Shown: positions 1 to 61,010 of the stretch, in pieces
Position numbering within the stretch: the first letter of the stretch is position 1
Layout: every line of letters starts with the position of its first letter
Assembly: GCA_030425385.1 (NCBI GenBank)
Contig: JAUIAH010000044.1
Coordinates: 1-61,010, forward strand
Reading direction: 5' to 3'
DNA: 61,010 nucleotides
Origin: Verrucomicrobiia bacterium
GTDB lineage: Bacteria; Verrucomicrobiota; Verrucomicrobiia; Verrucomicrobiales; DEV007
Notes under the pieces: generated by a model
What the model saw: only the letters and a program-made list of their open reading frames with translations
Database searches by the model: none
Told to the model about the DNA's origin: nothing
Made by a program: the position numbers and the translations under genes

Positions 1-70
1 ACGCAAAGGTGACCATGCGCCTGTTCGTGTTATCGTCGTAAGGGCCGGGACAATGATCGTTTACATTCAT
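1..70 (-). CDS. 5' end of an outward-reading ORF in the terminal repeat (possible transposase start)
   Basis: An ATG at 68-70 on the minus strand opens a frame that runs off the window edge (23 codons, beginning MNVNDHCPGP). The same 22 codons occur in mirror orientation at 60944-61010. A start codon about 55 bp inside a repeated sequence that interrupts genes on both sides fits the left end of an insertion sequence, but the fragment is too short for me to assign a transposase family. The repeat could instead carry a different multicopy gene. Seen: open frame and duplication. Inferred: mobile-element nature. Confidence 0.35.
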   Translation of the reverse strand, partial: MNVNDHCPGPYDDNTNRRMVTFA

Positions 71-126
71 GCACCCAATATCGCACATTTATTTAAGATG
101 TCTTAACTAAATTGTGCGCCATTCCT
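4..126. repeat. Left copy of 123-bp terminal inverted repeat
   Basis: Positions 4-126 are the exact reverse complement of 60888-61010; I checked this base by base. The repeat includes the start of an outward-reading ORF and a 14-bp dyad at 93-106 (TTAAGA, 2-nt spacer, TCTTAA). Immediately inside the repeat the sequence becomes the 3' part of a methyltransferase gene. Sequence after AGGAATGGCGCAC (read outward) is shared by both ends, so that motif is a candidate element terminus. An assembly break at a multicopy element explains the geometry best. Confidence 0.9.
93..106. promoter_or_regulatory. Palindrome inside the left terminal repeat
   Basis: TTAAGA and TCTTAA are separated by TG, a perfect 6-bp dyad 23 bp upstream of the minus-strand ATG at 68-70. 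It could be an operator, or part of the terminal binding site of a mobile element. An identical dyad lies in the mirror copy at 60908-60921. Confidence 0.3.
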
Positions 127-356
127 ATCTGTTTCCGTATATACAGTTCATGCCCCACGCCATGAAGATTTGGATCGCTGAACACTGGATGCTATCGCGT
201 GGCAGCTATAAGAATCGGAAGGTTGCGGAATACAAGGCCAAGACGATTCGCCTTCTATCGAAGGCTGATATGAAGCGGTTGTTCCCTGATTCGCAGATTT
301 ACAACGAGAGATTCGTTGGGCTCACTAAGTCGATCGTGGCGTATTCTGGCTTCTAA
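114..356 (+). CDS. C-terminal remnant of a class I SAM-dependent methyltransferase
   Basis: The readable frame ends with a pattern typical of the C-terminus of methyltransferases in O-antigen and capsule clusters: a hydrophobic LFPYIQF stretch, then LLSKADMKRLFPD (the 'LS..el..lFPda' block), then ERFVGLTKSIVAY. The SAM-binding half is missing. The apparent GTG start at 114 lies in the terminal repeat, and an in-frame TAA sits just upstream, so native coding sequence probably begins near 127. The gene is cut by whatever the repeat represents. The product would have methylated a glycan or lipid-linked intermediate, consistent with the polysaccharide genes downstream. Family assignment is moderate; truncation is directly visible. 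Confidence 0.6.
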   Translation: MRHSYLFPYIQFMPHAMKIWIAEHWMLSRGSYKNRKVAEYKAKTIRLLSKADMKRLFPDSQIYNERFVGLTKSIVAYSGF

Positions 357-475
357 AGCAGCCTGGAAAAGGTTGGCAATGATCTCTACGCACATCAGAG
401 ACCGCCCACCTCCAGATCTGCCTTGATCGACAACACTTCCTTTCTATACTCAAGACCTACTATTGACGGAGCTCA

Positions 476-2002
476 ATGAATAATTTAATTCCCAAAGTTG
501 CGGTTTTCGTCTTTGCGAGTATCACCGCCATTTATATTACATTTGGTCTTTTCACTGGTGGTAATGCTTTAGGAAACCTCTACCGATTCTTGGCAATCGC
601 TGCGGTGATCATCGCGGTCATTGCTCCAAGGGCTTCCGTCTGGTTACTGCTGCTTGAGACAGCCTACCTCGATTTCTTGAAGCGATTGATGACCGTTGCG
701 GGCAATCCTGATTGGCTTGACATCACATTGGTACTTGCCATCGCCCCAATGACATCCGTTGGCATTCTCGTTGGAGTGCTTGTCCAATATATCCTGGGCT
801 CATTGTCATTAAACCGATACCACGCCACACTTCTTGGCATCTCGCTCGCCATTTTCCTTTTCAACTTTGCCTTAATTGCGGCTGACGGATTGGACCTGGC
901 CGTGCTTCGGGACTTGGCGAATCGTGGCGGATATGTATTTCTTTTGTTCTCGATTCCGGCGCTGTTTCGGAGCGTTGAAGAGATCAAGAGCCTTATATCA
1001 GGGATCTTTGTGATTTACATCCCGGTCTTGGGTTACCTCTTCTACCAGAGTGCGGTTGGCCTGACCGATTGGGAATACAAGTACCTAATGTCTGGCTACT
1101 CTCTAGAAATCCGGCAATTCCGTAATGCGGTTTTCCGCCCGTTTTCAACGCTCAACGCTGCGGCCAACCTTTCTACGATGATGTCGGTGATGGTAGCGCT
1201 CGCCTTTGCTCCTCACAAAATAAAGTTCCTTTCTCTACCATTTGTCCGAGTCATAATGGCGGGCCTATTCATCTTCGGCGCCTATCTCACCTTGAGCCGG
1301 GGTGGATGGTTTTGCGGCATCACAGCGATTGCATGTATCCTTCTGTTCCGTACGGCCTGGACCACGATCGCTGCTTACGTGTCTGGCTTCGCCTTGATCG
1401 GGATCGTTATTCTTAGTGCGGATTGGATGATCCGAAATGACATTCTTTCTCAAGCAACCGAAGCCATTGGGGACTACGGCAGTGGGGACCGTTATACCAT
1501 GGCAACGCGTCTTGGGACATTCGACGCCCGACTTCAATCCTACCGGGAGCTTTTAAACAACAAACAATACTGGACACCGTTTGGCGTCGTGATTTCCGGC
1601 AAGGCAGCCTATCGTGATCTTCGCTCAACAGATTTCGATGACGAATACTACAGCCACGACTTCATTACGGAGACGCTCTTGCTTATCGGGTATATTCCCA
1701 TGGCTTTGCTTATAATATCACTCTCGATCAGTATGTTTAAGCTCCATCGTTATCTGCTAGGGCTGTCGGATGGGGTGGTCGAGCGCGTGACCCGCTACTG
1801 TGTCGCCGTGGCGGTAGGCATTGCCATTGGCGCGGTAGCGAATCCGGCGCAGTTGCAGACATTTCCAATCAGTACGTTCTTCTGGTTGTTTATCGCAATG
1901 TCAGCAGCTATCCGGCCTCAATCCGCCAACGTGCCCGAAGAGGACCCGGTGTTCGTTGGCGGCATATCCACGGATGGCGTTCCGGACACCAGATACGCAT
2001 AG
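476..2002 (+). CDS. O-antigen ligase/polymerase-like membrane protein (Wzy/WaaL superfamily)
   Basis: A 508-aa protein with about ten to twelve hydrophobic segments, starting with a membrane helix at residues 5-25. The hallmark is a large loop in the second half (about residues 330-400, with RLGTFDARLQSYRELL and a tyrosine/aspartate-rich stretch) between membrane blocks, preceded by LSRGGWFCG, the 'SRgg' motif of this family. It would polymerise lipid-linked repeat units or ligate glycan at the periplasmic face. A GGAG ribosome-binding site lies 5 nt before the ATG. The short gap to the next glycosyltransferase suggests co-transcription. Codon use is more AT-tolerant than in the housekeeping genes (free TTA codons), as often seen in glycan loci. 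Polymerase versus ligase cannot be decided. Confidence 0.75.
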   Translation: MNNLIPKVAVFVFASITAIYITFGLFTGGNALGNLYRFLAIAAVIIAVIAPRASVWLLLLETAYLDFLKRLMTVAGNPDWLDITLVLAIAPMTSVGILVGVLVQYILGSLSLNRYHATLLGISLAIFLFNFALIAADGLDLAVLRDLANRGGYVFLLFSIPALFRSVEEIKSLISGIFVIYIPVLGYLFYQSAVGLTDWEYKYLMSGYSLEIRQFRNAVFRPFSTLNAAANLSTMMSVMVALAFAPHKIKFLSLPFVRVIMAGLFIFGAYLTLSRGGWFCGITAIACILLFRTAWTTIAAYVSGFALIGIVILSADWMIRNDILSQATEAIGDYGSGDRYTMATRLGTFDARLQSYRELLNNKQYWTPFGVVISGKAAYRDLRSTDFDDEYYSHDFITETLLLIGYIPMALLIISLSISMFKLHRYLLGLSDGVVERVTRYCVAVAVGIAIGAVANPAQLQTFPISTFFWLFIAMSAAIRPQSANVPEEDPVFVGGISTDGVPDTRYA

Positions 2003-2044
2003 TCACTGGCCTTTACAGCTCACCCAACTGCGTTCAAATTTGGT

Positions 2045-3190
2045 GTGAACCGGATCGCATACGTCATCAATTGGCCAGCCGACGGTGTTGGAATCATCGA
2101 CAAGGTTTTCCGACAGATACGGTGTTGGCACGCCCTGGGCGCAGAGGTCAAACTGTTTTACTTGAGTGATCGTCGATGGGATACCGACCTGCCGATAACA
2201 TTCGTCGAGAAACCGTTTCGGTCCAATCTCCTTTCCCAATTTTGGGTGAATTGTGGTGCGCTGCGCTCGCTCGGCCAGTCACTCTCTGAGTTCGGGCCTG
2301 ACGTGGTCTACCTGAGAAATGGCTATTACCACCCCTATCTCGACTTGATCATTAGAAAGTATGTGATGGTCATGGAACTGAATTCCATGTGGCTACAAGA
2401 GGCACATGCTCACCGACACGCCTCGCGGCGCCGATTATTGCTCTACTACTACCTCAAACTGACCCAACGACGAATCTATCGTTCGGCAAGTGGCATCGTG
2501 ACGGTGACGAATGAGATTGCCACGCGCGAAGCAGGCACTCTGAGAAAGAACACACCCGTGTGTGTGGTGCCAAACTCGATTGATGTGGGCGGCACCCAAC
2601 TCCGAACGCGATCCACGTCGTCTGATGGACTCCCGGTGGTCATCTTCGTGGCAGGTCCTATTCCGGTGGCACTTGAGGAGAACTACCACGGGGTTGATAA
2701 GATCCTTAGGCTCGCCCGTGCAACGATTGGACGGCTCCGTTTTCGATTGGTAGGGGATTCCTCTCGCTATGGAAATGATATCCCACAGAACGTTACGCTG
2801 GAGGGGGTTCTTTCACCAATCGAGGTGCGAGAAGCTATCGCGACTTCGGATATCGGGCTTGGTACCACGGCGCTACACCGCAAAGCGATGATAGAAGCCT
2901 GCCCATTGAAACTCCGTGAGTACTTGGCGCAGGGTTTACCAGTAATCGTACCCTATGCAGACACGGCGTTTGCGGAGGAGGTTCCAAAGTGGGTCCTGTC
3001 GCTGCCCAACACAGAGGAAAACCTCACACAAGCCGTCGACGATATCGTGTCTTTCTGTGAGAAATGGGCAGGCAAAAAGGTCCCTTCCGCCACGGTGGAA
3101 CCCTTTGTGGATGCCAAGGTCCTTGAGACACGGCGGCTTGCCTTCTTGCGCGAAGTTTATGAGTTGAACATTGGCCAACGTGCAAGCTAA
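2045..3190 (+). CDS. Glycosyltransferase family 4-like protein
   Basis: A 381-aa cytosolic or membrane-associated GT-B enzyme. The N-terminal Rossmann half begins NRIAYVINWPADGVG and includes PDVVYLRNGYYHP. A linker VCVVPNSIDV matches the usual 'vipNGvD' turn between the two domains. The C-terminal half has an REYLAQGLPVIVP segment corresponding to the nucleotide-sugar-binding 'E..a.G.Pvva' region. GTG is the likely start. The stop codon overlaps by 4 nt with the stop of the convergent sulfotransferase gene. It probably adds a hexose to the lipid-linked glycan; donor and acceptor are unknown. Confidence 0.75.
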   Translation: MNRIAYVINWPADGVGIIDKVFRQIRCWHALGAEVKLFYLSDRRWDTDLPITFVEKPFRSNLLSQFWVNCGALRSLGQSLSEFGPDVVYLRNGYYHPYLDLIIRKYVMVMELNSMWLQEAHAHRHASRRRLLLYYYLKLTQRRIYRSASGIVTVTNEIATREAGTLRKNTPVCVVPNSIDVGGTQLRTRSTSSDGLPVVIFVAGPIPVALEENYHGVDKILRLARATIGRLRFRLVGDSSRYGNDIPQNVTLEGVLSPIEVREAIATSDIGLGTTALHRKAMIEACPLKLREYLAQGLPVIVPYADTAFAEEVPKWVLSLPNTEENLTQAVDDIVSFCEKWAGKKVPSATVEPFVDAKVLETRRLAFLREVYELNIGQRAS

Positions 3191-4002
3191 CACGACTCGT
3201 AGCCGAGAGTCTCAAGCAGCGATCCATTTAGGGAATCGAAGCGTGCCAGCGCCTCAGAGTCGAAGTAGTTTTTCCAATCACCAGAAATCCCTTTCCGCAG
3301 GAAGCTGCTCGCATCACTTTCTCCAGGTTTACGTTTTGTCTGATTCTCGAATGAGAATTGATCAACCACTTCCCTGAGGCGCACGTCATCCACAGGGAGC
3401 GCGAAGAATGAGGTGAAGACCTCCCGTAGCGTGCCTTCGGTATCCTCAAGAAGATCTTCGTATTTCAACAAGTAAACTCCATCCCGTTGGCTCGCCTCTA
3501 GCCACGCGGTGTTGTAATCATACCAGTTCCCGGGGTGGGTGAAATGCCTAATTCGACTAGGAGAGGCGTTGTAGGCATACGAAATGAACTTAGACATGTT
3601 TTCACGAACATTTTCAAAATTTCCGAAGCCACAGTTCTTTCGGTGATAGTCGACGTAAGCCGGGTTCTTCCTGTTCTTCTCATTCCAGATCAACTGATGA
3701 TGGTAAAACGACACCAACACATCACGCCCATCACGGACCAAGAAGAGAATCTTCGGATTTCGTAGGATGGCAGGCGAAGGCCGATAGTGGCCATGAAAAA
3801 CCGACCGCCCCAAACCTGGAATACGATTCCTGGGGAACGGTATTCCGAGATACCCGGAGATAAGCTGGCTTAACCAGGTTCCACCTGATTTTGGATATTC
3901 AACAACCAGCACGGAGTCATTTACACTTGTTAGGCTATGAAGATAGGCGAGACGAACTGCTTGTTCAATCTTTGAGTGAACCTGTCGAAGTGCCGTTTTC
4001 AA
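3187..4002 (-). CDS. PAPS-dependent sulfotransferase
   Basis: A 271-aa protein of the Sulfotransfer_1 type. The 5'-phosphosulfate-binding loop is visible as EYPKSGGTWLS near residues 35-45, the 3'-phosphate-binding region as VRDGRDVLVSFYHH near residues 85-100, and the C-terminal RKGISGDWKNYF signature near residues 235-250. It transfers sulfate from PAPS, most plausibly to a surface glycan given its neighbours. It lies on the strand opposite to the surrounding glycosyltransferases and overlaps the 3' end of the upstream gene by 4 nt, so it is separately controlled. The start is TTG; no better ATG lies before the PAPS loop. No PAPS-synthesis genes are in the window. Confidence 0.88.
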   Translation of the reverse strand: MKTALRQVHSKIEQAVRLAYLHSLTSVNDSVLVVEYPKSGGTWLSQLISGYLGIPFPRNRIPGLGRSVFHGHYRPSPAILRNPKILFLVRDGRDVLVSFYHHQLIWNEKNRKNPAYVDYHRKNCGFGNFENVRENMSKFISYAYNASPSRIRHFTHPGNWYDYNTAWLEASQRDGVYLLKYEDLLEDTEGTLREVFTSFFALPVDDVRLREVVDQFSFENQTKRKPGESDASSFLRKGISGDWKNYFDSEALARFDSLNGSLLETLGYESC

Positions 4003-4133
4003 TGGTTTCTGCTAGGCCAGTTTCGGCCATGCGATTACCTTGATGGCTTATCCCGAGATTGCCAGGTTTTTCTTACAGACGGCAACAGGCGAATCGTGTC
4101 AAGTGCATGAAACCTTAATCCGAGACATTTCTC

Positions 4134-4976
4134 ATGGCTGGACCATCTCTAAACCCCCACCTGCATTTTTACCGAGACGTTCTTCTCGGACTCAAACGAG
4201 AAGCGCTGTTGGGCGAAGAGGATGAAGTGCTGTTCAGCTGCGCGGGGCCCAATGATCGCGATGTTGCGCTCGCATTAGGCCTAAGGCGGGTAGTGATGAG
4301 CAATCTCGACGAGCGTCAGCATCAAGGGGACAAATCTGAATTCGCACCGTATGAGTGGCGGTTCATCGACTGCGAGCAGATGAGCCTTGCAGACCGTTCG
4401 TTTGATTGGGTGGTCGTTCACAGCGGGTTGCACCATTGTCATTCTCCTCATCGTGGACTCCTGGAGATGTATCGGGTTGCCCGGAAAGGCATCATCTTCT
4501 TCGAGCCGCTCGATTCTTGGTTCACCCGACTCGGCTCCCGTGTTGCCGTTGGGCAAGAGTACGAGTTGGCTGCGGTGTTCGACAATGATTGCAAATGGGG
4601 TGGCGTGGCCAACTCAGAGATCCCAAACTACGTTTACCGATGGACGGCTTCGGAGTTCAAGAAGACCATCAATACGTTCTCACCCCATTTGAAGCATTCT
4701 TTTCGCTTCTTTTACAAACTTCGAATGCCCAGAAAGTCTTTCCAGATGAGTCGAAACAAGCTCAAGCCACTGATTATGGGCGCTGCAGAACCTTTCCTGA
4801 TGCTCATGTCCAAGGTCTTCAAATCATTCAATAACAACTGTGCGTTCGTGGCCCTTATTCCATCTGTGCCTCAAGATCTGCAGCCATGGATCGCCTACGA
4901 TGAGGCCTCGAATGGGTTCCGGGTAGATGCAGGCTACCTACGGCAACGCTTCTCAGACCACGCTAAGCAAGGGTAA
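4134..4976 (+). CDS. SAM-dependent methyltransferase (Methyltransf_11-like)
   Basis: A 280-aa protein. The region around FSCAGPNDRDVALALGL occupies the position of the SAM-binding motif I but lacks the canonical GxGxG. It is followed by SFDWVVVHSGLHHCHSP and EMYRVARKGIIFFEP, which match motifs II/III of small-molecule and glycan methyltransferases. The C-terminal half is variable and probably sets acceptor choice. It sits between the sulfotransferase and a GT4 gene, only a few bases before the latter, which suggests methylation of a sugar or lipid-linked intermediate. The substrate is unknown. Confidence 0.72.
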   Translation: MAGPSLNPHLHFYRDVLLGLKREALLGEEDEVLFSCAGPNDRDVALALGLRRVVMSNLDERQHQGDKSEFAPYEWRFIDCEQMSLADRSFDWVVVHSGLHHCHSPHRGLLEMYRVARKGIIFFEPLDSWFTRLGSRVAVGQEYELAAVFDNDCKWGGVANSEIPNYVYRWTASEFKKTINTFSPHLKHSFRFFYKLRMPRKSFQMSRNKLKPLIMGAAEPFLMLMSKVFKSFNNNCAFVALIPSVPQDLQPWIAYDEASNGFRVDAGYLRQRFSDHAKQG

Positions 4977-4985
4977 TTCTTGGCC

Positions 4986-6098
4986 ATGGCAACGGCGAAG
5001 AAGCCCATTTTGCTGGTTGGTCCCACCCCTCCTCCTTTTCACGGGGCAGCCTTCCTCACACAGTCTTTTCTAAACAATCCGGATCTTCGTGAGCAGTTGG
5101 ACCACCTCAATACGCGGTTCTCGGCTGATCTTGAATCGTTAAACAAATTTACCCTTAAGAAACTATGGCTGCTGTTTGTATTCATTCTCAGTCTAGCACG
5201 GAGATCCCGAGCGTCATCGGCGGTGGTGCTACTCCCGTCATTCCAGCCAAGGACGTTTCTCAAAGATTCTCTTTTTGTTTGGGCGTGCTGGGCATTGAGG
5301 AGCCCGTGCGTGGTTGGCTGGTATCACATGCGTTTCGAGACATTGGCCTACGAACAGAGGTCCCGGGTGTTTCGTTGTTTCGCGAGACTCACCCTCAGAC
5401 GCCTGGACTGGCATGTTTGCGTGTCTCCGAGGCTTACTGCATCGATGCCGGAGTTTCTCCCGAGAGCACGAGTGATCTCCATCGCGAACGGATTCGATCC
5501 TACTCTAGCAGTCGGGAAGGTGATCAGCCAGGAAACTGAAACCGTGACGGTATTGTATTTGTCGCATATGGGCGAGGCCAAGGGATGGCGGCTATTGCTT
5601 GAGGTGGCGGAGAGACTGTGCCGGGAGTTCGATCAACTGCGATTCATTTTTCATGGCGAGCCAGCGTATGAAACGACACTCTTGGAGATCGAGAAAGCCT
5701 TCGGACGAAGCAAGGGAGAAGGACTCAATATCCATTACGGCGGCTTCGCCAATGAGTCCCTTAAGTCGGTGCTTTTCGAGGAAGCTGACCTCTTATGTTT
5801 TCCCTCTTTGAATGAAGCTTTTCCAGTAACGATCGTTGAAGCGATGGCCGCAGGCTTGCCTGTCGTCGCCAGCGACGTGGGGGGAATAGGGGACGCCATT
5901 GACAGCGGAGCGGGTGGCATCTTGGTTCCTCCCGGGGACACGGCAGCTCTCAAGGAGGCCTTACGGCTTGTGATCGCGGACGCTCCTTTACGCAAAGCGT
6001 TTGGGGCCCACAATCGCTCCAAACATGCGAGAGAGTTCTCTCAGGCCGCTTTCTGGAACAGGTGGTCAGCCTTCCTCAAAGGCCTTGGTCTAGAATAG
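4986..6098 (+). CDS. Glycosyltransferase family 4
   Basis: A GT-B enzyme of about 370 aa. The N-terminal loop LLVGPTPPPFHGAA is typical of GT4 acceptor domains. The linker ISIANGFDP precedes the Glycos_transf_1 half, which contains the donor-site block FPSLNEAFPVTIVEAMAAGLPVVASDVGG (E-x7-E type, near residues 275-305) and GGILVPPGD. ATG at 4986 is chosen over a TTG at 4980. The stop lies 2 nt before the ATG of the next gene, so the two are almost certainly co-translated. It acts on lipid-linked oligosaccharide at the cytoplasmic face. Confidence 0.85.
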   Translation: MATAKKPILLVGPTPPPFHGAAFLTQSFLNNPDLREQLDHLNTRFSADLESLNKFTLKKLWLLFVFILSLARRSRASSAVVLLPSFQPRTFLKDSLFVWACWALRSPCVVGWYHMRFETLAYEQRSRVFRCFARLTLRRLDWHVCVSPRLTASMPEFLPRARVISIANGFDPTLAVGKVISQETETVTVLYLSHMGEAKGWRLLLEVAERLCREFDQLRFIFHGEPAYETTLLEIEKAFGRSKGEGLNIHYGGFANESLKSVLFEEADLLCFPSLNEAFPVTIVEAMAAGLPVVASDVGGIGDAIDSGAGGILVPPGDTAALKEALRLVIADAPLRKAFGAHNRSKHAREFSQAAFWNRWSAFLKGLGLE

Positions 6099-6100
6099 GC

Positions 6101-8002
6101 ATGCATCGCTTCTCCATAGGACTACTGTCGATTAGCTGGTTCTTATCGGCAACGTTGATCTCGTTGCTGGCTGGCGGGCAAAGCTTATTCCTGCTTGGTT
6201 TTGGAGCCTGTTGCCTGTTCATGGCAGGACTGGTCGGATTGGTGCTTGGCAGCCATTGTGGAACTTGGTCAGTGAAACAAATGCCAATTTCGCTTCTGGT
6301 GGGTCTTGCCGTTGTCGCCTATGTCTTTTCTAGATCGCTTCCTGCTTGGGTACTTATTGATGCGAGGCTTGACCTTGTCTTGGCGCTCATTGGGATGTCT
6401 CTATTTCTGCTCACGAGAGTCGTGGTCGAACTCCTTGACGGGAAAGCCACGCTCATCCTGGGAGTGCTCACGGTCTTCGTTATTGCTAACATCGCTGTCG
6501 GCGTCTACCAGTCGCTTGGAGCCGCAGACGAGTTTTTCCCAATACCTGGCTATCGTCGGGTTGGTTATGTTGCAGGGCGCGCTGGTGGTTTTTTCAATAA
6601 TCCAAATCAATATGCGTCGTTTCTTGGTGTCGCGGGTCTTTTGTTTCTGGCGAGAGGCTTGCTCGTGCGACGGATGGCGCCGGGTCAATTCGCCTGGATC
6701 GGGCTTTTTGGTCTATGTCTCCTTGGACTGGTATTGAGTGGAAGCCGTTCCGTGCTGGTGTTGTTTACGGTTGCGACGGTGTTCACCTTGATCCTCGTTG
6801 GCGCCGTTAGTTACCGTTTGCAGGGAACGATGCCACGTTGGCTCAAGATAGGGTCAGCCGTGCTAGTGGGATTGGGCGCGGTCGTTTTGCTTCTTGGGTT
6901 GCAGCGTTTGGGGGAAACTCGCGCGGAAGGGGTCATCGGTGGGATGGAGGAGCGGAGGCTGATGCGCGCAATCTGTTATCGGCAGGTCCAGGAGGAACCG
7001 TTGATCGGAACAGGTGCTGGCACTTACCGAGAGTTTTCACGGCTCAATCGATCGGTGCACTGGCCGCCCTACCTCCAGGACTCGGACCCGGAGAAGGCCC
7101 ATTCTGATTGGGCACAATTGGGCGGGGAATACGGTGTCGTCGGCCTTGCCCTTGGTGGCGGTTGCCTGTTGTGGCTTTTAGTCGCTGCCTTCAAGGTATT
7201 GCGCTCTGCGAGAGCCGGAAACGAAGATATGGAGAAGCTTCGGTGGTGGGTTGCGGTGCTCTCTGCCACGGCCCTTTTGGGCAGTCACTCCATCATTGAT
7301 TTTCCGCTTCGATCCCCGGCCGTCCTAGCACTTTTCGCGATTATCGTTGGTGTGGCGGTGGCAGTCCGAAAGTCGCCATTTTTATTGGGGCCGAATAGGC
7401 CTCATGGGCTCGTTTTCATCGCACTGATAGGCTTGAATTCTTGGGTCTGGTGGATGGGACCGGGATTGATGGCGTCTGAAAAGTCCCGCTGGAATGAGAA
7501 TCAACCATCCGTCGCGATTGAACATCTGAGTTCCGCCATTTCACATGATTCTCAGAATTCGAGCTACCATCATCGCCTTGGGGATCTTTGGGTAGCACTC
7601 GGAGAAAGATTTGATAAATCTACCGTCCGAAATTCTTTCTTCGCGAAGGCTGAGACCGCGTTCCGCAACGCTTGGTCCCTAAGGCCACAGGATTATACAG
7701 CTCTCGAGTCCCTGGTCGTGATCTTGGATAGGCAAGGCAAATACGATGAGGCGGCACCGCTACACATCCAAGCGCAAGCGTTGGCTCCGCGACATCGGCG
7801 ATGTTGGGTGAACTATTGCCTGCATTTGGATGCAGTGGCTCGAAAGTCTCAAGATCCAACAGCCGTTGAAAGGGCCTTAGAACAGATGGAAGAGGTGCTC
7901 CAACGTTTCGGCAATGGGGACCGGCGATTGGTAAGGGTCCTAGCAGACTTGCAGCGTGACAATGCAGCCATGAAGCGTCGTCTAGAAGCCGAAGATCGAT
8001 AA
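6101..8002 (+). CDS. O-antigen ligase-like protein with C-terminal TPR-like domain
   Basis: About 633 aa. Residues 1-430 hold around eleven membrane helices with the Wzy_C/WaaL features GFFNNPNQYASFLG and LSGSRSVLVLF, plus a long periplasmic loop with GTGAGTYREFS and HSDWAQLGGEYG. The last 180 residues form helical TPR-like repeats (for example NAWSLRPQDYTALESL and AQALAPRHRRCW). This layout is known from Wzy/WaaL relatives in Planctomycetota and Verrucomicrobiota. ATG at 6101 is preferred to an upstream GTG at 6062 that overlaps the GT4 gene. The TPR tail could recruit other assembly factors. Ligase versus polymerase remains open. Confidence 0.8.
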   Translation: MHRFSIGLLSISWFLSATLISLLAGGQSLFLLGFGACCLFMAGLVGLVLGSHCGTWSVKQMPISLLVGLAVVAYVFSRSLPAWVLIDARLDLVLALIGMSLFLLTRVVVELLDGKATLILGVLTVFVIANIAVGVYQSLGAADEFFPIPGYRRVGYVAGRAGGFFNNPNQYASFLGVAGLLFLARGLLVRRMAPGQFAWIGLFGLCLLGLVLSGSRSVLVLFTVATVFTLILVGAVSYRLQGTMPRWLKIGSAVLVGLGAVVLLLGLQRLGETRAEGVIGGMEERRLMRAICYRQVQEEPLIGTGAGTYREFSRLNRSVHWPPYLQDSDPEKAHSDWAQLGGEYGVVGLALGGGCLLWLLVAAFKVLRSARAGNEDMEKLRWWVAVLSATALLGSHSIIDFPLRSPAVLALFAIIVGVAVAVRKSPFLLGPNRPHGLVFIALIGLNSWVWWMGPGLMASEKSRWNENQPSVAIEHLSSAISHDSQNSSYHHRLGDLWVALGERFDKSTVRNSFFAKAETAFRNAWSLRPQDYTALESLVVILDRQGKYDEAAPLHIQAQALAPRHRRCWVNYCLHLDAVARKSQDPTAVERALEQMEEVLQRFGNGDRRLVRVLADLQRDNAAMKRRLEAEDR

Positions 8003-8028
8003 GATCTCCTGAGTTGCAGATTCAACGA

Positions 8029-8712
8029 TCAGAAGGACAACTGATCAGCATTAACAATGTCCGGCAACAGTTCCCGCATCAAATCAGCAATCCCTTCCTG
8101 TGGATCCGTGTTCGAAGCGATCGATTCTAACGGAGTGTCCAGCATGATGTAAGCCCACCGCTGCGCTCTACCGTGAATGAGACGGTCGACCATATCAATC
8201 TTGGTACGCTCGTAGTGGCTGTTGGTGAGTATTGAGTTTCCTACAAACAAGTAATAAATATTAGAACGCTGAGTGACCGGCTCGGCTTGTTCGGGCATTT
8301 GAATCCGCCTCTCAGTGGCCAACTCAGTCACATGAAGCGGATTTTTTTTGCCTCCGAGGTCGACAGTGATTCTAACATTTTGCGAACTAACTAGCTGTTG
8401 CCCTTGGGCGGGAAGGCAGCGTTCGGGACGGTGGATGCTTTGATTGATGTTATCGCTTGAGAGCACCATACTCACGCGGACGACTTGGCCAGTGAGGTCG
8501 TGGGTGTAGGTGCGGTTTTCGTAGGCGGCGGCTTGGAGGATGCCTTTGACTTTCTCGGAGGCCTCTTCTCTGGGACCGCCGGTCCAGTCGCCGACGAGAG
8601 GAGGGAGGTCCATGATGATGGCGCTTTCCTGAATCTTAGAATTGGCGGGGAGGAGGAAGATACTCCCTAGACCTAGGGCGAGGATGGCGTTCACCGTGAG
8701 GATGCGCTTCAT
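8029..8712 (-). CDS. EpsI-family exosortase-associated protein
   Basis: About 227 aa with an N-terminal hydrophobic anchor (ILTVNAILALGLGSIFLLP) and the EpsI/DUF3485 landmarks: LPPLVGDWTG near residue 35 and HRPERCLPAQGQ near residue 95, matching the family's H-x-P-E-x-C motif. These proteins occur next to, or fused with, exosortases and are thought to act in exopolysaccharide export or sorting at the inner membrane. The ATG at 8712 lies 14 nt after the exosortase stop, so the pair is one transcription unit. A longer frame overlapping the exosortase gene is less likely. It faces the + strand ligase gene tail-to-tail. Confidence 0.85.
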   Translation of the reverse strand: MKRILTVNAILALGLGSIFLLPANSKIQESAIIMDLPPLVGDWTGGPREEASEKVKGILQAAAYENRTYTHDLTGQVVRVSMVLSSDNINQSIHRPERCLPAQGQQLVSSQNVRITVDLGGKKNPLHVTELATERRIQMPEQAEPVTQRSNIYYLFVGNSILTNSHYERTKIDMVDRLIHGRAQRWAYIMLDTPLESIASNTDPQEGIADLMRELLPDIVNADQLSF

Positions 8713-8725
8713 TGTAGAGGGGGTG

Positions 8726-9688
8726 TTAGGCTGTGGTGGGTGCTCGTTTGACTTGGCTGGTGGTGACGCGGTGGCTGGAGGCATCGAGAAGCCGGTGGAT
8801 GAGGATGAGGCCTGCTAGGCCACATGCGAGGAAGAAGAGGAAGCCGGACCAGTCGTGGTAGACGCCGCCTGCGAATTCGGGGTCGATGTATTCGGCGATG
8901 AGAACGATGGTGGTGATGCGGAGGCTGTTGGCGATGATGGCGAGCGGGATGGTGCTGGCGAAGAGGAGGAGGCCTTTCCAGAGTTTGGTCTGGGTGGTGT
9001 AGGCGTAGACGGCTCCGACTAATGTGAGGGCCATGAGAGAGCGAAGGCCTGAACAGCCTTCGGCGACATCGAATCCCCATTTGTCGGTTGCTGACGCGAG
9101 GTTGTTTCCAGCGGCGATCATGTCGACTCCGAAGAGGGAGCCTGCGTGGTAGGCGGCTTTGGTGGCGATGAGTTGAAGGAGATTGGTGCCCTGGAGGAGT
9201 CCGGGCATTGGGACGGCGAAGTAGAAGAGGGCGATTGGGAAGAGAAAGTATTTCGCGCCTTGCCAGCCAAGTCCGTAAAGCGCGGAGCCGAAGAGGATGA
9301 AGGTGAGGGCGCCGATGGCGACACGCCATTGGATGGTGCGGACGGAGGCGATGTAGAAGAGGACGCCTAGGGTAATGAGGATGAGGCCCAGTTTGGCACC
9401 TTGCTGGGTGAGTGGGGATGCTGCAATCTTCTTTCGAGCCATCCAGAGGAGACCGACCATGATGAAGGGGATGAAGTAGGCGTGTTCGTACTCCGTTTCG
9501 CTATTCCATGCGCTTTCTAGGTGGGTGAGGGCCGATTCTTGAAGGGCAGGTCCATAGGCGAGGTGGATGCCGAAGAAGTAGACGACTAGAAAGGCCCAGA
9601 TGATGAGGAGGGCGAGCTCGAGTGGGCGCTGGGGAAGCGTTTTGAGGCGCTGGCCGAGTGTTGGCGCGGGCGAAGCTGGCTGACTCAT
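8726..9688 (-). CDS. xrt: Exosortase (PEP-CTERM type transpeptidase family)
   Basis: A 320-aa polytopic membrane protein with about eight helices. The three invariant catalytic residues are all visible: Cys212 in AEGCSGLRSL, Arg257 in NSLRIT, and His278 in YHDWSGFLFF. Exosortases are membrane cysteine transpeptidases that recognise a short C-terminal motif plus a membrane helix and basic tail on exported proteins, then cleave it. The EpsI gene follows directly. The length matches stand-alone exosortases. No substrate with a sorting tail lies in the window. The subtype cannot be fixed from sequence alone. Confidence 0.92.
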   Translation of the reverse strand: MSQPASPAPTLGQRLKTLPQRPLELALLIIWAFLVVYFFGIHLAYGPALQESALTHLESAWNSETEYEHAYFIPFIMVGLLWMARKKIAASPLTQQGAKLGLILITLGVLFYIASVRTIQWRVAIGALTFILFGSALYGLGWQGAKYFLFPIALFYFAVPMPGLLQGTNLLQLIATKAAYHAGSLFGVDMIAAGNNLASATDKWGFDVAEGCSGLRSLMALTLVGAVYAYTTQTKLWKGLLLFASTIPLAIIANSLRITTIVLIAEYIDPEFAGGVYHDWSGFLFFLACGLAGLILIHRLLDASSHRVTTSQVKRAPTTA

Positions 9689-9792
9689 GGGAGACGGTTA
9701 GCCTCGATGAACGGTGGATTCAATAGCGGGATCGTGCGCGCCAGTCATCCTGGGCTAGTAGGGATTTTGGACCTGTGGGGCTCGGACCGTGG

Positions 9793-10880
<1,088 letters not shown>

Positions 10881-10902
<22 letters not shown>

Positions 10903-11627
10903 AAATCTTTGACAGGGTGGATAAACCACTCGCCGCTCCTTCTCGCTGCTTTCACCTGAGCAGGCGAGAATGTTCTCTGAGTCGAGATGAAAGCGCTTGG
11001 CGGCAATCCACGCACTCGAAATCCAAGATGATGAGCGACTGTAGGCATAAAAATCTCGAGATAGATAGGAAAAGGTTCATCGATTTTTGCGATGGCAGAG
11101 AACGCCTTTAAGGACCAGAACGTTCCGAACCCGAACATTGAGAGAACCACATTTTTCTCCCTCCTTACAGAAATTGATTCAATAAACTTGGCAAATCGCG
11201 AGTCACTGGCATGCGCAAGATAATGCGGCGAATTTGTTTGATCAATACGCTGCAAACCATACCCAATCAAATCAGCTCCCTCCGACACCATGTAATCTCG
11301 CTGCATATCGTTGATGTTCACACAGAGAGGAATCAGATCAAATTCCGCCAAATGCACATAATCCACTTTTTCCAAGCAACATTCGTTCTCAGCGATTGCC
11401 TTTATTATTGAATGATAGCTTTGTCGATCGCGTTGATGATCCCGGGTTCGCAAGCGGTCACACGGTATGTGTAATTTTCGCTCGCAGGGAAGTTCTCTGT
11501 AGATCCTTTCTGGCCCACCGTATGCAATCAAGAGGCTATCAGGGCAAACCACTGCCTCCCAAGCTGTGATCATTCGTTCAACGGCGACTCTTTCTTGATG
11601 GGTCAGAATCGCATTCAGTATGCTCAC
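10881..11627 (-). CDS. Putative GT-A-like glycosyltransferase coupled to glf
   Basis: A 248-aa protein of unknown exact family. The start NAILTHQERVAVERMITAW resembles the first beta strand of GT-A folds. VDYVHLAEFDLIPL near residue 105 could hold an acidic metal-binding motif, although a clean DxD is absent. FGFGTFWSLKAFSAI and EIFMPTVAHHLGF in the C-terminal half are consistent with acceptor-site segments. The gene overlaps glf by 22 nt, making a role with UDP-galactofuranose attractive but unproven. The likely start is GTG at 11627; the frame stays open a short way upstream without an ATG. Confidence 0.6.
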
Positions 11628-11907
11628 GAGGATAATCTGGCTTGGGGTGTTGGGAGAATACGATGGTTTGTTTCCAGTAGGTTGCCCTCACTTGGTTGTC
11701 AAACTGGGCCGTCAATGCGGGCATGGGCTCTTCCTTACTATGGTAGCCTATCACATGTATTTTGCCTCGAAAAGCAATGATCAGAGCTTTGCCAAGGATC
11801 CGTTGTGTAACGCTATCCCGAATCTGGGTTCCAAAGAGTTTGGCCGCAACAACGATGAGCTTATTTCCTATTCGTTGAAGTCTCCGATTCAATTCACTCA
11901 GATTCAA
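11578..11907 (-). CDS. Small hypothetical protein upstream of the glf pair
   Basis: A 109-aa frame with a TTG start, overlapping the next gene by 50 nt in another frame. The middle (LGKALIIAFRGKIHVIGYH, then ATYWKQTIVFSQHPKPDYP) reads like real protein rather than shadow sequence, while the last 15 residues look like low-quality overlap. There is no clear ribosome-binding site. The roughly 300 bp between the glycosyltransferase and prs (11628-11928) holds nothing else I can support. A competing + strand frame at 11620-11913 looks less protein-like. It could be a short native gene or a remnant. Confidence 0.4.
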   Translation of the reverse strand: MNLSELNRRLQRIGNKLIVVAAKLFGTQIRDSVTQRILGKALIIAFRGKIHVIGYHSKEEPMPALTAQFDNQVRATYWKQTIVFSQHPKPDYPREHTECDSDPSRKSRR

Positions 11908-11920
11908 GGGTAAGACTAAA

Positions 11921-11941
11921 TTTCCAAATCATGTTTGGAAA
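11921..11941 (-). terminator. AT-rich hairpin at the end of prs
   Basis: TTTCCAAA and TTTGGAAA form an 8-bp stem with a 5-nt loop that contains the prs stop codon region. On the minus strand it is followed by TTTAGTC, a short T run. It may be a weak terminator or an mRNA end stabiliser. The stem is AT-rich, so confidence is low. Confidence 0.35.
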
Positions 11942-12858
11942 AGTGAGGAGACGGATTTGCCGTGGTGGATGCGTTTGATGGCTTCGGCGAGGAGGGGGGC
12001 GACTGTTAGGGTGGTGATTTTTTTGTGGTCGGCTTCGGCCATGGGGGTGCTGTTGGTGCAGATGAGTTCTTCGATGGAAGAGTCTTCGAGGCGCTTGAGG
12101 GCGAGGTCGTTGAGGACGGCGTGGGAGACGGCGGCTCTTACTGACTTGGCGCCTTTTTCCAGGAGGAGTTTGGCGGCGGCGGCGAGGGTGCCGGCGGTTT
12201 CGGTCATGTCGTCGACGAGGAGGACGTTGCCGCCTTGGACCTTTCCGATGATGCTGTGGGCTTCGACCTCAGTGGCGCTGAGGCGTTCTTTGGCGACGAT
12301 GGCCATTTTGGTGTCGAGGGCTTTGGCGTAGGCGTGGGTCATTTTGATGCCGCCGACGTCAGGGGAGACGACGACGAGGTCTTCAAGATTTCGACTTTGG
12401 ATGTAGTCGAGGATGACCGGGGCTGCGTAGAGGTGGTCGACGGGGATGTCGAAGAAGCCTTGGATTTGGCCGGCGTGGAGGTCCATGGTGAGGACGCGGT
12501 CGACGCCTGCGGCAGTGATGAGGTTGGCGACGAGTTTGGCACTGATGGGAACCCTGCTTTCATCTTTGCGGTCCTGGCGAGCATAGCCGAAGAAGGGGAT
12601 GACGGCGGTGATGCGGTCGGCGGAGGCACGACGGGCCGCGTCGACCATGATGAGGAGTTCCATCAGGTGATGATTGGTCGGCGGGGAGGTGGGTTGGATG
12701 AGGAAGAGGTCGTTGCCGCGGATGTTTTCCTCAATTTTGACGAAGGTTTCGCCGTCTGGGAAGGTGGTGACCTGAGCTTTGGTGAGGTGCGTTTTGAGCT
12801 GGCTGGCGATTTGCTCGGCAAGGTGCGGGTGGGAGGTGCCTGAGATGAGCTGCAGCAT
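11929..12858 (-). CDS. prs: Ribose-phosphate pyrophosphokinase (PRPP synthetase)
   Basis: A 309-aa cytosolic enzyme of normal class I length. It converts ribose 5-phosphate and ATP to PRPP for nucleotide, histidine, tryptophan and NAD synthesis. Visible signatures are FPDGETFVKI, the flexible-loop region FFGYARQDRK, DLHAGQIQGFFDIPVDHLYA and the PRPP-binding loop LLVDDMTETAGT (commonly VDDMIDTAGT). It is separated by about 100 bp from the M42 peptidase gene on the same strand, so it probably has its own promoter. Codon use is that of the GC-rich core genome. Confidence 0.96.
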   Translation of the reverse strand: MLQLISGTSHPHLAEQIASQLKTHLTKAQVTTFPDGETFVKIEENIRGNDLFLIQPTSPPTNHHLMELLIMVDAARRASADRITAVIPFFGYARQDRKDESRVPISAKLVANLITAAGVDRVLTMDLHAGQIQGFFDIPVDHLYAAPVILDYIQSRNLEDLVVVSPDVGGIKMTHAYAKALDTKMAIVAKERLSATEVEAHSIIGKVQGGNVLLVDDMTETAGTLAAAAKLLLEKGAKSVRAAVSHAVLNDLALKRLEDSSIEELICTNSTPMAEADHKKITTLTVAPLLAEAIKRIHHGKSVSSLFQT

Positions 12859-12963
12859 TGTGGTGGGAGTGTAGAGAGAGGGGGCCGTTGATTCAAGGAT
12901 GGCTTTCCGGCTGCGACGGAGTTGGCAATTGGGGATGCCGGCGCGGCCAGGGCCCGGTTTCGC

Positions 12964-14043
12964 TTAGGTGAGTTGGTGGGCGAAGGTGTCTTTGGGGGTG
13001 ATGGAGAGGGCGGTGGCGGTGAGGAGTTCGATGGTGTGTTGGACGTCTTGGAGGTCGATGGTTTCGACGGCGGAGTGCATGTAGCGTAGAGGGAGGGAGA
13101 CGAGGGCGCTGGGGGTGCCTGCCCGTTGGTGGTAGATTTGGTCGGTATCGGTCCCGCTGTAGCGTGAAGACGATTCATGCTGCAGGGGGATTTTTTGTTT
13201 CTGGGCGACGTCGACGATGCGCTGGACGACGTTGGGATGATTGCAGGTGCCGTGGGTGACGGTGGGGCCGTCGCCGAGAACGACATTGCCGTGTTTGCTA
13301 TGGTCGATGCCGGGGGTATCGGTGGCGTGGGTGACGTCGAGGCAGATGGCGATGTCGGGTTGGAGGCGGTAGGTGGCCATTTTGGCGCCGAGACCACCGA
13401 TTTCTTCCTGAACGGCGTTGAGAACGAGGATGTTGGCGGCAGGTTGTTCGCCGGTGGCGCGGATGGCTTTGAGGGCTTGGGCGATGATGTAGCCGCCTAT
13501 GCGGTTGTCGAGGGCGCGCCCGACAAGGCGGTTTTTGCCGAAGGGCTCGGCGGTGTCTGTGTAGACGGCGGGGTGGCCGACGCGGAGGCCAAGTTTGGCG
13601 ACTTCTTTGGCATTGGAAGCACCGACGTCGACGTAAAGCTCGTGAATCTTGGGAGCTTTTTCGTCGTCTTTGTTGTCGCGGATGTGGATGGCGGTGTTGC
13701 CGATGATGCCGAGAACGGGGCCGTTGTCTCCGAGGATTTGAAGGCGCCGACCACGAGCGGTGGCGGCGTCGGAGCCGCCGATGCGGTCGAGGTGGAGGAA
13801 GCCTTCTTTGGTGATGTGTTTGATCATGTAGCCAATCTCATCGGCATGAGCTTCGAGCATGATCGTGGGTGCTTGGCCGTTTTTGGGCTTCTTGCCTTCA
13901 ATCATGGCCCAGGCAGTGCCGTAGGTGTCGTTCCCGATAGTGTCCGCGTGTTTGCGAGTTTCCGTGATCCAGACTTCTTGGCCGCGGGTTTCAAACCCAG
14001 TGGGGCTGGGGGTGTTGAGGAGTTTTTTGAGGAAAGCGTTCAC
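12964..14043 (-). CDS. M42-family metallopeptidase (tetrahedral aminopeptidase / glucanase-like)
   Basis: A 359-aa protein. It starts FLKKLLNTPSPTGFE, a standard M42/M20 opening. Metal-ligand motifs are visible: LEAHADEIG near residue 65 (first His), ALDNRIGGY near residue 180 (bridging Asp), VQEEIGG near residue 215 (catalytic Glu pair) and a C-terminal YMHSAVETID (last His). M42 enzymes are cobalt- or zinc-dependent aminopeptidases that form dodecamers and clear short peptides in the cytosol. It is flanked by prs and a divergent arginyltransferase-like gene; I see no functional link to either. Confidence 0.9.
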   Translation of the reverse strand: MNAFLKKLLNTPSPTGFETRGQEVWITETRKHADTIGNDTYGTAWAMIEGKKPKNGQAPTIMLEAHADEIGYMIKHITKEGFLHLDRIGGSDAATARGRRLQILGDNGPVLGIIGNTAIHIRDNKDDEKAPKIHELYVDVGASNAKEVAKLGLRVGHPAVYTDTAEPFGKNRLVGRALDNRIGGYIIAQALKAIRATGEQPAANILVLNAVQEEIGGLGAKMATYRLQPDIAICLDVTHATDTPGIDHSKHGNVVLGDGPTVTHGTCNHPNVVQRIVDVAQKQKIPLQHESSSRYSGTDTDQIYHQRAGTPSALVSLPLRYMHSAVETIDLQDVQHTIELLTATALSITPKDTFAHQLT

Positions 14044-14048
14044 GAAGG

Positions 14049-14076
14049 GATGATGGATGAATGATGATGGATGATT
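14049..14076. repeat. Low-complexity GATGGATGAATGATG run
   Basis: A short imperfect run of ATG/GATG units lies in the divergent gap before the arginyltransferase-like gene. Just downstream, GCCGC-TT-GCGGC (14093-14104) forms a tight GC hairpin resembling the small GC dyads seen near 56.7 and 58.6 kb. No function is assigned. Confidence 0.4.
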
Positions 14077-14158
14077 GGCTGCTTCAGGGGCTGCCGCTTG
14101 CGGCTTGGTTGGCTGCTGTTGTGGGTCGCGTTTTTTGAGTCTTGGGCTATGCTTGGGG

Positions 14159-14830
14159 GTGTTGGAACACCCTAAGATTGTTTTTGATGATTTTACGAGG
14201 GCATCTGTGGCTCCTGCTGAGTTGGATCAGTTGCTGAGCGATGGGTGGCGACATGCAGGGACGCATTTTTATCGCTATAACTTTGCGATCCATCAAGGAC
14301 AGGTGACGGAGGTGATTCCATTGCGCATTGAGCTTGAGGGATTTTCGCTCTCGAAGAGCCAGCGCCGTCTTTGGCGTCGCAATGCTGGAGAAGGTTTTCG
14401 TGTAGAGGTGCGGCCGTCGTTTGTGGATGGTGAGAAATCGCTGCTGTTTGAGCAGCATAAGGCGAAGTTTGTCGATAATGTTCCTGATTCGCTTTTTGAT
14501 TTTCTCTCCGAGGATCCGTCCACGGTGCCATGCGAGGGTGGCGAGGTGGCGGTGTATGATGGAAAGCGCCTTATTGCGGTAAGCTTTTTTGATATTGGCA
14601 CGGAATCCCTTTCGACGATTTATGGGATGTATGATTTGGACTATGGCGATCGGGGCTTGGGGATCTACACCATGTTGTTAGAGCTGTCTCATGCACAAGC
14701 GTTGGGAAAACGCTTTTATTATCACGGCTATTGTTATGGTTGCCCGTCGTTTTACGATTATAAGAAGCGGTTTCGTGCGTTGGAGGCGTTTGATTGGGAT
14801 GGCAAGTGGATCCCATTTGCAAGCCGCTAG
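14159..14830 (+). CDS. Arginyl-tRNA--protein transferase-like protein (ATE/BPT superfamily) without the Cys cluster
   Basis: About 223 aa. The pattern LDQLLSDGWRHAGTHFYRYN, then VIPLRIELEGFSLSKSQRRLWRRN, is the N-terminal half of the ATE/BPT family, and the C-terminal half has the acyl-transfer fold motifs STIYGMYDLDYGDRGLGIYTMLLELSHA and YYHGYCYGCPSFYDYKKRF. Family members attach Arg or Leu from aminoacyl-tRNA to protein N-termini in the N-degron pathway. The usual CxxC in the 'yrp.C..C' region is replaced by YNFAIHQG, so the iron/zinc-binding cysteines are missing. The start is uncertain: GTG at 14159 gives the best family fit, and a TTG at 14075 adds an unlikely Cys/Gly-rich tail. Confidence 0.7.
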   Translation: MLEHPKIVFDDFTRASVAPAELDQLLSDGWRHAGTHFYRYNFAIHQGQVTEVIPLRIELEGFSLSKSQRRLWRRNAGEGFRVEVRPSFVDGEKSLLFEQHKAKFVDNVPDSLFDFLSEDPSTVPCEGGEVAVYDGKRLIAVSFFDIGTESLSTIYGMYDLDYGDRGLGIYTMLLELSHAQALGKRFYYHGYCYGCPSFYDYKKRFRALEAFDWDGKWIPFASR

Positions 14831-14838
14831 GTTTCCCT

Positions 14839-15987
14839 TTAGGCGACCGCAACAGGATCAGCTCCGAGAGCTTTGGCGGCTTTGTTCAATAGGCTTTCTT
14901 GTTTTTCCAGACGATCGATGGTGCGTTGGATGGCGGCACGGCCCTCGTTATTGTTCTTTTTGATACGCTGATCAAAGGGATCGGTGAGGGCCTGCCATTC
15001 GCTGAGCGTTGCGGTGACCTCGGAGCGTAGTGACTGAGCGAGCTTGGGTTGGGCGAGGGCGATTAGATCTAGCAGGGGTTTTTCACTGCCTTCGGGCGTT
15101 CTTCCTGGGGCGTTGCCGGTCAAGGTATCCTGGATACCGAGGAGGGCTTCGGAGATGGCTTGATGCGTGGTATCGCTCTGATTGCAGACCTCGTCTTTTT
15201 GGTCGCCCGATTCGAGCGGGCGGGCGAGTTTGCCACCGAGAGCGGTGCCAGTAGCCTGCCGGAGACCATTGAAGATGGTTGCGAGGGCGTTCTGCGGTGG
15301 CTGTGCGATGAACTGAGAGCGGTAGTTGTCCCGTCCGGTGGTCCAGGCGTCGGCGAGCTTTTTGAGGTCGGCGACGAGGATTTGGGTGAGCACTTTTAGT
15401 AGTTGGCCGCGGCGCGCGTGTCCGGGGGTGCGGGTGTAGTCGAGAAACATGCGGTGTCCTGGTCCATCGTCGAAGGAGTCATCCCCAAAGAGGAGGCACT
15501 CGATGGGGTGATAGCCGAGGACGATACGGCCGTCTCGCGGTTGGTGGGCGGCCGCGAGGGTGGGTTCTCCAAAGCTCTGGGTGCTGTGGACGAGTCCGGT
15601 GCGGAGTTTGCCCGGGACAGAATCGATCTGAGCGGGATCGAGGGGCCAGCTCTGAAGGCGCGTATGGAGGGCGTCTGAAGGCGTGCCCGTGGCCCGGAGA
15701 GCTTCAGTTCTAGCGTAAGCGAGGAAGGCGTCCGTCCAGGCGTCGCGAATGGCGGTGTAGTTCGCCTGAGTGGGCCCGCGGAAGAAGAGGTCGACTCTGG
15801 AGCGGAGGAGATCGCCCTTTTGCCAGGCGTTACGGAAAGCGCTGGTGCAGATATCTGCGTGTTGGAGGATGACGGCTTTGATGGCCTCCTCATGCTGTGC
15901 GGGGTCGAGCTTTTTACCGCCACAGCTGCTCAATAGGGTGCCGAGGGCGGCGCTACTTGAGAAGGCTAGCCAATGACGTCGGTTCAT
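14839..15987 (-). CDS. Imelysin-family (M75) periplasmic lipoprotein
   Basis: A 382-aa protein with an N-terminal export signal starting MNRRHW, and LLSSCGG giving a probable lipobox Cys at about residue 22. The imelysin signature GxHxxE is present as LGYHPIECLLFG near residue 175. The all-helical fold includes a second helical bundle around QAISEALLGIQD. Members are iron-regulated cell-surface or periplasmic proteins linked to iron acquisition; proteolytic activity is not established. Its start overlaps the dxs stop by 4 nt, so it is the last gene of the xseB-dxs unit. No iron transporter is adjacent. Confidence 0.85.
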   Translation of the reverse strand: MNRRHWLAFSSSAALGTLLSSCGGKKLDPAQHEEAIKAVILQHADICTSAFRNAWQKGDLLRSRVDLFFRGPTQANYTAIRDAWTDAFLAYARTEALRATGTPSDALHTRLQSWPLDPAQIDSVPGKLRTGLVHSTQSFGEPTLAAAHQPRDGRIVLGYHPIECLLFGDDSFDDGPGHRMFLDYTRTPGHARRGQLLKVLTQILVADLKKLADAWTTGRDNYRSQFIAQPPQNALATIFNGLRQATGTALGGKLARPLESGDQKDEVCNQSDTTHQAISEALLGIQDTLTGNAPGRTPEGSEKPLLDLIALAQPKLAQSLRSEVTATLSEWQALTDPFDQRIKKNNNEGRAAIQRTIDRLEKQESLLNKAAKALGADPVAVA

Positions 15988-17912
15988 GAGAGCGCGGGGC
16001 TGAGAGTGGACGGACTCTGTTGAGCCAGGTGTTTGCGGGCCTTGGCGAGGACATTCTCGACAGTAAGGCCGTGTTTCTCCCTCAGGTTGGCGATGGATCC
16101 ATGTTCAACGAACTCATCTGGCCAGCCGATGCGTTCGACTGGGGTGTGGACACCGAGGTCATGGAGGAGTTCAATCACAGCGCATCCGAAGCCGTTGTGG
16201 AGGACGTGGTCTTCGAGGGTGATGAGGACTTTGGCTTTGCGAGCGAACTTTTGGATGGTCTCGTGATCCAGAGGCTTGATCCAACGAGGATTGATGAGGG
16301 CGACGGATATGCCGTCATTCGTCAACTGCTCGTGGGCTTGTTGGGCAATTTCGAACATGGATCCCAGCCCGAGGAGCACGACATCGTCACCTTCGGAAAC
16401 CACTTCTGCTTCTCCGATTGGGAGCTTTACGGGGGAATCTTTGGGGGTGGCTCCCGTGCCTACTCCGCGAGGATAGCGGATCGCGGATGGGCGATCATCG
16501 ACGTGCGCGATGGTCCAAAGCATGTCGACGAATTCCTCCTCATCCTTCGGCTGCATGTGGATGAGATTGGGGATATGACGGAGGTACCCGATATCGAAGA
16601 GCCCGTGGTGGGTGGGGCCGTCATCGCCTGAGAGGCCAGCGCGATCCATGCAGAGGCGGACGGGCAGGCGCTGGATCGCCATGTCATGGATGATCATGTC
16701 GTAGGCGCGCTGCATGAAGGTGGAGTAGATGGTCAGGAAGGGTTTGAAGCCTTCAACGGCTTGGCCGCAGGCGAAGAGGGCAGCGTGCTCCTCGGCGATG
16801 CCAACGTCGAAATAGCGATCGGGAACTTCCTTTTGGAAATGGGCGAGGCCGGTGCCGCCTGGCATGGCAGCGGTGATGGCGGTGATCTTGGGGTCTTCCT
16901 TTGCGAACTTGGCAAGGGCCGTGGCGTAGGTCTGGGAGAAGGTCGGTAGGTTGGCCGATGGTGTCTCTCCCGTGTCGACCGCATATTTCCCGAGGCCGTG
17001 AAACTTGCCGGGATTCTGCAGGGCGGGTTCGTAGCCGCGGCCTTTCTCCGTGATGATGTGGAGAACGACTGGCTCGGTTTGGCGTTTGAGGAATTCAAGC
17101 GTGTTGACGAGGGTGGGAATATCGTGGCCGTCGATGGGGCCGTAATAACGCACGCCGAATTCTTCGAAGATGACATTGTGGAGGAGAAGATTCTTCGCGC
17201 CTTCTTCTACCTTACGAGCTAGGCGTCGCACGCCTTTGCCGGCAATCTTCTCCAAGAAGCTCGCGGCCTTATCGTGGAGGTGCGCGTAGGTATCCGTGGT
17301 GGCGAGACGATTGAAGTATTTCGCAATGGCTCCCACGTTTTTATCGATCGACCACTCATTGTCATTGAGGACGAGAATGAAACGCTTGGTGTGGGCGGCG
17401 ATGTTGTTGAGAGCTTCAAACGTGGGCCCACATGTGAACGCGGCGTCCCCGGCGACAGCAATGATGTGTTTGTCTTCATCCTTGTTGCGGAGATCGCGTC
17501 CGACGGCCATGCCGAGGGCGGCGCTCACGGCCGTTCCGGCGTGGCCCGCTCCGTAACAATCGTGAGGGCTTTCGCTTCGAAGGAGAAATCCGTTGAGGCC
17601 TTCAAACTGGCGAATGGTGTGGATCTGGTTCCACCGGCCCGTGAGCATCTTGTGGACGTAGCCTTGGTGGCTGACATCGAAGATGAATCGGTCGTTGGGC
17701 GTGGTGAAGACGCGATGGAGAGCGATGGTGAGTTCAACCACGCCGAGGTTGGGCCCAAGATGGCCGCCCGTTTTCGAAAGCGCGTTGATAAGCGTGTCGC
17801 GTATGGCCTCGGCAAGCTCTGGGAGACGCTCTTCGGGAAGCGCTTTGACATCTTCTGGGCCTCGGATTTCGGGATCGAACGGCTTTACGGTGTAGGCATC
17901 AGAAGAGCTCAT
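15984..17912 (-). CDS. dxs: 1-deoxy-D-xylulose-5-phosphate synthase
   Basis: A thiamine-diphosphate enzyme of about 642 aa, condensing pyruvate and glyceraldehyde 3-phosphate as the first step of the MEP isoprenoid pathway. Motifs: GHLGPNLGVVELTIALH, DVSHQGYVHKMLTGR, the ThDP/Mg site VAGDAAFTCGPTFEALNN, YYGPIDGHD, AEEHAALFACG (catalytic Glu), DRAGLSGDDGPTHHG and the transketolase C-terminal domain ending in FVEHGS. ATG at 17912 overlaps xseB by 14 nt, while an in-frame extension upstream is proline-rich and unlikely. The xseB-dxs pairing is a common bacterial arrangement; ispA is absent here. Confidence 0.96.
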   Translation of the reverse strand: MSSSDAYTVKPFDPEIRGPEDVKALPEERLPELAEAIRDTLINALSKTGGHLGPNLGVVELTIALHRVFTTPNDRFIFDVSHQGYVHKMLTGRWNQIHTIRQFEGLNGFLLRSESPHDCYGAGHAGTAVSAALGMAVGRDLRNKDEDKHIIAVAGDAAFTCGPTFEALNNIAAHTKRFILVLNDNEWSIDKNVGAIAKYFNRLATTDTYAHLHDKAASFLEKIAGKGVRRLARKVEEGAKNLLLHNVIFEEFGVRYYGPIDGHDIPTLVNTLEFLKRQTEPVVLHIITEKGRGYEPALQNPGKFHGLGKYAVDTGETPSANLPTFSQTYATALAKFAKEDPKITAITAAMPGGTGLAHFQKEVPDRYFDVGIAEEHAALFACGQAVEGFKPFLTIYSTFMQRAYDMIIHDMAIQRLPVRLCMDRAGLSGDDGPTHHGLFDIGYLRHIPNLIHMQPKDEEEFVDMLWTIAHVDDRPSAIRYPRGVGTGATPKDSPVKLPIGEAEVVSEGDDVVLLGLGSMFEIAQQAHEQLTNDGISVALINPRWIKPLDHETIQKFARKAKVLITLEDHVLHNGFGCAVIELLHDLGVHTPVERIGWPDEFVEHGSIANLREKHGLTVENVLAKARKHLAQQSPSTLSPALS

Positions 17913-18180
17913 CGGATTGGTCTTCAGCTGGGAGTTCGGTTGGTGAGGTGGATTCGGTGACGATGGCCTCGTAGGCATCATTGATCTTCACGACCCGTTG
18001 TTTGGCATCGGAAAGTTGCCGGTGGCAATGCTCAAGAAGCTTCATGCCGCGATCGTATTGATCGACCAATGACGCAAGAGAGCCGACCTCTCCTTCAAGC
18101 GACTCGACAACGGTGTCGAGCTGGGAGAGGGCGTCTTCGAAGCTGAGATTGTTGACGTCCGCCTTCTTCGATTTAGCCAT
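17899..18180 (-). CDS. xseB: Exodeoxyribonuclease VII small subunit
   Basis: About 93 aa. LSFEDALSQLDTVVESLEGEVGSLASLVDQYDRGMKLLEHC is the diagnostic XseB helical hairpin (pattern 'FE.al..LE.iv..LE.g...Le.....y..G'). XseB coats XseA to form the nuclease that degrades single-stranded DNA to acid-soluble oligonucleotides. XseA is not in the window. ATG at 18180 (MAKSKK) is chosen over an upstream frame start at 18228. It overlaps dxs by 14 nt, implying translational coupling. Confidence 0.92.
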   Translation of the reverse strand: MAKSKKADVNNLSFEDALSQLDTVVESLEGEVGSLASLVDQYDRGMKLLEHCHRQLSDAKQRVVKINDAYEAIVTESTSPTELPAEDQSDELF

Positions 18181-18245
18181 GGGCCGGGCACCATCTTTGG
18201 GGGTGCTGATGGTTTCCTGCAACTGCAATCGGGCAGAAGCTTCTC

Positions 18246-20030
18246 CTAACGGGAACCAGGCATCCAGCGTTGGCGATCCGAATAGAAGTAGAGCTGGCTG
18301 TTGAGAGGGATCACGTCTTGGAAGGGAAAGTCTTCCGGAAGAAGGCGGCGATCCATGTCGCGGGCCTCCCCTTCCATGATGACCTCACGCCAATCGGCGT
18401 AGGGGCCTTGGGAAATTTCAGTGACCAGTCTGCCATTGATGCTTTCTGGGGAAATGAAGATCCCGGCAAACTTGCGGCCCATGCCTTCGACGTAGTCATT
18501 GAGGCGACGGAACTGTTCTTGGTCCTTGGGGAGCCAGACGGCGGAACGATCGGCATACCAAGCGACTGCCCAAGGAATATCGCTAAGGATCAGTTCTTGC
18601 TCCGTCGTCCACTCATTCAGATAGGCGATGTGCGGAGGATAGTACGGAGGCCAAACAGCTCGTTGCATGGCTTGCGCACCCAGACCCGCCTTGAGATTCT
18701 TGGGCATGGGAAGGATCAAGGGAATCGCGCTGATGATAGCAACGATGATCAGGTGCCCTTGCGTGACGAGAGGATGATTGGTTTCAAAGCCAATGCGGTT
18801 CCACACCACGGTGAGGAATGCGAGACCGTAGGCAGCCATGATAGGTGCAAAGAGAATGTGCAACTGATTCGGATCCAGATGCCCATCAGGAAGGCCGTAG
18901 ATCGTCATCCCAATCACGCCGAAGACCCACATGGACAGGATGCACCAGCGGAAATGGGCAATTTCAGGGCGCTTGAAGGGATGCAGGAGGCTCAGGAAGA
19001 AGAGAGGCGCCACGAGGATGGAACCAAGGAATTTATAGAGGTCTTCCAACTGGAGGAGGGAATTGACCAAGAGCTTGGAGAACAGTCCCCGGGTATCGAA
19101 GACCTGTTGCTCGGGGTCGTAATTTCGGAAGATTGAGGAAGCATCACCTTCGGCGAGCCCTGTCTGCAGGGAATACAGTCCCGAACCGAGGATATCCCCG
19201 CAGACTTGCAGATTCCGGTATCCCCACGCCAAGACAATCACTGTGAAGATCGTCGCAAGCAGGATCGACATGACCCCCTTGGGTCGGAAATAGAAGGCTG
19301 AGAAGAAGAGCAGGCCAAAGAAGAGCCACATGGTCAGCCAGTGCGTAAGCGCGAGGAGTCCGAAGAATCCCGCAGCCAATGCGACCCAAACAAATGGAGG
19401 CGTTTCTTCTTGTTGGGTCTCGATGGCTTTGAAGAGGAAATAGAGGCCGAAGGAGAAGAGAAAGAGCATCAGCATCTGGGGGAGGCCCGATTGGGCAAAG
19501 TCCCACATGGTGGCTGATAGCAGCACCACGAGGGCACTGATCCCTGCAATCTTGGTATCGAAGATCCTCGCGATGAGCAGGTAAGAGATAAAGATCGCCA
19601 AGAGGAAGAGGAGAACGGAGACACCCGCAATGACTCGATCCAAGAAGTAGACACTGGTGCCAGAATCCGAGGTGTATTCCCATTGATCGCGGAAGAAGCG
19701 AAGCGCTACCGAGTTCAGAAGGGGGTTCAGCGGCGCGTGGAAGACATCCGTGAATGCCGTGGGTGGCATGAGGCCGTCGAGCTCGGAATCCACACGGTGC
19801 TTGTTGACCTGATACACCGACAAGGGCCGGAGAAATTTCGTATTGAAGACCTGATGCTTGGCAATCTCGCGCGAGATCTGTGCCTGATCGATCCCACGGG
19901 AAGACGTCAGACCATCGAAATTAAAGAACAGGTGATACACGCCAAGTCCCAGGAGAAGGAGGAGAAAGAGCACGCGGCGGATGATCATGCCCGAATCGAG
20001 CTCACCGTCTTGAGAGAAGAATTCTGCCAT
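18246..20030 (-). CDS. Polytopic membrane protein, GT-C (ArnT/PMT)-like
   Basis: A 594-aa protein with about eleven membrane segments and a C-terminal soluble domain of roughly 120 aa. After the first helix comes a periplasmic loop, GIDQAQISREIAKHQ, in the place where GT39/GT83 enzymes carry an acidic catalytic motif. The tail (ILSDIPWAVAWYADRSAVWLP) is typical of verrucomicrobial and planctomycetal membrane glycosyltransferase-like proteins that sense or bind sugars. It would use polyprenyl-phosphate sugars at the periplasmic face. The exact reaction is unknown. It ends 66 nt before xseB and may be co-transcribed with it. Confidence 0.6.
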   Translation of the reverse strand: MAEFFSQDGELDSGMIIRRVLFLLLLLGLGVYHLFFNFDGLTSSRGIDQAQISREIAKHQVFNTKFLRPLSVYQVNKHRVDSELDGLMPPTAFTDVFHAPLNPLLNSVALRFFRDQWEYTSDSGTSVYFLDRVIAGVSVLLFLLAIFISYLLIARIFDTKIAGISALVVLLSATMWDFAQSGLPQMLMLFLFSFGLYFLFKAIETQQEETPPFVWVALAAGFFGLLALTHWLTMWLFFGLLFFSAFYFRPKGVMSILLATIFTVIVLAWGYRNLQVCGDILGSGLYSLQTGLAEGDASSIFRNYDPEQQVFDTRGLFSKLLVNSLLQLEDLYKFLGSILVAPLFFLSLLHPFKRPEIAHFRWCILSMWVFGVIGMTIYGLPDGHLDPNQLHILFAPIMAAYGLAFLTVVWNRIGFETNHPLVTQGHLIIVAIISAIPLILPMPKNLKAGLGAQAMQRAVWPPYYPPHIAYLNEWTTEQELILSDIPWAVAWYADRSAVWLPKDQEQFRRLNDYVEGMGRKFAGIFISPESINGRLVTEISQGPYADWREVIMEGEARDMDRRLLPEDFPFQDVIPLNSQLYFYSDRQRWMPGSR

Positions 20031-20099
20031 TGTGTTAAGGTATAAGGGAAAGTTGGCGCAAAGGGTGTGCGAGGTTGGACCGTCTAGGCGAGGGCTTGC

Positions 20100-21479
20100 T
20101 CAATCTGCGGAATCGTCGAGTTTGCGATGCAAGGTTCTCCGGCTGATTCCTAGGAGCTTGGCGGCTTGGGTAATGTTGTTTCCAGTTTTCTCAAGTGCGA
20201 GACCGATGAAACGCTTTTCCATCCTATGTAGGTTGAAATCATCTTGGGGCGCAAGCGCAATTTGGGAGAGGGAACCGGAGCCATTGCCTGAACCGTCTGG
20301 TTTGTAGGCGAGTCGAATTTCTGGAGGCAAATGCCGGGGCGTGATCTTGGGGCCGTTGCACATCACCACGCCGTGCTCGATCGCCGAGCGCAGTTCGCGC
20401 ACATTGCCTGGCCAGTCATAACTGATCAGGGCTTGGAGGGCCTCCCCGCTCAGCTCTCTGACGGGTTTGCCGTTCTCTTCGGCGTAGTCTTCGACAAACT
20501 TCTGACTCAATGGGAGAATATCATCTTTACGATCGCGCAGAGGAGGCATCGTGATCTTGATCGTCTTGAGCCGGTAATACAGGTCCTCGCGGAAATCACC
20601 TTCGGCGGCCAATTTCTCCAACTGCTTGTTCGTGGCGGCGATGACGCGGACATCGACGTTGATATCCTGATTGCCCCCCACTCGTTGGATGGTGCGCTCG
20701 CCGAGCACGCGGAGCAATTTCACCTGGGTCGACGCGTCAATTTCCCCGATCTCATCAAGGAAGAGCGTCCCACCATTGGCGGCTTCGAAACGGCCGATGC
20801 GCTGTTTGTCCGCTCCGGTGAACGCCCCCTTCTCATGGCCAAAGAGTTCACTCTCAAGCAGTTGCGGAGAAAGCCCGGCACAGTGGACGATAGTCAGCGC
20901 TGCCTTGGGGCGGCCACTGAGATTGTGGATCGCATGGGCAACCAGTTCTTTGCCAGTCCCATGTTCGCCCTCGATGAGCACGGTCGCTTTCGAAGGAGCA
21001 ATCTGCTGCACGGTTTCGAAGACAGCCTCCATGGCCGCCGATTTCCCGATGATGTTATCGATCTGATAGGTCTTCTCGACCTGCTGCTTGAGGGCCGAAT
21101 TCTCCCGCTCCACGTCCCGGCTGCGCAGGGCGCGCTTGATGACCATTTCCAGCTCATCAATGTTGAGCGGTTTCGTCACGAAATGGTAGGCCCCGCGTTT
21201 CATCGCCTCCACCGCCACATTCACCGATCCATAAGCCGTCATCATGATGGCAATCGGTGCCTGTGGAAGCGCGAGGGCATGATCGATCAGGTCCATGCCA
21301 TTCTCCGATCCCAAACGGAGATCCGTCACCATGAGATCGATATTCTCTGACTTGAGGACTTCCTTGGCGCCGGCAATGTCCGCGGCGACGTAGACATCAA
21401 ACTCATCTTCCAGAGAGAGGCGAAGTCCGTCCCGGGTATGCTTCTCATCGTCGACGATCAGGAGGGTTCCGAGGTCCAT
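20100..21479 (-). CDS. Sigma-54-dependent response regulator (NtrC family)
   Basis: A 459-aa protein with receiver, AAA+ and Fis-type HTH domains. The receiver has the phospho-acceptor Asp53 in VTDLRLG and an acidic pocket LIVDDE. The AAA+ part carries Walker A EGEHGTGKE, the sigma-54 contact loop GAFTGAD, Walker B GGTLFLDEIGE and a sensor region DLYYRLKTI. The C-terminal helix pair NNITQAAKLLGISRRTLHRKL binds enhancers. It would activate RpoN promoters after phosphorylation. No histidine kinase or rpoN lies nearby, so this is an orphan regulator here. I found no convincing -24/-12 site in the intergenic gaps. Confidence 0.93.
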   Translation of the reverse strand: MDLGTLLIVDDEKHTRDGLRLSLEDEFDVYVAADIAGAKEVLKSENIDLMVTDLRLGSENGMDLIDHALALPQAPIAIMMTAYGSVNVAVEAMKRGAYHFVTKPLNIDELEMVIKRALRSRDVERENSALKQQVEKTYQIDNIIGKSAAMEAVFETVQQIAPSKATVLIEGEHGTGKELVAHAIHNLSGRPKAALTIVHCAGLSPQLLESELFGHEKGAFTGADKQRIGRFEAANGGTLFLDEIGEIDASTQVKLLRVLGERTIQRVGGNQDINVDVRVIAATNKQLEKLAAEGDFREDLYYRLKTIKITMPPLRDRKDDILPLSQKFVEDYAEENGKPVRELSGEALQALISYDWPGNVRELRSAIEHGVVMCNGPKITPRHLPPEIRLAYKPDGSGNGSGSLSQIALAPQDDFNLHRMEKRFIGLALEKTGNNITQAAKLLGISRRTLHRKLDDSAD

Positions 21480-21509
21480 GGTGCGTCTTAGCTCAAGAAC
21501 CTCTCGGGA

Positions 21510-22925
21510 TCACGCCCTTTTGAGAGAACGCGCCTGTGGATCAATCACCACGGGTTGCGCGATCCAGGGAGGCTGATCCTCGGAATGATGACAGCTGATC
21601 ACAAAGGTGGTCTGACCGTGAGCCGCCAGGGGTGCCAGCTGCGCGAAGAGTTGCTCCCGTGCGTGGGCATCCAGGCCATCAAACGGCTCATCGAGCAAGG
21701 CAATGGGTGGACAGGAAACCAAGGCGCGCGCCAGCAGAACCCGGCGTGCCTGCCCGTAGGAAAGTGTGCAGAAGCGACGTCCAAGGAAATGAGAGACACC
21801 AAACCGCTCCGCAACGGCACGGACCTGACGACGCTCCCCTTCCGTGACTGGATTAAACAAATCGATGGTTCCATGAAGCCCTGACAGGATGATATCCTCC
21901 ACTTCTTGATTGGGCCGGAACCACGCGTGCATGTCTGGTTGGAAATACCCCACTCGCTTCCGCAAGTCGGGCACGATCATATCAGGATCTTCCAGATGAA
22001 CGACCGTCCCCCCTACCGCGAGATGCAATTCTCCCCAGAGCAAGCGGAGGAAGGAACTTTTCCCAGATCCATTCGGACCTAACACAACGGTGTGTTGACC
22101 GCGCAGCAGTCGCCAATCGAGCGCACGCAAGAGACACTGGCCCTCAAGAAAGAAGTCACCCCGCACCGCGATGAGTGTTTCTGGCAGGGCATCGTCCGCT
22201 AAGAGCGCCTGGGGAACCACGGGCTCAGCCACATGGGAAATTGGTGCCAAGTCGAACGTCTTCCACCCCTCCGTGGCGGCACCTGGTCGGTGGGTTGTCA
22301 GCACGAGGGCTTTCCCCTCGGTAGCAAGCAGTTCTAACGTTTCCCAAAGCTGCCCCCTCGCCATTTCGTCGAGCCCTTCAGCAAATTCATCTAACAGCAG
22401 CACATCAGGATCCTTGGCCAGAGCACGCGCGATGAGCGTGCGGCGTCGTTCACCCTGCGACAGTTCTAGGAATGGGCGCGACCAGAGTTTGCCAATCCCC
22501 AAGCGCTCCATGATCTCTGACAGACGCGCCATCTCTTCGGGGCGCGGCCGCGAATGGAGAAGATCGGTATCGAGAAAGCCAGTGGCCACCACTTCAGCCG
22601 CAGTGAGATCCCAATCTTGATGCAGGTAGCGATTCTGTCGCATCGGATCCAAACGCGCCACGTGATCCTTGGCCACCATCGGGCTCCAGGTGGATTCATT
22701 GGCGAAATGATAGATGCGGCGCTGATGCTGACCAGGCGCAGGCCAAAGATCTCCCGCCAGAAGGCTGAGCAGGGTGGACTTACCAGCGCCATTGGGACCG
22801 CGGACCCACCAGCGATCCCCTGGCGCGATGGACCATTCGCCGATCTCAGCGACAGGATGCCCTCCCTGCACGAGGGTGAGCGGGCGGAGAGTGATCCATG
22901 GCGAACGAACTTCCGACACTAACAA
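21510..22925 (-). CDS. Double-domain ABC ATPase (ModF/PhrA-like)
   Basis: A 471-aa protein with two complete nucleotide-binding domains and no membrane part. The first has Walker A GPNGAGKST and signature/Walker B LSQGERRRTLIARALAKDPDVLLLDE. The second has GPNGSGKSS and LSYGQARRVLLARALVSCPPIALLDE. WFRPNQEVEDIILSG in the second half matches the ModF/PhrA pattern. ModF-type proteins are of uncertain role, sometimes linked to molybdate use or repair, and do not form importers by themselves. The start is TTG at 22925, or GTG at 22919. It is divergent from the DUF3127 gene across a gap of about 135 bp. Confidence 0.85.
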   Translation of the reverse strand: MLVSEVRSPWITLRPLTLVQGGHPVAEIGEWSIAPGDRWWVRGPNGAGKSTLLSLLAGDLWPAPGQHQRRIYHFANESTWSPMVAKDHVARLDPMRQNRYLHQDWDLTAAEVVATGFLDTDLLHSRPRPEEMARLSEIMERLGIGKLWSRPFLELSQGERRRTLIARALAKDPDVLLLDEFAEGLDEMARGQLWETLELLATEGKALVLTTHRPGAATEGWKTFDLAPISHVAEPVVPQALLADDALPETLIAVRGDFFLEGQCLLRALDWRLLRGQHTVVLGPNGSGKSSFLRLLWGELHLAVGGTVVHLEDPDMIVPDLRKRVGYFQPDMHAWFRPNQEVEDIILSGLHGTIDLFNPVTEGERRQVRAVAERFGVSHFLGRRFCTLSYGQARRVLLARALVSCPPIALLDEPFDGLDAHAREQLFAQLAPLAAHGQTTFVISCHHSEDQPPWIAQPVVIDPQARSLKRA

Positions 22926-23060
22926 CGGAACGGGTGAGATGACATGGAGTCAGAGTGTGCAAGCGGGCGGACACTTGTCGAGCGACGATTGTCCCCACGA
23001 AATCCCCCATTCCGAGTCTCAACGATTGACGAACGAGCCGGAAACCTCTATGGCTCCAGC

Positions 23061-23423
23061 ATGTATCAGCTCGAAGGCACTATCAAACTCATCAACGACA
23101 TCCAAACGTTTCAGAGCGGCTTTCAGAAACGGGAGTTCGTCGTATCGACGGACGAACAGTACCCTCAGGATGTGAAATTTGAATGTGTGAAGGACAAATG
23201 TGCTCTCTTAGACAATGTCAGTCCAGGCCAACGGGTCTCGGTCAGCTTCCGGATCCGGGGGAACGAGTATCAGGGGCGCTATTATGTGAACCTGCAATCC
23301 TTCAAGGTCGATGCTGTCGGCGGTGGAGGTGGAGGCGGCGGCGCCTCGGAGGCCCCCGAAGGCTATGCTTCGGGTGATGGCGTGGAGGACGACCCTTTTG
23401 CCAACGAAAGCAGCCCCTTCTAG
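23061..23423 (+). CDS. DUF3127 domain protein (OB-fold-like)
   Basis: 120 aa. The first 90 residues (YQLEGTIKLINDIQTFQSGFQKREFVVSTDEQYPQDVKFE, then VSVSFRIRGNEYQGRYYVNLQSFKV) match the DUF3127 family, a small OB-like domain found mainly in Bacteroidota and Verrucomicrobiota and often suspected of single-stranded nucleic-acid binding. The tail is a glycine run and acidic residues ending DPFANESSPF, strongly reminiscent of the acidic C-terminal tip of SSB proteins, although the function is unproven. ATG at 23061 is the family start; an upstream in-frame ATG at 22944 adds unrelated residues. Confidence 0.85.
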   Translation: MYQLEGTIKLINDIQTFQSGFQKREFVVSTDEQYPQDVKFECVKDKCALLDNVSPGQRVSVSFRIRGNEYQGRYYVNLQSFKVDAVGGGGGGGGASEAPEGYASGDGVEDDPFANESSPF

Positions 23424-23441
23424 GCTCAGCAGGGCTCTTTG

Positions 23442-24020
23442 TTAGTCAAAGCAAGTGACATTGTCCGTCACCGTATCGAAGTCGCGGTCGGGCCCGGCGG
23501 ATTCGACAAAGATCGCACGCCCAGTCATCTCCGTGCCGAAGCGTTGGGCGTAGGAACCTGGTAGAGCAACAACATCTTCCCCCGATACATCGAGGTGCAC
23601 TTGATAGGGCGTGCCCCAGGGATCATTGTAGCAGTTGAGCTGCACGACGAAGCCTGCGCCACGGGGATTGTTGTGCACTTTGCTCGTCTCGAAATAGCGC
23701 GTGCCCGCACGATTGAATTCCGAGCGCTTGCCCATGAGCGTCGAAAGGAAAGCCCCTTCCATCCGTTGGGGACCGTCCCAAGCACGAGGGAAGCGATGTT
23801 CCAAAGCATAGTAATTGTCGAGGCTATGCTCGATCGCCAGGCAATCCGTATGGGCCTGCGTGCGCATGGCGGTGCGCTTGACAGCCAAGCCGACGGAAAG
23901 ACCCGCCGTCGATAGGATAGCGATGATGCTGATCACCACGAGCAGCTCGATGAGGGAAAAGGCATGAATGCCCCGGGATGAGGAATTGCAGTTTGTCATC
24001 ATATAAGAAGCTAATTTCAT
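23442..24020 (-). CDS. Type IV pilin-like / type II pseudopilin (prepilin N-terminal motif)
   Basis: A 192-aa protein. A short leader is followed by the prepilin peptidase site and hydrophobic helix HAFSLIELLVVISIIAIL, with Glu at +5 and Ala instead of the usual Gly at -1. The C-terminal globular part (YALEHRFPRAWDGP, YNDPWGTPYQVHLD, VESAGPDRDFDT) matches the GspG/H-like pseudopilins abundant in PVC bacteria, including a calcium-loop-like DPWGxPY. It would be processed by a PilD-type peptidase and assembled into a pseudopilus or displayed at the surface. ATG at 24020, 24002 or 23999 are all possible. No secretion-system genes are adjacent. Confidence 0.85.
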   Translation of the reverse strand: MKLASYMMTNCNSSSRGIHAFSLIELLVVISIIAILSTAGLSVGLAVKRTAMRTQAHTDCLAIEHSLDNYYALEHRFPRAWDGPQRMEGAFLSTLMGKRSEFNRAGTRYFETSKVHNNPRGAGFVVQLNCYNDPWGTPYQVHLDVSGEDVVALPGSYAQRFGTEMTGRAIFVESAGPDRDFDTVTDNVTCFD

Positions 24021-24048
24021 AGCGAATCTACGCTATTTGATAGCGCTA
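24020..24048. promoter_or_regulatory. Cluster of TAGCG dyads upstream of the pseudopilin gene
   Basis: TAGCG-AATCTA-CGCTA (24020-24035) forms one inverted repeat, and the perfect palindrome TAGCGCTA follows at 24041-24048. Three half-sites within 30 bp directly upstream of the minus-strand start suggest an operator or an mRNA hairpin. This is pattern recognition only. Confidence 0.3.
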
Positions 24049-24070
24049 GACAAGAAGAATAGTTGGAAAT

Positions 24071-26824
24071 TCAACCTTGCTCCGAATCGCCCAGCGCGAT
24101 GGCCACTTCGAGATCCTTCCGCAGGACAGCCAGTTTCGCCTCGTCCTCGATCTGCTTCCCCTGCCCATCCTTCACAAAGATGCTATCGATCGCCGCCCCT
24201 TTCTCCGTCATGATGCGAGACTGCGTGATCTCGAATCCGTGCCGTGCAATGACAGAGAAACAATCGTAAAGGAGCCCTAGCCGATCTAACGCTTGCACCT
24301 CGACCACGGTTGCCTCCGGCGTGAGCCCATTGTTGATGAAGACTCGCTGCGGAAAGAACTGAGACTCCGCCACATCAATTGGATTCTTCCGGCGCACCTC
24401 GGCGATGAGCTCGGAGAAATCACTCACCCTCCCCTGGAATGAGTCATCCATGAGCCGCTTCACCCCTTTCCGAATGCTCGTGTTTGTCGCCGCCTCAAGG
24501 TTGAGGGTGCACACGCGAAAGATGTCGAGCACCACTCCATCCGTGCGCACAAAGAAGTCCGCACTGAGGATGTTGAGTTCATTGGCAGAGAGCACTCCCG
24601 TGATGCGAGTGAGCAGCTTTGATCGATTGTGCGAACACACAATAAACTGGCTGTAGTTCGCCTCGGGATGATCGATCCAGCGGAAGACGGGATGATCCAG
24701 CTTGGTGCTCGGATCCAAATCATCCGTCTGGCGAAACTTGCGCACTAACCGAATATCACGAGCCGTATTATGCGCCGAGCGAAAGTGAAAGTAGCGCTCT
24801 GGCATTCCGGCGAAATGCTCGTCGACTTCATGATCATAGGTCTTGTCGAGGTGTTGCACCACCTCTCGACGGAAGTCGCCTGGTGAGAACTCCAGTGACC
24901 CATGATCTTTCCAGTAGGCGAGCGTCGCGCGGTAGAGTTGCTTCATCAGCATCTCTTTCCAATCCGACCACGCCTCTTCATTCGTCCCTTTCGAGTCCGC
25001 ATAGGTGAAGAGAAGCAGCAGGTCGAGATGGCGCTTGTCTTTCATCTTCTCCGCAAACTGGATCACCGTATCAGGATCATCGATCGGCATCGTGGTCGCC
25101 GTTTTCCAGAAGGTCAGGTGATGATCCACTAGGAACAACATCAGATCCCGTCGCCGACCCTTGATCTGCAAACGACGACACACGCGGACCGCCATCACCG
25201 TGCTGGCATCACTGTGATAACGGACATTCTCGGCGCGCCCAGTATCGTGCAGAATGAAGGCGAGATAGAGCACCGCAGGATCTTCCACGGCATGAAAGAG
25301 ATCGCGAAAGAAGACGGTCTTCGGGTCCTGACTATCCGCCAACTGATCCAACTTACGGATGCACAAAAGCGTGTGATGATCCGCGGTATAACGATGAAAG
25401 AACTCATGCTGCACGAGGCAATCCAAGGCACCGAACTCCGGCAAATATTGACCTAACAAGCCCACCCGATGCATGTCTTTCAGAATGCGAGCCACATTTC
25501 CCCGACGCGAAAGGATGGCTTCAAAGATCGTCCGCACTTTCTTATTGTAGCGAAACTCCTTATCCACCAAGCCCAGATTCGCGCGGATCAGATCCATGAT
25601 CTGCGGGCTCATGCGGAGATGCCGTAGTTGGAGATGCTGAAAGACTCGCATGAGGCGGTGCGGCGCATCTTCGAAAAGATCGTCGTCCTGAGGATAGAGA
25701 CGCCCATTCCAACTGTAGAATCTCCCAAACGTCTCCCGCTTCTTCCGTCGGCGCGCCAGCAGGCTGATGACCCCACCCTCGTCCTCTTCCTCGCGAGCCA
25801 AATGCAACTTTTCTAACAATTTCCACGTGCAGCGGTAGAGCTCGCGCGTGGCGTGATAGTAGTCACGCATGAACGCCTCAATGCGATGGAGGATGTTGCG
25901 GCTAGGATACTTGAAATTCGTCGCAACCACTCCCTGCTGCTGCAATGTTAGGATGTCATTACTGCGTCCAGCCTGATAGTGCAGCTCATTGCGCACCCGA
26001 TGGAGGAAATCATAAGCGTGATTGATCTCAGTCAACTCAGCCTTTGTCAGAACGCGATTCTTCACCAACGACTGGAGGTCCGCATTACCGTAGTGGACGC
26101 GGGCAATCCAGATGAGATTATGGTAGTCTCGCAATCCACCGCACCCATTCTTCACATTCGGCTCTTGCACAAACACCGTGTGATACTGATCGCGCCGCTC
26201 GCGCATGTCTCGACGCCGCGCCTTCAGAAAGTCATTCTCCTGCCCATCGAGACAACGGCGCTGGAACTCGCACTCCAAGCGCTCGAAAAGCGCCTGATCA
26301 CCCGTGATCAATCTTGCTTCTAACAAAGACGCTTTCGTCCTCAAGTCACGATTGGCTTCTTGGATGGTCTGACTCACAGAACGGACAGCATGTCCCACCT
26401 TGAATCCCGTGTCCCAGAGCATGTAGAGGATCATTTCAATGACCTCTTGCGCTTCGGCACTCGGCTGTCGCTTGGACGGGTAAAGAAACTGCAAATCCAC
26501 GTCCGAATAGGGATTGAGCAATTGCCGACCATAGCCGCCCGTCGCGATCAAGGTGACGGGCGAGTCCTCCCCGTGCAGTCCACACATCGCCAACGCTTGG
26601 GTGACGAGATTCTCTAACACCACATCCAACAAGGCCGATCGATGTCCAGCCAATTCCAGCCCGCCCACACCGGCATGATGTTGGAGCCGGATGCGATGCG
26701 TTTCCACATTCAGGAAACGCTGATAGAGGGAAACCAACTCCTCGCGCGTCTTCGGAGCCTCCTCCGCCTCGGGCTGGAGCCTCTTCCGAGCATGCTCTCG
26801 GACACTAGCAAGGTGGCTGCTCAT
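24071..26824 (-). CDS. glnD: [Protein-PII] uridylyltransferase / uridylyl-removing enzyme
   Basis: A 917-aa protein of normal GlnD length. The N-terminal nucleotidyltransferase has GGYGRQLLNPYSDVDLQFLYP with the G-R and D-x-D metal-binding pair, then the GlnD-specific region KNGCGGLRDYHNLIWIA. The central HD domain is marked by FHRYTADHHTLL and FILHDTGR. Two C-terminal ACT domains (SQFIVCSHNRSKLLTRITGVLSANELNI and VVEVQALDRLGLLYDCFSVIARHG) sense glutamine. It uridylylates and deuridylylates PII proteins to set nitrogen status. PII genes are not in the window. All six TTA Leu codons I located here stand between G and G (see findings). It begins 12 nt after the pgi stop. Confidence 0.96.
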   Translation of the reverse strand: MSSHLASVREHARKRLQPEAEEAPKTREELVSLYQRFLNVETHRIRLQHHAGVGGLELAGHRSALLDVVLENLVTQALAMCGLHGEDSPVTLIATGGYGRQLLNPYSDVDLQFLYPSKRQPSAEAQEVIEMILYMLWDTGFKVGHAVRSVSQTIQEANRDLRTKASLLEARLITGDQALFERLECEFQRRCLDGQENDFLKARRRDMRERRDQYHTVFVQEPNVKNGCGGLRDYHNLIWIARVHYGNADLQSLVKNRVLTKAELTEINHAYDFLHRVRNELHYQAGRSNDILTLQQQGVVATNFKYPSRNILHRIEAFMRDYYHATRELYRCTWKLLEKLHLAREEEDEGGVISLLARRRKKRETFGRFYSWNGRLYPQDDDLFEDAPHRLMRVFQHLQLRHLRMSPQIMDLIRANLGLVDKEFRYNKKVRTIFEAILSRRGNVARILKDMHRVGLLGQYLPEFGALDCLVQHEFFHRYTADHHTLLCIRKLDQLADSQDPKTVFFRDLFHAVEDPAVLYLAFILHDTGRAENVRYHSDASTVMAVRVCRRLQIKGRRRDLMLFLVDHHLTFWKTATTMPIDDPDTVIQFAEKMKDKRHLDLLLLFTYADSKGTNEEAWSDWKEMLMKQLYRATLAYWKDHGSLEFSPGDFRREVVQHLDKTYDHEVDEHFAGMPERYFHFRSAHNTARDIRLVRKFRQTDDLDPSTKLDHPVFRWIDHPEANYSQFIVCSHNRSKLLTRITGVLSANELNILSADFFVRTDGVVLDIFRVCTLNLEAATNTSIRKGVKRLMDDSFQGRVSDFSELIAEVRRKNPIDVAESQFFPQRVFINNGLTPEATVVEVQALDRLGLLYDCFSVIARHGFEITQSRIMTEKGAAIDSIFVKDGQGKQIEDEAKLAVLRKDLEVAIALGDSEQG

Positions 26825-26835
26825 GCAAACACTCC

Positions 26836-28431
26836 CTAGCCACCAAACTGAAACGTGTCTTTGTCAGGCGAATCGCCAAGTATCAAGGTGACGTTTCCAT
26901 CATTGTGCGCAATGTGATTGAGCGCATGATAGACATCCTCTACTGTCGGCGCTTGCGGCTCACCTTTCGGCGTCTCATGGGATTTGACGTGAGGAAGCAC
27001 CTCGGCAGCCGTGAGAGCGCGACCCGATTCCCTCAACTGTTCTCGTGCTTGGTTCATGAAATCGAGGAACGCCTCCGCCGCTTTCTTGCCGGCTTCGACG
27101 CCAGGCTGATGATAGGCATTGATGCCGATAAGGAAGGCGTAGTAGCCAACCGCCCGCTCATACAAAGCGATGAGCGCGCCAAGAGACGTTGCATCGATCT
27201 GAGGCAAACTAATGGTCATGCTAGGACGCCCTTTCTCCGCAAGCGCCTTGCGCGTGCCCCTCAGAAATCCCTGCAGATAATCACCAGCCGTGTCTTGGTG
27301 CTGGCTGCCGTCCGTGAATTGCCGCCTCACCTCGATAAACGTGGCGAAGAAGTTATTCACCCCATCACGAAGCTGCTGCACGTAAGCATGCTGATCCGTA
27401 GAACCCTTATTGCCATACACAGCGATTCCTTGCTCGACCACGTTGCCTTCGAGGTCATGCTCCTTGCCCAAGGACTCCATGATCAGTTGCTGCAAATACT
27501 TCGCCATGAGCGCGAGTCGGTCTTTGTAAGGGAGAATGACCATGTCTTTGCTCCCCTTTCCTTCTCCTGCATGGTGCCACATCAGCGCCATCAACATCGC
27601 TGCATTGTTAGGCGTAAACGTGCTGCGCGTGTGGAGATCCATGAGGCGCGCGCCCTCGAGGAAGGCATCGATATCCAAGCCTTGCAAAGCCATGGGGAGC
27701 AATCCCACCACACTGGTCACCGAGGTGCGTCCCCCCACCCAATCGGTCATGGGAAAACGCGCTTTCCACCCTTCACCCTCGGCTTTCTTATCTAACAAGC
27801 TTCCGACTCCCGTCACCGCCACGGCATGCTCCGCAAAGGCCACTCCCGCCTCCTGATAAGCCTCAGCGGCAGCGTGCATGCCGTTAGCCGTCTCCTTCGT
27901 CCCGCCCGATTTCGAAATGACCAGCGTGAGTGTCTTGCCCAAGGGGAGTCCACCCAACACGCGCGCGAATCCATCAGGATCCGTGTTGTCGAGAAAGGCG
28001 ACCGCGAGTTTGTCTTCGGAAGATCCTAACGCATCCGCGACTAATTGAGGGCCAAGGGCGGAACCCCCAATACCCACGACCAGAAGGTGCGTGTAGGCCC
28101 CTGACGCATGGATCTCACTGGCAAATTGACGAATGCGAGCGCACGTCTCCGTGACATATTGGCGAATGGTCCCCTCGTCGGCTTCTTGGTCCTTGAAATC
28201 AGGCGCCTCTTCGCCCGCCCGCAGCCAGTAGTGACCCACTCGGCGGCCTTCCTCGGGATTCTTCTCTTCACCGGCCTCCAACGCGGCCATTTCTCGATAA
28301 GCCTCCGCGCAACGCTCTTCAAAGCGCTCAAGAAAGTCATCTGGACTACCCATGAGGCTATAATCCAAGTGAATGCCGAGATCCGTGTAGCGGACGAGCT
28401 GCCGGTCAAACTGTTGCCAAGTGGAGGTCAT
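26836..28431 (-). CDS. pgi: Glucose-6-phosphate isomerase
   Basis: A 531-aa cytosolic enzyme that interconverts glucose 6-phosphate and fructose 6-phosphate. Signatures: [18 protein letters not shown] (sugar-phosphate site), [30 protein letters not shown], and [16 protein letters not shown] with catalytic-site residues. The C-terminal helix [10 protein letters not shown] matches the larger bacterial isoform common outside Gammaproteobacteria. It lies directly before glnD on the same strand. Central sugar-phosphate supply also feeds nucleotide-sugar synthesis for the glycan loci, but linkage is not implied by position. Confidence 0.95.
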
Positions 28432-28473
28432 GGTTGCCGTTCCTTAGCAGACCCTCGCATGGAGAGCAAACGG

Positions 28474-29340
28474 TCACTCCTCCGGGGACACCGTCCACCG
28501 CCCATCCACATCCATCACATGACGGTGCACTCGCACGCCCCCATCCTTGATCACCAATTCGGCAATGCCCTGCCCCAAGGGAAAGGTCGCGCTCGTGAGC
28601 ATGGGCGCGCCGACATTCACCGTCACCACCTTCGCTGCGTTAGGCGGCACCCAGCGCCAGGGCCAATGGATATGCCCATGCAGATAGACGATGGCACGCC
28701 CGCTCTCGGCCAACACCCGGGTCAAAGCTTCCTTATCTTGCAAGCCATGCCCTTCTGCCTCTTCAGGGAGGTCAGGAGGAGTTCCAATAGGATAATGACA
28801 GAGCACGAGCACGCATTCCGATTGCGGAAGGGTCGCCAAAGCCTTGGCCAAGCAGTCCAGCTGCTGCTCGCCAAGCACCCCACTGGCATTGAACGGGTTG
28901 GGCCGGGTGGGATCGAGCCCCAGCACCGTCACGCCCTCACCAAGGGACCACCTTGCCGGCCACGATGTGGCTGTCCATGGCGCCAGAGCGTCTTCAAAGA
29001 GGCGCCGGCGATGAGCCTGATAGGTATAACGATCGTGATTTCCGGGAACCACGTAGGCCCCTAATCGCGGCGCCGCGGTCCGCACCAGGCCCTCCCACGC
29101 TTCCCGCGCCTGTGCGAACTCCCCCGGCAACGCCGTCGTGGTGAAATCACCAGATCCTAACAAGACGTCAGGAGCCAATTCCTCCACGCGGGCTGCGATT
29201 CGCGGCCAGAGCGACGGCTGGAAATGCCGTCGCCGATGAAACCATAGATTGCACTGACCCAGAAGACGCTTCGAGAACAGCTGCCAGGGCCAGACGCCTA
29301 ACTGAAAGAAATGGAGATCTCCGAGGACAACGAGGCGCAC
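28474..29340 (-). CDS. Calcineurin-like metallophosphoesterase
   Basis: A 288-aa protein containing all the metal-binding motifs in order: GDLHF (N-terminal), GSGDFTT, PGNHDRY, LCHYPI and GHIHWPW. The family hydrolyses phosphomono- or diesters with a dinuclear metal centre. The substrate is not predictable. There is no signal peptide, so it should act in the cytosol. It sits between galM (6 nt away) and pgi on the same strand, suggesting one operon. Confidence 0.9.
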   Translation of the reverse strand: MRLVVLGDLHFFQLGVWPWQLFSKRLLGQCNLWFHRRRHFQPSLWPRIAARVEELAPDVLLGSGDFTTTALPGEFAQAREAWEGLVRTAAPRLGAYVVPGNHDRYTYQAHRRRLFEDALAPWTATSWPARWSLGEGVTVLGLDPTRPNPFNASGVLGEQQLDCLAKALATLPQSECVLVLCHYPIGTPPDLPEEAEGHGLQDKEALTRVLAESGRAIVYLHGHIHWPWRWVPPNAAKVVTVNVGAPMLTSATFPLGQGIAELVIKDGGVRVHRHVMDVDGRWTVSPEE

Positions 29341-29346
29341 CGTTGC

Positions 29347-30489
29347 CTACTGGGTAGAGAACTGATAGACAGTCGTCTTGGTGTAGGTCTCTCCAGGACG
29401 GAGGACGGCCGAAGGAAAGGAAGCTTGGTTTGGCGTGTCTGGATGCCGCTGACATTCCAGGCAGAACCCTTGGCGATGTTGATAGGTCACGCCATCTTTC
29501 CCTTCGAAAGAGCCGTCGAGGAAGTTGCCAATGTAAAGCTGCACCCCGTGATCATCAGATTGCATCTCCATCACCCGACCACTGGGAGCATGCACGACGC
29601 GTGCGACAGGACGTAAGGTGCCCGCCTCTCCATTGATGACAAAGTTATGGTCGTATCCCTTGCCATAAGTGAGTTGTTGATTCTCTGCATCCACTCGCGC
29701 TCCGATGGCATGCGGTTTGGTGAAATCAAAGGGTGTGCCTGCCACTTTGCGGATCTCCCCGGTGGGAATGGCAGTCGCGTCTGTGGGCGTGAATGCATCG
29801 CAATGCAGCTGGAGGTCATGATCGAGGATCGTCTTACCACTGTCATGCCCCGCAAGATTGAAATAGCCGTGATGGGTGAGGTTCAACACCGTTGGCTTAT
29901 CCGTCGTGGCTTTGTAAGTGATCTTCAGGGCGTTGTCTTTCGTCACGCTGTAAGTGACGACGCTCGTGAGCTCGCCCGGGTAGCCTTCCTCTCCATCAGG
30001 TGACACATAGGTGAGCGTGAGGGTCGGATCACCATCTTTCACGGCCGCCTCAGCCTTCCAGACCTTCTTGTTGAAACCCACATTCCCGCCATGCAAATGA
30101 TTGGGATCATTGTTTGTCGCCAACGTGTAGGTCTTCTCGTCCAACGTGAACTTCCCATTGGCTATACGATTGGCATAACGTCCTGTGATGCATCCAAAGT
30201 ATGGACTATCATTGATGTATGAATCCACGTCTTTGCACCCCAGAACGATATCCGCCATCTTGCCGTCTTTGTCTGCCACATGAAGTCGACGAACGATGCC
30301 ACCCAGGTCGAGAATCTCCGCACTCATGCCGTGCGCGTTCGTGAGGGTGTACGCGGTGACCGCTTGGCCATTGAGTTCGCCAAAAGGCTTTTGTGAGATG
30401 GGATCGGCAGCGTGAGAAAGAGCCATGGTTAGTAAGAGTGTGCTGGTAAGAATCGGAAGGCGTGCATTCATCCCCATCGCATAGGGCAT
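29347..30489 (-). CDS. galM: Secreted aldose 1-epimerase (galactose mutarotase)
   Basis: About 380 aa with an export signal (LPILTSTLLLTMALSHA, cleavage after AHA-like residues). The epimerase features are GGIVRRLHVADKDG, TGRYANRIANGKFTLD, NDPNHLHGGNVGFNK (catalytic His), LTHHGYFNLAGH (second His) and a C-terminal region with FCLECQRHPDTPNQASFP containing the catalytic Glu. It interconverts alpha and beta anomers of free hexoses, here probably in the periplasm. The start could be ATG 30489, 30477 or 30471; all keep the signal peptide. It precedes the phosphoesterase gene by 6 nt. Confidence 0.93.
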   Translation of the reverse strand: MPYAMGMNARLPILTSTLLLTMALSHAADPISQKPFGELNGQAVTAYTLTNAHGMSAEILDLGGIVRRLHVADKDGKMADIVLGCKDVDSYINDSPYFGCITGRYANRIANGKFTLDEKTYTLATNNDPNHLHGGNVGFNKKVWKAEAAVKDGDPTLTLTYVSPDGEEGYPGELTSVVTYSVTKDNALKITYKATTDKPTVLNLTHHGYFNLAGHDSGKTILDHDLQLHCDAFTPTDATAIPTGEIRKVAGTPFDFTKPHAIGARVDAENQQLTYGKGYDHNFVINGEAGTLRPVARVVHAPSGRVMEMQSDDHGVQLYIGNFLDGSFEGKDGVTYQHRQGFCLECQRHPDTPNQASFPSAVLRPGETYTKTTVYQFSTQ

Positions 30490-30528
30490 CGCCCTTCAGG
30501 CGTCAAGACTCCCGCCCTGGAGAAAGGA

Positions 30529-32967
30529 TCACAGATCATCAGCGGCCTCATCCGCCACCATGGTCGGCTCATTGCGATCGGCAGAAGGCGCTTTGATCAC
30601 CATCACCAACTCGTCCTGACGCCATTCCAGAAGCTCCAAGGCACGCGCGGTCACCTCCTCATCTGCCTTGCCTACCCGATAGACGATATTGTGATAGGGA
30701 GAGGACCCGTTCACGCCCTTCTGCAGCAGTTCCACGATCGCGGTGGGGTCCTTGACGCCGCCCAGCGCCTTCGCCCCCGCCCGTAGCGCTTCGGCATACT
30801 GATGTTCCACCTGACGCGCAAGTTGCCGCGCACGCATCTCTTCCGGCGTCATCAACGCAGGCGTGTGGTTTGTAGGCTCTTTCTGAAAGGCTTCCGCCAA
30901 CTGCACCAGCTTAGATTTCAACACCGTGGAAGAATTGTTCGCCCAGCGGTTGGGCACCGCGAGGGACACCTCGGCGATCTCACCCTGTGTGGACACCACC
31001 ACGCGATTCAGGTCCTGCTCCGCCTCCCGAAACTGAGGGGCGTGCGTGCCCAAGGCCGCCATCACTTCTTGGAATTTGCCTTTGGCGCTTTCGCTCCATG
31101 CCTTGGAGAATCGCTCTGCCTCTCCTGCGGTGGCAAATTGAAGATGACTTTGGACGTGAAGCGCATTGCCGATACTCACGAAGAACTCGCCATCATCCGA
31201 TTCCGCTGAGCGCAACCACCCCATCATACGGTCAATATGACTCGCATAGGCATTGGGTAGCGCCGCCTTGACATGCGCGAGAGCGCCCTGACGATGATAC
31301 CAACCGAACCATTCTTGCCCCGACGGGACTAGCTGCTTGAGAGCACTTTCTTTCTCGATCGAGATCGTCGTCGGATCCGTGATCGCACGGACCAAGCGCA
31401 TGGTGATGTTAGGATCTCCCAGAACGACCAATTTCGGATTGATCACCGCGAAACGAATAGCGCGGCTCTTCCCAATAAAACCCTCACTAACAGACAACGC
31501 ACCCACCCGCTCCGAGGTCAGGATACCACGCCCGAGATCGCGCATCAGGGTCTGGCGATTCAGATCCGTCGTGAGTGAGACCATGGTGACAAATTCGCCG
31601 CTGTCATCGAGCGCCACCGTGACCCGCTCCAACTCCGAAAGACGCAGCGACGTCGCCGCCGTCTTGAGAAGCGCCTCGATTTCCCCGACAGTCTTCCACT
31701 CTTCATCGACCGCCCATTTGCGATAGTGGCCAACGACCCGTTTCGCATCAAACGTAAGGACAAAGTTAGGCTCAGTCGCCGCCACCGCGGCGAAATTCTC
31801 AAGGTGTCCTGAACTCCGCTTGATCCCTAACAGTTTTAAATATTTGTCAACGTAGGGCTGCCCTTCGGTTGCCAGATAGGCGCCAGCGGCGGCAAAGATC
31901 AGACAGCAGAAGAGGGCAATCTTGTGCCAGGGAATGAGATCATACTTGGGCTTGGACTTTTGCCTTCCCAGCCGTGTGGCCACCGGATCGTCCGAAGCCT
32001 TGCTGCGCACCTTGGTCTTGCTCGTCTGTTTCCGAGGTTTCTTCTTCTGAGAGCGTCGACTGGTGGATTCATCGACAGTGCTGGCTTTGGGGACGGACGG
32101 AGGTGGCGCGGTGGGGCGCTTGCGATTGATCAGCGAGCCAATGGGATTGATGTCCTGGCTCGGGAGTTCGGCTTCTGCCACGGCTCCCGATTTCTCTGCT
32201 TCGGTGATATCCGGAATGGCCGGAATTTCCACATCCACGGGATCCGTCGGAGACGCATCACCTGAATCCTGAAACACACTCGCGAGATCTTTCTCAGAAT
32301 CGCTCTCATCGCCACCGAAGATCGCCGAGACATCGACCGCCTCTTCCACCGGTTTCTCCACTTTTGGAGGGGTCGTCTCGGGCTGTGGCACCGCCTGATT
32401 CCTTGCGGCTGCCGCAAGCGACCCGTTGGAATCGAAAGGCGTCCTCACTTGACGCGTCGTTTCCGTGGCAGGATCAGGCCGCGCGTTGCCATCGGGAACG
32501 GGCACCGGTTGGGTGATGGGTCGCGGCGGTGCTCCCTCTCCAAAGGGATTCTCCTTCAAAGCGGAGAAGCCCGTCAGCGTCTCGGTAACGCGCTCGGTCT
32601 GCCCACTAACACGCGCGCTTACCGTCGTCGGCTGCGTGGCCGGTTTCGACGCCGGAAGGCCTGAGGATCGCGCGTAGGGCGACTCTTGCCCACTAGGATT
32701 CGAGTAGATGAGCATCAACTGCCCCACCTGAATCCGGTCCCCATCCCCGATCGTCGCCTTGCGGACATCGTTGCCATTCACCGTCGTCGCCGCCTGCCCC
32801 GTGGATTCCAAGACGGTACGCACGCCTTCGCGCCGCAACGTGAAGTGATGCGGGGCTACCCCAAAGCCTTCTTGGATCACGATCTCGTTATCCGAAGCGG
32901 TCCCAAATCGGCTTGGGAAACTTCGAAATTCGAGTAGGTGACCTCCGGTGGAGATGAAACAGGGCAT
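30529..32967 (-). CDS. FHA-domain transmembrane protein
   Basis: About 812 aa. An FHA phosphothreonine-binding domain occupies residues 10-95 (SRFGTASDNEIVI, VAPHHFTLRREG, STGQAATTVNGNDV). Next comes a Pro/Thr-rich linker of about 240 residues with the short motifs NPFGEG and VDVSAIFGGDES, a lysine-rich patch near residue 310, and one membrane helix (IALFCCLIFAAAGAYLATEG, about residues 350-370). The remaining 440 residues are probably periplasmic, with LTFDAKRVVGHYRKW resembling an inhibitor-like or DUF3352-type fold. This layout suggests a sensor or scaffold reading Ser/Thr phosphorylation inside. ATG at 32967 begins the FHA fold; the upstream extension is not conserved-looking. Confidence 0.78.
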   Translation of the reverse strand: MPCFISTGGHLLEFRSFPSRFGTASDNEIVIQEGFGVAPHHFTLRREGVRTVLESTGQAATTVNGNDVRKATIGDGDRIQVGQLMLIYSNPSGQESPYARSSGLPASKPATQPTTVSARVSGQTERVTETLTGFSALKENPFGEGAPPRPITQPVPVPDGNARPDPATETTRQVRTPFDSNGSLAAAARNQAVPQPETTPPKVEKPVEEAVDVSAIFGGDESDSEKDLASVFQDSGDASPTDPVDVEIPAIPDITEAEKSGAVAEAELPSQDINPIGSLINRKRPTAPPPSVPKASTVDESTSRRSQKKKPRKQTSKTKVRSKASDDPVATRLGRQKSKPKYDLIPWHKIALFCCLIFAAAGAYLATEGQPYVDKYLKLLGIKRSSGHLENFAAVAATEPNFVLTFDAKRVVGHYRKWAVDEEWKTVGEIEALLKTAATSLRLSELERVTVALDDSGEFVTMVSLTTDLNRQTLMRDLGRGILTSERVGALSVSEGFIGKSRAIRFAVINPKLVVLGDPNITMRLVRAITDPTTISIEKESALKQLVPSGQEWFGWYHRQGALAHVKAALPNAYASHIDRMMGWLRSAESDDGEFFVSIGNALHVQSHLQFATAGEAERFSKAWSESAKGKFQEVMAALGTHAPQFREAEQDLNRVVVSTQGEIAEVSLAVPNRWANNSSTVLKSKLVQLAEAFQKEPTNHTPALMTPEEMRARQLARQVEHQYAEALRAGAKALGGVKDPTAIVELLQKGVNGSSPYHNIVYRVGKADEEVTARALELLEWRQDELVMVIKAPSADRNEPTMVADEAADDL

Positions 32968-33081
32968 GAATCGTAGTCTCCTACAATTTTTATAAATACC
33001 ATATTTAAGCAAGTAGAATGTTAAGAAACCTTGGGAAAAGGTGACTTCCGGTTGAATGGCACTTCTCTCGCAAGAAACCTC

Positions 33082-33110
33082 TTGAAATGGGCCTACCCAC
33101 GGCCATCCTA
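33082..33110 (+). promoter_or_regulatory. Possible promoter of the tRNA-Thr gene
   Basis: TTGAAA at 33082-33087 is followed after 17 nt by a weak -10-like ATCCTA at 33105-33110, ending 24 nt before the tRNA. The -35 is good and the -10 poor. Spacing is right for a sigma-70 promoter of a stable RNA. Confidence 0.35.
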
Positions 33111-33134
33111 CGCCCTCCTCAGGAAGGAATCCTA

Positions 33135-33210
33135 GCCAGCTTAGCTCAGTTGGTAGAGCAACTGATTTGTAATCAGTCGGTCGTCGGTTCGAGTCCGACA
33201 GCTGGCTCCA
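33135..33210 (+). tRNA. tRNA-Thr (anticodon TGT)
   Basis: A complete 76-nt cloverleaf including encoded CCA. The acceptor stem GCCAGCT pairs with AGCTGGC and the discriminator base is T. The D-arm is GCTC-AGTTGGTA-GAGC. The anticodon arm ACTGA-TTTGTAA-TCAGT gives anticodon TGT, reading ACA and ACG. The T-arm is GTCGG-TTCGAGT-CCGAC. No intron or insertion. The gene lies 18 nt upstream of the Ala-rich ORF and could share its transcript. Confidence 0.98.
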
Positions 33211-33227
33211 TTCTCCCTCAGGGAGTT

Positions 33228-33872
33228 ATGGCCATACCGGATTCCGTTCTCATCAATCAATCACCAGCATCCATGGAGCGCATCCCGTCTGAAGAGGACC
33301 TCTCGAAACTGCCACACTGGGCTCAAGTAGCCTTTGCTGCCCGCTGCGCTCGTCGCGTCTTGCCTATCTATGATGCCGTCGCGAAGGCCGGCGACTACTG
33401 GCGTGAAGCCGTACCGGCGGCTGTGCAGATCGCGGAACAAAGCGCCGCGAATGGCGCTGTGGCGGATCCAGACGACGATCCCGCGGCCGCAGCTGCAGCA
33501 GCGGCAGCCGTGGCGGGGACCTATCCAGCCAACTATGCCGCCATGGCAGCCTCAGATGCCGTCGCCGCTGCGTATGCCGACAATGGGGCCCACTTTGCCC
33601 AAGCCGCTGCCGTAGCCTCCTTCAATGCCATGGATGCCGCTGCCGACCCAACTGCTTTCGCCGAAGGCTTTCGCGACGACGCAGCCTATCAATGCGCTCA
33701 AACCGCCGCCGAACAACTCAAGGTTGCCACGGCAGATGATTTCAAGATACTCGCGGACAATGCGTCACAATGGACGGACGCGTCGACGTTCTCTCCTGAT
33801 CTCTTTGAGCCGCTTGGCGACCCCGATCTCTATGCCGAGGAATTCGCCCTCAGGCGATATCATCGGAAATAG
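33228..33872 (+). CDS. Alanine-rich hypothetical protein next to tRNA-Thr
   Basis: 214 aa, acidic and very alanine-rich in the middle (DDDPAAAAAAAAAVAGTYPANYAAMAASDAVAAAYADNGAHFAQAAAVASF). It has no signal peptide, membrane helix or recognised domain. Regular Ala spacing suggests a bundle of long helices. A GGGAG ribosome-binding site stands 2 nt before the TT-ATG at 33228, which decides the start; the open frame extends upstream through the tRNA and is not coding there. It is convergent with the FG-GAP lipoprotein gene. Function unknown. Confidence 0.7.
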   Translation: MAIPDSVLINQSPASMERIPSEEDLSKLPHWAQVAFAARCARRVLPIYDAVAKAGDYWREAVPAAVQIAEQSAANGAVADPDDDPAAAAAAAAAVAGTYPANYAAMAASDAVAAAYADNGAHFAQAAAVASFNAMDAAADPTAFAEGFRDDAAYQCAQTAAEQLKVATADDFKILADNASQWTDASTFSPDLFEPLGDPDLYAEEFALRRYHRK

Positions 33873-33897
33873 GGCCCTTCTGCTCTAACAAACTAAG

Positions 33898-36800
33898 CTA
33901 AGCATCAGGCTGCTCAATGAGCACGGTTCCTTCACTCGTAAAGGGGGTTTCCGAGGTAGAACCATCGGGCCAACGCACCGTCACCTTCGTGATCGGATCG
34001 GCCTTCGGGTTTCCGAAGAAGATGCGATTGCTCGATTGCGAGAGGTAGCCCCCGCCCGCGGCCACTTCTGCGGTTTGGGTGTGACCACTCTGGGAATGCA
34101 CGGTGATTCGACCACCAATCCCCCGCGAATTTCCTCCCCGTCCTCGAATGACAATTGCCATACCAGGATGTTCCTCGTCTTGAATGAGATTCTGATAGAG
34201 TCTAGGCGGCCCATTGTTGGCTGAAATCGCGAAGTCTACCCGTGAATCCCCATTGAAATCGATGGTTGCTGCACCCTTCGCATCCGCAGCCACGGCGATC
34301 CCGCTTTCGTTCGGCCACAATGGGCGAAAGCCACCCCTGCCATCTCCTAACATCAGCACCGATAATCCTCCCACCATCTTCCCAGTCTCACGCTGCGGCG
34401 TGTAGAAATTCTGGGCAATGAAGAGGTCCGCATGCCCGTCTCCATTGACCTCCGTTAGGATGACTCCGAATCCTGGGGCAATCTGGGCCAAAGGAGGCAG
34501 AGCTTTCAGGGTGAAGGAGCCTGTCCCATCATTGATGAGCAAGGCCGTGTCCAAGGTGTTCGCCTCGAAGACTTTCGCATTCTCCAAAGCCGTTGGTGTA
34601 TAGATTTCCGTTAGGGAAGCGGAGGCGAAGTCATGATAGGTCGGAAATTTATTCCGGATGAATGGCATGGCATTCTGCGAGCAACTCTTCCCTCGCACAG
34701 GCAAGAGCCCTCCCTCTTTCACTTTAGCCTCGATGATCTGCGGTGCTTGCCCTTCCTCGAACGTCCCATAATAGATCCGACTGGGATGGTCTGATGTGGG
34801 ATGGTACTTAGTGTTGTGCCCGAAATTCGTGGCTACGTAATCGATATCGCCATCGCCATCCAGATCCCGACCTGCGATCCCATTCCACCAACCGAGATAG
34901 TTTGCCAGACCCGATCGGGTGGTTGCCTCCTCCAAGACGCCGTCTCTGTTCAGGAACGTGTGGATGGGTCCCCACTCGGTGGTGACGAGGAGATCGATCC
35001 AGCCATCACCATTCACATCTGACCACAACACACTCGTTACCATGCCTAACGTTCGCAAATCGGGAGCCATCGCATCTGTAGCGTCCACGAACTTGGGCTG
35101 ATCCATCGTCACCGTATCATTCCGCAACAAGACGGATCCTGGACTCAGCGGATACTGATTAGCACGGACGCGCCCGCCTATCACAATATCCAAATCTCCA
35201 TCTCTATCGACATCTGCTGCCGCAGCCGCCCCCCCACTGAAACGCAAGTCAGGCAAGGCATCTAGGTCTTTCTCGAAATGCCCTTTCTTACGCTGCACAT
35301 AGAGCCGATCACGCAGCAACGGGGATGATTCCTCCGCATGCTCCACCCCGCCACTGACGACAAACCAATCCAAGTCCTCATCATTGTCCACATCGATGAG
35401 CAACGGTGTCATGTCCTCACACATCTTCTCCAATTCTGCGACTCGGAGATTTCCCCATACCACGTCGTCGCCCACACTGAAATGGGCGTGCGGCACTTCG
35501 CCCCGAGCGGCCCCTACAACAAAGTCGTCCCTCCCATTCCCTTGCAAATCACCCACCGCGATCCCAGGGCCTAACTGTGATAGCTTGTTAGGCAAGAGAG
35601 GCTGCTTCGCGAAGTCATCGTAGAGCGTCTCGGTGTGTTTGGCCACCTTAGCATTGCGCAAGGGTTCAAAGAGAGGCTTCACTTCCGGTTGGTGCACCTT
35701 CACAGAAGTCGTCGACTCCGCAATCCGCAGGTGCCGGTTTCCTTCGACACCTGTCAGGACTTGGACAATACCAGACGGCCACGCTACAGTGATCTCGTCG
35801 ATCATGGGCTGATCCCCGAGACCAAAGTGGAGCACTGGCTCGTTCGAAGAAAGGTAGCCCGAGGCAGGGCTGAGCGTTCGCGTCTGTGTGAGCGATCCCT
35901 GTCGCACCGTAACGGTTGTTCCCAAGCCATGGCGATTGCTTTCCGTTCCTCGTAAAGAAATCACAAGGCGTGCCTGTCCCGAACCGCGATTCCGATAAAG
36001 TGCAATCGGCTCATCCAAGTGCCCCACCACCAAATCGAGATTCCCATCCAGGTCGAAATCCGCCCAGGCCGCGGAATAGCTCATCCCTTCGTGATCCAAC
36101 CCCCACTCTTTCGCGACCTGATGAAAGTGATAGCCGTCGTCATTGTGAAAGGCCATGTTCGTGGCTTTGCTGCGGGGTTGATCCTTGAGAAAGGACCATT
36201 CCTCGCGCCCCGCAAAGTTCCCCTGATCCATACCCAAATCCGCATTGGTGAGTTCGGCTGTCATCCCATTCGTGATGAAGACATCCGGGAGCCTATCATT
36301 ATCAAAGTCCGCTAGCTTCACAGCCCAGGACCAGTCAGAACTAGCCAGCCCACTCAGGTGCGCAGACTCCAGGAAGCGTCCCGTGCCGCTGTTGAGGAAA
36401 TAGGCGTTGCGCATGAGCTGACGCGGCTCCGCATGATCCATGAAATACGTGTGCCGCGACATGTCCCCCATGTTGAGCTTCTGCTTGTAGTGAGTGGTGG
36501 ATGACATGTCCAATGCGACCAGATCCACCAAGCCATCGTTGTTCATGTCCATGGCGTCCGTCCCCATGGAGAACCACGGCGTGTGCGGCACCACCATGCG
36601 GATAACATCTTTGAAAGTGCCATCTCCTTGGTTCTGATAGAGCCGATCAGGGTCTTGGAAATCATTGGCCACATAGAGGTCGAGATCGCCATCGTGATCA
36701 TAATCGAGCCAGGCGGCAGAGAGTCCATAGTGCTCCCCAGTGATTCCTGCCGCCTCACTGACATCCTCAAAAACGCCCGATCCATCGTTACGAAAGAGCC

Positions 36801-37617
36801 TGTCAGGACGCCCCTTCGTGGTGACGACATAGTTGCCTCCCTGTTGCTTTTCCAAACGATAGTAGGGATCATATTCTGGCAAAAGCACTAATTTCCCATT
36901 CTCCATCCGCGTGGTTTCTCCCTGCGGGAGACCTCCGGCACGATAGAGCCGATTGGTGAGCAAGTAGAAGTCGAGGTCGCCATCCTGATCATAGTCTTGG
37001 AAGTGCGCCATCAAACTGGCGTCTCGGACAGCCACGCCTGCGCCTTCCCCGTTGTCAGTGAATTGGCCATTCCCATCATTGAGAAACAGTCGGTTCGGCC
37101 CGTCGTAGACACAGACGTAGAGATCCAGGTGACCATCCCCATTGACATCCGCCAGAGATGCGCCCGCACTCCAGGCATCCGACATGGCCACGCCCGCCTG
37201 CTCCGTGATGTCTTCAAATTGAAACGGCCCCGTCTGACGGTAGAGTTTGTTAGCCTCAGGACCCCGCGTGAGATAGAGGTCCGGGAGATCATCACCATCG
37301 ACGTCTCCAATGGCGATTCCGCTCGAGGCAAACCCACTGATGTAGAGCCGATTCAGTGGATGGTCGTTGTCGATCCGATTGGTGAACGCCACTCCCGTCG
37401 AGGCGGCGTCAAGGGACTCAAAGAGAGGCGTCTCCGCAGCGTGATCCGAGAAAGTCGCCACCACGTCGACCGAACCGGGCGAGAGCGTCTCAGGCATCGC
37501 AGAGGGCTTGGTTGGTGTCGACGGCGTTGCGCTGGGTTCCTCTGAACACGAAACGAGCCCCACCGCGATGAGCGCGATGAGACTCGTTTGGAAATCAACA
37601 AGGCTTCTGTTCCGCAT
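33898..37617 (-). CDS. Giant FG-GAP / ASPIC-UnbV lipoprotein (CRTAC1-like), double architecture
   Basis: 1239 aa. The N-terminal signal ends at the lipobox GLVSC (Cys about 24), followed by a Ser/Thr/Pro linker. Two copies of the same plan follow: a beta-propeller of FG-GAP repeats bearing Ca-binding loops such as DVDGDDLPDLYL, DVNGDGHLDLYV and DYDHDGDLDLYV, then an ASPIC/UnbV module (ASGYLSSNEPVLHFGLG near residue 620; AGGGYLSQSSNRIFFG near residue 1190). Most family members have one unit. It should be an outer-membrane-attached Ca-dependent binding protein facing periplasm or surface; the ligand is unknown. A second, diverged double-propeller lipoprotein lies at 38496-41753. Confidence 0.85.
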   Translation of the reverse strand: MRNRSLVDFQTSLIALIAVGLVSCSEEPSATPSTPTKPSAMPETLSPGSVDVVATFSDHAAETPLFESLDAASTGVAFTNRIDNDHPLNRLYISGFASSGIAIGDVDGDDLPDLYLTRGPEANKLYRQTGPFQFEDITEQAGVAMSDAWSAGASLADVNGDGHLDLYVCVYDGPNRLFLNDGNGQFTDNGEGAGVAVRDASLMAHFQDYDQDGDLDFYLLTNRLYRAGGLPQGETTRMENGKLVLLPEYDPYYRLEKQQGGNYVVTTKGRPDRLFRNDGSGVFEDVSEAAGITGEHYGLSAAWLDYDHDGDLDLYVANDFQDPDRLYQNQGDGTFKDVIRMVVPHTPWFSMGTDAMDMNNDGLVDLVALDMSSTTHYKQKLNMGDMSRHTYFMDHAEPRQLMRNAYFLNSGTGRFLESAHLSGLASSDWSWAVKLADFDNDRLPDVFITNGMTAELTNADLGMDQGNFAGREEWSFLKDQPRSKATNMAFHNDDGYHFHQVAKEWGLDHEGMSYSAAWADFDLDGNLDLVVGHLDEPIALYRNRGSGQARLVISLRGTESNRHGLGTTVTVRQGSLTQTRTLSPASGYLSSNEPVLHFGLGDQPMIDEITVAWPSGIVQVLTGVEGNRHLRIAESTTSVKVHQPEVKPLFEPLRNAKVAKHTETLYDDFAKQPLLPNKLSQLGPGIAVGDLQGNGRDDFVVGAARGEVPHAHFSVGDDVVWGNLRVAELEKMCEDMTPLLIDVDNDEDLDWFVVSGGVEHAEESSPLLRDRLYVQRKKGHFEKDLDALPDLRFSGGAAAAADVDRDGDLDIVIGGRVRANQYPLSPGSVLLRNDTVTMDQPKFVDATDAMAPDLRTLGMVTSVLWSDVNGDGWIDLLVTTEWGPIHTFLNRDGVLEEATTRSGLANYLGWWNGIAGRDLDGDGDIDYVATNFGHNTKYHPTSDHPSRIYYGTFEEGQAPQIIEAKVKEGGLLPVRGKSCSQNAMPFIRNKFPTYHDFASASLTEIYTPTALENAKVFEANTLDTALLINDGTGSFTLKALPPLAQIAPGFGVILTEVNGDGHADLFIAQNFYTPQRETGKMVGGLSVLMLGDGRGGFRPLWPNESGIAVAADAKGAATIDFNGDSRVDFAISANNGPPRLYQNLIQDEEHPGMAIVIRGRGGNSRGIGGRITVHSQSGHTQTAEVAAGGGYLSQSSNRIFFGNPKADPITKVTVRWPDGSTSETPFTSEGTVLIEQPDA

Positions 37618-37620
37618 GAT

Positions 37621-37641
37621 CCGCCCAGTATGAACGGGCGG
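37621..37641 (-). other. GC hairpin in the leader of the giant lipoprotein gene
   Basis: CCGCCC and GGGCGG flank a 9-nt loop immediately upstream of the lipoprotein start codon (minus strand). There is no T run, so it is unlikely to terminate transcription. It may influence translation or protect the mRNA. Confidence 0.35.
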
Positions 37642-37679
37642 GCTAGCGCGACAAGCAGAAGCGACAGGATGCCGATCGC

Positions 37680-38345
37680 TTAGGCATCATCTCCAGCAGC
37701 TTCCCGATCCTGCTTCTCTTGGGCCGCGAGCATTTCCTGCTTCATGCCGTGCGAATAGAGGATGACTCCCAAGATCATGCCCACGCCCGCAGCACTGAGC
37801 ACTTTGAGAGGACTGGAAATGAAGGCACCATGCCCGACAGGAATCAGGAGCACCGCAGGCAAGGCTAAGCCCGTGAATACCATCACGAGGAAATCATTGA
37901 GAGCTTCACCAAAGTCCAGTCCTTTGCCTTTCCCAATCGTCCACAGCTTGCCCAAGATGAGCTGGCCAGCGTGGCTGATGAAGACGCCGATGCCCACGGC
38001 GACGAGTACCCAGTTGATCCAGGGCGCGTAGAGCTTCTCTGCCGATTGGATCCATTCCAACACCGTGGACGAGGCACGCTGCGCGTCCTCACTGTCTTCG
38101 AAATCAGCCGCCCGCTGTTGCAAGTCTTGACTGAGGTCGCCCACCTTCTCTCTCGTCGCATCAGCCAGCTGAGAGCCTCGCTCTTTGGCTGCTGCCGCCA
38201 GTTCCGCAGCACGTTGCTTCGCCGCTTCCGCTGCTTCCGCAGCCCGTTGACGCGCTTGATCCGTGATGGAGCTGTCCTGCGCTGTCACTGGTGATAACAC
38301 ACCAAGAATCAACATTAATGATAGGGTAAGGGATTTCATGCTCAT
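37680..38345 (-). CDS. Coiled-coil membrane protein between the two FG-GAP lipoproteins
   Basis: About 221 aa. A signal peptide (LTLSLMLILGVLSPVTA) is followed by an Ala/Gln/Arg heptad coiled coil of about 60 residues (QRAAEAAEAAKQRAAELAAAAKERG). Three membrane helices follow (WINWVLVAVGIGVFISHAGQ; FLVMVFTGLALPAVLLIPVG; VLSAAGVGMILGVILYS) and a charged tail. I do not recognise the family. Its position between the two giant lipoproteins on the same strand suggests co-expression and possibly a scaffold. ATG at 38345 or 38339. Confidence 0.7.
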   Translation of the reverse strand: MSMKSLTLSLMLILGVLSPVTAQDSSITDQARQRAAEAAEAAKQRAAELAAAAKERGSQLADATREKVGDLSQDLQQRAADFEDSEDAQRASSTVLEWIQSAEKLYAPWINWVLVAVGIGVFISHAGQLILGKLWTIGKGKGLDFGEALNDFLVMVFTGLALPAVLLIPVGHGAFISSPLKVLSAAGVGMILGVILYSHGMKQEMLAAQEKQDREAAGDDA

Positions 38346-38495
38346 GTCAGAGAGATAAGTTTGATGAGATTGTATAGAGAGTTGGACTAGCTTCACAACT
38401 GTAGACGCATCGAATGGCGAAAGAGTCTCAAATAGAATCCACCGCCTTACTGTCGGAAACAGTCAAGAGATCCTAACTATCAATGCCCGGCCAAC

Positions 38496-41400
38496 CTAGG
38501 GCTGATGCCGGATCATGATGCTCGGCTCTCGCTGGCTGAAGGCGCGCTCAGTCACGACACCATCCCCCCAATGAACGCGAATGAGCCCATTACCCGTCTC
38601 ACGGGGCCGTGGAAAGAAGACCCGATTGGCACTCTGAGCCAGGGATCCGCTGCCTGCATAAAGCTCTGTTAGGAGGCGGCGTCGGCCCATCCAAGTGACT
38701 TCGACACGCGCCCCCGCACCCATCACGTTTCGGAATGGTCCACGAAAGCGCACACTCAGCCATTCCTGATCCGTGGTCGCCCGTTGCAAGGCAAGCATGG
38801 GCTGATTGTGCCGGGCGATGAGCAAATCAGGCGCCTCATCCTCGTTGAGATCCGTGATAGCGATCGCACTCGCCACGCCAGGCACGACGACTCCACTCCG
38901 GCGCGGGGCCCATGCAACCAGGTCACCGTGAGGTTCCTGATGGATCACTTGGCCAACGCCGCCAGCCAATGCCTGCGGCGGCCAACTCGCTCGTGGTTGA
39001 TTCTGAATGACGACCAAATCCTGACGATTATCCCCATCCACATCGAGCCAGTGCGCGTGACGTGCGGGCGCCCACCGCAAGACGCTTGGCAAGGGACGCC
39101 ACGTGAAGGCACCTTTCCGATCATTGACGAGGACGCCGCTTTCCCCTGACAGATTCGTCACCGCGAAATCAATGCCGCCGTTGTTATCCATATCTCCCGG
39201 AGCGAGTCCAGACCAAACCCCGTTCGGCATGGCACTACCGACAGAGCGTCGCTCCAACCTTCCTTGATTGTTCTGATAGACCATGACACCAGCCCGTTCT
39301 TCCAGGACCACGAGATCGACCCAGCCATCCGTGTCCACATCGGACCAGACGGCACCCACCACCCGTCCTTCAATGGTGAATCCGCTAGCAGCCAATCGCG
39401 TGTCCTGCCCCGGTTGATACGCATTGACTAACAGACGACTCGTCGCAGCAGCACCCGGTTTCCCTGGCACACAGCGCCCACCGACGAAGAGGTCCAAATC
39501 GCCATCCCGATCAACGTCCGCCCCCGCAACCGGTCCTCCACTATCGCGCAGATCCGCCACACCACCTTCCACTTTGGCGAATCCGCCCCGGCTATTGCCC
39601 AGATACAAGCGATCACGATAAGCAGCTGAACCCGCCTTCGCCTCACTCCCACCGCTCACCACGAATAAATCGATGTGGCCGTCCACATTGAAGTCCGCAA
39701 AGAGGGCGCCAAGATCTTCGCTCGCCGCGTCAGGCATGAAAGGGTCCGATACCGGCGGCCGAAAGCTGTTCGATTTGCGAATGAACAAGAGCCCGCTTTC
39801 CCCCGCCGCTCCGCCGAGATAGATATCATCCAGGCCATCGCCATTCACATCCGCACATGCCAATCCAGGGCCACGATTGGCGTCCGGATCAAAGGGAGCA
39901 TTCGCGACGAGGGCGCTTTCCACATGGTGCGGCAATCCCGGTTCGTCCGCACGGCTATACACGGGCATTTCTCTGGCGATCCATTCCACGGGTTCTTTAT
40001 CTTCCGGCTCTCGGATCGTCGCCATCTGACCGGCTTCCAAACCTTGCATCGTCTGCTGCACCCCACTGGGCCACCGGATCCGCAACGAGTCCACTTCCGG
40101 ATCCTCACCAAGCGCTAAAGTGACCGCTCCTCCATTCGAAGGCACCGAGCGGACCACCGTGCGCCCAAGTGTTTCCGCCTCAATATGGGCCCCAATCGGT
40201 GGCCGAACGCTTTGGCTGGGCTGCAAATCAAGAACCAGTCGCCGCCCATCCTGAATCTGATTGTCGTAGAGCACCAGACCACCGTCCGCTCTTCTCCCTA
40301 TCAAATCCACATCACCATCACCATCGAGATCCGTTTCGATGAGGAATCGCACGGCAGGAGATTCGGCCAAACCCCACGCCTCTGTCGTTTCCACCATCTG
40401 TCGCTCACGCTCGTCGGTTCGCCACGAGCGCATTCCTAACAGACTTCCTGTGATGACATCCATCGCACCATCGAGATCCACATCCGCGAGCGCCGCGCTC
40501 CAGGGCACCTCATCCTCACGGAATAGCAAGCCATATCCATCGGCCACCTCACGATAGGCACCCTGTCCCGTAGCTTCCCAAAGTACCGTCCGCATGATCG
40601 GCGCCGGGAAAGTGCGTTTGGCCAGTTCCGCCAATAGCTGAGGATCGCTAGGAGAGGTCCGAGAGGCGAGCGTCAAGAGGTCATTCAACCCGTCGCCATT
40701 GACATCGCCCAGAGCCACCCCGCGCCCTTGCCAGAGTTGATATGGAAAAGCGTCTCTTCCCGCCCTTACAAAACCCTCATCACCGCGATTCAGATAGAGA
40801 TAGGAGCCATCTTCGTCGTCATTGACCACATAGACATCCATCAGACCATCACGATCATGATCGGTCCACACCGCATCCATCCCAATATGACTCCCATCAC
40901 AGAGGTCGCCGGCGAGCCGACTCACATCCTCGAAAGTTCCGTCACCACGGTTCTGATAGAGCCGATCACCTTGCCCCACCGGATAGACTTGATAGGTAGG
41001 CCGCCCTCCTTCCCAGCCCGCCTCTCTTACATTGTACCACTTGGCATACTCAGCATTGATGATCTCACGCTCGCCCGCCACAAACGTGGGAATCGCAGGC
41101 ATGCCGAGTTCGCGATAGTAGCGATGGCTTAGCACAAAGAGATCCAGATCGCCATCGTTATCATAATCGACGAAACTCGGCCGCAGACTTGGTCCACGCA
41201 TGGCGAGGCCTAGCATTTCCCCCTTCTCTTCAAACACGCCCTGACCGTCGTTCACATAGCAGGCATTCGGATGATCATGATGACAGACCACCAAGTCGAG
41301 GTCGCCATCATTGTCGAGATCGCCAAAGGCTGCTCCAGTTCCCCAGGCGTCAGTCCCGCCGACGCCTGCTTGTTCCGTAATGTCCTCGAACCGAAAGGCC

Positions 41401-41753
41401 TCGGTTTGGCGAAAGAGGCGATTCGCTCCTGGACCGCCCACGGCAAAGACGTCGATCCATCCGTCCCCATCCACATCCCCCACGGCCATTCCACCAACGG
41501 TCACCGGACCGCCTTCAAACTTCTTGAGATCCACTTCCGTGAGAACAGGCATTTGCAAGCCTGATTCGGCTACCCGATCGAATACAGTGAGCCCATCACG
41601 CTCCCCACTCGCCTCTTTCAAGGGAGTTAGCGTGAGCGGCTCCATCGCTTTCGCACTCTCCTTCAAGTCCGCTTGATCATCCGACCGATCGCACCCACAC
41701 AGAACCATCAAGCAGGCTAAGCCCACGCGTTTCATAGGAATAATACGCTTCAT
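38496..41753 (-). CDS. Second FG-GAP / UnbV-like double-propeller lipoprotein
   Basis: 1085 aa. The signal ends in LMVLCGC, giving a lipidated Cys at about 22. The two-unit plan matches the 1239-aa neighbour: propeller one with DVDGDGWIDVFAV and DLDNDGDLDLVV; a diverged UnbV-like module (SNGGAVTLALGEDPEVDSLRIRWPSG) near residue 560; propeller two with DVNGDGLDDIYLGGAAGE and DVDRDGDLDLFVGG; and a C-terminal UnbV module (AGSGSLAQSANRVFF). The Ca-binding D-x-D-x-D-G loops are well kept. The middle UnbV copy has lost parts of the motif, so the proteins are old paralogs. It ends 99 nt upstream of a gap before the coiled-coil gene and starts 3 nt after the acyltransferase stop. Confidence 0.85.
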   Translation of the reverse strand: MKRIIPMKRVGLACLMVLCGCDRSDDQADLKESAKAMEPLTLTPLKEASGERDGLTVFDRVAESGLQMPVLTEVDLKKFEGGPVTVGGMAVGDVDGDGWIDVFAVGGPGANRLFRQTEAFRFEDITEQAGVGGTDAWGTGAAFGDLDNDGDLDLVVCHHDHPNACYVNDGQGVFEEKGEMLGLAMRGPSLRPSFVDYDNDGDLDLFVLSHRYYRELGMPAIPTFVAGEREIINAEYAKWYNVREAGWEGGRPTYQVYPVGQGDRLYQNRGDGTFEDVSRLAGDLCDGSHIGMDAVWTDHDRDGLMDVYVVNDDEDGSYLYLNRGDEGFVRAGRDAFPYQLWQGRGVALGDVNGDGLNDLLTLASRTSPSDPQLLAELAKRTFPAPIMRTVLWEATGQGAYREVADGYGLLFREDEVPWSAALADVDLDGAMDVITGSLLGMRSWRTDERERQMVETTEAWGLAESPAVRFLIETDLDGDGDVDLIGRRADGGLVLYDNQIQDGRRLVLDLQPSQSVRPPIGAHIEAETLGRTVVRSVPSNGGAVTLALGEDPEVDSLRIRWPSGVQQTMQGLEAGQMATIREPEDKEPVEWIAREMPVYSRADEPGLPHHVESALVANAPFDPDANRGPGLACADVNGDGLDDIYLGGAAGESGLLFIRKSNSFRPPVSDPFMPDAASEDLGALFADFNVDGHIDLFVVSGGSEAKAGSAAYRDRLYLGNSRGGFAKVEGGVADLRDSGGPVAGADVDRDGDLDLFVGGRCVPGKPGAAATSRLLVNAYQPGQDTRLAASGFTIEGRVVGAVWSDVDTDGWVDLVVLEERAGVMVYQNNQGRLERRSVGSAMPNGVWSGLAPGDMDNNGGIDFAVTNLSGESGVLVNDRKGAFTWRPLPSVLRWAPARHAHWLDVDGDNRQDLVVIQNQPRASWPPQALAGGVGQVIHQEPHGDLVAWAPRRSGVVVPGVASAIAITDLNEDEAPDLLIARHNQPMLALQRATTDQEWLSVRFRGPFRNVMGAGARVEVTWMGRRRLLTELYAGSGSLAQSANRVFFPRPRETGNGLIRVHWGDGVVTERAFSQREPSIMIRHQP

Positions 41754-41755
41754 TG

Positions 41756-43006
41756 TTAGAATCTTTCGCTCCCTACACTTGTGTTTGTTTGCGCCAGACG
41801 ATCTAAGCCACCTTGCACCGCTGCCTCAAACTGGCTCGTCAACGATCTCACGGTTTCACGCCCACTCGTTTGAAAGGCCTCTAAGTGGTCTGCTAGACAA
41901 ATCGGTTCATTGATCTCCACCATCGCTTGGCGGTCTCCACAGGGTCTCTGCACTTCAGAATAGATATCTTCTAACAATTTCTCCACCGTTTCACCACATC
42001 GATCAACCGTAGGCGATGCCTCCAAATAATCACCCGCATAACTTAGCACGCGGAGAGCGATCATCGCCTCATCCGCCCAGGTTGCGGCCACGGCATGGTC
42101 CATCTTCGCCTCACTATCGGTTCGGATCTTGTGAATGCGCACCCGAATGGCGGCCAATCGTTCCCCCAAGCCAGCCCTTGGCTTGCCTCGCAATGCCATC
42201 TTCTCCTCTAGCCGTACGACCATCATTTCCGCGCAATCTTCCAGATGGTCGCGTACCGTTCCCTGTTCCAAATCGGGTGTCGCCGGGAGGTAGCCACGTT
42301 GCTGCAATGATCGTTCCAAGGCACTCAATCCAATGCGCTTGACCTCGTCGACAAAGGGCTTCTCCCGATCCAATTCTGTGCCCATATCCCTGGCTAATCC
42401 TTCCAGCTGTTGCCAAAGCGCATCTCGCGTGTCTGTGAGATGCGTGGCTTTCAGCGAGACGGGAATCACATGGATAGGATCCTCTTTGCCTAACACTTTC
42501 TGTGCTTTCATCCCAATGAAAGCAGCCCCATCAAGAAACGGAGTGACCCGATCATTCATCAGGTAGACGTTGCCTTCAGGGAATACCGTCAAGCCATGGC
42601 GTGTCTCTGTCAGGATTCGGATGGCTTCTCGCATCGCTTTGCCATCGCTCCCATCGCGATTCACGGAGAAACAACCGCCCCGTTGCATCAGCCAAGCCTG
42701 TCGTCGCCCTCTCAGAAACACATCATAGGCCGCCATGAAACACGACCACATGCCCAGCCGTCGCTGGGTCTCTAGCATCATCTGGGGATCACTGTGCGTC
42801 CCATGATTGGCGACAAAGAAGCATCGGTGACCCCGCTGTTTCCGCAAGCCATCCAAACGCTCCGCGCCCCGTAGGGACACATCGACGATTCGGTGGTTTG
42901 GCCCGGAAAGCGTGAATCGACGGTTCACCAAACGGCCAAGCCATTGAATCCATCGATTCGGCTTGGCCGCATAGAAAGCATGCGGGGCATCTGCGAACTC
43001 CAGCAT
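41756..43006 (-). CDS. PlsC-like acyltransferase with C-terminal helical extension
   Basis: 416 aa. The first 200 residues hold the glycerolipid acyltransferase fold: motif I VANHGTHSDPQ (H-x4-D) near residue 65, and motif III FPEGNVYL near residue 140. The following 200 residues (ALERSLQQRGYLPATPDLE, KIRTDSEAKMDHA) are helical and not part of standard PlsC. The family transfers acyl groups to lysophosphatidate or other lipids at the inner membrane. The 3-nt gap to the lipoprotein gene makes co-translation likely, and a link to lipidation or envelope assembly is possible but inferred. Confidence 0.75.
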   Translation of the reverse strand: MLEFADAPHAFYAAKPNRWIQWLGRLVNRRFTLSGPNHRIVDVSLRGAERLDGLRKQRGHRCFFVANHGTHSDPQMMLETQRRLGMWSCFMAAYDVFLRGRRQAWLMQRGGCFSVNRDGSDGKAMREAIRILTETRHGLTVFPEGNVYLMNDRVTPFLDGAAFIGMKAQKVLGKEDPIHVIPVSLKATHLTDTRDALWQQLEGLARDMGTELDREKPFVDEVKRIGLSALERSLQQRGYLPATPDLEQGTVRDHLEDCAEMMVVRLEEKMALRGKPRAGLGERLAAIRVRIHKIRTDSEAKMDHAVAATWADEAMIALRVLSYAGDYLEASPTVDRCGETVEKLLEDIYSEVQRPCGDRQAMVEINEPICLADHLEAFQTSGRETVRSLTSQFEAAVQGGLDRLAQTNTSVGSERF

Positions 43007-43074
43007 ACGCCATTCTTCCGCGCAATCCTGGAGCGATGCAAGCCCTGGACCGTTCGGGCCAGGCGCTTAAGCGT

Positions 43075-46000
43075 CTATTTCTCCACCAAATTCAAACGCG
43101 CGAAGGGGAACCCCTGCAAGATGGCCTCAGGCGTCAGACAAATCGTCACCTCTTCTAAATCTGCATCAAGGTCACGCACCAGAGGCACATCGATCAGCGC
43201 CGGGTCATGGATCCACGTTTCCAAGTCTTTGGAAACTTCGACGTCGAATGACACGGCACCGTCGGCGTCTTTGCGACGATGGAAACAGATCGCAAAGCGA
43301 GTCTCGCCATCGCTATCCTGCACCCAATCGGTCCACAAACCTACCTGCCCGCCACGGATGGGATCCAATCCTAACAAGAACTCTTCGAAATCGGACCAAC
43401 GATCGCCATCCGCATTGACCTCTTTCCAAGAGGCATCGTCCGGAAGGAATTCACCGGCCCCCGTCGTCCCTCCTTGAGGTGGTCGAAAGCCCTCGAGCCA
43501 ATTGAGGAAAGGGGTCCGCAGTCGATCCACACCCTTATCCTCCGAGTCCGTCGGGTCAGGATCTGGATCCAGAATCACCACATCACTGCCACGGAATGTC
43601 GTTTGAGCGTAAGTTACCCCGTTTAAGCGGAATTCCACTTCATAGATTGGCCCACGCGCCGCCGCGTTCTCGGAACCAGCAAGGTTTGGCAACGGTTCCG
43701 CTCCGCTTCCATCACCCGGCCCTCCATCCACAGGGATCATCACTCCTGGGCCCACTTGCTCTGGCAATTGCACAAAGTCAACCTCTGCAGTCGTCCTCGG
43801 AATAGCTACCGCCGCCAACGGATAGACAATCGCCTCCGTACAGAACTCATTTAACCCTGGCACCCGTTGCCGATAAGACACCGTGATGATGCCATTGACG
43901 GCTTCGATGTCTTCAATCCGCACACCATAGCACCCGTTTGGCTGCGCCCCAGAGAAGACCATGACCAGGGTTTCTTCCTCAAAGTCGATCGGGTCAGGCC
44001 CAGGCAGCACGAGCGGTCCAGGCTCAAACCCAATGAAGCGCCACCATTCCTCTCGGCTCCTGATGACCACATTCGCCGGACGCTCACGCTGCAACGATAG
44101 GTCAACCTCACGGAAGTCGATCGGCTCGACCGTGTTTGATAACCTCAAGGCATAACGATGGCGCTCGTAGTAGGGAAGATCCGGCTCGCGCACAAAGGTA
44201 ATCTCGCTCGCAGTGGCTTCCAAGATAAACCGGTTTCCATCCCGCCGCACCTCTCCCCAATCCATGACCGAATGATAGGGCGCTCCAGTAAAAGCGACCT
44301 CCACCGCCGCAACGGCTGAACGATGATCATCAACTTCGACCTCAATCTGTGCTTTCGCTGGGATTGGCAAGGCCTCGCCCTCGATCTCGAACGAGGCGCG
44401 CGCATAGATCACCCCATTGATTTGAAAGACCATTGTGTAAGTTCCAGGGGCCACTTTCTGGCCCGCGAACGCAAGGTCTTCAGGAGGCCCAGCAGGTTCA
44501 CCAGGAAAGGGATCCACCGGCAATGGCGTTGGGAACGCGATCACATCTCCTTCGAAGCGAACCGGCAAGTCTGTCTTAGGAATCGCGACCATCTGCCCTG
44601 GCCGCACCCGCTCCACATCCTCAGGAAGAATGCCCGGCAAGGTATTCACATAACGGACGAACAGATAGGAACCATAGTCCGTGATCTCCTCAATGTAGGT
44701 ATCCACTCCCTGATCCGTTTCGCCCGCAAACACAGCCACCAAGGTGTAGGCCTCAAAGTCTACGGGCACCTCAACCGGCAAGGCATCCACTTCCGGTGGC
44801 CACCGATCGCTCAACCACCGTTCCCATTCGGCCTCAGATCGGAAAACCCTCTGCTCAGGCTCGAGGGGTCTTAAGAAGGAAGGGATCAGTTCGACGGTCT
44901 CAAAGTCAATCGGCCTACCCTCTCCGTTGTTTGAGTCCTCGTCGACAAGGCAATACGCATGTTCTTGCACTGTCCTCAAGGCATCCGTCTCCGCCGTCGG
45001 CAACGCTTGCGCATTGACGGTAAAGGTCTGTCCAGAAAGTACAGGCTCTCCCCAATCTACAATCTCGTAGGCACTCCCGTCGGCTGTGAGGTCGATCGCC
45101 ACCCGCACATTCCCCAACACTTTGTCCTCCTCTCGCACGATGGAGAGTTCCACCGCTGCAGGTAATTCGCTCCCACCACCATCGTCCCCAACCAAAAATC
45201 CAAAAGTCTCTATGACCTGCCCATTGATACGATAGACCAACGCGTATTTCCCAGGATCAGGTTTCCCCAAATCATGCTTCAACTCAAACCTCGACGCTTC
45301 AGGCTCTCGCACAAACACCACCGTCTGCGCAGACACATCAATAAAGTAGGTTCGATCCTGGCGTGAGACCTCCCCGTCATCCGTGAGCACGTAGAACGGA
45401 TCAGCAAACTGAATGACACTATAGGCAACCTGCCTTCCGTCATCGGTAGCCTTCACCCGCAGGCCAATCTCGGCTTCGATAGGATCATGCGCACCAGGCA
45501 CTCGAAACCGATCCCAACCCGCATCTGTCCCATTCACAGAAACGGTCAGCCCATAGAAGCCCGGTTCCAAAACACCCAAAGGATAAACCCTTTGCAACGT
45601 GGCCGGAGTCTCTAGCGAAGCCCCTTCAGCATACGCACCTTGAAAAGCAAGATGCCATTCCCCCTCCACACCACTGGCCTCCCCCCACGAGACGACATCG
45701 ATAGGCCCACGAGGAAAGCGATAGTCTACTACGGCCTGCCAAACCCCATCCGCATTCATCTCCACACTCACACCCACATGACTCGGGACCAATGGCCTAG
45801 GCTCCCCCACTGCCACCTGAAACGCACTCAGCAAGCTCGGAGGCATCACGCCTCCATACGCCAGCTCAACCGCCCCAGGCTCTAACAACACCACATATCG
45901 CCCATTCTCCGCCTCCCGCCATCCCCCTTCGGTAGGCGGTGCCACCGCATACGTCGCCTCCACCCATTCACCGATGAATTCGCCATCCGCACCAACACCA

Positions 46001-46305
46001 CCCTCAAATGGCACATCTGGGTCACCTTTGGTCTGCGTATCAATCGCAATCAACGAAGCCATTGCATTGTAGCCATTCCGGCTCACCACCCAAAGATCAT
46101 CGTCACCCAAAGTCTCCTGATCCACGGGTGCATGATACGTCACATGCAAAAGAATAGGATTCCCAGTTGCCTCATACACATCGTCAACCTCAAGAGAAGC
46201 CCCACCAATCCAAACGGGTAGGGACTCACTCCATCCAGACACCGCCGAACTCCCCAGGAGTCCCACGACCAACGAACACAACGACAAGATTCGCTTCATA
46301 CCCAA
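43075..46305 (-). CDS. Large secreted protein with Ig-like repeats and two PrcB-like domains
   Basis: 1076 aa with a signal peptide (ILSLCSLVVGLLGSSAVSG). At least three similar units contain the pattern 'PGxYxLxFxINGxxxxxxxF' (PGKYALVYRINGQV, PGTYTMVFQINGVIYARASF, YEVEFRLNGVTYAQTTF). Two stretches match the PrcB C-terminal pattern: FRSEAEWERWLSDRW...VDFEAYTLVAVFAGE and IRSREEWWRFIGFE...IDFEEETLVMVFSGA...YGVRIEDIE. The C-terminus has a Ca loop NADGDRWSDFEEFLLGLDP and SFDVEVSKDLETW, a tail seen in many verrucomicrobial secreted proteins. PrcB-type domains accompany surface proteases in other phyla. Role here unknown; binding or inhibitor function is a guess. Confidence 0.7.
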   Translation of the reverse strand: MGMKRILSLCSLVVGLLGSSAVSGWSESLPVWIGGASLEVDDVYEATGNPILLHVTYHAPVDQETLGDDDLWVVSRNGYNAMASLIAIDTQTKGDPDVPFEGGVGADGEFIGEWVEATYAVAPPTEGGWREAENGRYVVLLEPGAVELAYGGVMPPSLLSAFQVAVGEPRPLVPSHVGVSVEMNADGVWQAVVDYRFPRGPIDVVSWGEASGVEGEWHLAFQGAYAEGASLETPATLQRVYPLGVLEPGFYGLTVSVNGTDAGWDRFRVPGAHDPIEAEIGLRVKATDDGRQVAYSVIQFADPFYVLTDDGEVSRQDRTYFIDVSAQTVVFVREPEASRFELKHDLGKPDPGKYALVYRINGQVIETFGFLVGDDGGGSELPAAVELSIVREEDKVLGNVRVAIDLTADGSAYEIVDWGEPVLSGQTFTVNAQALPTAETDALRTVQEHAYCLVDEDSNNGEGRPIDFETVELIPSFLRPLEPEQRVFRSEAEWERWLSDRWPPEVDALPVEVPVDFEAYTLVAVFAGETDQGVDTYIEEITDYGSYLFVRYVNTLPGILPEDVERVRPGQMVAIPKTDLPVRFEGDVIAFPTPLPVDPFPGEPAGPPEDLAFAGQKVAPGTYTMVFQINGVIYARASFEIEGEALPIPAKAQIEVEVDDHRSAVAAVEVAFTGAPYHSVMDWGEVRRDGNRFILEATASEITFVREPDLPYYERHRYALRLSNTVEPIDFREVDLSLQRERPANVVIRSREEWWRFIGFEPGPLVLPGPDPIDFEEETLVMVFSGAQPNGCYGVRIEDIEAVNGIITVSYRQRVPGLNEFCTEAIVYPLAAVAIPRTTAEVDFVQLPEQVGPGVMIPVDGGPGDGSGAEPLPNLAGSENAAARGPIYEVEFRLNGVTYAQTTFRGSDVVILDPDPDPTDSEDKGVDRLRTPFLNWLEGFRPPQGGTTGAGEFLPDDASWKEVNADGDRWSDFEEFLLGLDPIRGGQVGLWTDWVQDSDGETRFAICFHRRKDADGAVSFDVEVSKDLETWIHDPALIDVPLVRDLDADLEEVTICLTPEAILQGFPFARLNLVEK

Positions 46306-46354
46306 AGAACGCTCTCACACCCAAAACTCGTCGCAAGAAATCCGCGATTCTTAG

Positions 46355-47926
46355 CTAGGACCACACCCGGCTGGAGGGAGGATCAATCGTCACTCGGCCA
46401 GTCTCCTTCTCTAAATCTAAATCAGAAGATCCTTCTTCTCTCCGCTTCCGACGCCGCTTACGGCGACGCTCTTTGGCCTTCGTCATCAGACGATAACGCC
46501 CACCCAAGACCAGTAACGCCGCAAACAACAAGGCAACCGCCTCGCTTCCAAAAGGAAATTCAAAGATCGCCAAAAAAAGAATCAGAAAACAGCCCACACC
46601 CAGCCAATCGCTGAGGGGATTGGCCTTGCCATTCCATCGGCAGTATCCATACCACCACAGTGGTGTGAGTAATAACAGGGCAAAACCGACCGTACCCAAC
46701 TCTGCCCAAAACTGCACCCAGTCACAATGAGCGAACTCATAATAGGTCGGCACCCAGGCAAAGTCTTCGCCACCAGGAAAATTCACCTTATGAAACAGTT
46801 CCGGTCCTTGAAAGGTCGGATACACCTGAGAAAACGTCGCCAACCCCCATCCAAACCACGGTTTCACTTTCCCCATCGCAACCGTATCCCGAATCAGTAT
46901 CATTCGACCTGTTAGGTCGTCTGCCTGAATTTGTTCTACTTGCCTTTCCGATTTATCGAACATTCTCTCAAACTCAGGGGCCGCCGTTCGCCAACTATAC
47001 CATCCCATCCCCACGACAGCCAAAAGCATCAAGGCGACTGGCCGCAAACTGGCGCGCGCATCATTGCGAAAGCGCATTTCCCGGTAATGCAAGACCACCG
47101 TCACCAAGAGCCAGACCATCAAGAGCCCAATCAAGACCACTCCCGCTCGCGATTCCCGCAGCGGCAAGCTCAACATCATCAGGGGCGCCGAAAAGGCAAA
47201 GAATGCCGTTGGACTCTTTGGCTGCAAAAATTTGAAGCCAGCCTTCCAGTAATGATGCGCGAGCCCCACCCCCATGGCCACACTCATCATCGCAAACGCC
47301 GTCCAACAATTCTTGTAGTGGAAGCTCGCGAACGGAGCATTCCCCTCGGTCGGAAAGCGCCCAAAGAGCGCATCCGGATCCTGAAAGAAGGACCACACTC
47401 CTACAGCCGTAAGCACCAAGGTGTTCGCGAACACCACCGTGAGCCAACGCCTCAGCTCCTTTCGATCGAGCGGCATGATCGCCAATGCCAACGCGAACGC
47501 CATCACGCCACCAAAGACCAACAGATACATCCGCGTCCGTCCAACATCGGTCGTCGTGGGAGCCCATTCCACGTGCTCGACGGGAACAGCTGGATTTGAA
47601 AATCCGAGGGTATCCTTTGCCGTCTTTCCGTGGGGAGTGGTGAACGAACGTGTCCACTCCGGATTCTCAGGTTGATGGCTCGGATTGGTCAAACTGTAGA
47701 CCACCATTCCGATCCAAAGAATCCAAGGCAGTATCCGCCAAGACCAAAGCCTTGCCCGTTCGCCCGCCTCACAGGCCTGATAACTCGCAGCGAGCAAGCA
47801 AAGGCCACCACCGATCGCCACCAAATAGGGGCCCCAAGACACAGCTCCCCCAAAACACCACGAAACGAGGATCAGAAAAAACAAGCTCAACCGCGACGCC
47901 TTGAGCCAGGGGTAACGCTCAATCAT
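46355..47926 (-). CDS. O-antigen ligase/polymerase-like membrane protein (third in window)
   Basis: About 523 aa and twelve membrane helices. The Wzy/WaaL features are FASFHYKNCWTAFAMM (the 'N.n' loop), LRESRAGVVLIG (the SR-G motif) and a large periplasmic loop with GWGLATFSQVYPTFQGPE and EFAHCDWVQFWAELGTVGF, where the His in AHCDW corresponds to the catalytic His of WaaL-type enzymes. The C-terminus is a strongly basic KERRRKRRRKRREE stretch on the cytoplasmic side. ATG at 47926 is preferred to a TTG at 47965 inside the upstream terminator. It follows the exosortase/glycan operon and likely finishes the same glycan. Confidence 0.8.
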   Translation of the reverse strand: MIERYPWLKASRLSLFFLILVSWCFGGAVSWGPYLVAIGGGLCLLAASYQACEAGERARLWSWRILPWILWIGMVVYSLTNPSHQPENPEWTRSFTTPHGKTAKDTLGFSNPAVPVEHVEWAPTTTDVGRTRMYLLVFGGVMAFALALAIMPLDRKELRRWLTVVFANTLVLTAVGVWSFFQDPDALFGRFPTEGNAPFASFHYKNCWTAFAMMSVAMGVGLAHHYWKAGFKFLQPKSPTAFFAFSAPLMMLSLPLRESRAGVVLIGLLMVWLLVTVVLHYREMRFRNDARASLRPVALMLLAVVGMGWYSWRTAAPEFERMFDKSERQVEQIQADDLTGRMILIRDTVAMGKVKPWFGWGLATFSQVYPTFQGPELFHKVNFPGGEDFAWVPTYYEFAHCDWVQFWAELGTVGFALLLLTPLWWYGYCRWNGKANPLSDWLGVGCFLILFLAIFEFPFGSEAVALLFAALLVLGGRYRLMTKAKERRRKRRRKRREEGSSDLDLEKETGRVTIDPPSSRVWS

Positions 47927-47963
47927 CGACGGATTGAAGCAGCAATCCTCACTTCTGCCACAC

Positions 47964-47992
47964 AAAAAAACCCGCTAGGATCACCTAGCGGG
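47964..47992 (-). terminator. Rho-independent terminator
   Basis: A perfect 9-bp GC-rich stem CCCGCTAGG / CCTAGCGGG with a 4-nt loop is followed, on the minus strand, by seven Ts. It lies 25 nt after the stop of the exported-protein gene and separates the exosortase-linked operon from the downstream ligase-like gene. The best terminator in the window. Confidence 0.92.
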
Positions 47993-48016
47993 CTCAAAAG
48001 AATCTAAGGGAAACCT

Positions 48017-48814
48017 TTAGTTCACATTGGTGATCACCAGCGGCGAACCAGGCACGCCATCTGGGCCGGATCCACCGGTAGTGCCCTGAGTCTTGTTCTT
48101 GAAGAACAGCTCAAGGTCACCGTTCCCGAGTTCACGAATCGCGAGATAGTTGCCAACCAAACCGGACGCATCCTGAACCTGGTAAGCCATCCCGTCGAGA
48201 GTGAAGCCGTTGTCTTCCACAGGTCCGAGCTGGATCGAGACCGGCTGAGGCCCACCACCAAGATCAATCTGACCCTGAGCAGAAATGATCCGCCCATTAC
48301 CATCGCGAGAAACCACACGACGACGTGCATCAACCTGAGGGAGCTGGAACACGCGACCAGGCTGAGCTTCAACTCCCGCAGCGCTAGCGGTAGCAGCAGT
48401 GTGAACGTTAGCCGTAGGAAGCGTTCCGAGAGCACTGCTCACCGAACTACCTTCCTGATTGAGACTCGCAAGAAGCTCCTTGGCGCGAAGCGGAGAATAA
48501 GCCAACGCACGTTTGGCCACGTAGCCATGCATCTCCGAAGGAACATGTGCGGAGAGTGCCTTGGCAATGACAAGGCGGTACTCAACACCGAAAGATTTCA
48601 CAAGTTGGGTGAATGTGTGCTTGATCTGACGCTCAGGCGTCTTCATCGAGGTCACTTTGTCACTAGAAAGAAGCTCAACCACTTTCTCGTCAACCGAGGT
48701 GTAGAGGGCTTTCTCTTCTTGAGACCAGTTCTGAGGAAGGCTGAGGTCATCCGCCATGCCCGCGCTAAGGGGCAAAGCACACGCCGCAATGAGGGGTAGA
48801 ATAGGATTACGCAT
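48017..48814 (-). CDS. Exported protein of unknown family, last gene before the terminator
   Basis: 265 aa with a signal peptide (MRNPILPLIAACALPLSAGMA, cleavage near AGMADD). The N-terminal half is helical (QEEKALYTSVDEKVVELLSSDK; AHVPSEMHGYVAKRALAYSP); the C-terminal half is Gly/Gln-rich with beta character (DARRRVVSRDGNGRIISAQGQIDLGGGPQPVSIQLG) and ends GSPLVITNVN. There is no sorting tail, so it is not an obvious exosortase target. It follows the GT4 gene after about 108 bp and is closed by a strong terminator, which makes it the distal gene of the TPR-exosortase-TPR-GT4 operon or an independent small unit. No recognised domain. Confidence 0.75.
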   Translation of the reverse strand: MRNPILPLIAACALPLSAGMADDLSLPQNWSQEEKALYTSVDEKVVELLSSDKVTSMKTPERQIKHTFTQLVKSFGVEYRLVIAKALSAHVPSEMHGYVAKRALAYSPLRAKELLASLNQEGSSVSSALGTLPTANVHTAATASAAGVEAQPGRVFQLPQVDARRRVVSRDGNGRIISAQGQIDLGGGPQPVSIQLGPVEDNGFTLDGMAYQVQDASGLVGNYLAIRELGNGDLELFFKNKTQGTTGGSGPDGVPGSPLVITNVN

Positions 48815-48922
48815 ACTGATTATCTGCTGGTAGCTTTAAGAAGAGTGTCGCTAGTTCTCACAAATTCAAGCAAATCATTCCACTTTTTTTAAAGGTCGAA
48901 AATATTTCCATAGTTTCACCAC

Positions 48923-50110
48923 TTACCAAGGCGCTTTCACCACCATTTCTGCCACTTGTTTGGCATTCGCATGGCCCTCAAAATGCACCTGGGCGAAACG
49001 AAGCCCCGCTTCCCCACGCCTCATCCGTTCTTCCGGATCTCTCAGCAACCGACGAACAGCACTCTTAAGTCCCTCAGCATCATCGGGTTCCACCCAGACT
49101 CCTCCACTGCTTTCCTCGATCCAAGCCGCCACACTGGAACGGCCAGGCACCACCCCAAGAAGGCAACGCCCCACAGCCATACTTCCCTGGAGCTTACTCG
49201 GCACCATGCACCCTTCCCACCCCCTATCCAAGGAGATGAGATGCACGTCAGCTGCTAAAAGATGCGTCATCAGACTCGCATCCTCCACGGGACCCATGAT
49301 TTCCACCGGAAATTCAGGATGCTCTTGCTGAAACATCTCAATCTCGTGCAAACGCTCCCCACGCCCACAGAACACCCACAGCGCTGGTTCACCACGACTC
49401 AGCCGAATCACTTCAAAAAACTCCCTGAACCGATGCCCAAGCCCTAGATTTCCTGAATAGAGAAAGACCACCTTGTCATCCCACCCCAGCGCCCGTCGAT
49501 AGGCTTCAGGATTACCGGTGGCGCTCTGGTCTTCACCAGACACCACCCACAAGGGCACCCAATCGACCCGCCGATGATTCAAACGACGCCGAACACGCGC
49601 GGCCATGTCTGGAGCGATGGCCATGATCCCATCGGAACGCTCCAACAGTTGCCATCCCATCCAATCCAGGCCTCGTCCCATTAACGACGCTCTGGAAACG
49701 CGCCCATGGGCAAAGATCACCTCGGGATAAAGATCCATCATCCAATCCACATGTCGCCCACCTCGCAGGCGCGTCACGACATGGGCCAAGGCTCCCAGAA
49801 AAGGTGGTGTGGTCATCGCCACTACAACTTCAGGTCGCGGAGATTCAACCATCAGCCGGAAGAAGGCCGAAATCATGTAAGTTGCAAAGTGCAGCGCTTT
49901 CCGCCATCCGCGGCCAACTCGAGTGGACCAACACACGCACACCTTGACGCCGTCTTCGCTCGTCGGCATTTCCCCACCCCCACGCCCTGGCGAACAATAC
50001 ACCGTCACTTCATGCCCGTCAGACACGAGCTGGCGGGCCAAATCCCGAGCATATCTGCCTGTCGGGGCAAAGTCTGGAGGATAATACTGGTTCAGAAGGA
50101 CAACCTTCAC
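48923..50110 (-). CDS. Glycosyltransferase family 4 (WbuB-like)
   Basis: 395 aa. Start VVLLNQYYPPDFAPTGRYARDLARQL is the classic GT4/WbuB acceptor domain loop. VVAMTTPPFLG and DWMMDLYPEV follow, then the C-terminal donor half with VFLYSGNLGLGHRF and VPSKLQGSMAVGRCLLGVVPG. It most resembles enzymes that add the second sugar to an undecaprenyl-linked acetamido sugar. ATG overlaps the upstream TPR gene by 4 nt, placing it inside the exosortase operon. This ties exosortase function to glycan assembly. Confidence 0.88.
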   Translation of the reverse strand: MKVVLLNQYYPPDFAPTGRYARDLARQLVSDGHEVTVYCSPGRGGGEMPTSEDGVKVCVCWSTRVGRGWRKALHFATYMISAFFRLMVESPRPEVVVAMTTPPFLGALAHVVTRLRGGRHVDWMMDLYPEVIFAHGRVSRASLMGRGLDWMGWQLLERSDGIMAIAPDMAARVRRRLNHRRVDWVPLWVVSGEDQSATGNPEAYRRALGWDDKVVFLYSGNLGLGHRFREFFEVIRLSRGEPALWVFCGRGERLHEIEMFQQEHPEFPVEIMGPVEDASLMTHLLAADVHLISLDRGWEGCMVPSKLQGSMAVGRCLLGVVPGRSSVAAWIEESSGGVWVEPDDAEGLKSAVRRLLRDPEERMRRGEAGLRFAQVHFEGHANAKQVAEMVVKAPW

Positions 50111-51432
50111 GGACCATCACGCAGTTGGTTAAACAGATGATCCAACTGCGCATCGTTCTTCCGATAGGGCTCTAGCCAGGCGAGTGCTGCGTCCCTCCCT
50201 TCTCCAGCCCTTAGAATGGCCGCCATCCCGGCGATGGCCAGGGGATGTTCTCGAGAAACCTCCAACCCCGACTGTCCCAACTTTCTCCCGATCACATAGC
50301 CCGTTTCCCCTTTCTGCCGCGTGAAACGGAGACCACATTGGGTCAGCAGAATCCCGCTCTTAGGTGCCCCGCCGCTCACCACCCCAAAGTGCACGCTCGC
50401 TTCGGCCGCCGCATTCTTTCGAAGCGCCCGGAGCCCGCCAACAAGGTGGCTACTCACGGGGGCTTTGCCGCTCGCCATGACTGCTGCCAAAGACGCCTCG
50501 GCCATGGGCTCCACCCCCATCAAGGGAACGTCGTAACCGGACAACTTTAGAAAAATGGGAGCCAACTCAGGGTGCCCCGGCGCCTCGCGCACGACCCTTT
50601 CCAAAACAGGCAACGATTGGGTGCCTCCAAAAGCCAGCGCCCGAAAGGCCCGTAGACTCCCTTCTACCCAACGCGCCAGCCCCTGTTCATCGCTCGCTTC
50701 CCGACGAGCCTCCGATAACTGCGCCAACACGGCTGATTCTCGACCTCGGATCGCCTCCGCCAACGCCTTGGGCAGTGTCCCCATGGACTCAAAGCCCTCC
50801 ACTACCGATTCCGCCTTTTCCCGTTCGCCTTGCGCCAAGTAGGCGAACGCCAAGAGAACCTGATCATCCGGCTGAGCACGCCCCACCGCTTCCAAGTGTC
50901 TGATGACCGCGCTCCACTGTCCCTGAGCTAGATAGCGCCCAGCCAACAACCGACGCATTCCGTTCACTTCCGTCGATCCTTTAGCCGCCAAAGCCACTTC
51001 CAAACAGCGTTCCGCTTCGTCCAGATCATGGCGCTCCAATGCCACCTCTCCACGAAAGAGAATCCCTCTCACATAACCCTCTTCCTCTAGCCGATTGAGC
51101 AACGCCTCTCGCCTTGTCTTCTCTTCCAATTGATGCGCCACCACCGCGGCCTCAAAGAGCAACGCCAGATCATCCGGCCGATCCGCCAAGGCTTTCTTAT
51201 AGAAGATAGAGGCCGCTTCTGGACGCTCATCTGCCAAGGTTCGCCGAGCCGTCATCGCATACAAATGACTCCGTTCTTGTGCCGATCGCGTATAGGCCAT
51301 CGCCACCATTCCGATCAGCCCAAGCCCAACCACGAGCCCAGGCAAGCCTAACAACATCATTGTTCGATCCCGCGTTTGCCACCACAAACGCAGGAACTCA
51401 GCGAAATCGGCCCACCAACCGCTCTTAATCAT
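50107..51432 (-). CDS. Membrane-anchored TPR protein (downstream of exosortase fusion)
   Basis: 441 aa. One N-terminal membrane helix (MMLLGLPGLVVGLGLIGMVAMAY, about residues 25-48) is followed by TPR-like helical pairs, for example RPEAASIFYKKALADRPDDLALLFEAAVVAHQ and HDLDEAERCLEVALAAKGS. The soluble part is probably periplasmic. It overlaps the exosortase gene by 8 nt upstream and the GT4 gene by 4 nt downstream. TPR modules usually mediate protein contacts, so a scaffold for the exosortase complex is plausible. Confidence 0.8.
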   Translation of the reverse strand: MIKSGWWADFAEFLRLWWQTRDRTMMLLGLPGLVVGLGLIGMVAMAYTRSAQERSHLYAMTARRTLADERPEAASIFYKKALADRPDDLALLFEAAVVAHQLEEKTRREALLNRLEEEGYVRGILFRGEVALERHDLDEAERCLEVALAAKGSTEVNGMRRLLAGRYLAQGQWSAVIRHLEAVGRAQPDDQVLLAFAYLAQGEREKAESVVEGFESMGTLPKALAEAIRGRESAVLAQLSEARREASDEQGLARWVEGSLRAFRALAFGGTQSLPVLERVVREAPGHPELAPIFLKLSGYDVPLMGVEPMAEASLAAVMASGKAPVSSHLVGGLRALRKNAAAEASVHFGVVSGGAPKSGILLTQCGLRFTRQKGETGYVIGRKLGQSGLEVSREHPLAIAGMAAILRAGEGRDAALAWLEPYRKNDAQLDHLFNQLRDGP

Positions 51433-53107
51433 GGTGCGCCAGCCCTCCCATCAGGCGCTTATAAATCTGATCTCGGAAATGCTCATATTCCTCGTGAATG
51501 TCTTTCAGTCGTGCCCCCGTCAGTTTGACATCCGAGACCACAAATACCTGCACCTGGCACACATCCAAAGCTCGCGTATCCACAAATGCTCCTTTGAACA
51601 AGTTCATATTCCTCAGAGAGAATCGCTCTTTCCAATCAGCCGCCATCACACTTTCCACCGGATCCAACACCGCTCCAGAGGTCCGGAAAAGGTCAAAGAA
51701 GAATAACCCCTGTTCCCGACTTGCCGGCCGAGAACAGCGCGCCCTCACCGTCGCCCACTTTCCGCCCTCATCCTCATCGGAAAGAATCACGCGCTCGTCC
51801 AACTGCCAACCCGACGATCGATAACAAACCGTCAGCTCATGCCATTTCCGAAAGAAATAATCCAGCGAGAACGTCGCTCGAATCTCGCCATCTCCATAGG
51901 TCCAAACCAACGAATTCTCTCCCCATACACTCCGCGAGTTTCGAGCTTTCTGATCGAAATCCACCACTTTCCATTTGGGATTCTTGGGCTGGATGGTTTC
52001 CATGGCAAACATCTCAGAAGGCTCAACCGCTGCCCGATTCACTGGCGCATTCTCAGCTCGCGATGCCATCGGTAGGAAGGCGAAACTCTGCAACAAGACC
52101 AATCCACCCAACATCACCCCTAACCCCCATCGCACCTTCAGGGGCAATCGGCGCTTCGCTACCGGCTGCTTCTCCTTCACCTCAAAATCACCGGCCTGCA
52201 ATCGGACTTGCCCAATACCGATCAATCGATTCCAACCATTCACCAACCAGTTCCGTGTCCCATACACCCCGGTTCGAATGAATCCCAAGAAGAACTCCAG
52301 ATAAGCATCGGTGCTCATCACGCCTCCCACAGCTAACAGAAAGACAAGCACGCCTGTAAGATCGTGCGGCCACCCTTCGGTTAGATCGATTCCGAACTTC
52401 AAATACGCCACGGCAATCACGCCAATCCGGATCACATTCATCACGCCCGCCCAGAACAGGCCCGCCGCCACCAGAATCAAAGCATGCATCAGGGGACGAT
52501 TCCGATACACCGCAATCACCACCGTCGCTGCTAGCATCGTCCGCAGTGAGATAATACCACTGCAGGCTTCATCGACAAAGAAAGTCTTTCCTGGATACGT
52601 CAGCACATTGCCTTCCGTCAAATGCATGCTGCCAAACAAATCCAACAATCGGCTCGCCACCGATGTCGTTATTCCCTGAAGCCATCCCATTAATTTCTCA
52701 TCGTACCCCCATGGCGGTCGAATCAAGAGCCAGCACAACACCCACAGACCGACCAAATTCTCTACCTTGCGCTCACTCGCCACACAAACCGCCACGCCTC
52801 CAAGTCCCAAGGTCAATCCCAAGGCCGCCAGAACCGGTACTTGATAGAGAATCGCGATGACCAATAACAAGATCATCGGAGTGGCTAACAGCACCACCCA
52901 TGGCCACCGCAAGGGCCGAGTGGCCATGGGGGCCTCCTGCCAACGCGACCATCCCAAGTAAGCCATCACGCCTAACAAAACTGGGAAATACTGATACTGC
53001 TCCTCGCCCCATAACCGCCCGAAGTAGCGGAACACCAATGGGGCTGTCGCCAATCCCAGCAAGATCAGCAAGATCAAATCTGGATGTCGTCGCAGCGCCG
53101 CTTTCAT
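51425..53107 (-). CDS. xrt: Exosortase with fused C-terminal EpsI-like domain (XrtU-like)
   Basis: 560 aa. Residues 1-300 form a polytopic exosortase with Cys182 in DEACSGIISL, Arg227 in NVIRIG and His248 in GWPHDLTG, matching the catalytic triad. After another helix (about 325-348) comes a periplasmic domain where H423, C428 and G433-W434 of WHELTVCYRSSGW mimic the EpsI H-x4-C-x4-GW motif. Stand-alone exosortases are about 300 aa and EpsI proteins about 220, so this is a fusion of both functions. It is flanked by overlapping TPR genes (4 nt and 8 nt). Similar long forms are known in Planctomycetota/Verrucomicrobiota; precise subtype is inferred. Confidence 0.88.
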   Translation of the reverse strand: MKAALRRHPDLILLILLGLATAPLVFRYFGRLWGEEQYQYFPVLLGVMAYLGWSRWQEAPMATRPLRWPWVVLLATPMILLLVIAILYQVPVLAALGLTLGLGGVAVCVASERKVENLVGLWVLCWLLIRPPWGYDEKLMGWLQGITTSVASRLLDLFGSMHLTEGNVLTYPGKTFFVDEACSGIISLRTMLAATVVIAVYRNRPLMHALILVAAGLFWAGVMNVIRIGVIAVAYLKFGIDLTEGWPHDLTGVLVFLLAVGGVMSTDAYLEFFLGFIRTGVYGTRNWLVNGWNRLIGIGQVRLQAGDFEVKEKQPVAKRRLPLKVRWGLGVMLGGLVLLQSFAFLPMASRAENAPVNRAAVEPSEMFAMETIQPKNPKWKVVDFDQKARNSRSVWGENSLVWTYGDGEIRATFSLDYFFRKWHELTVCYRSSGWQLDERVILSDEDEGGKWATVRARCSRPASREQGLFFFDLFRTSGAVLDPVESVMAADWKERFSLRNMNLFKGAFVDTRALDVCQVQVFVVSDVKLTGARLKDIHEEYEHFRDQIYKRLMGGLAHHD

Positions 53108-54498
53108 TCGACATTGCCGGGCACTCCCTGAGCCAATCGTCCATGCTCTCGGGCCAAGGTTTCCTGTCCCAAGCGGCGATACACGTGCGCCAACGTTTGA
53201 TGAATCGGGATGCGATTCGACACCCCAGGCAAGGCCCGCTCCAAATCCACCGCGGCCTCTTCCCAGCGCTCAAGAGCCGCCAGGATCTGGCCACGCGTCT
53301 CCAAACAATCAGCGGGCAGCATGCCTCGTTTCTCTCCCACGGCCACCGCCCGATCCAACAACTCCAGCGCTCTCTCACGCTGTGGCGGCTGCGCCATCTG
53401 CGCCAAGCCATATCCAAGATTGTTCAGCACAACCAAATTCTCCGGCTCCACTGTGGCGGCCTCTTCCAAATGCGCCAAACCGGCTTTCGTCTTTCCCAAG
53501 GCAAGCGCCAGGGCTCCCAAGGCACCCGCCATCGCCCCCCTCTCCTCCGGAAGATCACGCACCATCCGGTCATAAAGCCGACCAAACACCTCGCGGTCGG
53601 TTGCCCCGGATCCCAACGCCCCCGCCAACTCAATGAGCCGCACACGAGGCCCCACCGCTTCCCAAGCCCTCTCAAGCTGCGCCGCCACCCAGGCGCCCCC
53701 CTGGTCCCGCCCTTCCATGATGGTCCCGATCCAACTTTCCTCCAACAACGCCGTGGTCGCATCCGACCGATCCTCTAACGGTGCCAGCACCGCCCGCGCC
53801 GCTTCAAACCGATCCAATCCAATCTCCGCCTTCGCCCACGCCTCGCGCGCCGCCCGTCGTTCCTTGGGATCATGCGAATCATTCTCACACACGCCTTGGA
53901 AATGGGTCGCCGCACGCAAGGCCAGCGCACGTTGCTTCTCCTCATCGCCCAGCCTTCCGGCCAACTCTGACGCCATCAAGGCCAGCGCCGGATCCTCCTC
54001 CGCCGCCTCCTCCAGCAAGGGAAACGCCTCCCGAACCTCGCCCAAGAGCAAATGCACCTGACCCAAGACCGCGCCCGCCCGGGCGTTCCCCCCACCCGCA
54101 TGCACCCGTTGCAGATGCCCCCGCGCTCTCTCCAACCGAGCTTTCCCCGTCCATTCCTCCAGCTCCTCATGCTTCAGCAAATCCTCCGCCAGCCACCAAT
54201 GGGCCCGCAAATCTCCGCCATCATCTGACAAAGGCGCCAATGCCCGCATTGCTTCCCGCGCCTTCTCCAAGTCACCCGACTCTGCCAATGCCACTGCACG
54301 CTCCCAGCCGCCCGTCATCGATTCCTCACCTGCCACCAGCCTCGGCTCGGACGACGTCGGCCCCACCGACTTCCAAATGAACCATCCCAAGCCGCCCACC
54401 GCCCCGAGTGCCAGCACGTAAGGAAGTGATCCCGTCAGCAGCGGTTTCACTACCTCCCGAACAGACCCCAGCGAATGTTGAAATCGGCGACGCATCAC
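53104..54498 (-). CDS. Membrane-anchored TPR protein (upstream of exosortase fusion)
   Basis: 464 aa. A membrane helix (LPYVLALGAVGGLGWFIW, about residues 25-43) precedes about eight helical repeats, for example SGDLEKAREAMRALAPL, GEVREAFPLLEEAAEEDPALALMASELAGRLGD and ENLVVLNNLGYGLAQMAQPPQRERALELLDRAVAVG. The last repeats are canonical TPRs. The stop overlaps the exosortase ATG by 4 nt. It is the first gene of the four-gene overlapping set and lies 82 nt after the dehydratase gene. Its helix and repeats mirror those of the 441-aa TPR protein, but similarity is limited to the fold. Confidence 0.8.
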   Translation of the reverse strand: MMRRRFQHSLGSVREVVKPLLTGSLPYVLALGAVGGLGWFIWKSVGPTSSEPRLVAGEESMTGGWERAVALAESGDLEKAREAMRALAPLSDDGGDLRAHWWLAEDLLKHEELEEWTGKARLERARGHLQRVHAGGGNARAGAVLGQVHLLLGEVREAFPLLEEAAEEDPALALMASELAGRLGDEEKQRALALRAATHFQGVCENDSHDPKERRAAREAWAKAEIGLDRFEAARAVLAPLEDRSDATTALLEESWIGTIMEGRDQGGAWVAAQLERAWEAVGPRVRLIELAGALGSGATDREVFGRLYDRMVRDLPEERGAMAGALGALALALGKTKAGLAHLEEAATVEPENLVVLNNLGYGLAQMAQPPQRERALELLDRAVAVGEKRGMLPADCLETRGQILAALERWEEAAVDLERALPGVSNRIPIHQTLAHVYRRLGQETLAREHGRLAQGVPGNVE

Positions 54499-54580
54499 AC
54501 CATCAAATCACGCCTATCGGTACACGAAAACGCGCCACCGACAACGGTGACGCGCCACGAAATGTCATATTGGCATCTCC

Positions 54581-56539
54581 TCAGGCGGGATTCATTGCCA
54601 ATTTCGCCTCATCGGTGACGTCGCTTTGCTCCCCACGTGATGGTTCCGCTTTCTTCTCGCCCGTTTCCGCTAACAAATGTTCCGGAATGGCCGCCCGACA
54701 GAAGGCCCTCAAGCCATCCCGATCATACGACGCAACCAAGCGGCTCAGTTCATCCACGTCCACCCGCTCGCGCGAGCGCCGTTTCTTGGCAAATACGGCG
54801 ATCTGCTCATGCTCCGTGGGCACGACATCTTCGTCATTGGTCAATAATTCCTCGTACTCCTTCTCACCCGGTCGCAAGCCCGTGAAGACGATCTGAATGT
54901 CCTTGTCTGGCACCAATCCCGATAGCTCGATCATCCGCTTGGCAAGGTCCCAAATCTTGACGGGCTCGCCCATTTCCAGAACCATGATTTGCCGATCCTC
55001 CCCAACCACGCCCGATATCATCACCAACTGCACCGCCTCGGGGATGGTCATGAAGTAGCGACGCGTGTCCTTGGTGGTCACGGTGACCGGACCACCATCA
55101 CGGATCTGTCGATTGAAGATAGGAATCACACTCCCACTGCTCCCCAGCACATTTCCGAATCGCACCGCCACAAATCGAGTCGGCCCGGGAGCACGCTCCA
55201 ACAGCACCCGTTCGGCCAGGCGCTTGCTACAGCCCATCATGCTCGTCGGATTGACCGCCTTGTCGGTCGAGATCATGATGAATTCTTTCACCCCACAAGC
55301 CTCTGCAATCTCTGCCAAACACAACGTCCCGAAGACGTTGTTCCGCATCGCGGCGGCCGTGTTCAATTCCATCAAATGCACATGCTTGTAGGCCGCCGCG
55401 TGATAGATCACTTCAATTCCCCCCACAGATTCGATGGCGTGCCGCACGTCCCCCGCCTCGCAGATATCGCCCGTCACCGCGACAATATCCAAATCTGGAA
55501 AGCGCTGACGCAATTCCCGATCAATCTCGAACAACGCAAACTCACATTGCTCAAACAGCACCAATTTGCTCGGTGCCAAGGCCAACACCTGACGACACAA
55601 TTCCGAGCCAATACTTCCCCCAGCACCAGTCACCATCACCTGCCGACCGGAAACAAAGCGCGTCAACGCCTCGCGATCGAACCGTATTTCAGGACGATCC
55701 AACAGATCAGAAATCTCCACTTCTCGCAGTGCCGACACACTCAAGCGGCCTCCCGCGATTTCGCGAACCGAAGGCACGATCCGATAGTGGCATGAGAGTT
55801 CAGCAGCGGAGCAGGCATCCATCACCGCCTTGATCTGGCGTGGCTTTTCATGAGGCGGCAGAATCACCACCGTCTCCGGCCGCACCTCACGCACAATCGA
55901 CTCAAGTGCTTCAAAGCCCCCTAGCACGCGAGCGCCCCGAATGGTGGCATCCTGCCGAGCCGCCGTCACCACGCCCATCACCTCCCCAAGATCCTCACTC
56001 CGCAATCCCACCGTGCGGAGCAGCGAGTCCACCTCATCAATCGCCCCGACCAGAAGCACGCGACTCAAGCCCTCTTCACTCGAAACTCGCCTTCCTAGCC
56101 CATTCTTCTCCTTAAAGAAACGCACCACCATCCGACCGCCAATCTCCCACACCAAAAGCACCATCAAATGGATGAGCAACACGGATCGCGGGTAGCCTCC
56201 AAACGAAAACCCGCGCTGCCAGAAGATGGCACCAGCCAAAAGCACCGATCCCATGGCAATCGCATAGAGGTATTTGAGACAGTCCCCATAGCTGAAGTAG
56301 GACCAGAGCCCCGCATAGAGTCGGAAAGCGACCACCACGAGAAGAAACATTCCCACAGCCAAGGGAAGCGACGACCACAAGGCCTCCCATGAACTCCCTG
56401 CCATCTCGAAATCAAACCGAAGGCCAAACGCGAGCATGTAGGTCAACACAATCCCGACTACGTGCCACGCGAAGGAGACCACCCGCCGAAGCCACACGCG
56501 CTCCGACAACGCTCGTTTGAAAGCACGAACCATACTCAT
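54581..56539 (-). CDS. Membrane nucleotide-sugar 4,6-dehydratase (FlaA1/PglF/WbpM/CapD type)
   Basis: 652 aa. Four N-terminal helices, a first Rossmann-like domain (VLLVGAIDEVDSLLR), then an SDR domain with NAD loop MVTGAGGSIGSELCRQ, the family block YHAAAYKHVHLMELN, and STDKAVNPTSMMGCSKRLAE containing the active-site region. Enzymes of this group convert UDP-GlcNAc to the 4-keto-6-deoxy sugar, the first step towards bacillosamine, QuiNAc or FucNAc. With the PglC- and PglD-like genes nearby this supports an acetamido sugar as the first residue. The 245-bp gap upstream (56540-56785) contains a hairpin repeat and no gene. Confidence 0.92.
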   Translation of the reverse strand: MSMVRAFKRALSERVWLRRVVSFAWHVVGIVLTYMLAFGLRFDFEMAGSSWEALWSSLPLAVGMFLLVVVAFRLYAGLWSYFSYGDCLKYLYAIAMGSVLLAGAIFWQRGFSFGGYPRSVLLIHLMVLLVWEIGGRMVVRFFKEKNGLGRRVSSEEGLSRVLLVGAIDEVDSLLRTVGLRSEDLGEVMGVVTAARQDATIRGARVLGGFEALESIVREVRPETVVILPPHEKPRQIKAVMDACSAAELSCHYRIVPSVREIAGGRLSVSALREVEISDLLDRPEIRFDREALTRFVSGRQVMVTGAGGSIGSELCRQVLALAPSKLVLFEQCEFALFEIDRELRQRFPDLDIVAVTGDICEAGDVRHAIESVGGIEVIYHAAAYKHVHLMELNTAAAMRNNVFGTLCLAEIAEACGVKEFIMISTDKAVNPTSMMGCSKRLAERVLLERAPGPTRFVAVRFGNVLGSSGSVIPIFNRQIRDGGPVTVTTKDTRRYFMTIPEAVQLVMISGVVGEDRQIMVLEMGEPVKIWDLAKRMIELSGLVPDKDIQIVFTGLRPGEKEYEELLTNDEDVVPTEHEQIAVFAKKRRSRERVDVDELSRLVASYDRDGLRAFCRAAIPEHLLAETGEKKAEPSRGEQSDVTDEAKLAMNPA

Positions 56540-56695
56540 AGATTCTCAATTAGAGTCCCATTCACGCATTCAGCAAACACGAAACCTTCAACAATTCCTG
56601 CCATTACAGTCATTTACTGGAAACCTACACCCCATTCTAATCGTTCAGATACCTCTCAACACTCAGAATATAATTTCCATAGAACCTCTACCCCA

Positions 56696-56754
56696 CCCGT
56701 AGCTGCGGATTCCAGCCGCAGATCACTCACACGAGGCCAGTTTCTCTGACCTCT
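56696..56754. repeat. Hairpin direct repeat, copy A (flanks the Uma2 pair)
   Basis: A 59-bp sequence including CTGCGG-ATTCCAG-CCGCAG (stem 6 bp, loop 7 nt, 56703-56721), then GATCACTCA and GTTTCTCTGACCTC. A near-identical copy lies at 58587-58645 in the same orientation, on the other side of the two Uma2 genes. It resembles a small REP-type dyad. Confidence 0.8.
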
Positions 56755-56785
56755 GACCTCTCACCTATCGCCAGCAAAGCCGACC

Positions 56786-57625
56786 CTACTCCAGCGAAGC
56801 TGGATCCACCCCCAAAACCCTCAGTCGCTCCGCCAACTGCTCTGCCCGAGCCATGGCCACCTCCTTCTCGCGAAGCACCGAATCCCGCTCGCGAACCACC
56901 GAATCCCGCTCGCGAATCGCCTCCTCCAAGGCATCATCCGCCTCCGATGGCGTCAAAAACACCTTCCCATCCGGCCGCGTCACCACCAGATGCGCTCCCT
57001 CCAACCCAAACCGCACCCCACACAACGGACTCTGCCATCCCTCCGTATCCGCAATCGCCTCCAACTTACCCGTCTCTCCATCGCGCAACCACCCCTCAAA
57101 CACCCCCGCATCCGGATCGTAAACATAATACTCCTCCACCCCATAACGCTCATACGCCTCCCACTTTCGCCGCATCTCCCGCACCGTATTTCCGGGCGAC
57201 ATCACCTCAAACACCACATTCGGTGGCTGCCCATTCTCCCGCCACTGCAAATACGATCCCCGATCCCCAGGCGGTCGTCCAAACGCAATCATCACATCCG
57301 GCGCATACCGCGTCTTCGCATCCCCCTCCACCGGATACCAAAGCAAATCCCCCGCCACAAACACATCATCCCGATCCTTATACAACGCATCAAAGCCACC
57401 CTTCAGCGTCGCGATATACCGAAACTGTTTCGTATTATCCGCCATCGGCTTCCCATCAGACTCCGGATACACCACCGCCTCCACAGGCTTCGGCACCATC
57501 CGTTCAACCTCAAGTATCGTCGGGGGCATCTCAGAACCTACCTTAACCCTCTTCATCCGCAAATTAACTCCATCGTAGGAAATCTGCATGTTGAACATGT
57601 GATACTCCGAGAGAAGCGAGGCCAT
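56786..57625 (-). CDS. Uma2-family putative nuclease (PD-(D/E)XK-like), copy 1
   Basis: Up to 279 aa. The Uma2/DUF820 pattern is clear: YAPDVMIAFG (putative metal Asp), NVVFEVMSPGNT (Glu) and RKWEAYERYGVEEYYVYDPD (Lys/Tyr block). Family members have a restriction-endonuclease-like fold with unknown substrates and often multiply in genomes. I count about eight differences in roughly 585 bp shared with copy 2. The C-terminus carries a tandem heptad expansion (RERDSVV, RERDSVL, REKEVAM) absent from copy 2, forming a longer coiled coil. Starts at 57625, 57556 or 57529 are possible; conservation with copy 2 extends upstream of 57529. Confidence 0.82.
   Translation of the reverse strand: MASLLSEYHMFNMQISYDGVNLRMKRVKVGSEMPPTILEVERMVPKPVEAVVYPESDGKPMADNTKQFRYIATLKGGFDALYKDRDDVFVAGDLLWYPVEGDAKTRYAPDVMIAFGRPPGDRGSYLQWRENGQPPNVVFEVMSPGNTVREMRRKWEAYERYGVEEYYVYDPDAGVFEGWLRDGETGKLEAIADTEGWQSPLCGVRFGLEGAHLVVTRPDGKVFLTPSEADDALEEAIRERDSVVRERDSVLREKEVAMARAEQLAERLRVLGVDPASLE
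56868..56909. repeat. 21-bp tandem repeat coding for a heptad
   Basis: Two full 21-bp units, TCGCGAAGCACCGAATCCCGC and its one-base variant, followed by the start of a third. They encode the seven-residue RERDSV-type unit at the C-terminus of Uma2 copy 1. In-register repeats of this kind expand or contract by slippage. Confidence 0.88.
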
Positions 57626-57629
57626 TTCA

Positions 57630-57661
57630 ATTAGTGCTCATTAGTATCCATCAGTGGTTCA
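57630..57661. repeat. Short 10-nt-period repeat (ATTAGTG/CATTAGT)
   Basis: ATTAGTGCTC-ATTAGTATCC-ATCAGTGGTT shows three imperfect 10-nt units just upstream of Uma2 copy 1. A related fragment, CATTCGTGTCCATTCGTGG, lies at 57797-57815 between the two Uma2 genes. The rest of the 205-bp gap (57626-57830) holds a small TCCGC/GCGGA hairpin and no gene. Possibly a remnant of a dispersed repeat family. Confidence 0.45.
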
Positions 57662-57830
57662 AACAGCTCTCGTCAACTAATCCACACTCATTCTTTGGTG
57701 ACGGTCGCCAGTTCTCAAAAGGCACTACTACCCTGCCACAGCCCTCTGACAGCTCCGCAAAGGCGGAAGCCTCAGACTTCCTCCAAGCATCCCATCCATT
57801 CGTGTCCATTCGTGGTTCTGCCAGGCGACC

Positions 57831-58562
57831 CTACTCCAGCGAATCTGGATCCACCCCCAAAGCCCTCAATCGCTCCTCCAACCGCTCCGCCCGAGCGAGA
57901 GCCTCCTCCAAGGCATCATCCGCCTCCGATGGCGTCAAAAACACCTTTCCATCCGGCCGCGTCACCACCAGATGCGCCCCCTCCAACCCAAACCGCACCC
58001 CACACAACGGACTCTCCCATCCCTCCGTATCCGCGATCGCCTCCAACTTCCCCGTCTCTCCATCGCGCAACCACCCCTCAAACACCCCCGCATCCGGATC
58101 GTAAACATAATACTCCTCCACCCCATAACGCTCATACGCCTCCCACTTCCGCCGCATCTCCCGCACCGTATTTCCGGGCGACATCACCTCAAACACCACA
58201 TTCGGTGGCTGCCCATTCTCCCGCCACTGCAAATACGATCCCCGATCCCCAGGCGGTCGTCCAAACGCAATCATCACATCCGGCGCATACCGCGTCTTCG
58301 CATCCCCCTCCACCGGATACCAAAGCAAATCCCCCGCCACAAACACATCATCCCGATCCTTATACAACGCATCAAAGCCACCCTTCAGCGTCGCGATATA
58401 CCGAAACTGTTTCGTATTATCCGCCATCGGCTTCCCATCAGACTCCGGATACACCACCGCCTCCAACGGCTTCGGCACCATCCGTTCAACCTCAAGTATC
58501 GTCGGGGGCATCTCAGAACCTACGTCAACCTTCTCAATCCGCAACTCGCCGCATTCCTCCAA
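57831..58562 (-). CDS. Uma2-family putative nuclease, copy 2
   Basis: Up to 243 aa and nearly identical to copy 1 across the catalytic core (YAPDVMIAFG, NVVFEVMSPGNT, YERYGVEEYYVYD). The C-terminal tail lacks the heptad expansion and reads DDALEEALARAERLEERLRALGVDPDSLE-like. The furthest start is TTG at 58562; ATG at 58511 is the first ATG, but amino-acid conservation with copy 1 just upstream (LRxxxVxVGSE) suggests translation begins earlier. The tandem pair is best explained by recent duplication or gene conversion. No partner gene of a toxin or defence type is adjacent. Confidence 0.82.
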   Translation of the reverse strand: MEECGELRIEKVDVGSEMPPTILEVERMVPKPLEAVVYPESDGKPMADNTKQFRYIATLKGGFDALYKDRDDVFVAGDLLWYPVEGDAKTRYAPDVMIAFGRPPGDRGSYLQWRENGQPPNVVFEVMSPGNTVREMRRKWEAYERYGVEEYYVYDPDAGVFEGWLRDGETGKLEAIADTEGWESPLCGVRFGLEGAHLVVTRPDGKVFLTPSEADDALEEALARAERLEERLRALGVDPDSLE

Positions 58563-58586
58563 CTTCTGACCTGGAAAGCCGTCACC

Positions 58587-58645
58587 CCCGTACCTGCGGA
58601 TTCCAGCCGCAGATCACTCATCCAAGGCCCGTTTCTCTGACCTCA
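58587..58645. repeat. Hairpin direct repeat, copy B
   Basis: CTGCGG-ATTCCAG-CCGCAG (58594-58612) and the same downstream GATCACTCA and GTTTCTCTGACCTC blocks as copy A, 1891 bp apart. The pair brackets both Uma2 genes, as direct repeats flanking an inserted or duplicated block would. Confidence 0.8.
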
Positions 58646-59392
58646 CAGCCAACCGCGGAAACGATAGTAACGCTCCCCCACCCACTCAGACAGCCAAAGA
58701 CGCACCGATTGGGCGGAATCAGAAGAAGGCACCCATTTCCGGTCATCCTCATGCCACTCAGAATGCCCCCGGTAATCACACCCTCGCGGGACGGCTGAAA
58801 GCCCCACGTTCTCGCAAAGCTTCATCGCTCGACGCAGGTGCCAAGCCGATGTCACCAAGGCAACCTTTTCCCAACCCTGCGACTCAGCCATGCGTTTCGC
58901 GGCATCCACTTCATCCCGTGTATTCACCACGTCCCCCAGATCCATCGTGACCACGTCCACACCCAACTCAGTAAGCAATCGCCGTTCATAATCGGGCTCC
59001 CTCAGGCTTGTACGATTGCCCGCCACCCCACCACCCATCACCAATGGCACTTCCAAACGACGCGCCAGGATCACCGCACAGTGCAGCCGATCCACCGAAC
59101 TCAGATAATCCGCCCCACTCAATGCCATCGGCGACGGATAGAGCACACCACCTAACATCACCACCGCATCAACATCCTCAATTTCAGAAGACACCTTCAC
59201 AAAAGCCGCCTCCCGCCCCGCCAACAACCGCGCCGGCACCTGCAACCACTCCATCAGGCTCCAAAGCACCATCAACCCTGCCAAAAACCCGCCCATCTGT
59301 CTCCGCCCACTCCACCAAATCCCCACACCCAACGCCAAATTCATCCCCCACACCCAACACACGGGATCTAACCAATCCTTCACACCAGGCAT
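58643..59392 (-). CDS. YdcF-family (DUF218) membrane protein
   Basis: 249 aa. Two or three N-terminal helices are followed by the DUF218 domain: VDAVVMLGGVLYPSP, ILARRLEVPLVMGGG, VVTMDLGDVVNTRDE and KVALVTSAWHLRRAMKL, the last being the highly conserved 'TS..H..RA' motif. Related proteins (ElyC, SanA, YdcF) act at the envelope and are associated with lipid-carrier or peptidoglycan metabolism. It lies between the Uma2 pair and the sugar transferase on the same strand, fitting a polyprenyl-linked glycan locus. Confidence 0.85.
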   Translation of the reverse strand: MPGVKDWLDPVCWVWGMNLALGVGIWWSGRRQMGGFLAGLMVLWSLMEWLQVPARLLAGREAAFVKVSSEIEDVDAVVMLGGVLYPSPMALSGADYLSSVDRLHCAVILARRLEVPLVMGGGVAGNRTSLREPDYERRLLTELGVDVVTMDLGDVVNTRDEVDAAKRMAESQGWEKVALVTSAWHLRRAMKLCENVGLSAVPRGCDYRGHSEWHEDDRKWVPSSDSAQSVRLWLSEWVGERYYRFRGWL

Positions 59393-59417
59393 CTCAACAA
59401 CAGGCTAGAGGACGTTG

Positions 59418-60026
59418 TCACGATTCTTCGCCTCGGCTCGGCGATCCTTCGAAATAAGGCATCGTCGCCTCTCCCTCAGCCGAAATTCCATCACGCCGCA
59501 ACACCTTCCACACCGTCTTCCAAAGGATCCGCACATCGAGCCATAAAGACCGGTGATCCACATACCACACATCCATAGCAAAACGCTTTGGCCAATCCAC
59601 CGTGTTGCGCCCATGCACTTGCGCCCACCCCGTGATTCCAGGGCGCACTTCGTGGCGCCGTGCCTGTTCCGCCGTATAGAGCGGCAAATACTGCGGCAAT
59701 AACGGCCGCGGCCCCACCAAACTCATCTCTCCTTTAAGGATATTCAGAAGCTCTGGCAGTTCATCCAGCGAACTCGCGCGCAACCACTTCCCAAAGGGCG
59801 TCAAGCGATCCGCATCCGGCAACAAAACGCCATCCAAACCACGGGCGTCAGTCATCGTCCGAAACTTCATCAACCGAAATAATTTCCCATCCTTGCCGGG
59901 CCTGTCCTGACAGAACAATATCGGACTCCCCAGCCGCCAACGCACCAGCCACGCCACGATCACAAGAACCGGCACCCACAAAGGAGCCGCCCCAATCAGT
60001 AATACGAGATCAAAAAAGCGCTTCAT
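59418..60026 (-). CDS. Undecaprenyl-phosphate sugar phosphotransferase (PglC-like)
   Basis: 202 aa, the length of minimal monotopic phosphoglycosyltransferases. A single N-terminal re-entrant helix (FFDLVLLIGAAPLWVPVLVIVA) is followed by LFRLMKFRTM, the catalytic Asp-Glu in SSLDELPELLNILKGEMSLVGPRP and the C-terminal RPGITGWAQVHGRNT. It transfers phospho-sugar from a UDP-sugar to undecaprenyl phosphate, starting the glycan. ATG overlaps the acetyltransferase stop by 4 nt, and both belong to one operon. Donor sugar probably an acetamido-deoxy sugar. Confidence 0.93.
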   Translation of the reverse strand: MKRFFDLVLLIGAAPLWVPVLVIVAWLVRWRLGSPILFCQDRPGKDGKLFRLMKFRTMTDARGLDGVLLPDADRLTPFGKWLRASSLDELPELLNILKGEMSLVGPRPLLPQYLPLYTAEQARRHEVRPGITGWAQVHGRNTVDWPKRFAMDVWYVDHRSLWLDVRILWKTVWKVLRRDGISAEGEATMPYFEGSPSRGEES

Positions 60027-60664
60027 CGTTCACCTCCCCCTAACATCACCTTGTTCGGTTTCAACATCACGCGCGCACCTTTCTCATCGATCGATTCCGC
60101 CACCATCACGCCCATTCCCACATGAACCGCTTCAGCAATCTCCACTGAAGCAGTTGACGACCCATGATTCACCACCGCCCCGGCGCCCAATAGCACACGA
60201 TCCCCCAGCACCACGCCCCCTAAAACCGTCGCCCCAGGCCCCAGCTGCACGCCATGCCCCACCGCGCAATCATGCCCAATCACCGCGCCCACATTCACCA
60301 GGACTCCGTTCCCCAACATTGAATCCGCCCCTACGTATGCCTGCGCACCAACATAACAACCCACCCCCATCCGCACACCCTCCCCAATCACCGCAGTCGG
60401 CGCCACCAGGCTCACCAAGCGCATCTCCGCAAATTGCTCAAGGAGACGACAGCGCACCTCATTATCTCCAATGCCCACCATCACATGCCAATCATCAAAA
60501 CGATCGCTCAATGAATCCTCGATCATCACCACATCGATCCCCCAAAACCCACCACTCCCATCAGACGTCGCCAACACAAAATCGTCATACCCTAGCAATC
60601 GCGCCAAACTCACAATCTCTTTCGCATGCCCGGAAGCTCCCAAGACTAACAATCGCTTCTTCAT
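60023..60664 (-). CDS. Sugar O/N-acetyltransferase (PglD/NeuD-like)
   Basis: About 213 aa. The N-terminal Rossmann-like domain starts KKRLLVLGASGHAKEIVSLARLLGY, the family signature. The C-terminal left-handed beta helix shows hexapeptide repeats (VIGEGVRMGVGCYVGAQAYVGAD; VGHGVQLGPGATVLGGVVLGD) with the catalytic His in VGAVIGHDC. It acetylates a 4-amino sugar nucleotide or a sialic-acid-type hydroxyl. With PglC- and PglF-like neighbours, a PglD role is favoured. ATG at 60664 overlaps the SDR stop (ATGA). Confidence 0.92.
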   Translation of the reverse strand: MKKRLLVLGASGHAKEIVSLARLLGYDDFVLATSDGSGGFWGIDVVMIEDSLSDRFDDWHVMVGIGDNEVRCRLLEQFAEMRLVSLVAPTAVIGEGVRMGVGCYVGAQAYVGADSMLGNGVLVNVGAVIGHDCAVGHGVQLGPGATVLGGVVLGDRVLLGAGAVVNHGSSTASVEIAEAVHVGMGVMVAESIDEKGARVMLKPNKVMLGGGER

Positions 60665-60900
60665 GCTGTACTCCCCCCATCCACGATCCACTCCATCCCC
60701 GTCATTGCTTTCCCTGCATCCGACATCAAGAAGCATACCGCCCCCGCCACATCGTCAACACCGACCCATTGATCTAAGGGCGTGCGCCGACGAATTCGCT
60801 CCAAGGCTGTGTCCGCAAGCCCCTCAGTCATATCTGTCTCCATGAATCCCGGAGACACACAATTAACCGTGATTCCCTCCGGCCCCAAGGAATGGCGCAC
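60661..60900 (-). CDS. C-terminal remnant of a FabG-like SDR dehydrogenase
   Basis: The readable end matches the last third of classical short-chain dehydrogenases: LGPEGITVNCVSPGFMETDM, then DDVAGAVCFLMSDAGKAMTGMEWIVDGG. The Rossmann loop and catalytic Ser-Tyr-Lys lie beyond the junction and are missing. The apparent GTG start at 60900 belongs to the terminal repeat; native sequence probably begins near 60887. It overlaps the acetyltransferase gene by 4 nt, so it was the first visible gene of that operon. FabG-like enzymes occur in acyl or sugar modification within glycan clusters. Confidence 0.75.
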   Translation of the reverse strand: MRHSLGPEGITVNCVSPGFMETDMTEGLADTALERIRRRTPLDQWVGVDDVAGAVCFLMSDAGKAMTGMEWIVDGGSTA

Positions 60901-61010
60901 AATTTAGTTAAGACATCTTAAATAAATGTGCGATATTGGGTGCATGAATGTAAACGATCATTGTCCCGGCCCTTACGACGATAACACGAACAGGCGCATG
61001 GTCACCTTTG
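60888..61010. repeat. Right copy of 123-bp terminal inverted repeat
   Basis: Exact reverse complement of 4-126, including the outward ORF start and the TTAAGA-CA-TCTTAA dyad at 60908-60921. The inner edge falls within the SDR gene. Both copies have the same AGGAATGGCGCAC inner boundary when read outward. Confidence 0.9.
60944..61010 (+). CDS. 5' end of outward-reading ORF in the right terminal repeat
   Basis: ATG at 60944 opens MNVNDHCPGPYDDNTNRRMVTF and runs off the window; mirror image of the frame at 1-70. The family cannot be recognised from 22 codons. The duplicate location and orientation suggest a transposase or other multicopy gene. Confidence 0.35.
   Translation, partial: MNVNDHCPGPYDDNTNRRMVTF

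Follow-up and report, generated by a model that had tools for sequence, protein, structure and literature searches.

The window, by which we mean the whole 61,010-nt DNA stretch studied here and to which all gene coordinates refer, contains four minus-strand ORFs (TPR1, XrtU, TPR2 and GT4) with successive overlaps of 4, 8 and 4 nt. These overlaps had been claimed in an earlier note on this DNA and are borne out by the ORF coordinates. Short gene overlaps are common in operons and alone carry little weight. The genes of the module, their neighbours and a second exosortase locus in the window are the following.

8029-8784, minus strand: separate EpsI overlapping the ordinary exosortase (TIGR02914, 54.5 bits, cut-off 42.8)
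8726-9688, minus strand: ordinary exosortase, second in the window, outside the module (TIGR02602, 144 bits, cut-off 105.55)
46355-47965, minus strand: O-antigen ligase/polymerase-like protein, Wzy_C (PF04932, 60.1 bits)
48017-48814, minus strand: secreted-looking 265-aa protein, family unassigned (homologue in L101, 195 bits)
48923-50110, minus strand: GT4-family glycosyltransferase, WcaI-like, 395 aa, GTG start (NF007640, below cut-off)
50107-51432, minus strand: TPR2, TPR protein with one N-terminal helix, 441 aa, ATG start (TPR_19)
51425-53107, minus strand: XrtU, exosortase U, 560 aa, ATG start (NF033780, TIGR02602, PF09721)
53104-54498, minus strand: TPR1, TPR protein with a predicted N-terminal anchor, 464 aa, GTG start (Pfam)
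54581-56539, minus strand: CapD-type nucleotide-sugar dehydratase, 652 aa, upstream neighbour (PF02719, 356 bits)
59418-60026, minus strand: polyprenyl glycosylphosphotransferase domain protein (TIGR03025, 233.6 bits, below the cut-off of 295.55)

The XrtU module sits inside a sugar-polymer gene cluster of the EPS or O-antigen type. The CapD-type dehydratase has a homologue at the equivalent place in the related locus L101 (987 bits against the window copy), where a homologue of the Wzy_C protein also lies near XrtU (564 bits). The 265-aa neighbour gave no match in Pfam and NCBIfam at E 0.01. The glycosylphosphotransferase protein at 59418-60026 belongs to the same sugar-polymer cluster. The ordinary exosortase, with C/R/H intact, and its separate EpsI form a split pair at 8029-9688, a locus apart from the fused XrtU; this pair was absent from the earlier note.

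Family assignment of the four proteins

XrtU is a known but unstudied exosortase type that travels with dedicated repeat-protein partners. The window protein consists of an eight-transmembrane EpsH core at about residues 15-264 (TIGR02602, 114.2 bits, cut-off 105.55; PF09721, 122.8 bits, cut-off 25.7), a membrane helix at about 329-347 preceding the C-terminal domain, and the EpsI-like C-terminal domain itself, XrtU_C, at 376-551. XrtU_C matches NCBIfam exosortase U (NF033780, 126.2 bits, cut-off 40), and domain and core are both over curated cut-offs. Because the NF033780 model spans the C-terminal domain only, it also takes in members without the core catalytic residue. Cys182, Arg227 and His248, which we take to be the exosortase catalytic set, are all present, as had been claimed, and align with the same residues in relatives. 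Likewise present is the H423/C428/G433-W434 motif that had been read as EpsI-like, and it marks the XrtU C-terminal domain: H423 occurs in 30/30 aligned XrtU and C428 in 29/30, the L040@5112 copy carrying Ser at the latter position.

The fused C-terminal domain gave no match to the EpsI models TIGR02914 and PF11984 at E 0.01. In an hhalign comparison of XrtU_C with the EpsI family, the probability was 74.7 (E 2.6e-5, 169 columns) with the H..C..GW motif aligned. XrtU shares its exosortase core, an EpsI-like H-C-GW motif and its sugar-polymer context with the EpsH/EpsI, XrtA-PEP-CTERM system. A fused EpsI-like domain is not new, being covered by NF033780 and by the exosortase-EpsI fusions reported in 2006 in the available text of PMC1569441, which gave the task of EpsI-like domains as unknown. 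The full-length XrtU structure model was poor (pLDDT 50.7, pTM 0.38, from 4 sequences), and fold work was limited to the C-terminal domain (pLDDT 71.5, pTM 0.77). Its best Z was 8.7, against SciW (rmsd 3.3, 119 aligned), close to the 7-8 stated as the typical best for models without a clear match, and PsbP, Mog1 and LpqN scored 7-8. The top Foldseek rows were mostly START/Bet v 1-type proteins (E 0.01-0.1), a different fold group from the Mog1/PsbP/DcrB-like candidate of the Z ranking. XrtU_C had no solved structure related by sequence at E 1 and found nothing in the viral library at E 0.001. Our literature search, with most subscription journals outside its coverage, found no paper on XrtU, and none of the titles among the matches listed dealt with TPR partners of XrtU or with inactive exosortases.

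The TPR matches of TPR1 and TPR2 are modest, with some above Pfam cut-offs: TPR1 passes with TPR_2 (30.5 bits), TPR_14 (27 bits) and TPR_8 (26.4 bits), and TPR2 with TPR_19 (30.7 bits, cut-off 25) and TPR_14. Both had been described as single-helix proteins, which the helix prediction bears out for TPR2 (helix 25-43); the helix of TPR1 falls below the hydropathy threshold in the window copy and is above it in the L101 homologue (17-35). TPR1 homologues lie upstream of XrtU in L101, L040, L035, L097, L094, L091 and L092. The K/R bias around the partner helix stands out in six proteins of the sister clade (12-15 before, 1-4 after), but the window copy (4 before, 3 after) and many other partners leave it ambiguous; some XrtU partner proteins have two hydrophobic stretches. 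Another exosortase-linked TPR protein is PrsT (TIGR02917), a lipoprotein of proteobacterial PEP-CTERM systems, whose model gives 34.8 bits with TPR1 and 23.2 bits with TPR2, far under its cut-off of 312.2. By eye, no Cys lies near the N-terminal helix of TPR1 or TPR2, which therefore have no lipobox, unlike PrsT, and they also differ from PrsT in directly adjoining XrtU. The available text of PMC1569441 reports kinase/regulator genes in tandem with the PrsT gene in 4/13 and near EpsH in 3/13.

The GT4 protein is closest to the WcaI group, matching this subfamily model over nearly its whole length with a score below the cut-off (NF007640, 130.5 bits, cut-off 276). It had been counted as part of a four-gene unit, and tentatively of one complex that would move sorted proteins onto a GT4-made lipid-linked glycan; no result speaks directly for such a transfer. 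In line with such a complex, the genes overlap, an O-antigen ligase-like gene is nearby in both the window and L101, and a GT4 homologue lies just upstream of TPR1 in L094 (249 bits). However, the L101 operon has the same order with GT4 missing between TPR2 and the next gene, and the four-gene unit is unsupported because GT4 follows the TPR partner in the window only, the L032 and L052 stretches ending too early to judge. Among 41 stretches searched, a GT4 homologue occurs in two besides the window, L094 and L035, both times upstream of XrtU. GT4 is not a conserved part of the XrtU module, and we regard the glycan-transfer complex as very improbable.

Conserved pairing of XrtU with a TPR protein

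A scan of genome contigs gave two relatives only; the survey set comprised 39 XrtU genes from 33 genomes, the search being confined to Verrucomicrobiota. L002, whose contig is identical to that of L101, was dropped, as was L001, likewise the contig of L040. We used this set to ask whether TPR genes are kept beside such exosortases in relatives, and they are: in 36/39 XrtU, the start of the following gene lies in a range from 17 nt before to 24 nt after the end of XrtU, and this gene encodes a protein with a predicted N-terminal helix. The overlap is exactly 4 nt in 23/39, and 25/39 have an overlap of any length. The three exceptions are L040@8106 (followed by MurJ after 143 nt), L054 (next protein 713 aa, without a helix) and L035 (TPR2-like gene some 970 nt further downstream). 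Of the 39 partner proteins scanned, which were 38 next genes plus the L035 downstream gene, 31 match TPR_19; the Pfam scan found no TPR in the partners of L041, L042, L043 and L092. By eye, the L092 partner resembles its neighbours L090 and L091.

Controls gave far fewer matches. Among 39 ORFs, some of them perhaps spurious, that adjoin 20 non-XrtU exosortases, TPR_19 matched 2 and EpsI/DUF3485 matched 12. When 100 genes of 300-620 aa were drawn at random from the same loci, no TPR family matched more than 3, and at least 1 gene matched. Beside one fused exosortase that is not XrtU, L148, the following gene also encodes a weakly TPR-like protein. Distances between XrtU proteins and between their partners are correlated (r = 0.965, 36 gene pairs, with L054, L052 and L040@8106 left out). 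Additionally, in four genomes with two XrtU, the partners of the two copies are only 15-23% identical, compared with 70-91% between a partner and its counterpart elsewhere where compared, or 33% for the window and L101. TPR2 is present in 3/3 XrtU-bearing and 0/7 XrtU-less genomes of the family, and its matches within its own genome at E 0.001 are only the two XrtU loci.

Altogether, XrtU is almost always followed by TPR2. Relatives keep the pairing, its two genes are inherited together, other exosortases show it less often, and the earlier view of the TPR genes as a real exosortase partner is upheld. A chance packing of unrelated envelope genes would agree with how common short overlaps are and with the varying presence of GT4, but the XrtU-TPR pairing, seen against the controls, already contradicts it for XrtU and TPR2 and leaves it standing for GT4 only; as an account of the locus we find it barely credible.

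Locus forms and copies without the catalytic His

We observe two main locus forms, PEP-tailed protein-XrtU-TPR in 17/39 and TPR1-XrtU-TPR2, the form found in the window, in 13/39. In 9/39 (L032, L041-L043, L049, L051-L053 and L095) the upstream gene is neither PEP-tailed by pattern nor TPR, that of L095 being unreadable at a contig edge. L032 has a broken remnant of a tailed protein. The 17 PEP-tailed proteins rest on a motif pattern, which placed a tailed protein just upstream of 17/39 XrtU versus 6/621 among other mechanical ORFs (150-400 aa, fetched loci); with the 17 XrtU neighbours included, 23/638 ORFs are tailed. This difference speaks for a link between XrtU and tailed substrates. The Pfam PEP-CTERM model passes 8/36 upstream proteins at E 0.01, 38 upstream ORFs having been found (none for L095) and the short L049 and L051 omitted. 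Ten upstream TPR proteins were tested singly; 10/10 match a TPR model at E 0.01 and 6/10 pass the cut-off, with L091, L093, L094 and L054 below it.

The window genome holds a second XrtU (L045), absent from the earlier note, with its own PEP-like upstream neighbour; this tailed protein had no Pfam match. The genome encodes 34 PEP-CTERM tails, but these need not depend on the window XrtU, as four further exosortases, the second XrtU included, could serve them. A dedicated PEP-tailed substrate beside the window XrtU was rejected, there being no tailed neighbour and no PEP-like tail in the translation of the 265-aa protein. Neither the window copy nor L101 nor L040@8106 has a tailed substrate next to it, which counts against sorting and would fit TPR1-XrtU-TPR2, the window copy included, serving mainly in sugar-polymer assembly, with the core as a scaffold and the EpsI-like domain doing the work.

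Additional evidence on this point comes from XrtU without the catalytic His, absent from the earlier note, which make up 10/39, nine of the ten forming one clade. They occur in TPR1-XrtU-TPR2 modules of two Verrucomicrobiota families and as one separate copy in the window's genus, and the active-site-intact XrtU of the window groups as a close sister of the His-less branch. As the sister-clade modules show, the module can persist after this residue is lost. The association of His loss with the TPR1 form is not put forward as statistically independent, because the tree needs only two changes, gives one to two independent pairs and has long branches. In favour of polymer assembly, a TPR gene is upstream of 9/10 His-less XrtU (L095, the remaining one, sits at a contig edge), in 8/9 sister-clade loci TPR2 is followed by a polyprenyl glycosylphosphotransferase homologue, and the C-terminal domain of the His-less clade is more conserved than the core in 21/21 pairs (0.45 vs 0.29; the clade was represented by seven of its nine members and the rest by 15 of the other intact XrtU). 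However, the window trio keeps C/R/H and, together with L045, has its core conserved above the C-terminal domain (0.55 vs 0.44, 6/6 pairs), as expected of a working sortase, and the His-less L040@5112 is without a constraint shift (core 0.36, C-terminal domain 0.28 vs the window group). We consider it unlikely that the module as a whole, in the window as elsewhere, is mainly devoted to polymer assembly.

The His-less XrtU could also still be active via another residue with the mechanism unchanged. Cys182 is retained in 9/10 and Arg227 in 8/10, and L093-L095 have a His a few residues further on, all of which agree with continued activity. Against it, the His position varies between members (G, L, V, E or R), as an unconstrained site would; L044 is without Cys, and L040@5112 and L035 are without Arg. 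Scores with the TIGR02602 core model are low or missing, with three of five His-less XrtU tested at 36-53 bits and the other two, L044 and L097, not reported at E 1e-6, versus 73, 85 and 114 bits for three intact XrtU, two of which are under the 105.55 cut-off. Additionally, 17/18 non-XrtU exosortases of XrtU-bearing genomes, nine of the 18 coming from genomes with His-less XrtU, keep C/R/H, and the 18th (L117) is a wrong-frame row. Continued activity seems decidedly doubtful to us. Relatives that lack the catalytic residue and keep the partners suggest a second, non-cutting job in sugar-coat making, and it is a tentative but serious possibility that one exosortase branch is no longer a sortase and may serve, without catalysis, as a platform in the membrane on which exopolysaccharide is assembled.

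Predicted function of the module

Many environmental bacteria carry PEP-CTERM surface proteins by the dozen, and exosortases are believed to be what sorts them. For the window, we favour as probable an active XrtU sorting module with dedicated TPR partners in a sugar-polymer cluster, its function being predicted. XrtU would be a polytopic membrane cysteine protease/transpeptidase with the Cys-Arg-His site intact and with its EpsI-like C-terminal domain most likely outside the cytoplasmic membrane. TPR1 and TPR2 would be anchored N-terminally, with their TPR domains most likely on the same outer side. We infer this orientation and a contact in which the TPR domain most likely docks on the C-terminal domain of XrtU. 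The docked TPR would most likely bring the tail-bearing substrate or, in the window's cluster, the polymer machinery to XrtU, which would give the sugar-polymer genes a role; XrtU would then cut the PEP-like C-terminal tail and pass the protein to an acceptor.

If the His-less branch is non-catalytic, the conserved task of EpsI-like domains would be to bind a partner molecule (the TPR protein, a lipid-linked glycan or a transmembrane tail) rather than to catalyse a reaction. Some of the proteins annotated as 'exosortase U' may not act as sortases. A near-fixed partner gene together with natural His-less copies would provide a direct way to separate cutting from the roles of the EpsI-like domain and the TPR proteins.

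A conserved pairing of exosortase U with a TPR protein

The earlier note described four interlocked genes for two TPR proteins, a 560-aa exosortase joined to an EpsI-like domain, and a glycosyltransferase. All four ORFs are present on the minus strand, with successive overlaps of 4, 8 and 4 nt:

53104-54498 (-), TPR1
51425-53107 (-), XrtU, the fused exosortase
50107-51432 (-), TPR2, the partner gene directly after XrtU
48923-50110 (-), GT4, a glycosyltransferase

By NCBIfam, the 560-aa protein is exosortase U (XrtU, NF033780), scoring 126.2 bits for the C-terminal domain, XrtU_C (cut-off 40), and 114.2 bits for the 8TM_EpsH core (cut-off 105.55). Cys182, Arg227 and His248 are in place, as is the H423/C428/G433-W434 motif read earlier. 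TPR1 and TPR2 each pass some single Pfam TPR cut-offs, and GT4 is WcaI-like, yet under the NCBIfam cut-off for the WcaI subfamily. XrtU is a catalogued family that is apparently uncharacterised; a literature search, with most subscription journals outside its reach, found no paper on XrtU, and among the titles listed none dealt with TPR partners of XrtU or with inactive exosortases. PMC1569441 reports EpsH-EpsI fusions, an EpsI without known function, a link of the exosortase system to EPS, and PrsT, a TPR lipoprotein of Proteobacteria; the accessible part of PMC12188702 holds nothing on EpsI.

We fetched the surroundings of 39 XrtU genes, which come from 33 genomes. The next gene encodes a predicted N-terminal membrane helix in 36 of the 39 cases, and these 36 partner genes start from 17 nt inside to 24 nt past the end of XrtU, with an exact 4-nt overlap at 23 of the 39 XrtU genes. 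TPR_19 alone matches 31 of 39 proteins scanned, a set made up of the 38 next genes found plus a non-adjacent TPR2-like protein of locus L035, and including one MurJ and one protein that does not look like a TPR protein (L054). The partners in L041-L043 and L092 show no TPR by Pfam. As controls, 100 genes of 300-620 aa drawn at random from these loci gave no more than 3 matches to any one TPR family, and the 39 ORFs adjoining 20 non-XrtU exosortases gave 2 matches to TPR_19 and 12 to EpsI/DUF3485. Across 36 gene pairs, XrtU and partner distances show a correlation of 0.965, a value inflated by shared species history. Four genomes carry two XrtU genes, each copy with its own kind of partner; the two kinds are 15-23% identical to each other, and the partners of counterpart copies in other genomes are 70-91% identical. 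Within the family, TPR2 was found in 3/3 XrtU-bearing and 0/7 XrtU-less genomes; in the genome of the window its sole positions are next to the two XrtU genes.

The conserved pairing, controls, distance correlation and co-occurrence thus argue against a chance packing of unrelated envelope genes, the outcome that the earlier note had tied to TPR genes being unconserved beside such exosortases; for the TPR genes the pairing held up. The four-gene observation is confirmed, and XrtU with its TPR partner is a real conserved module. In L148 (~2600-6013), a fused exosortase of genome G466 that was unreported by the XrtU search overlaps by 4 nt the next gene, whose 610-aa product is weakly TPR-like; the TPR partnership may therefore reach past XrtU.

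Two locus forms and their sugar-polymer neighbours

Upstream of XrtU, 17 of 39 loci have a gene whose product ends in a PEP-like tail, made up of a motif, then a helix and a basic end; the other mechanically called ORFs of 150-400 aa in the fetched loci show this pattern in 6 of 621 cases. The Pfam PEP-CTERM model gave 8 matches among 36 upstream proteins scanned. A TPR gene lies upstream in 13 of 39 loci (the window, its relative's locus L101, both XrtU genes of L040, L035, L044, L054 (weak), L090-L094 and L097), with only the gene's end on the contig in L093. The remaining 9 have neither, or are unreadable.

L045, the window genome's other XrtU, is of the PEP-tail form. Over 6921-11735, this XrtU comes directly after an ORF with an unusual PEP-like tail (323 aa as called; no Pfam match) and before a TPR partner of its own; just upstream, on the opposite strand, is a TPR gene. 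L040 of genome G098 has two XrtU genes in one run (1752-10100): a small ORF, acyl carrier protein-like by eye, comes first, then a TPR2-like gene and TPR1 before the XrtU that lacks His, and then a further TPR gene before the intact XrtU.

The window alone has GT4, previously counted as a member of the unit, downstream of the partner. L101 has the same order of dehydratase, TPR1, XrtU, TPR2, 265-aa protein and O-antigen ligase-like protein, with GT4 missing. A search of 41 stretches gave GT4 homologues in the window and in just two others: L094 has one immediately before TPR1 (249 bits), and L035 has one at a greater upstream distance (90 bits). GT4 is part of a sugar-polymer context outside the conserved module and is to be dropped from the unit. 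Glycan transfer, the activity suggested in the earlier note, is a possibility. A polyprenyl glycosylphosphotransferase homologue follows TPR2 in 8 of 9 loci of the sister clade (nine His-less XrtU), and lies a few genes on in three PEP-form loci (L046-L048). In the window, two very similar tandem genes (56786-57625 and 57831-58562, both minus strand), possibly Uma2-like, lie between the dehydratase and an ElyC-like gene; downstream of the cluster, 38496-46305 (-) encodes large FG-GAP/ASPIC or PrcB_C proteins and an acyltransferase.

The EpsI-like domain and the distribution of XrtU

XrtU_C aligns with EpsI by hhalign at the detection limit (probability 74.7, E 2.6e-5), with the motif aligned. 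Its structure model (pLDDT 71.5, pTM 0.77) has a sheet and a long C-terminal helix. Most top Foldseek hits were START and Bet v 1-type proteins (E 0.01-0.1), and the VIA second look had SciW, PsbP, Mog1 and LpqN among the first (Z 7-8.7), both near scores seen with no true match. Many proteins of these groups are binding proteins, and the SciW entry is titled as bound to a transmembrane domain; the binding-protein fold likeness of the modelled domain is only a lead.

Within the order, 32 of 386 genomes carry XrtU_C; a phylum-wide sample of 387 genomes gave 5 with it, 3 of which exceed the cut-off. All 33 XrtU genomes have PEP-CTERM matches, and 31 have at least one further exosortase match. 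The window's genome (8.0 Mb) has five exosortase matches, two of them XrtU, and 34 PEP-CTERM tails (E 0.01 or better). An ordinary exosortase in the window (8726-9688, minus strand) overlaps a separate EpsI gene (8029-8784, minus strand), so that split and fused arrangements stand ~42 kb apart; a UDP-galactopyranose mutase gene (9793-10929, minus strand) adjoins the pair. Another exosortase of this genome (L103, 9420-11679) overlaps tail-to-tail with a convergent PEP-CTERM-tailed gene.

XrtU relatives without the catalytic His

His248 is missing in 10 of 39 XrtU (L035, L044, L090-L095, L097 and the L040 copy at 5112), replaced by G, L, V, E or R; two of the ten also lack Arg227 and one lacks Cys182. 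Nine of the ten have a TPR gene upstream, the tenth being unreadable. Of 18 exosortases other than XrtU in the XrtU-bearing genomes, 17 have C/R/H and one is a wrong-frame row. All five His-less proteins tested pass XrtU_C; on the core model three score 36-53 bits and two are unreported at E 1e-6. Three intact XrtU score 73, 85 and 114 bits, so intact members too can miss the 105.55 cut-off. In L044 (8489-10300, genome G009) the core is so diverged that PF09721 is silent at E 0.001, and the C-terminal domain passes the XrtU model.

Nine of the ten His-less proteins form one clade (100/98), which groups with the window trio of intact XrtU, L045 and the L040 copy at 5112 in a larger clade of 14 sequences (100/100). 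The tree has long branches and requires two or more changes for His loss. Comparison of seven sister-clade members shows higher likeness in the C-terminal domain than in the core (0.45 vs 0.29, 21/21 pairs). The core is the more alike in the window group (0.55 vs 0.44, 6/6 pairs) and, on average, in 15 other intact XrtU (0.37 vs 0.335, with 24/105 pairs reversed). No such shift is seen in the L040 copy at 5112, whose likeness to the window group is 0.36 in the core and 0.28 in the C-terminal domain; it could have lost its His recently.

The His-less branch of XrtU is unexpected, and the move of constraint from the core to the C-terminal domain gives the strongest sign, though not proof since the Cys is mostly kept in the His-less proteins, that its main branch may have a role other than sorting.
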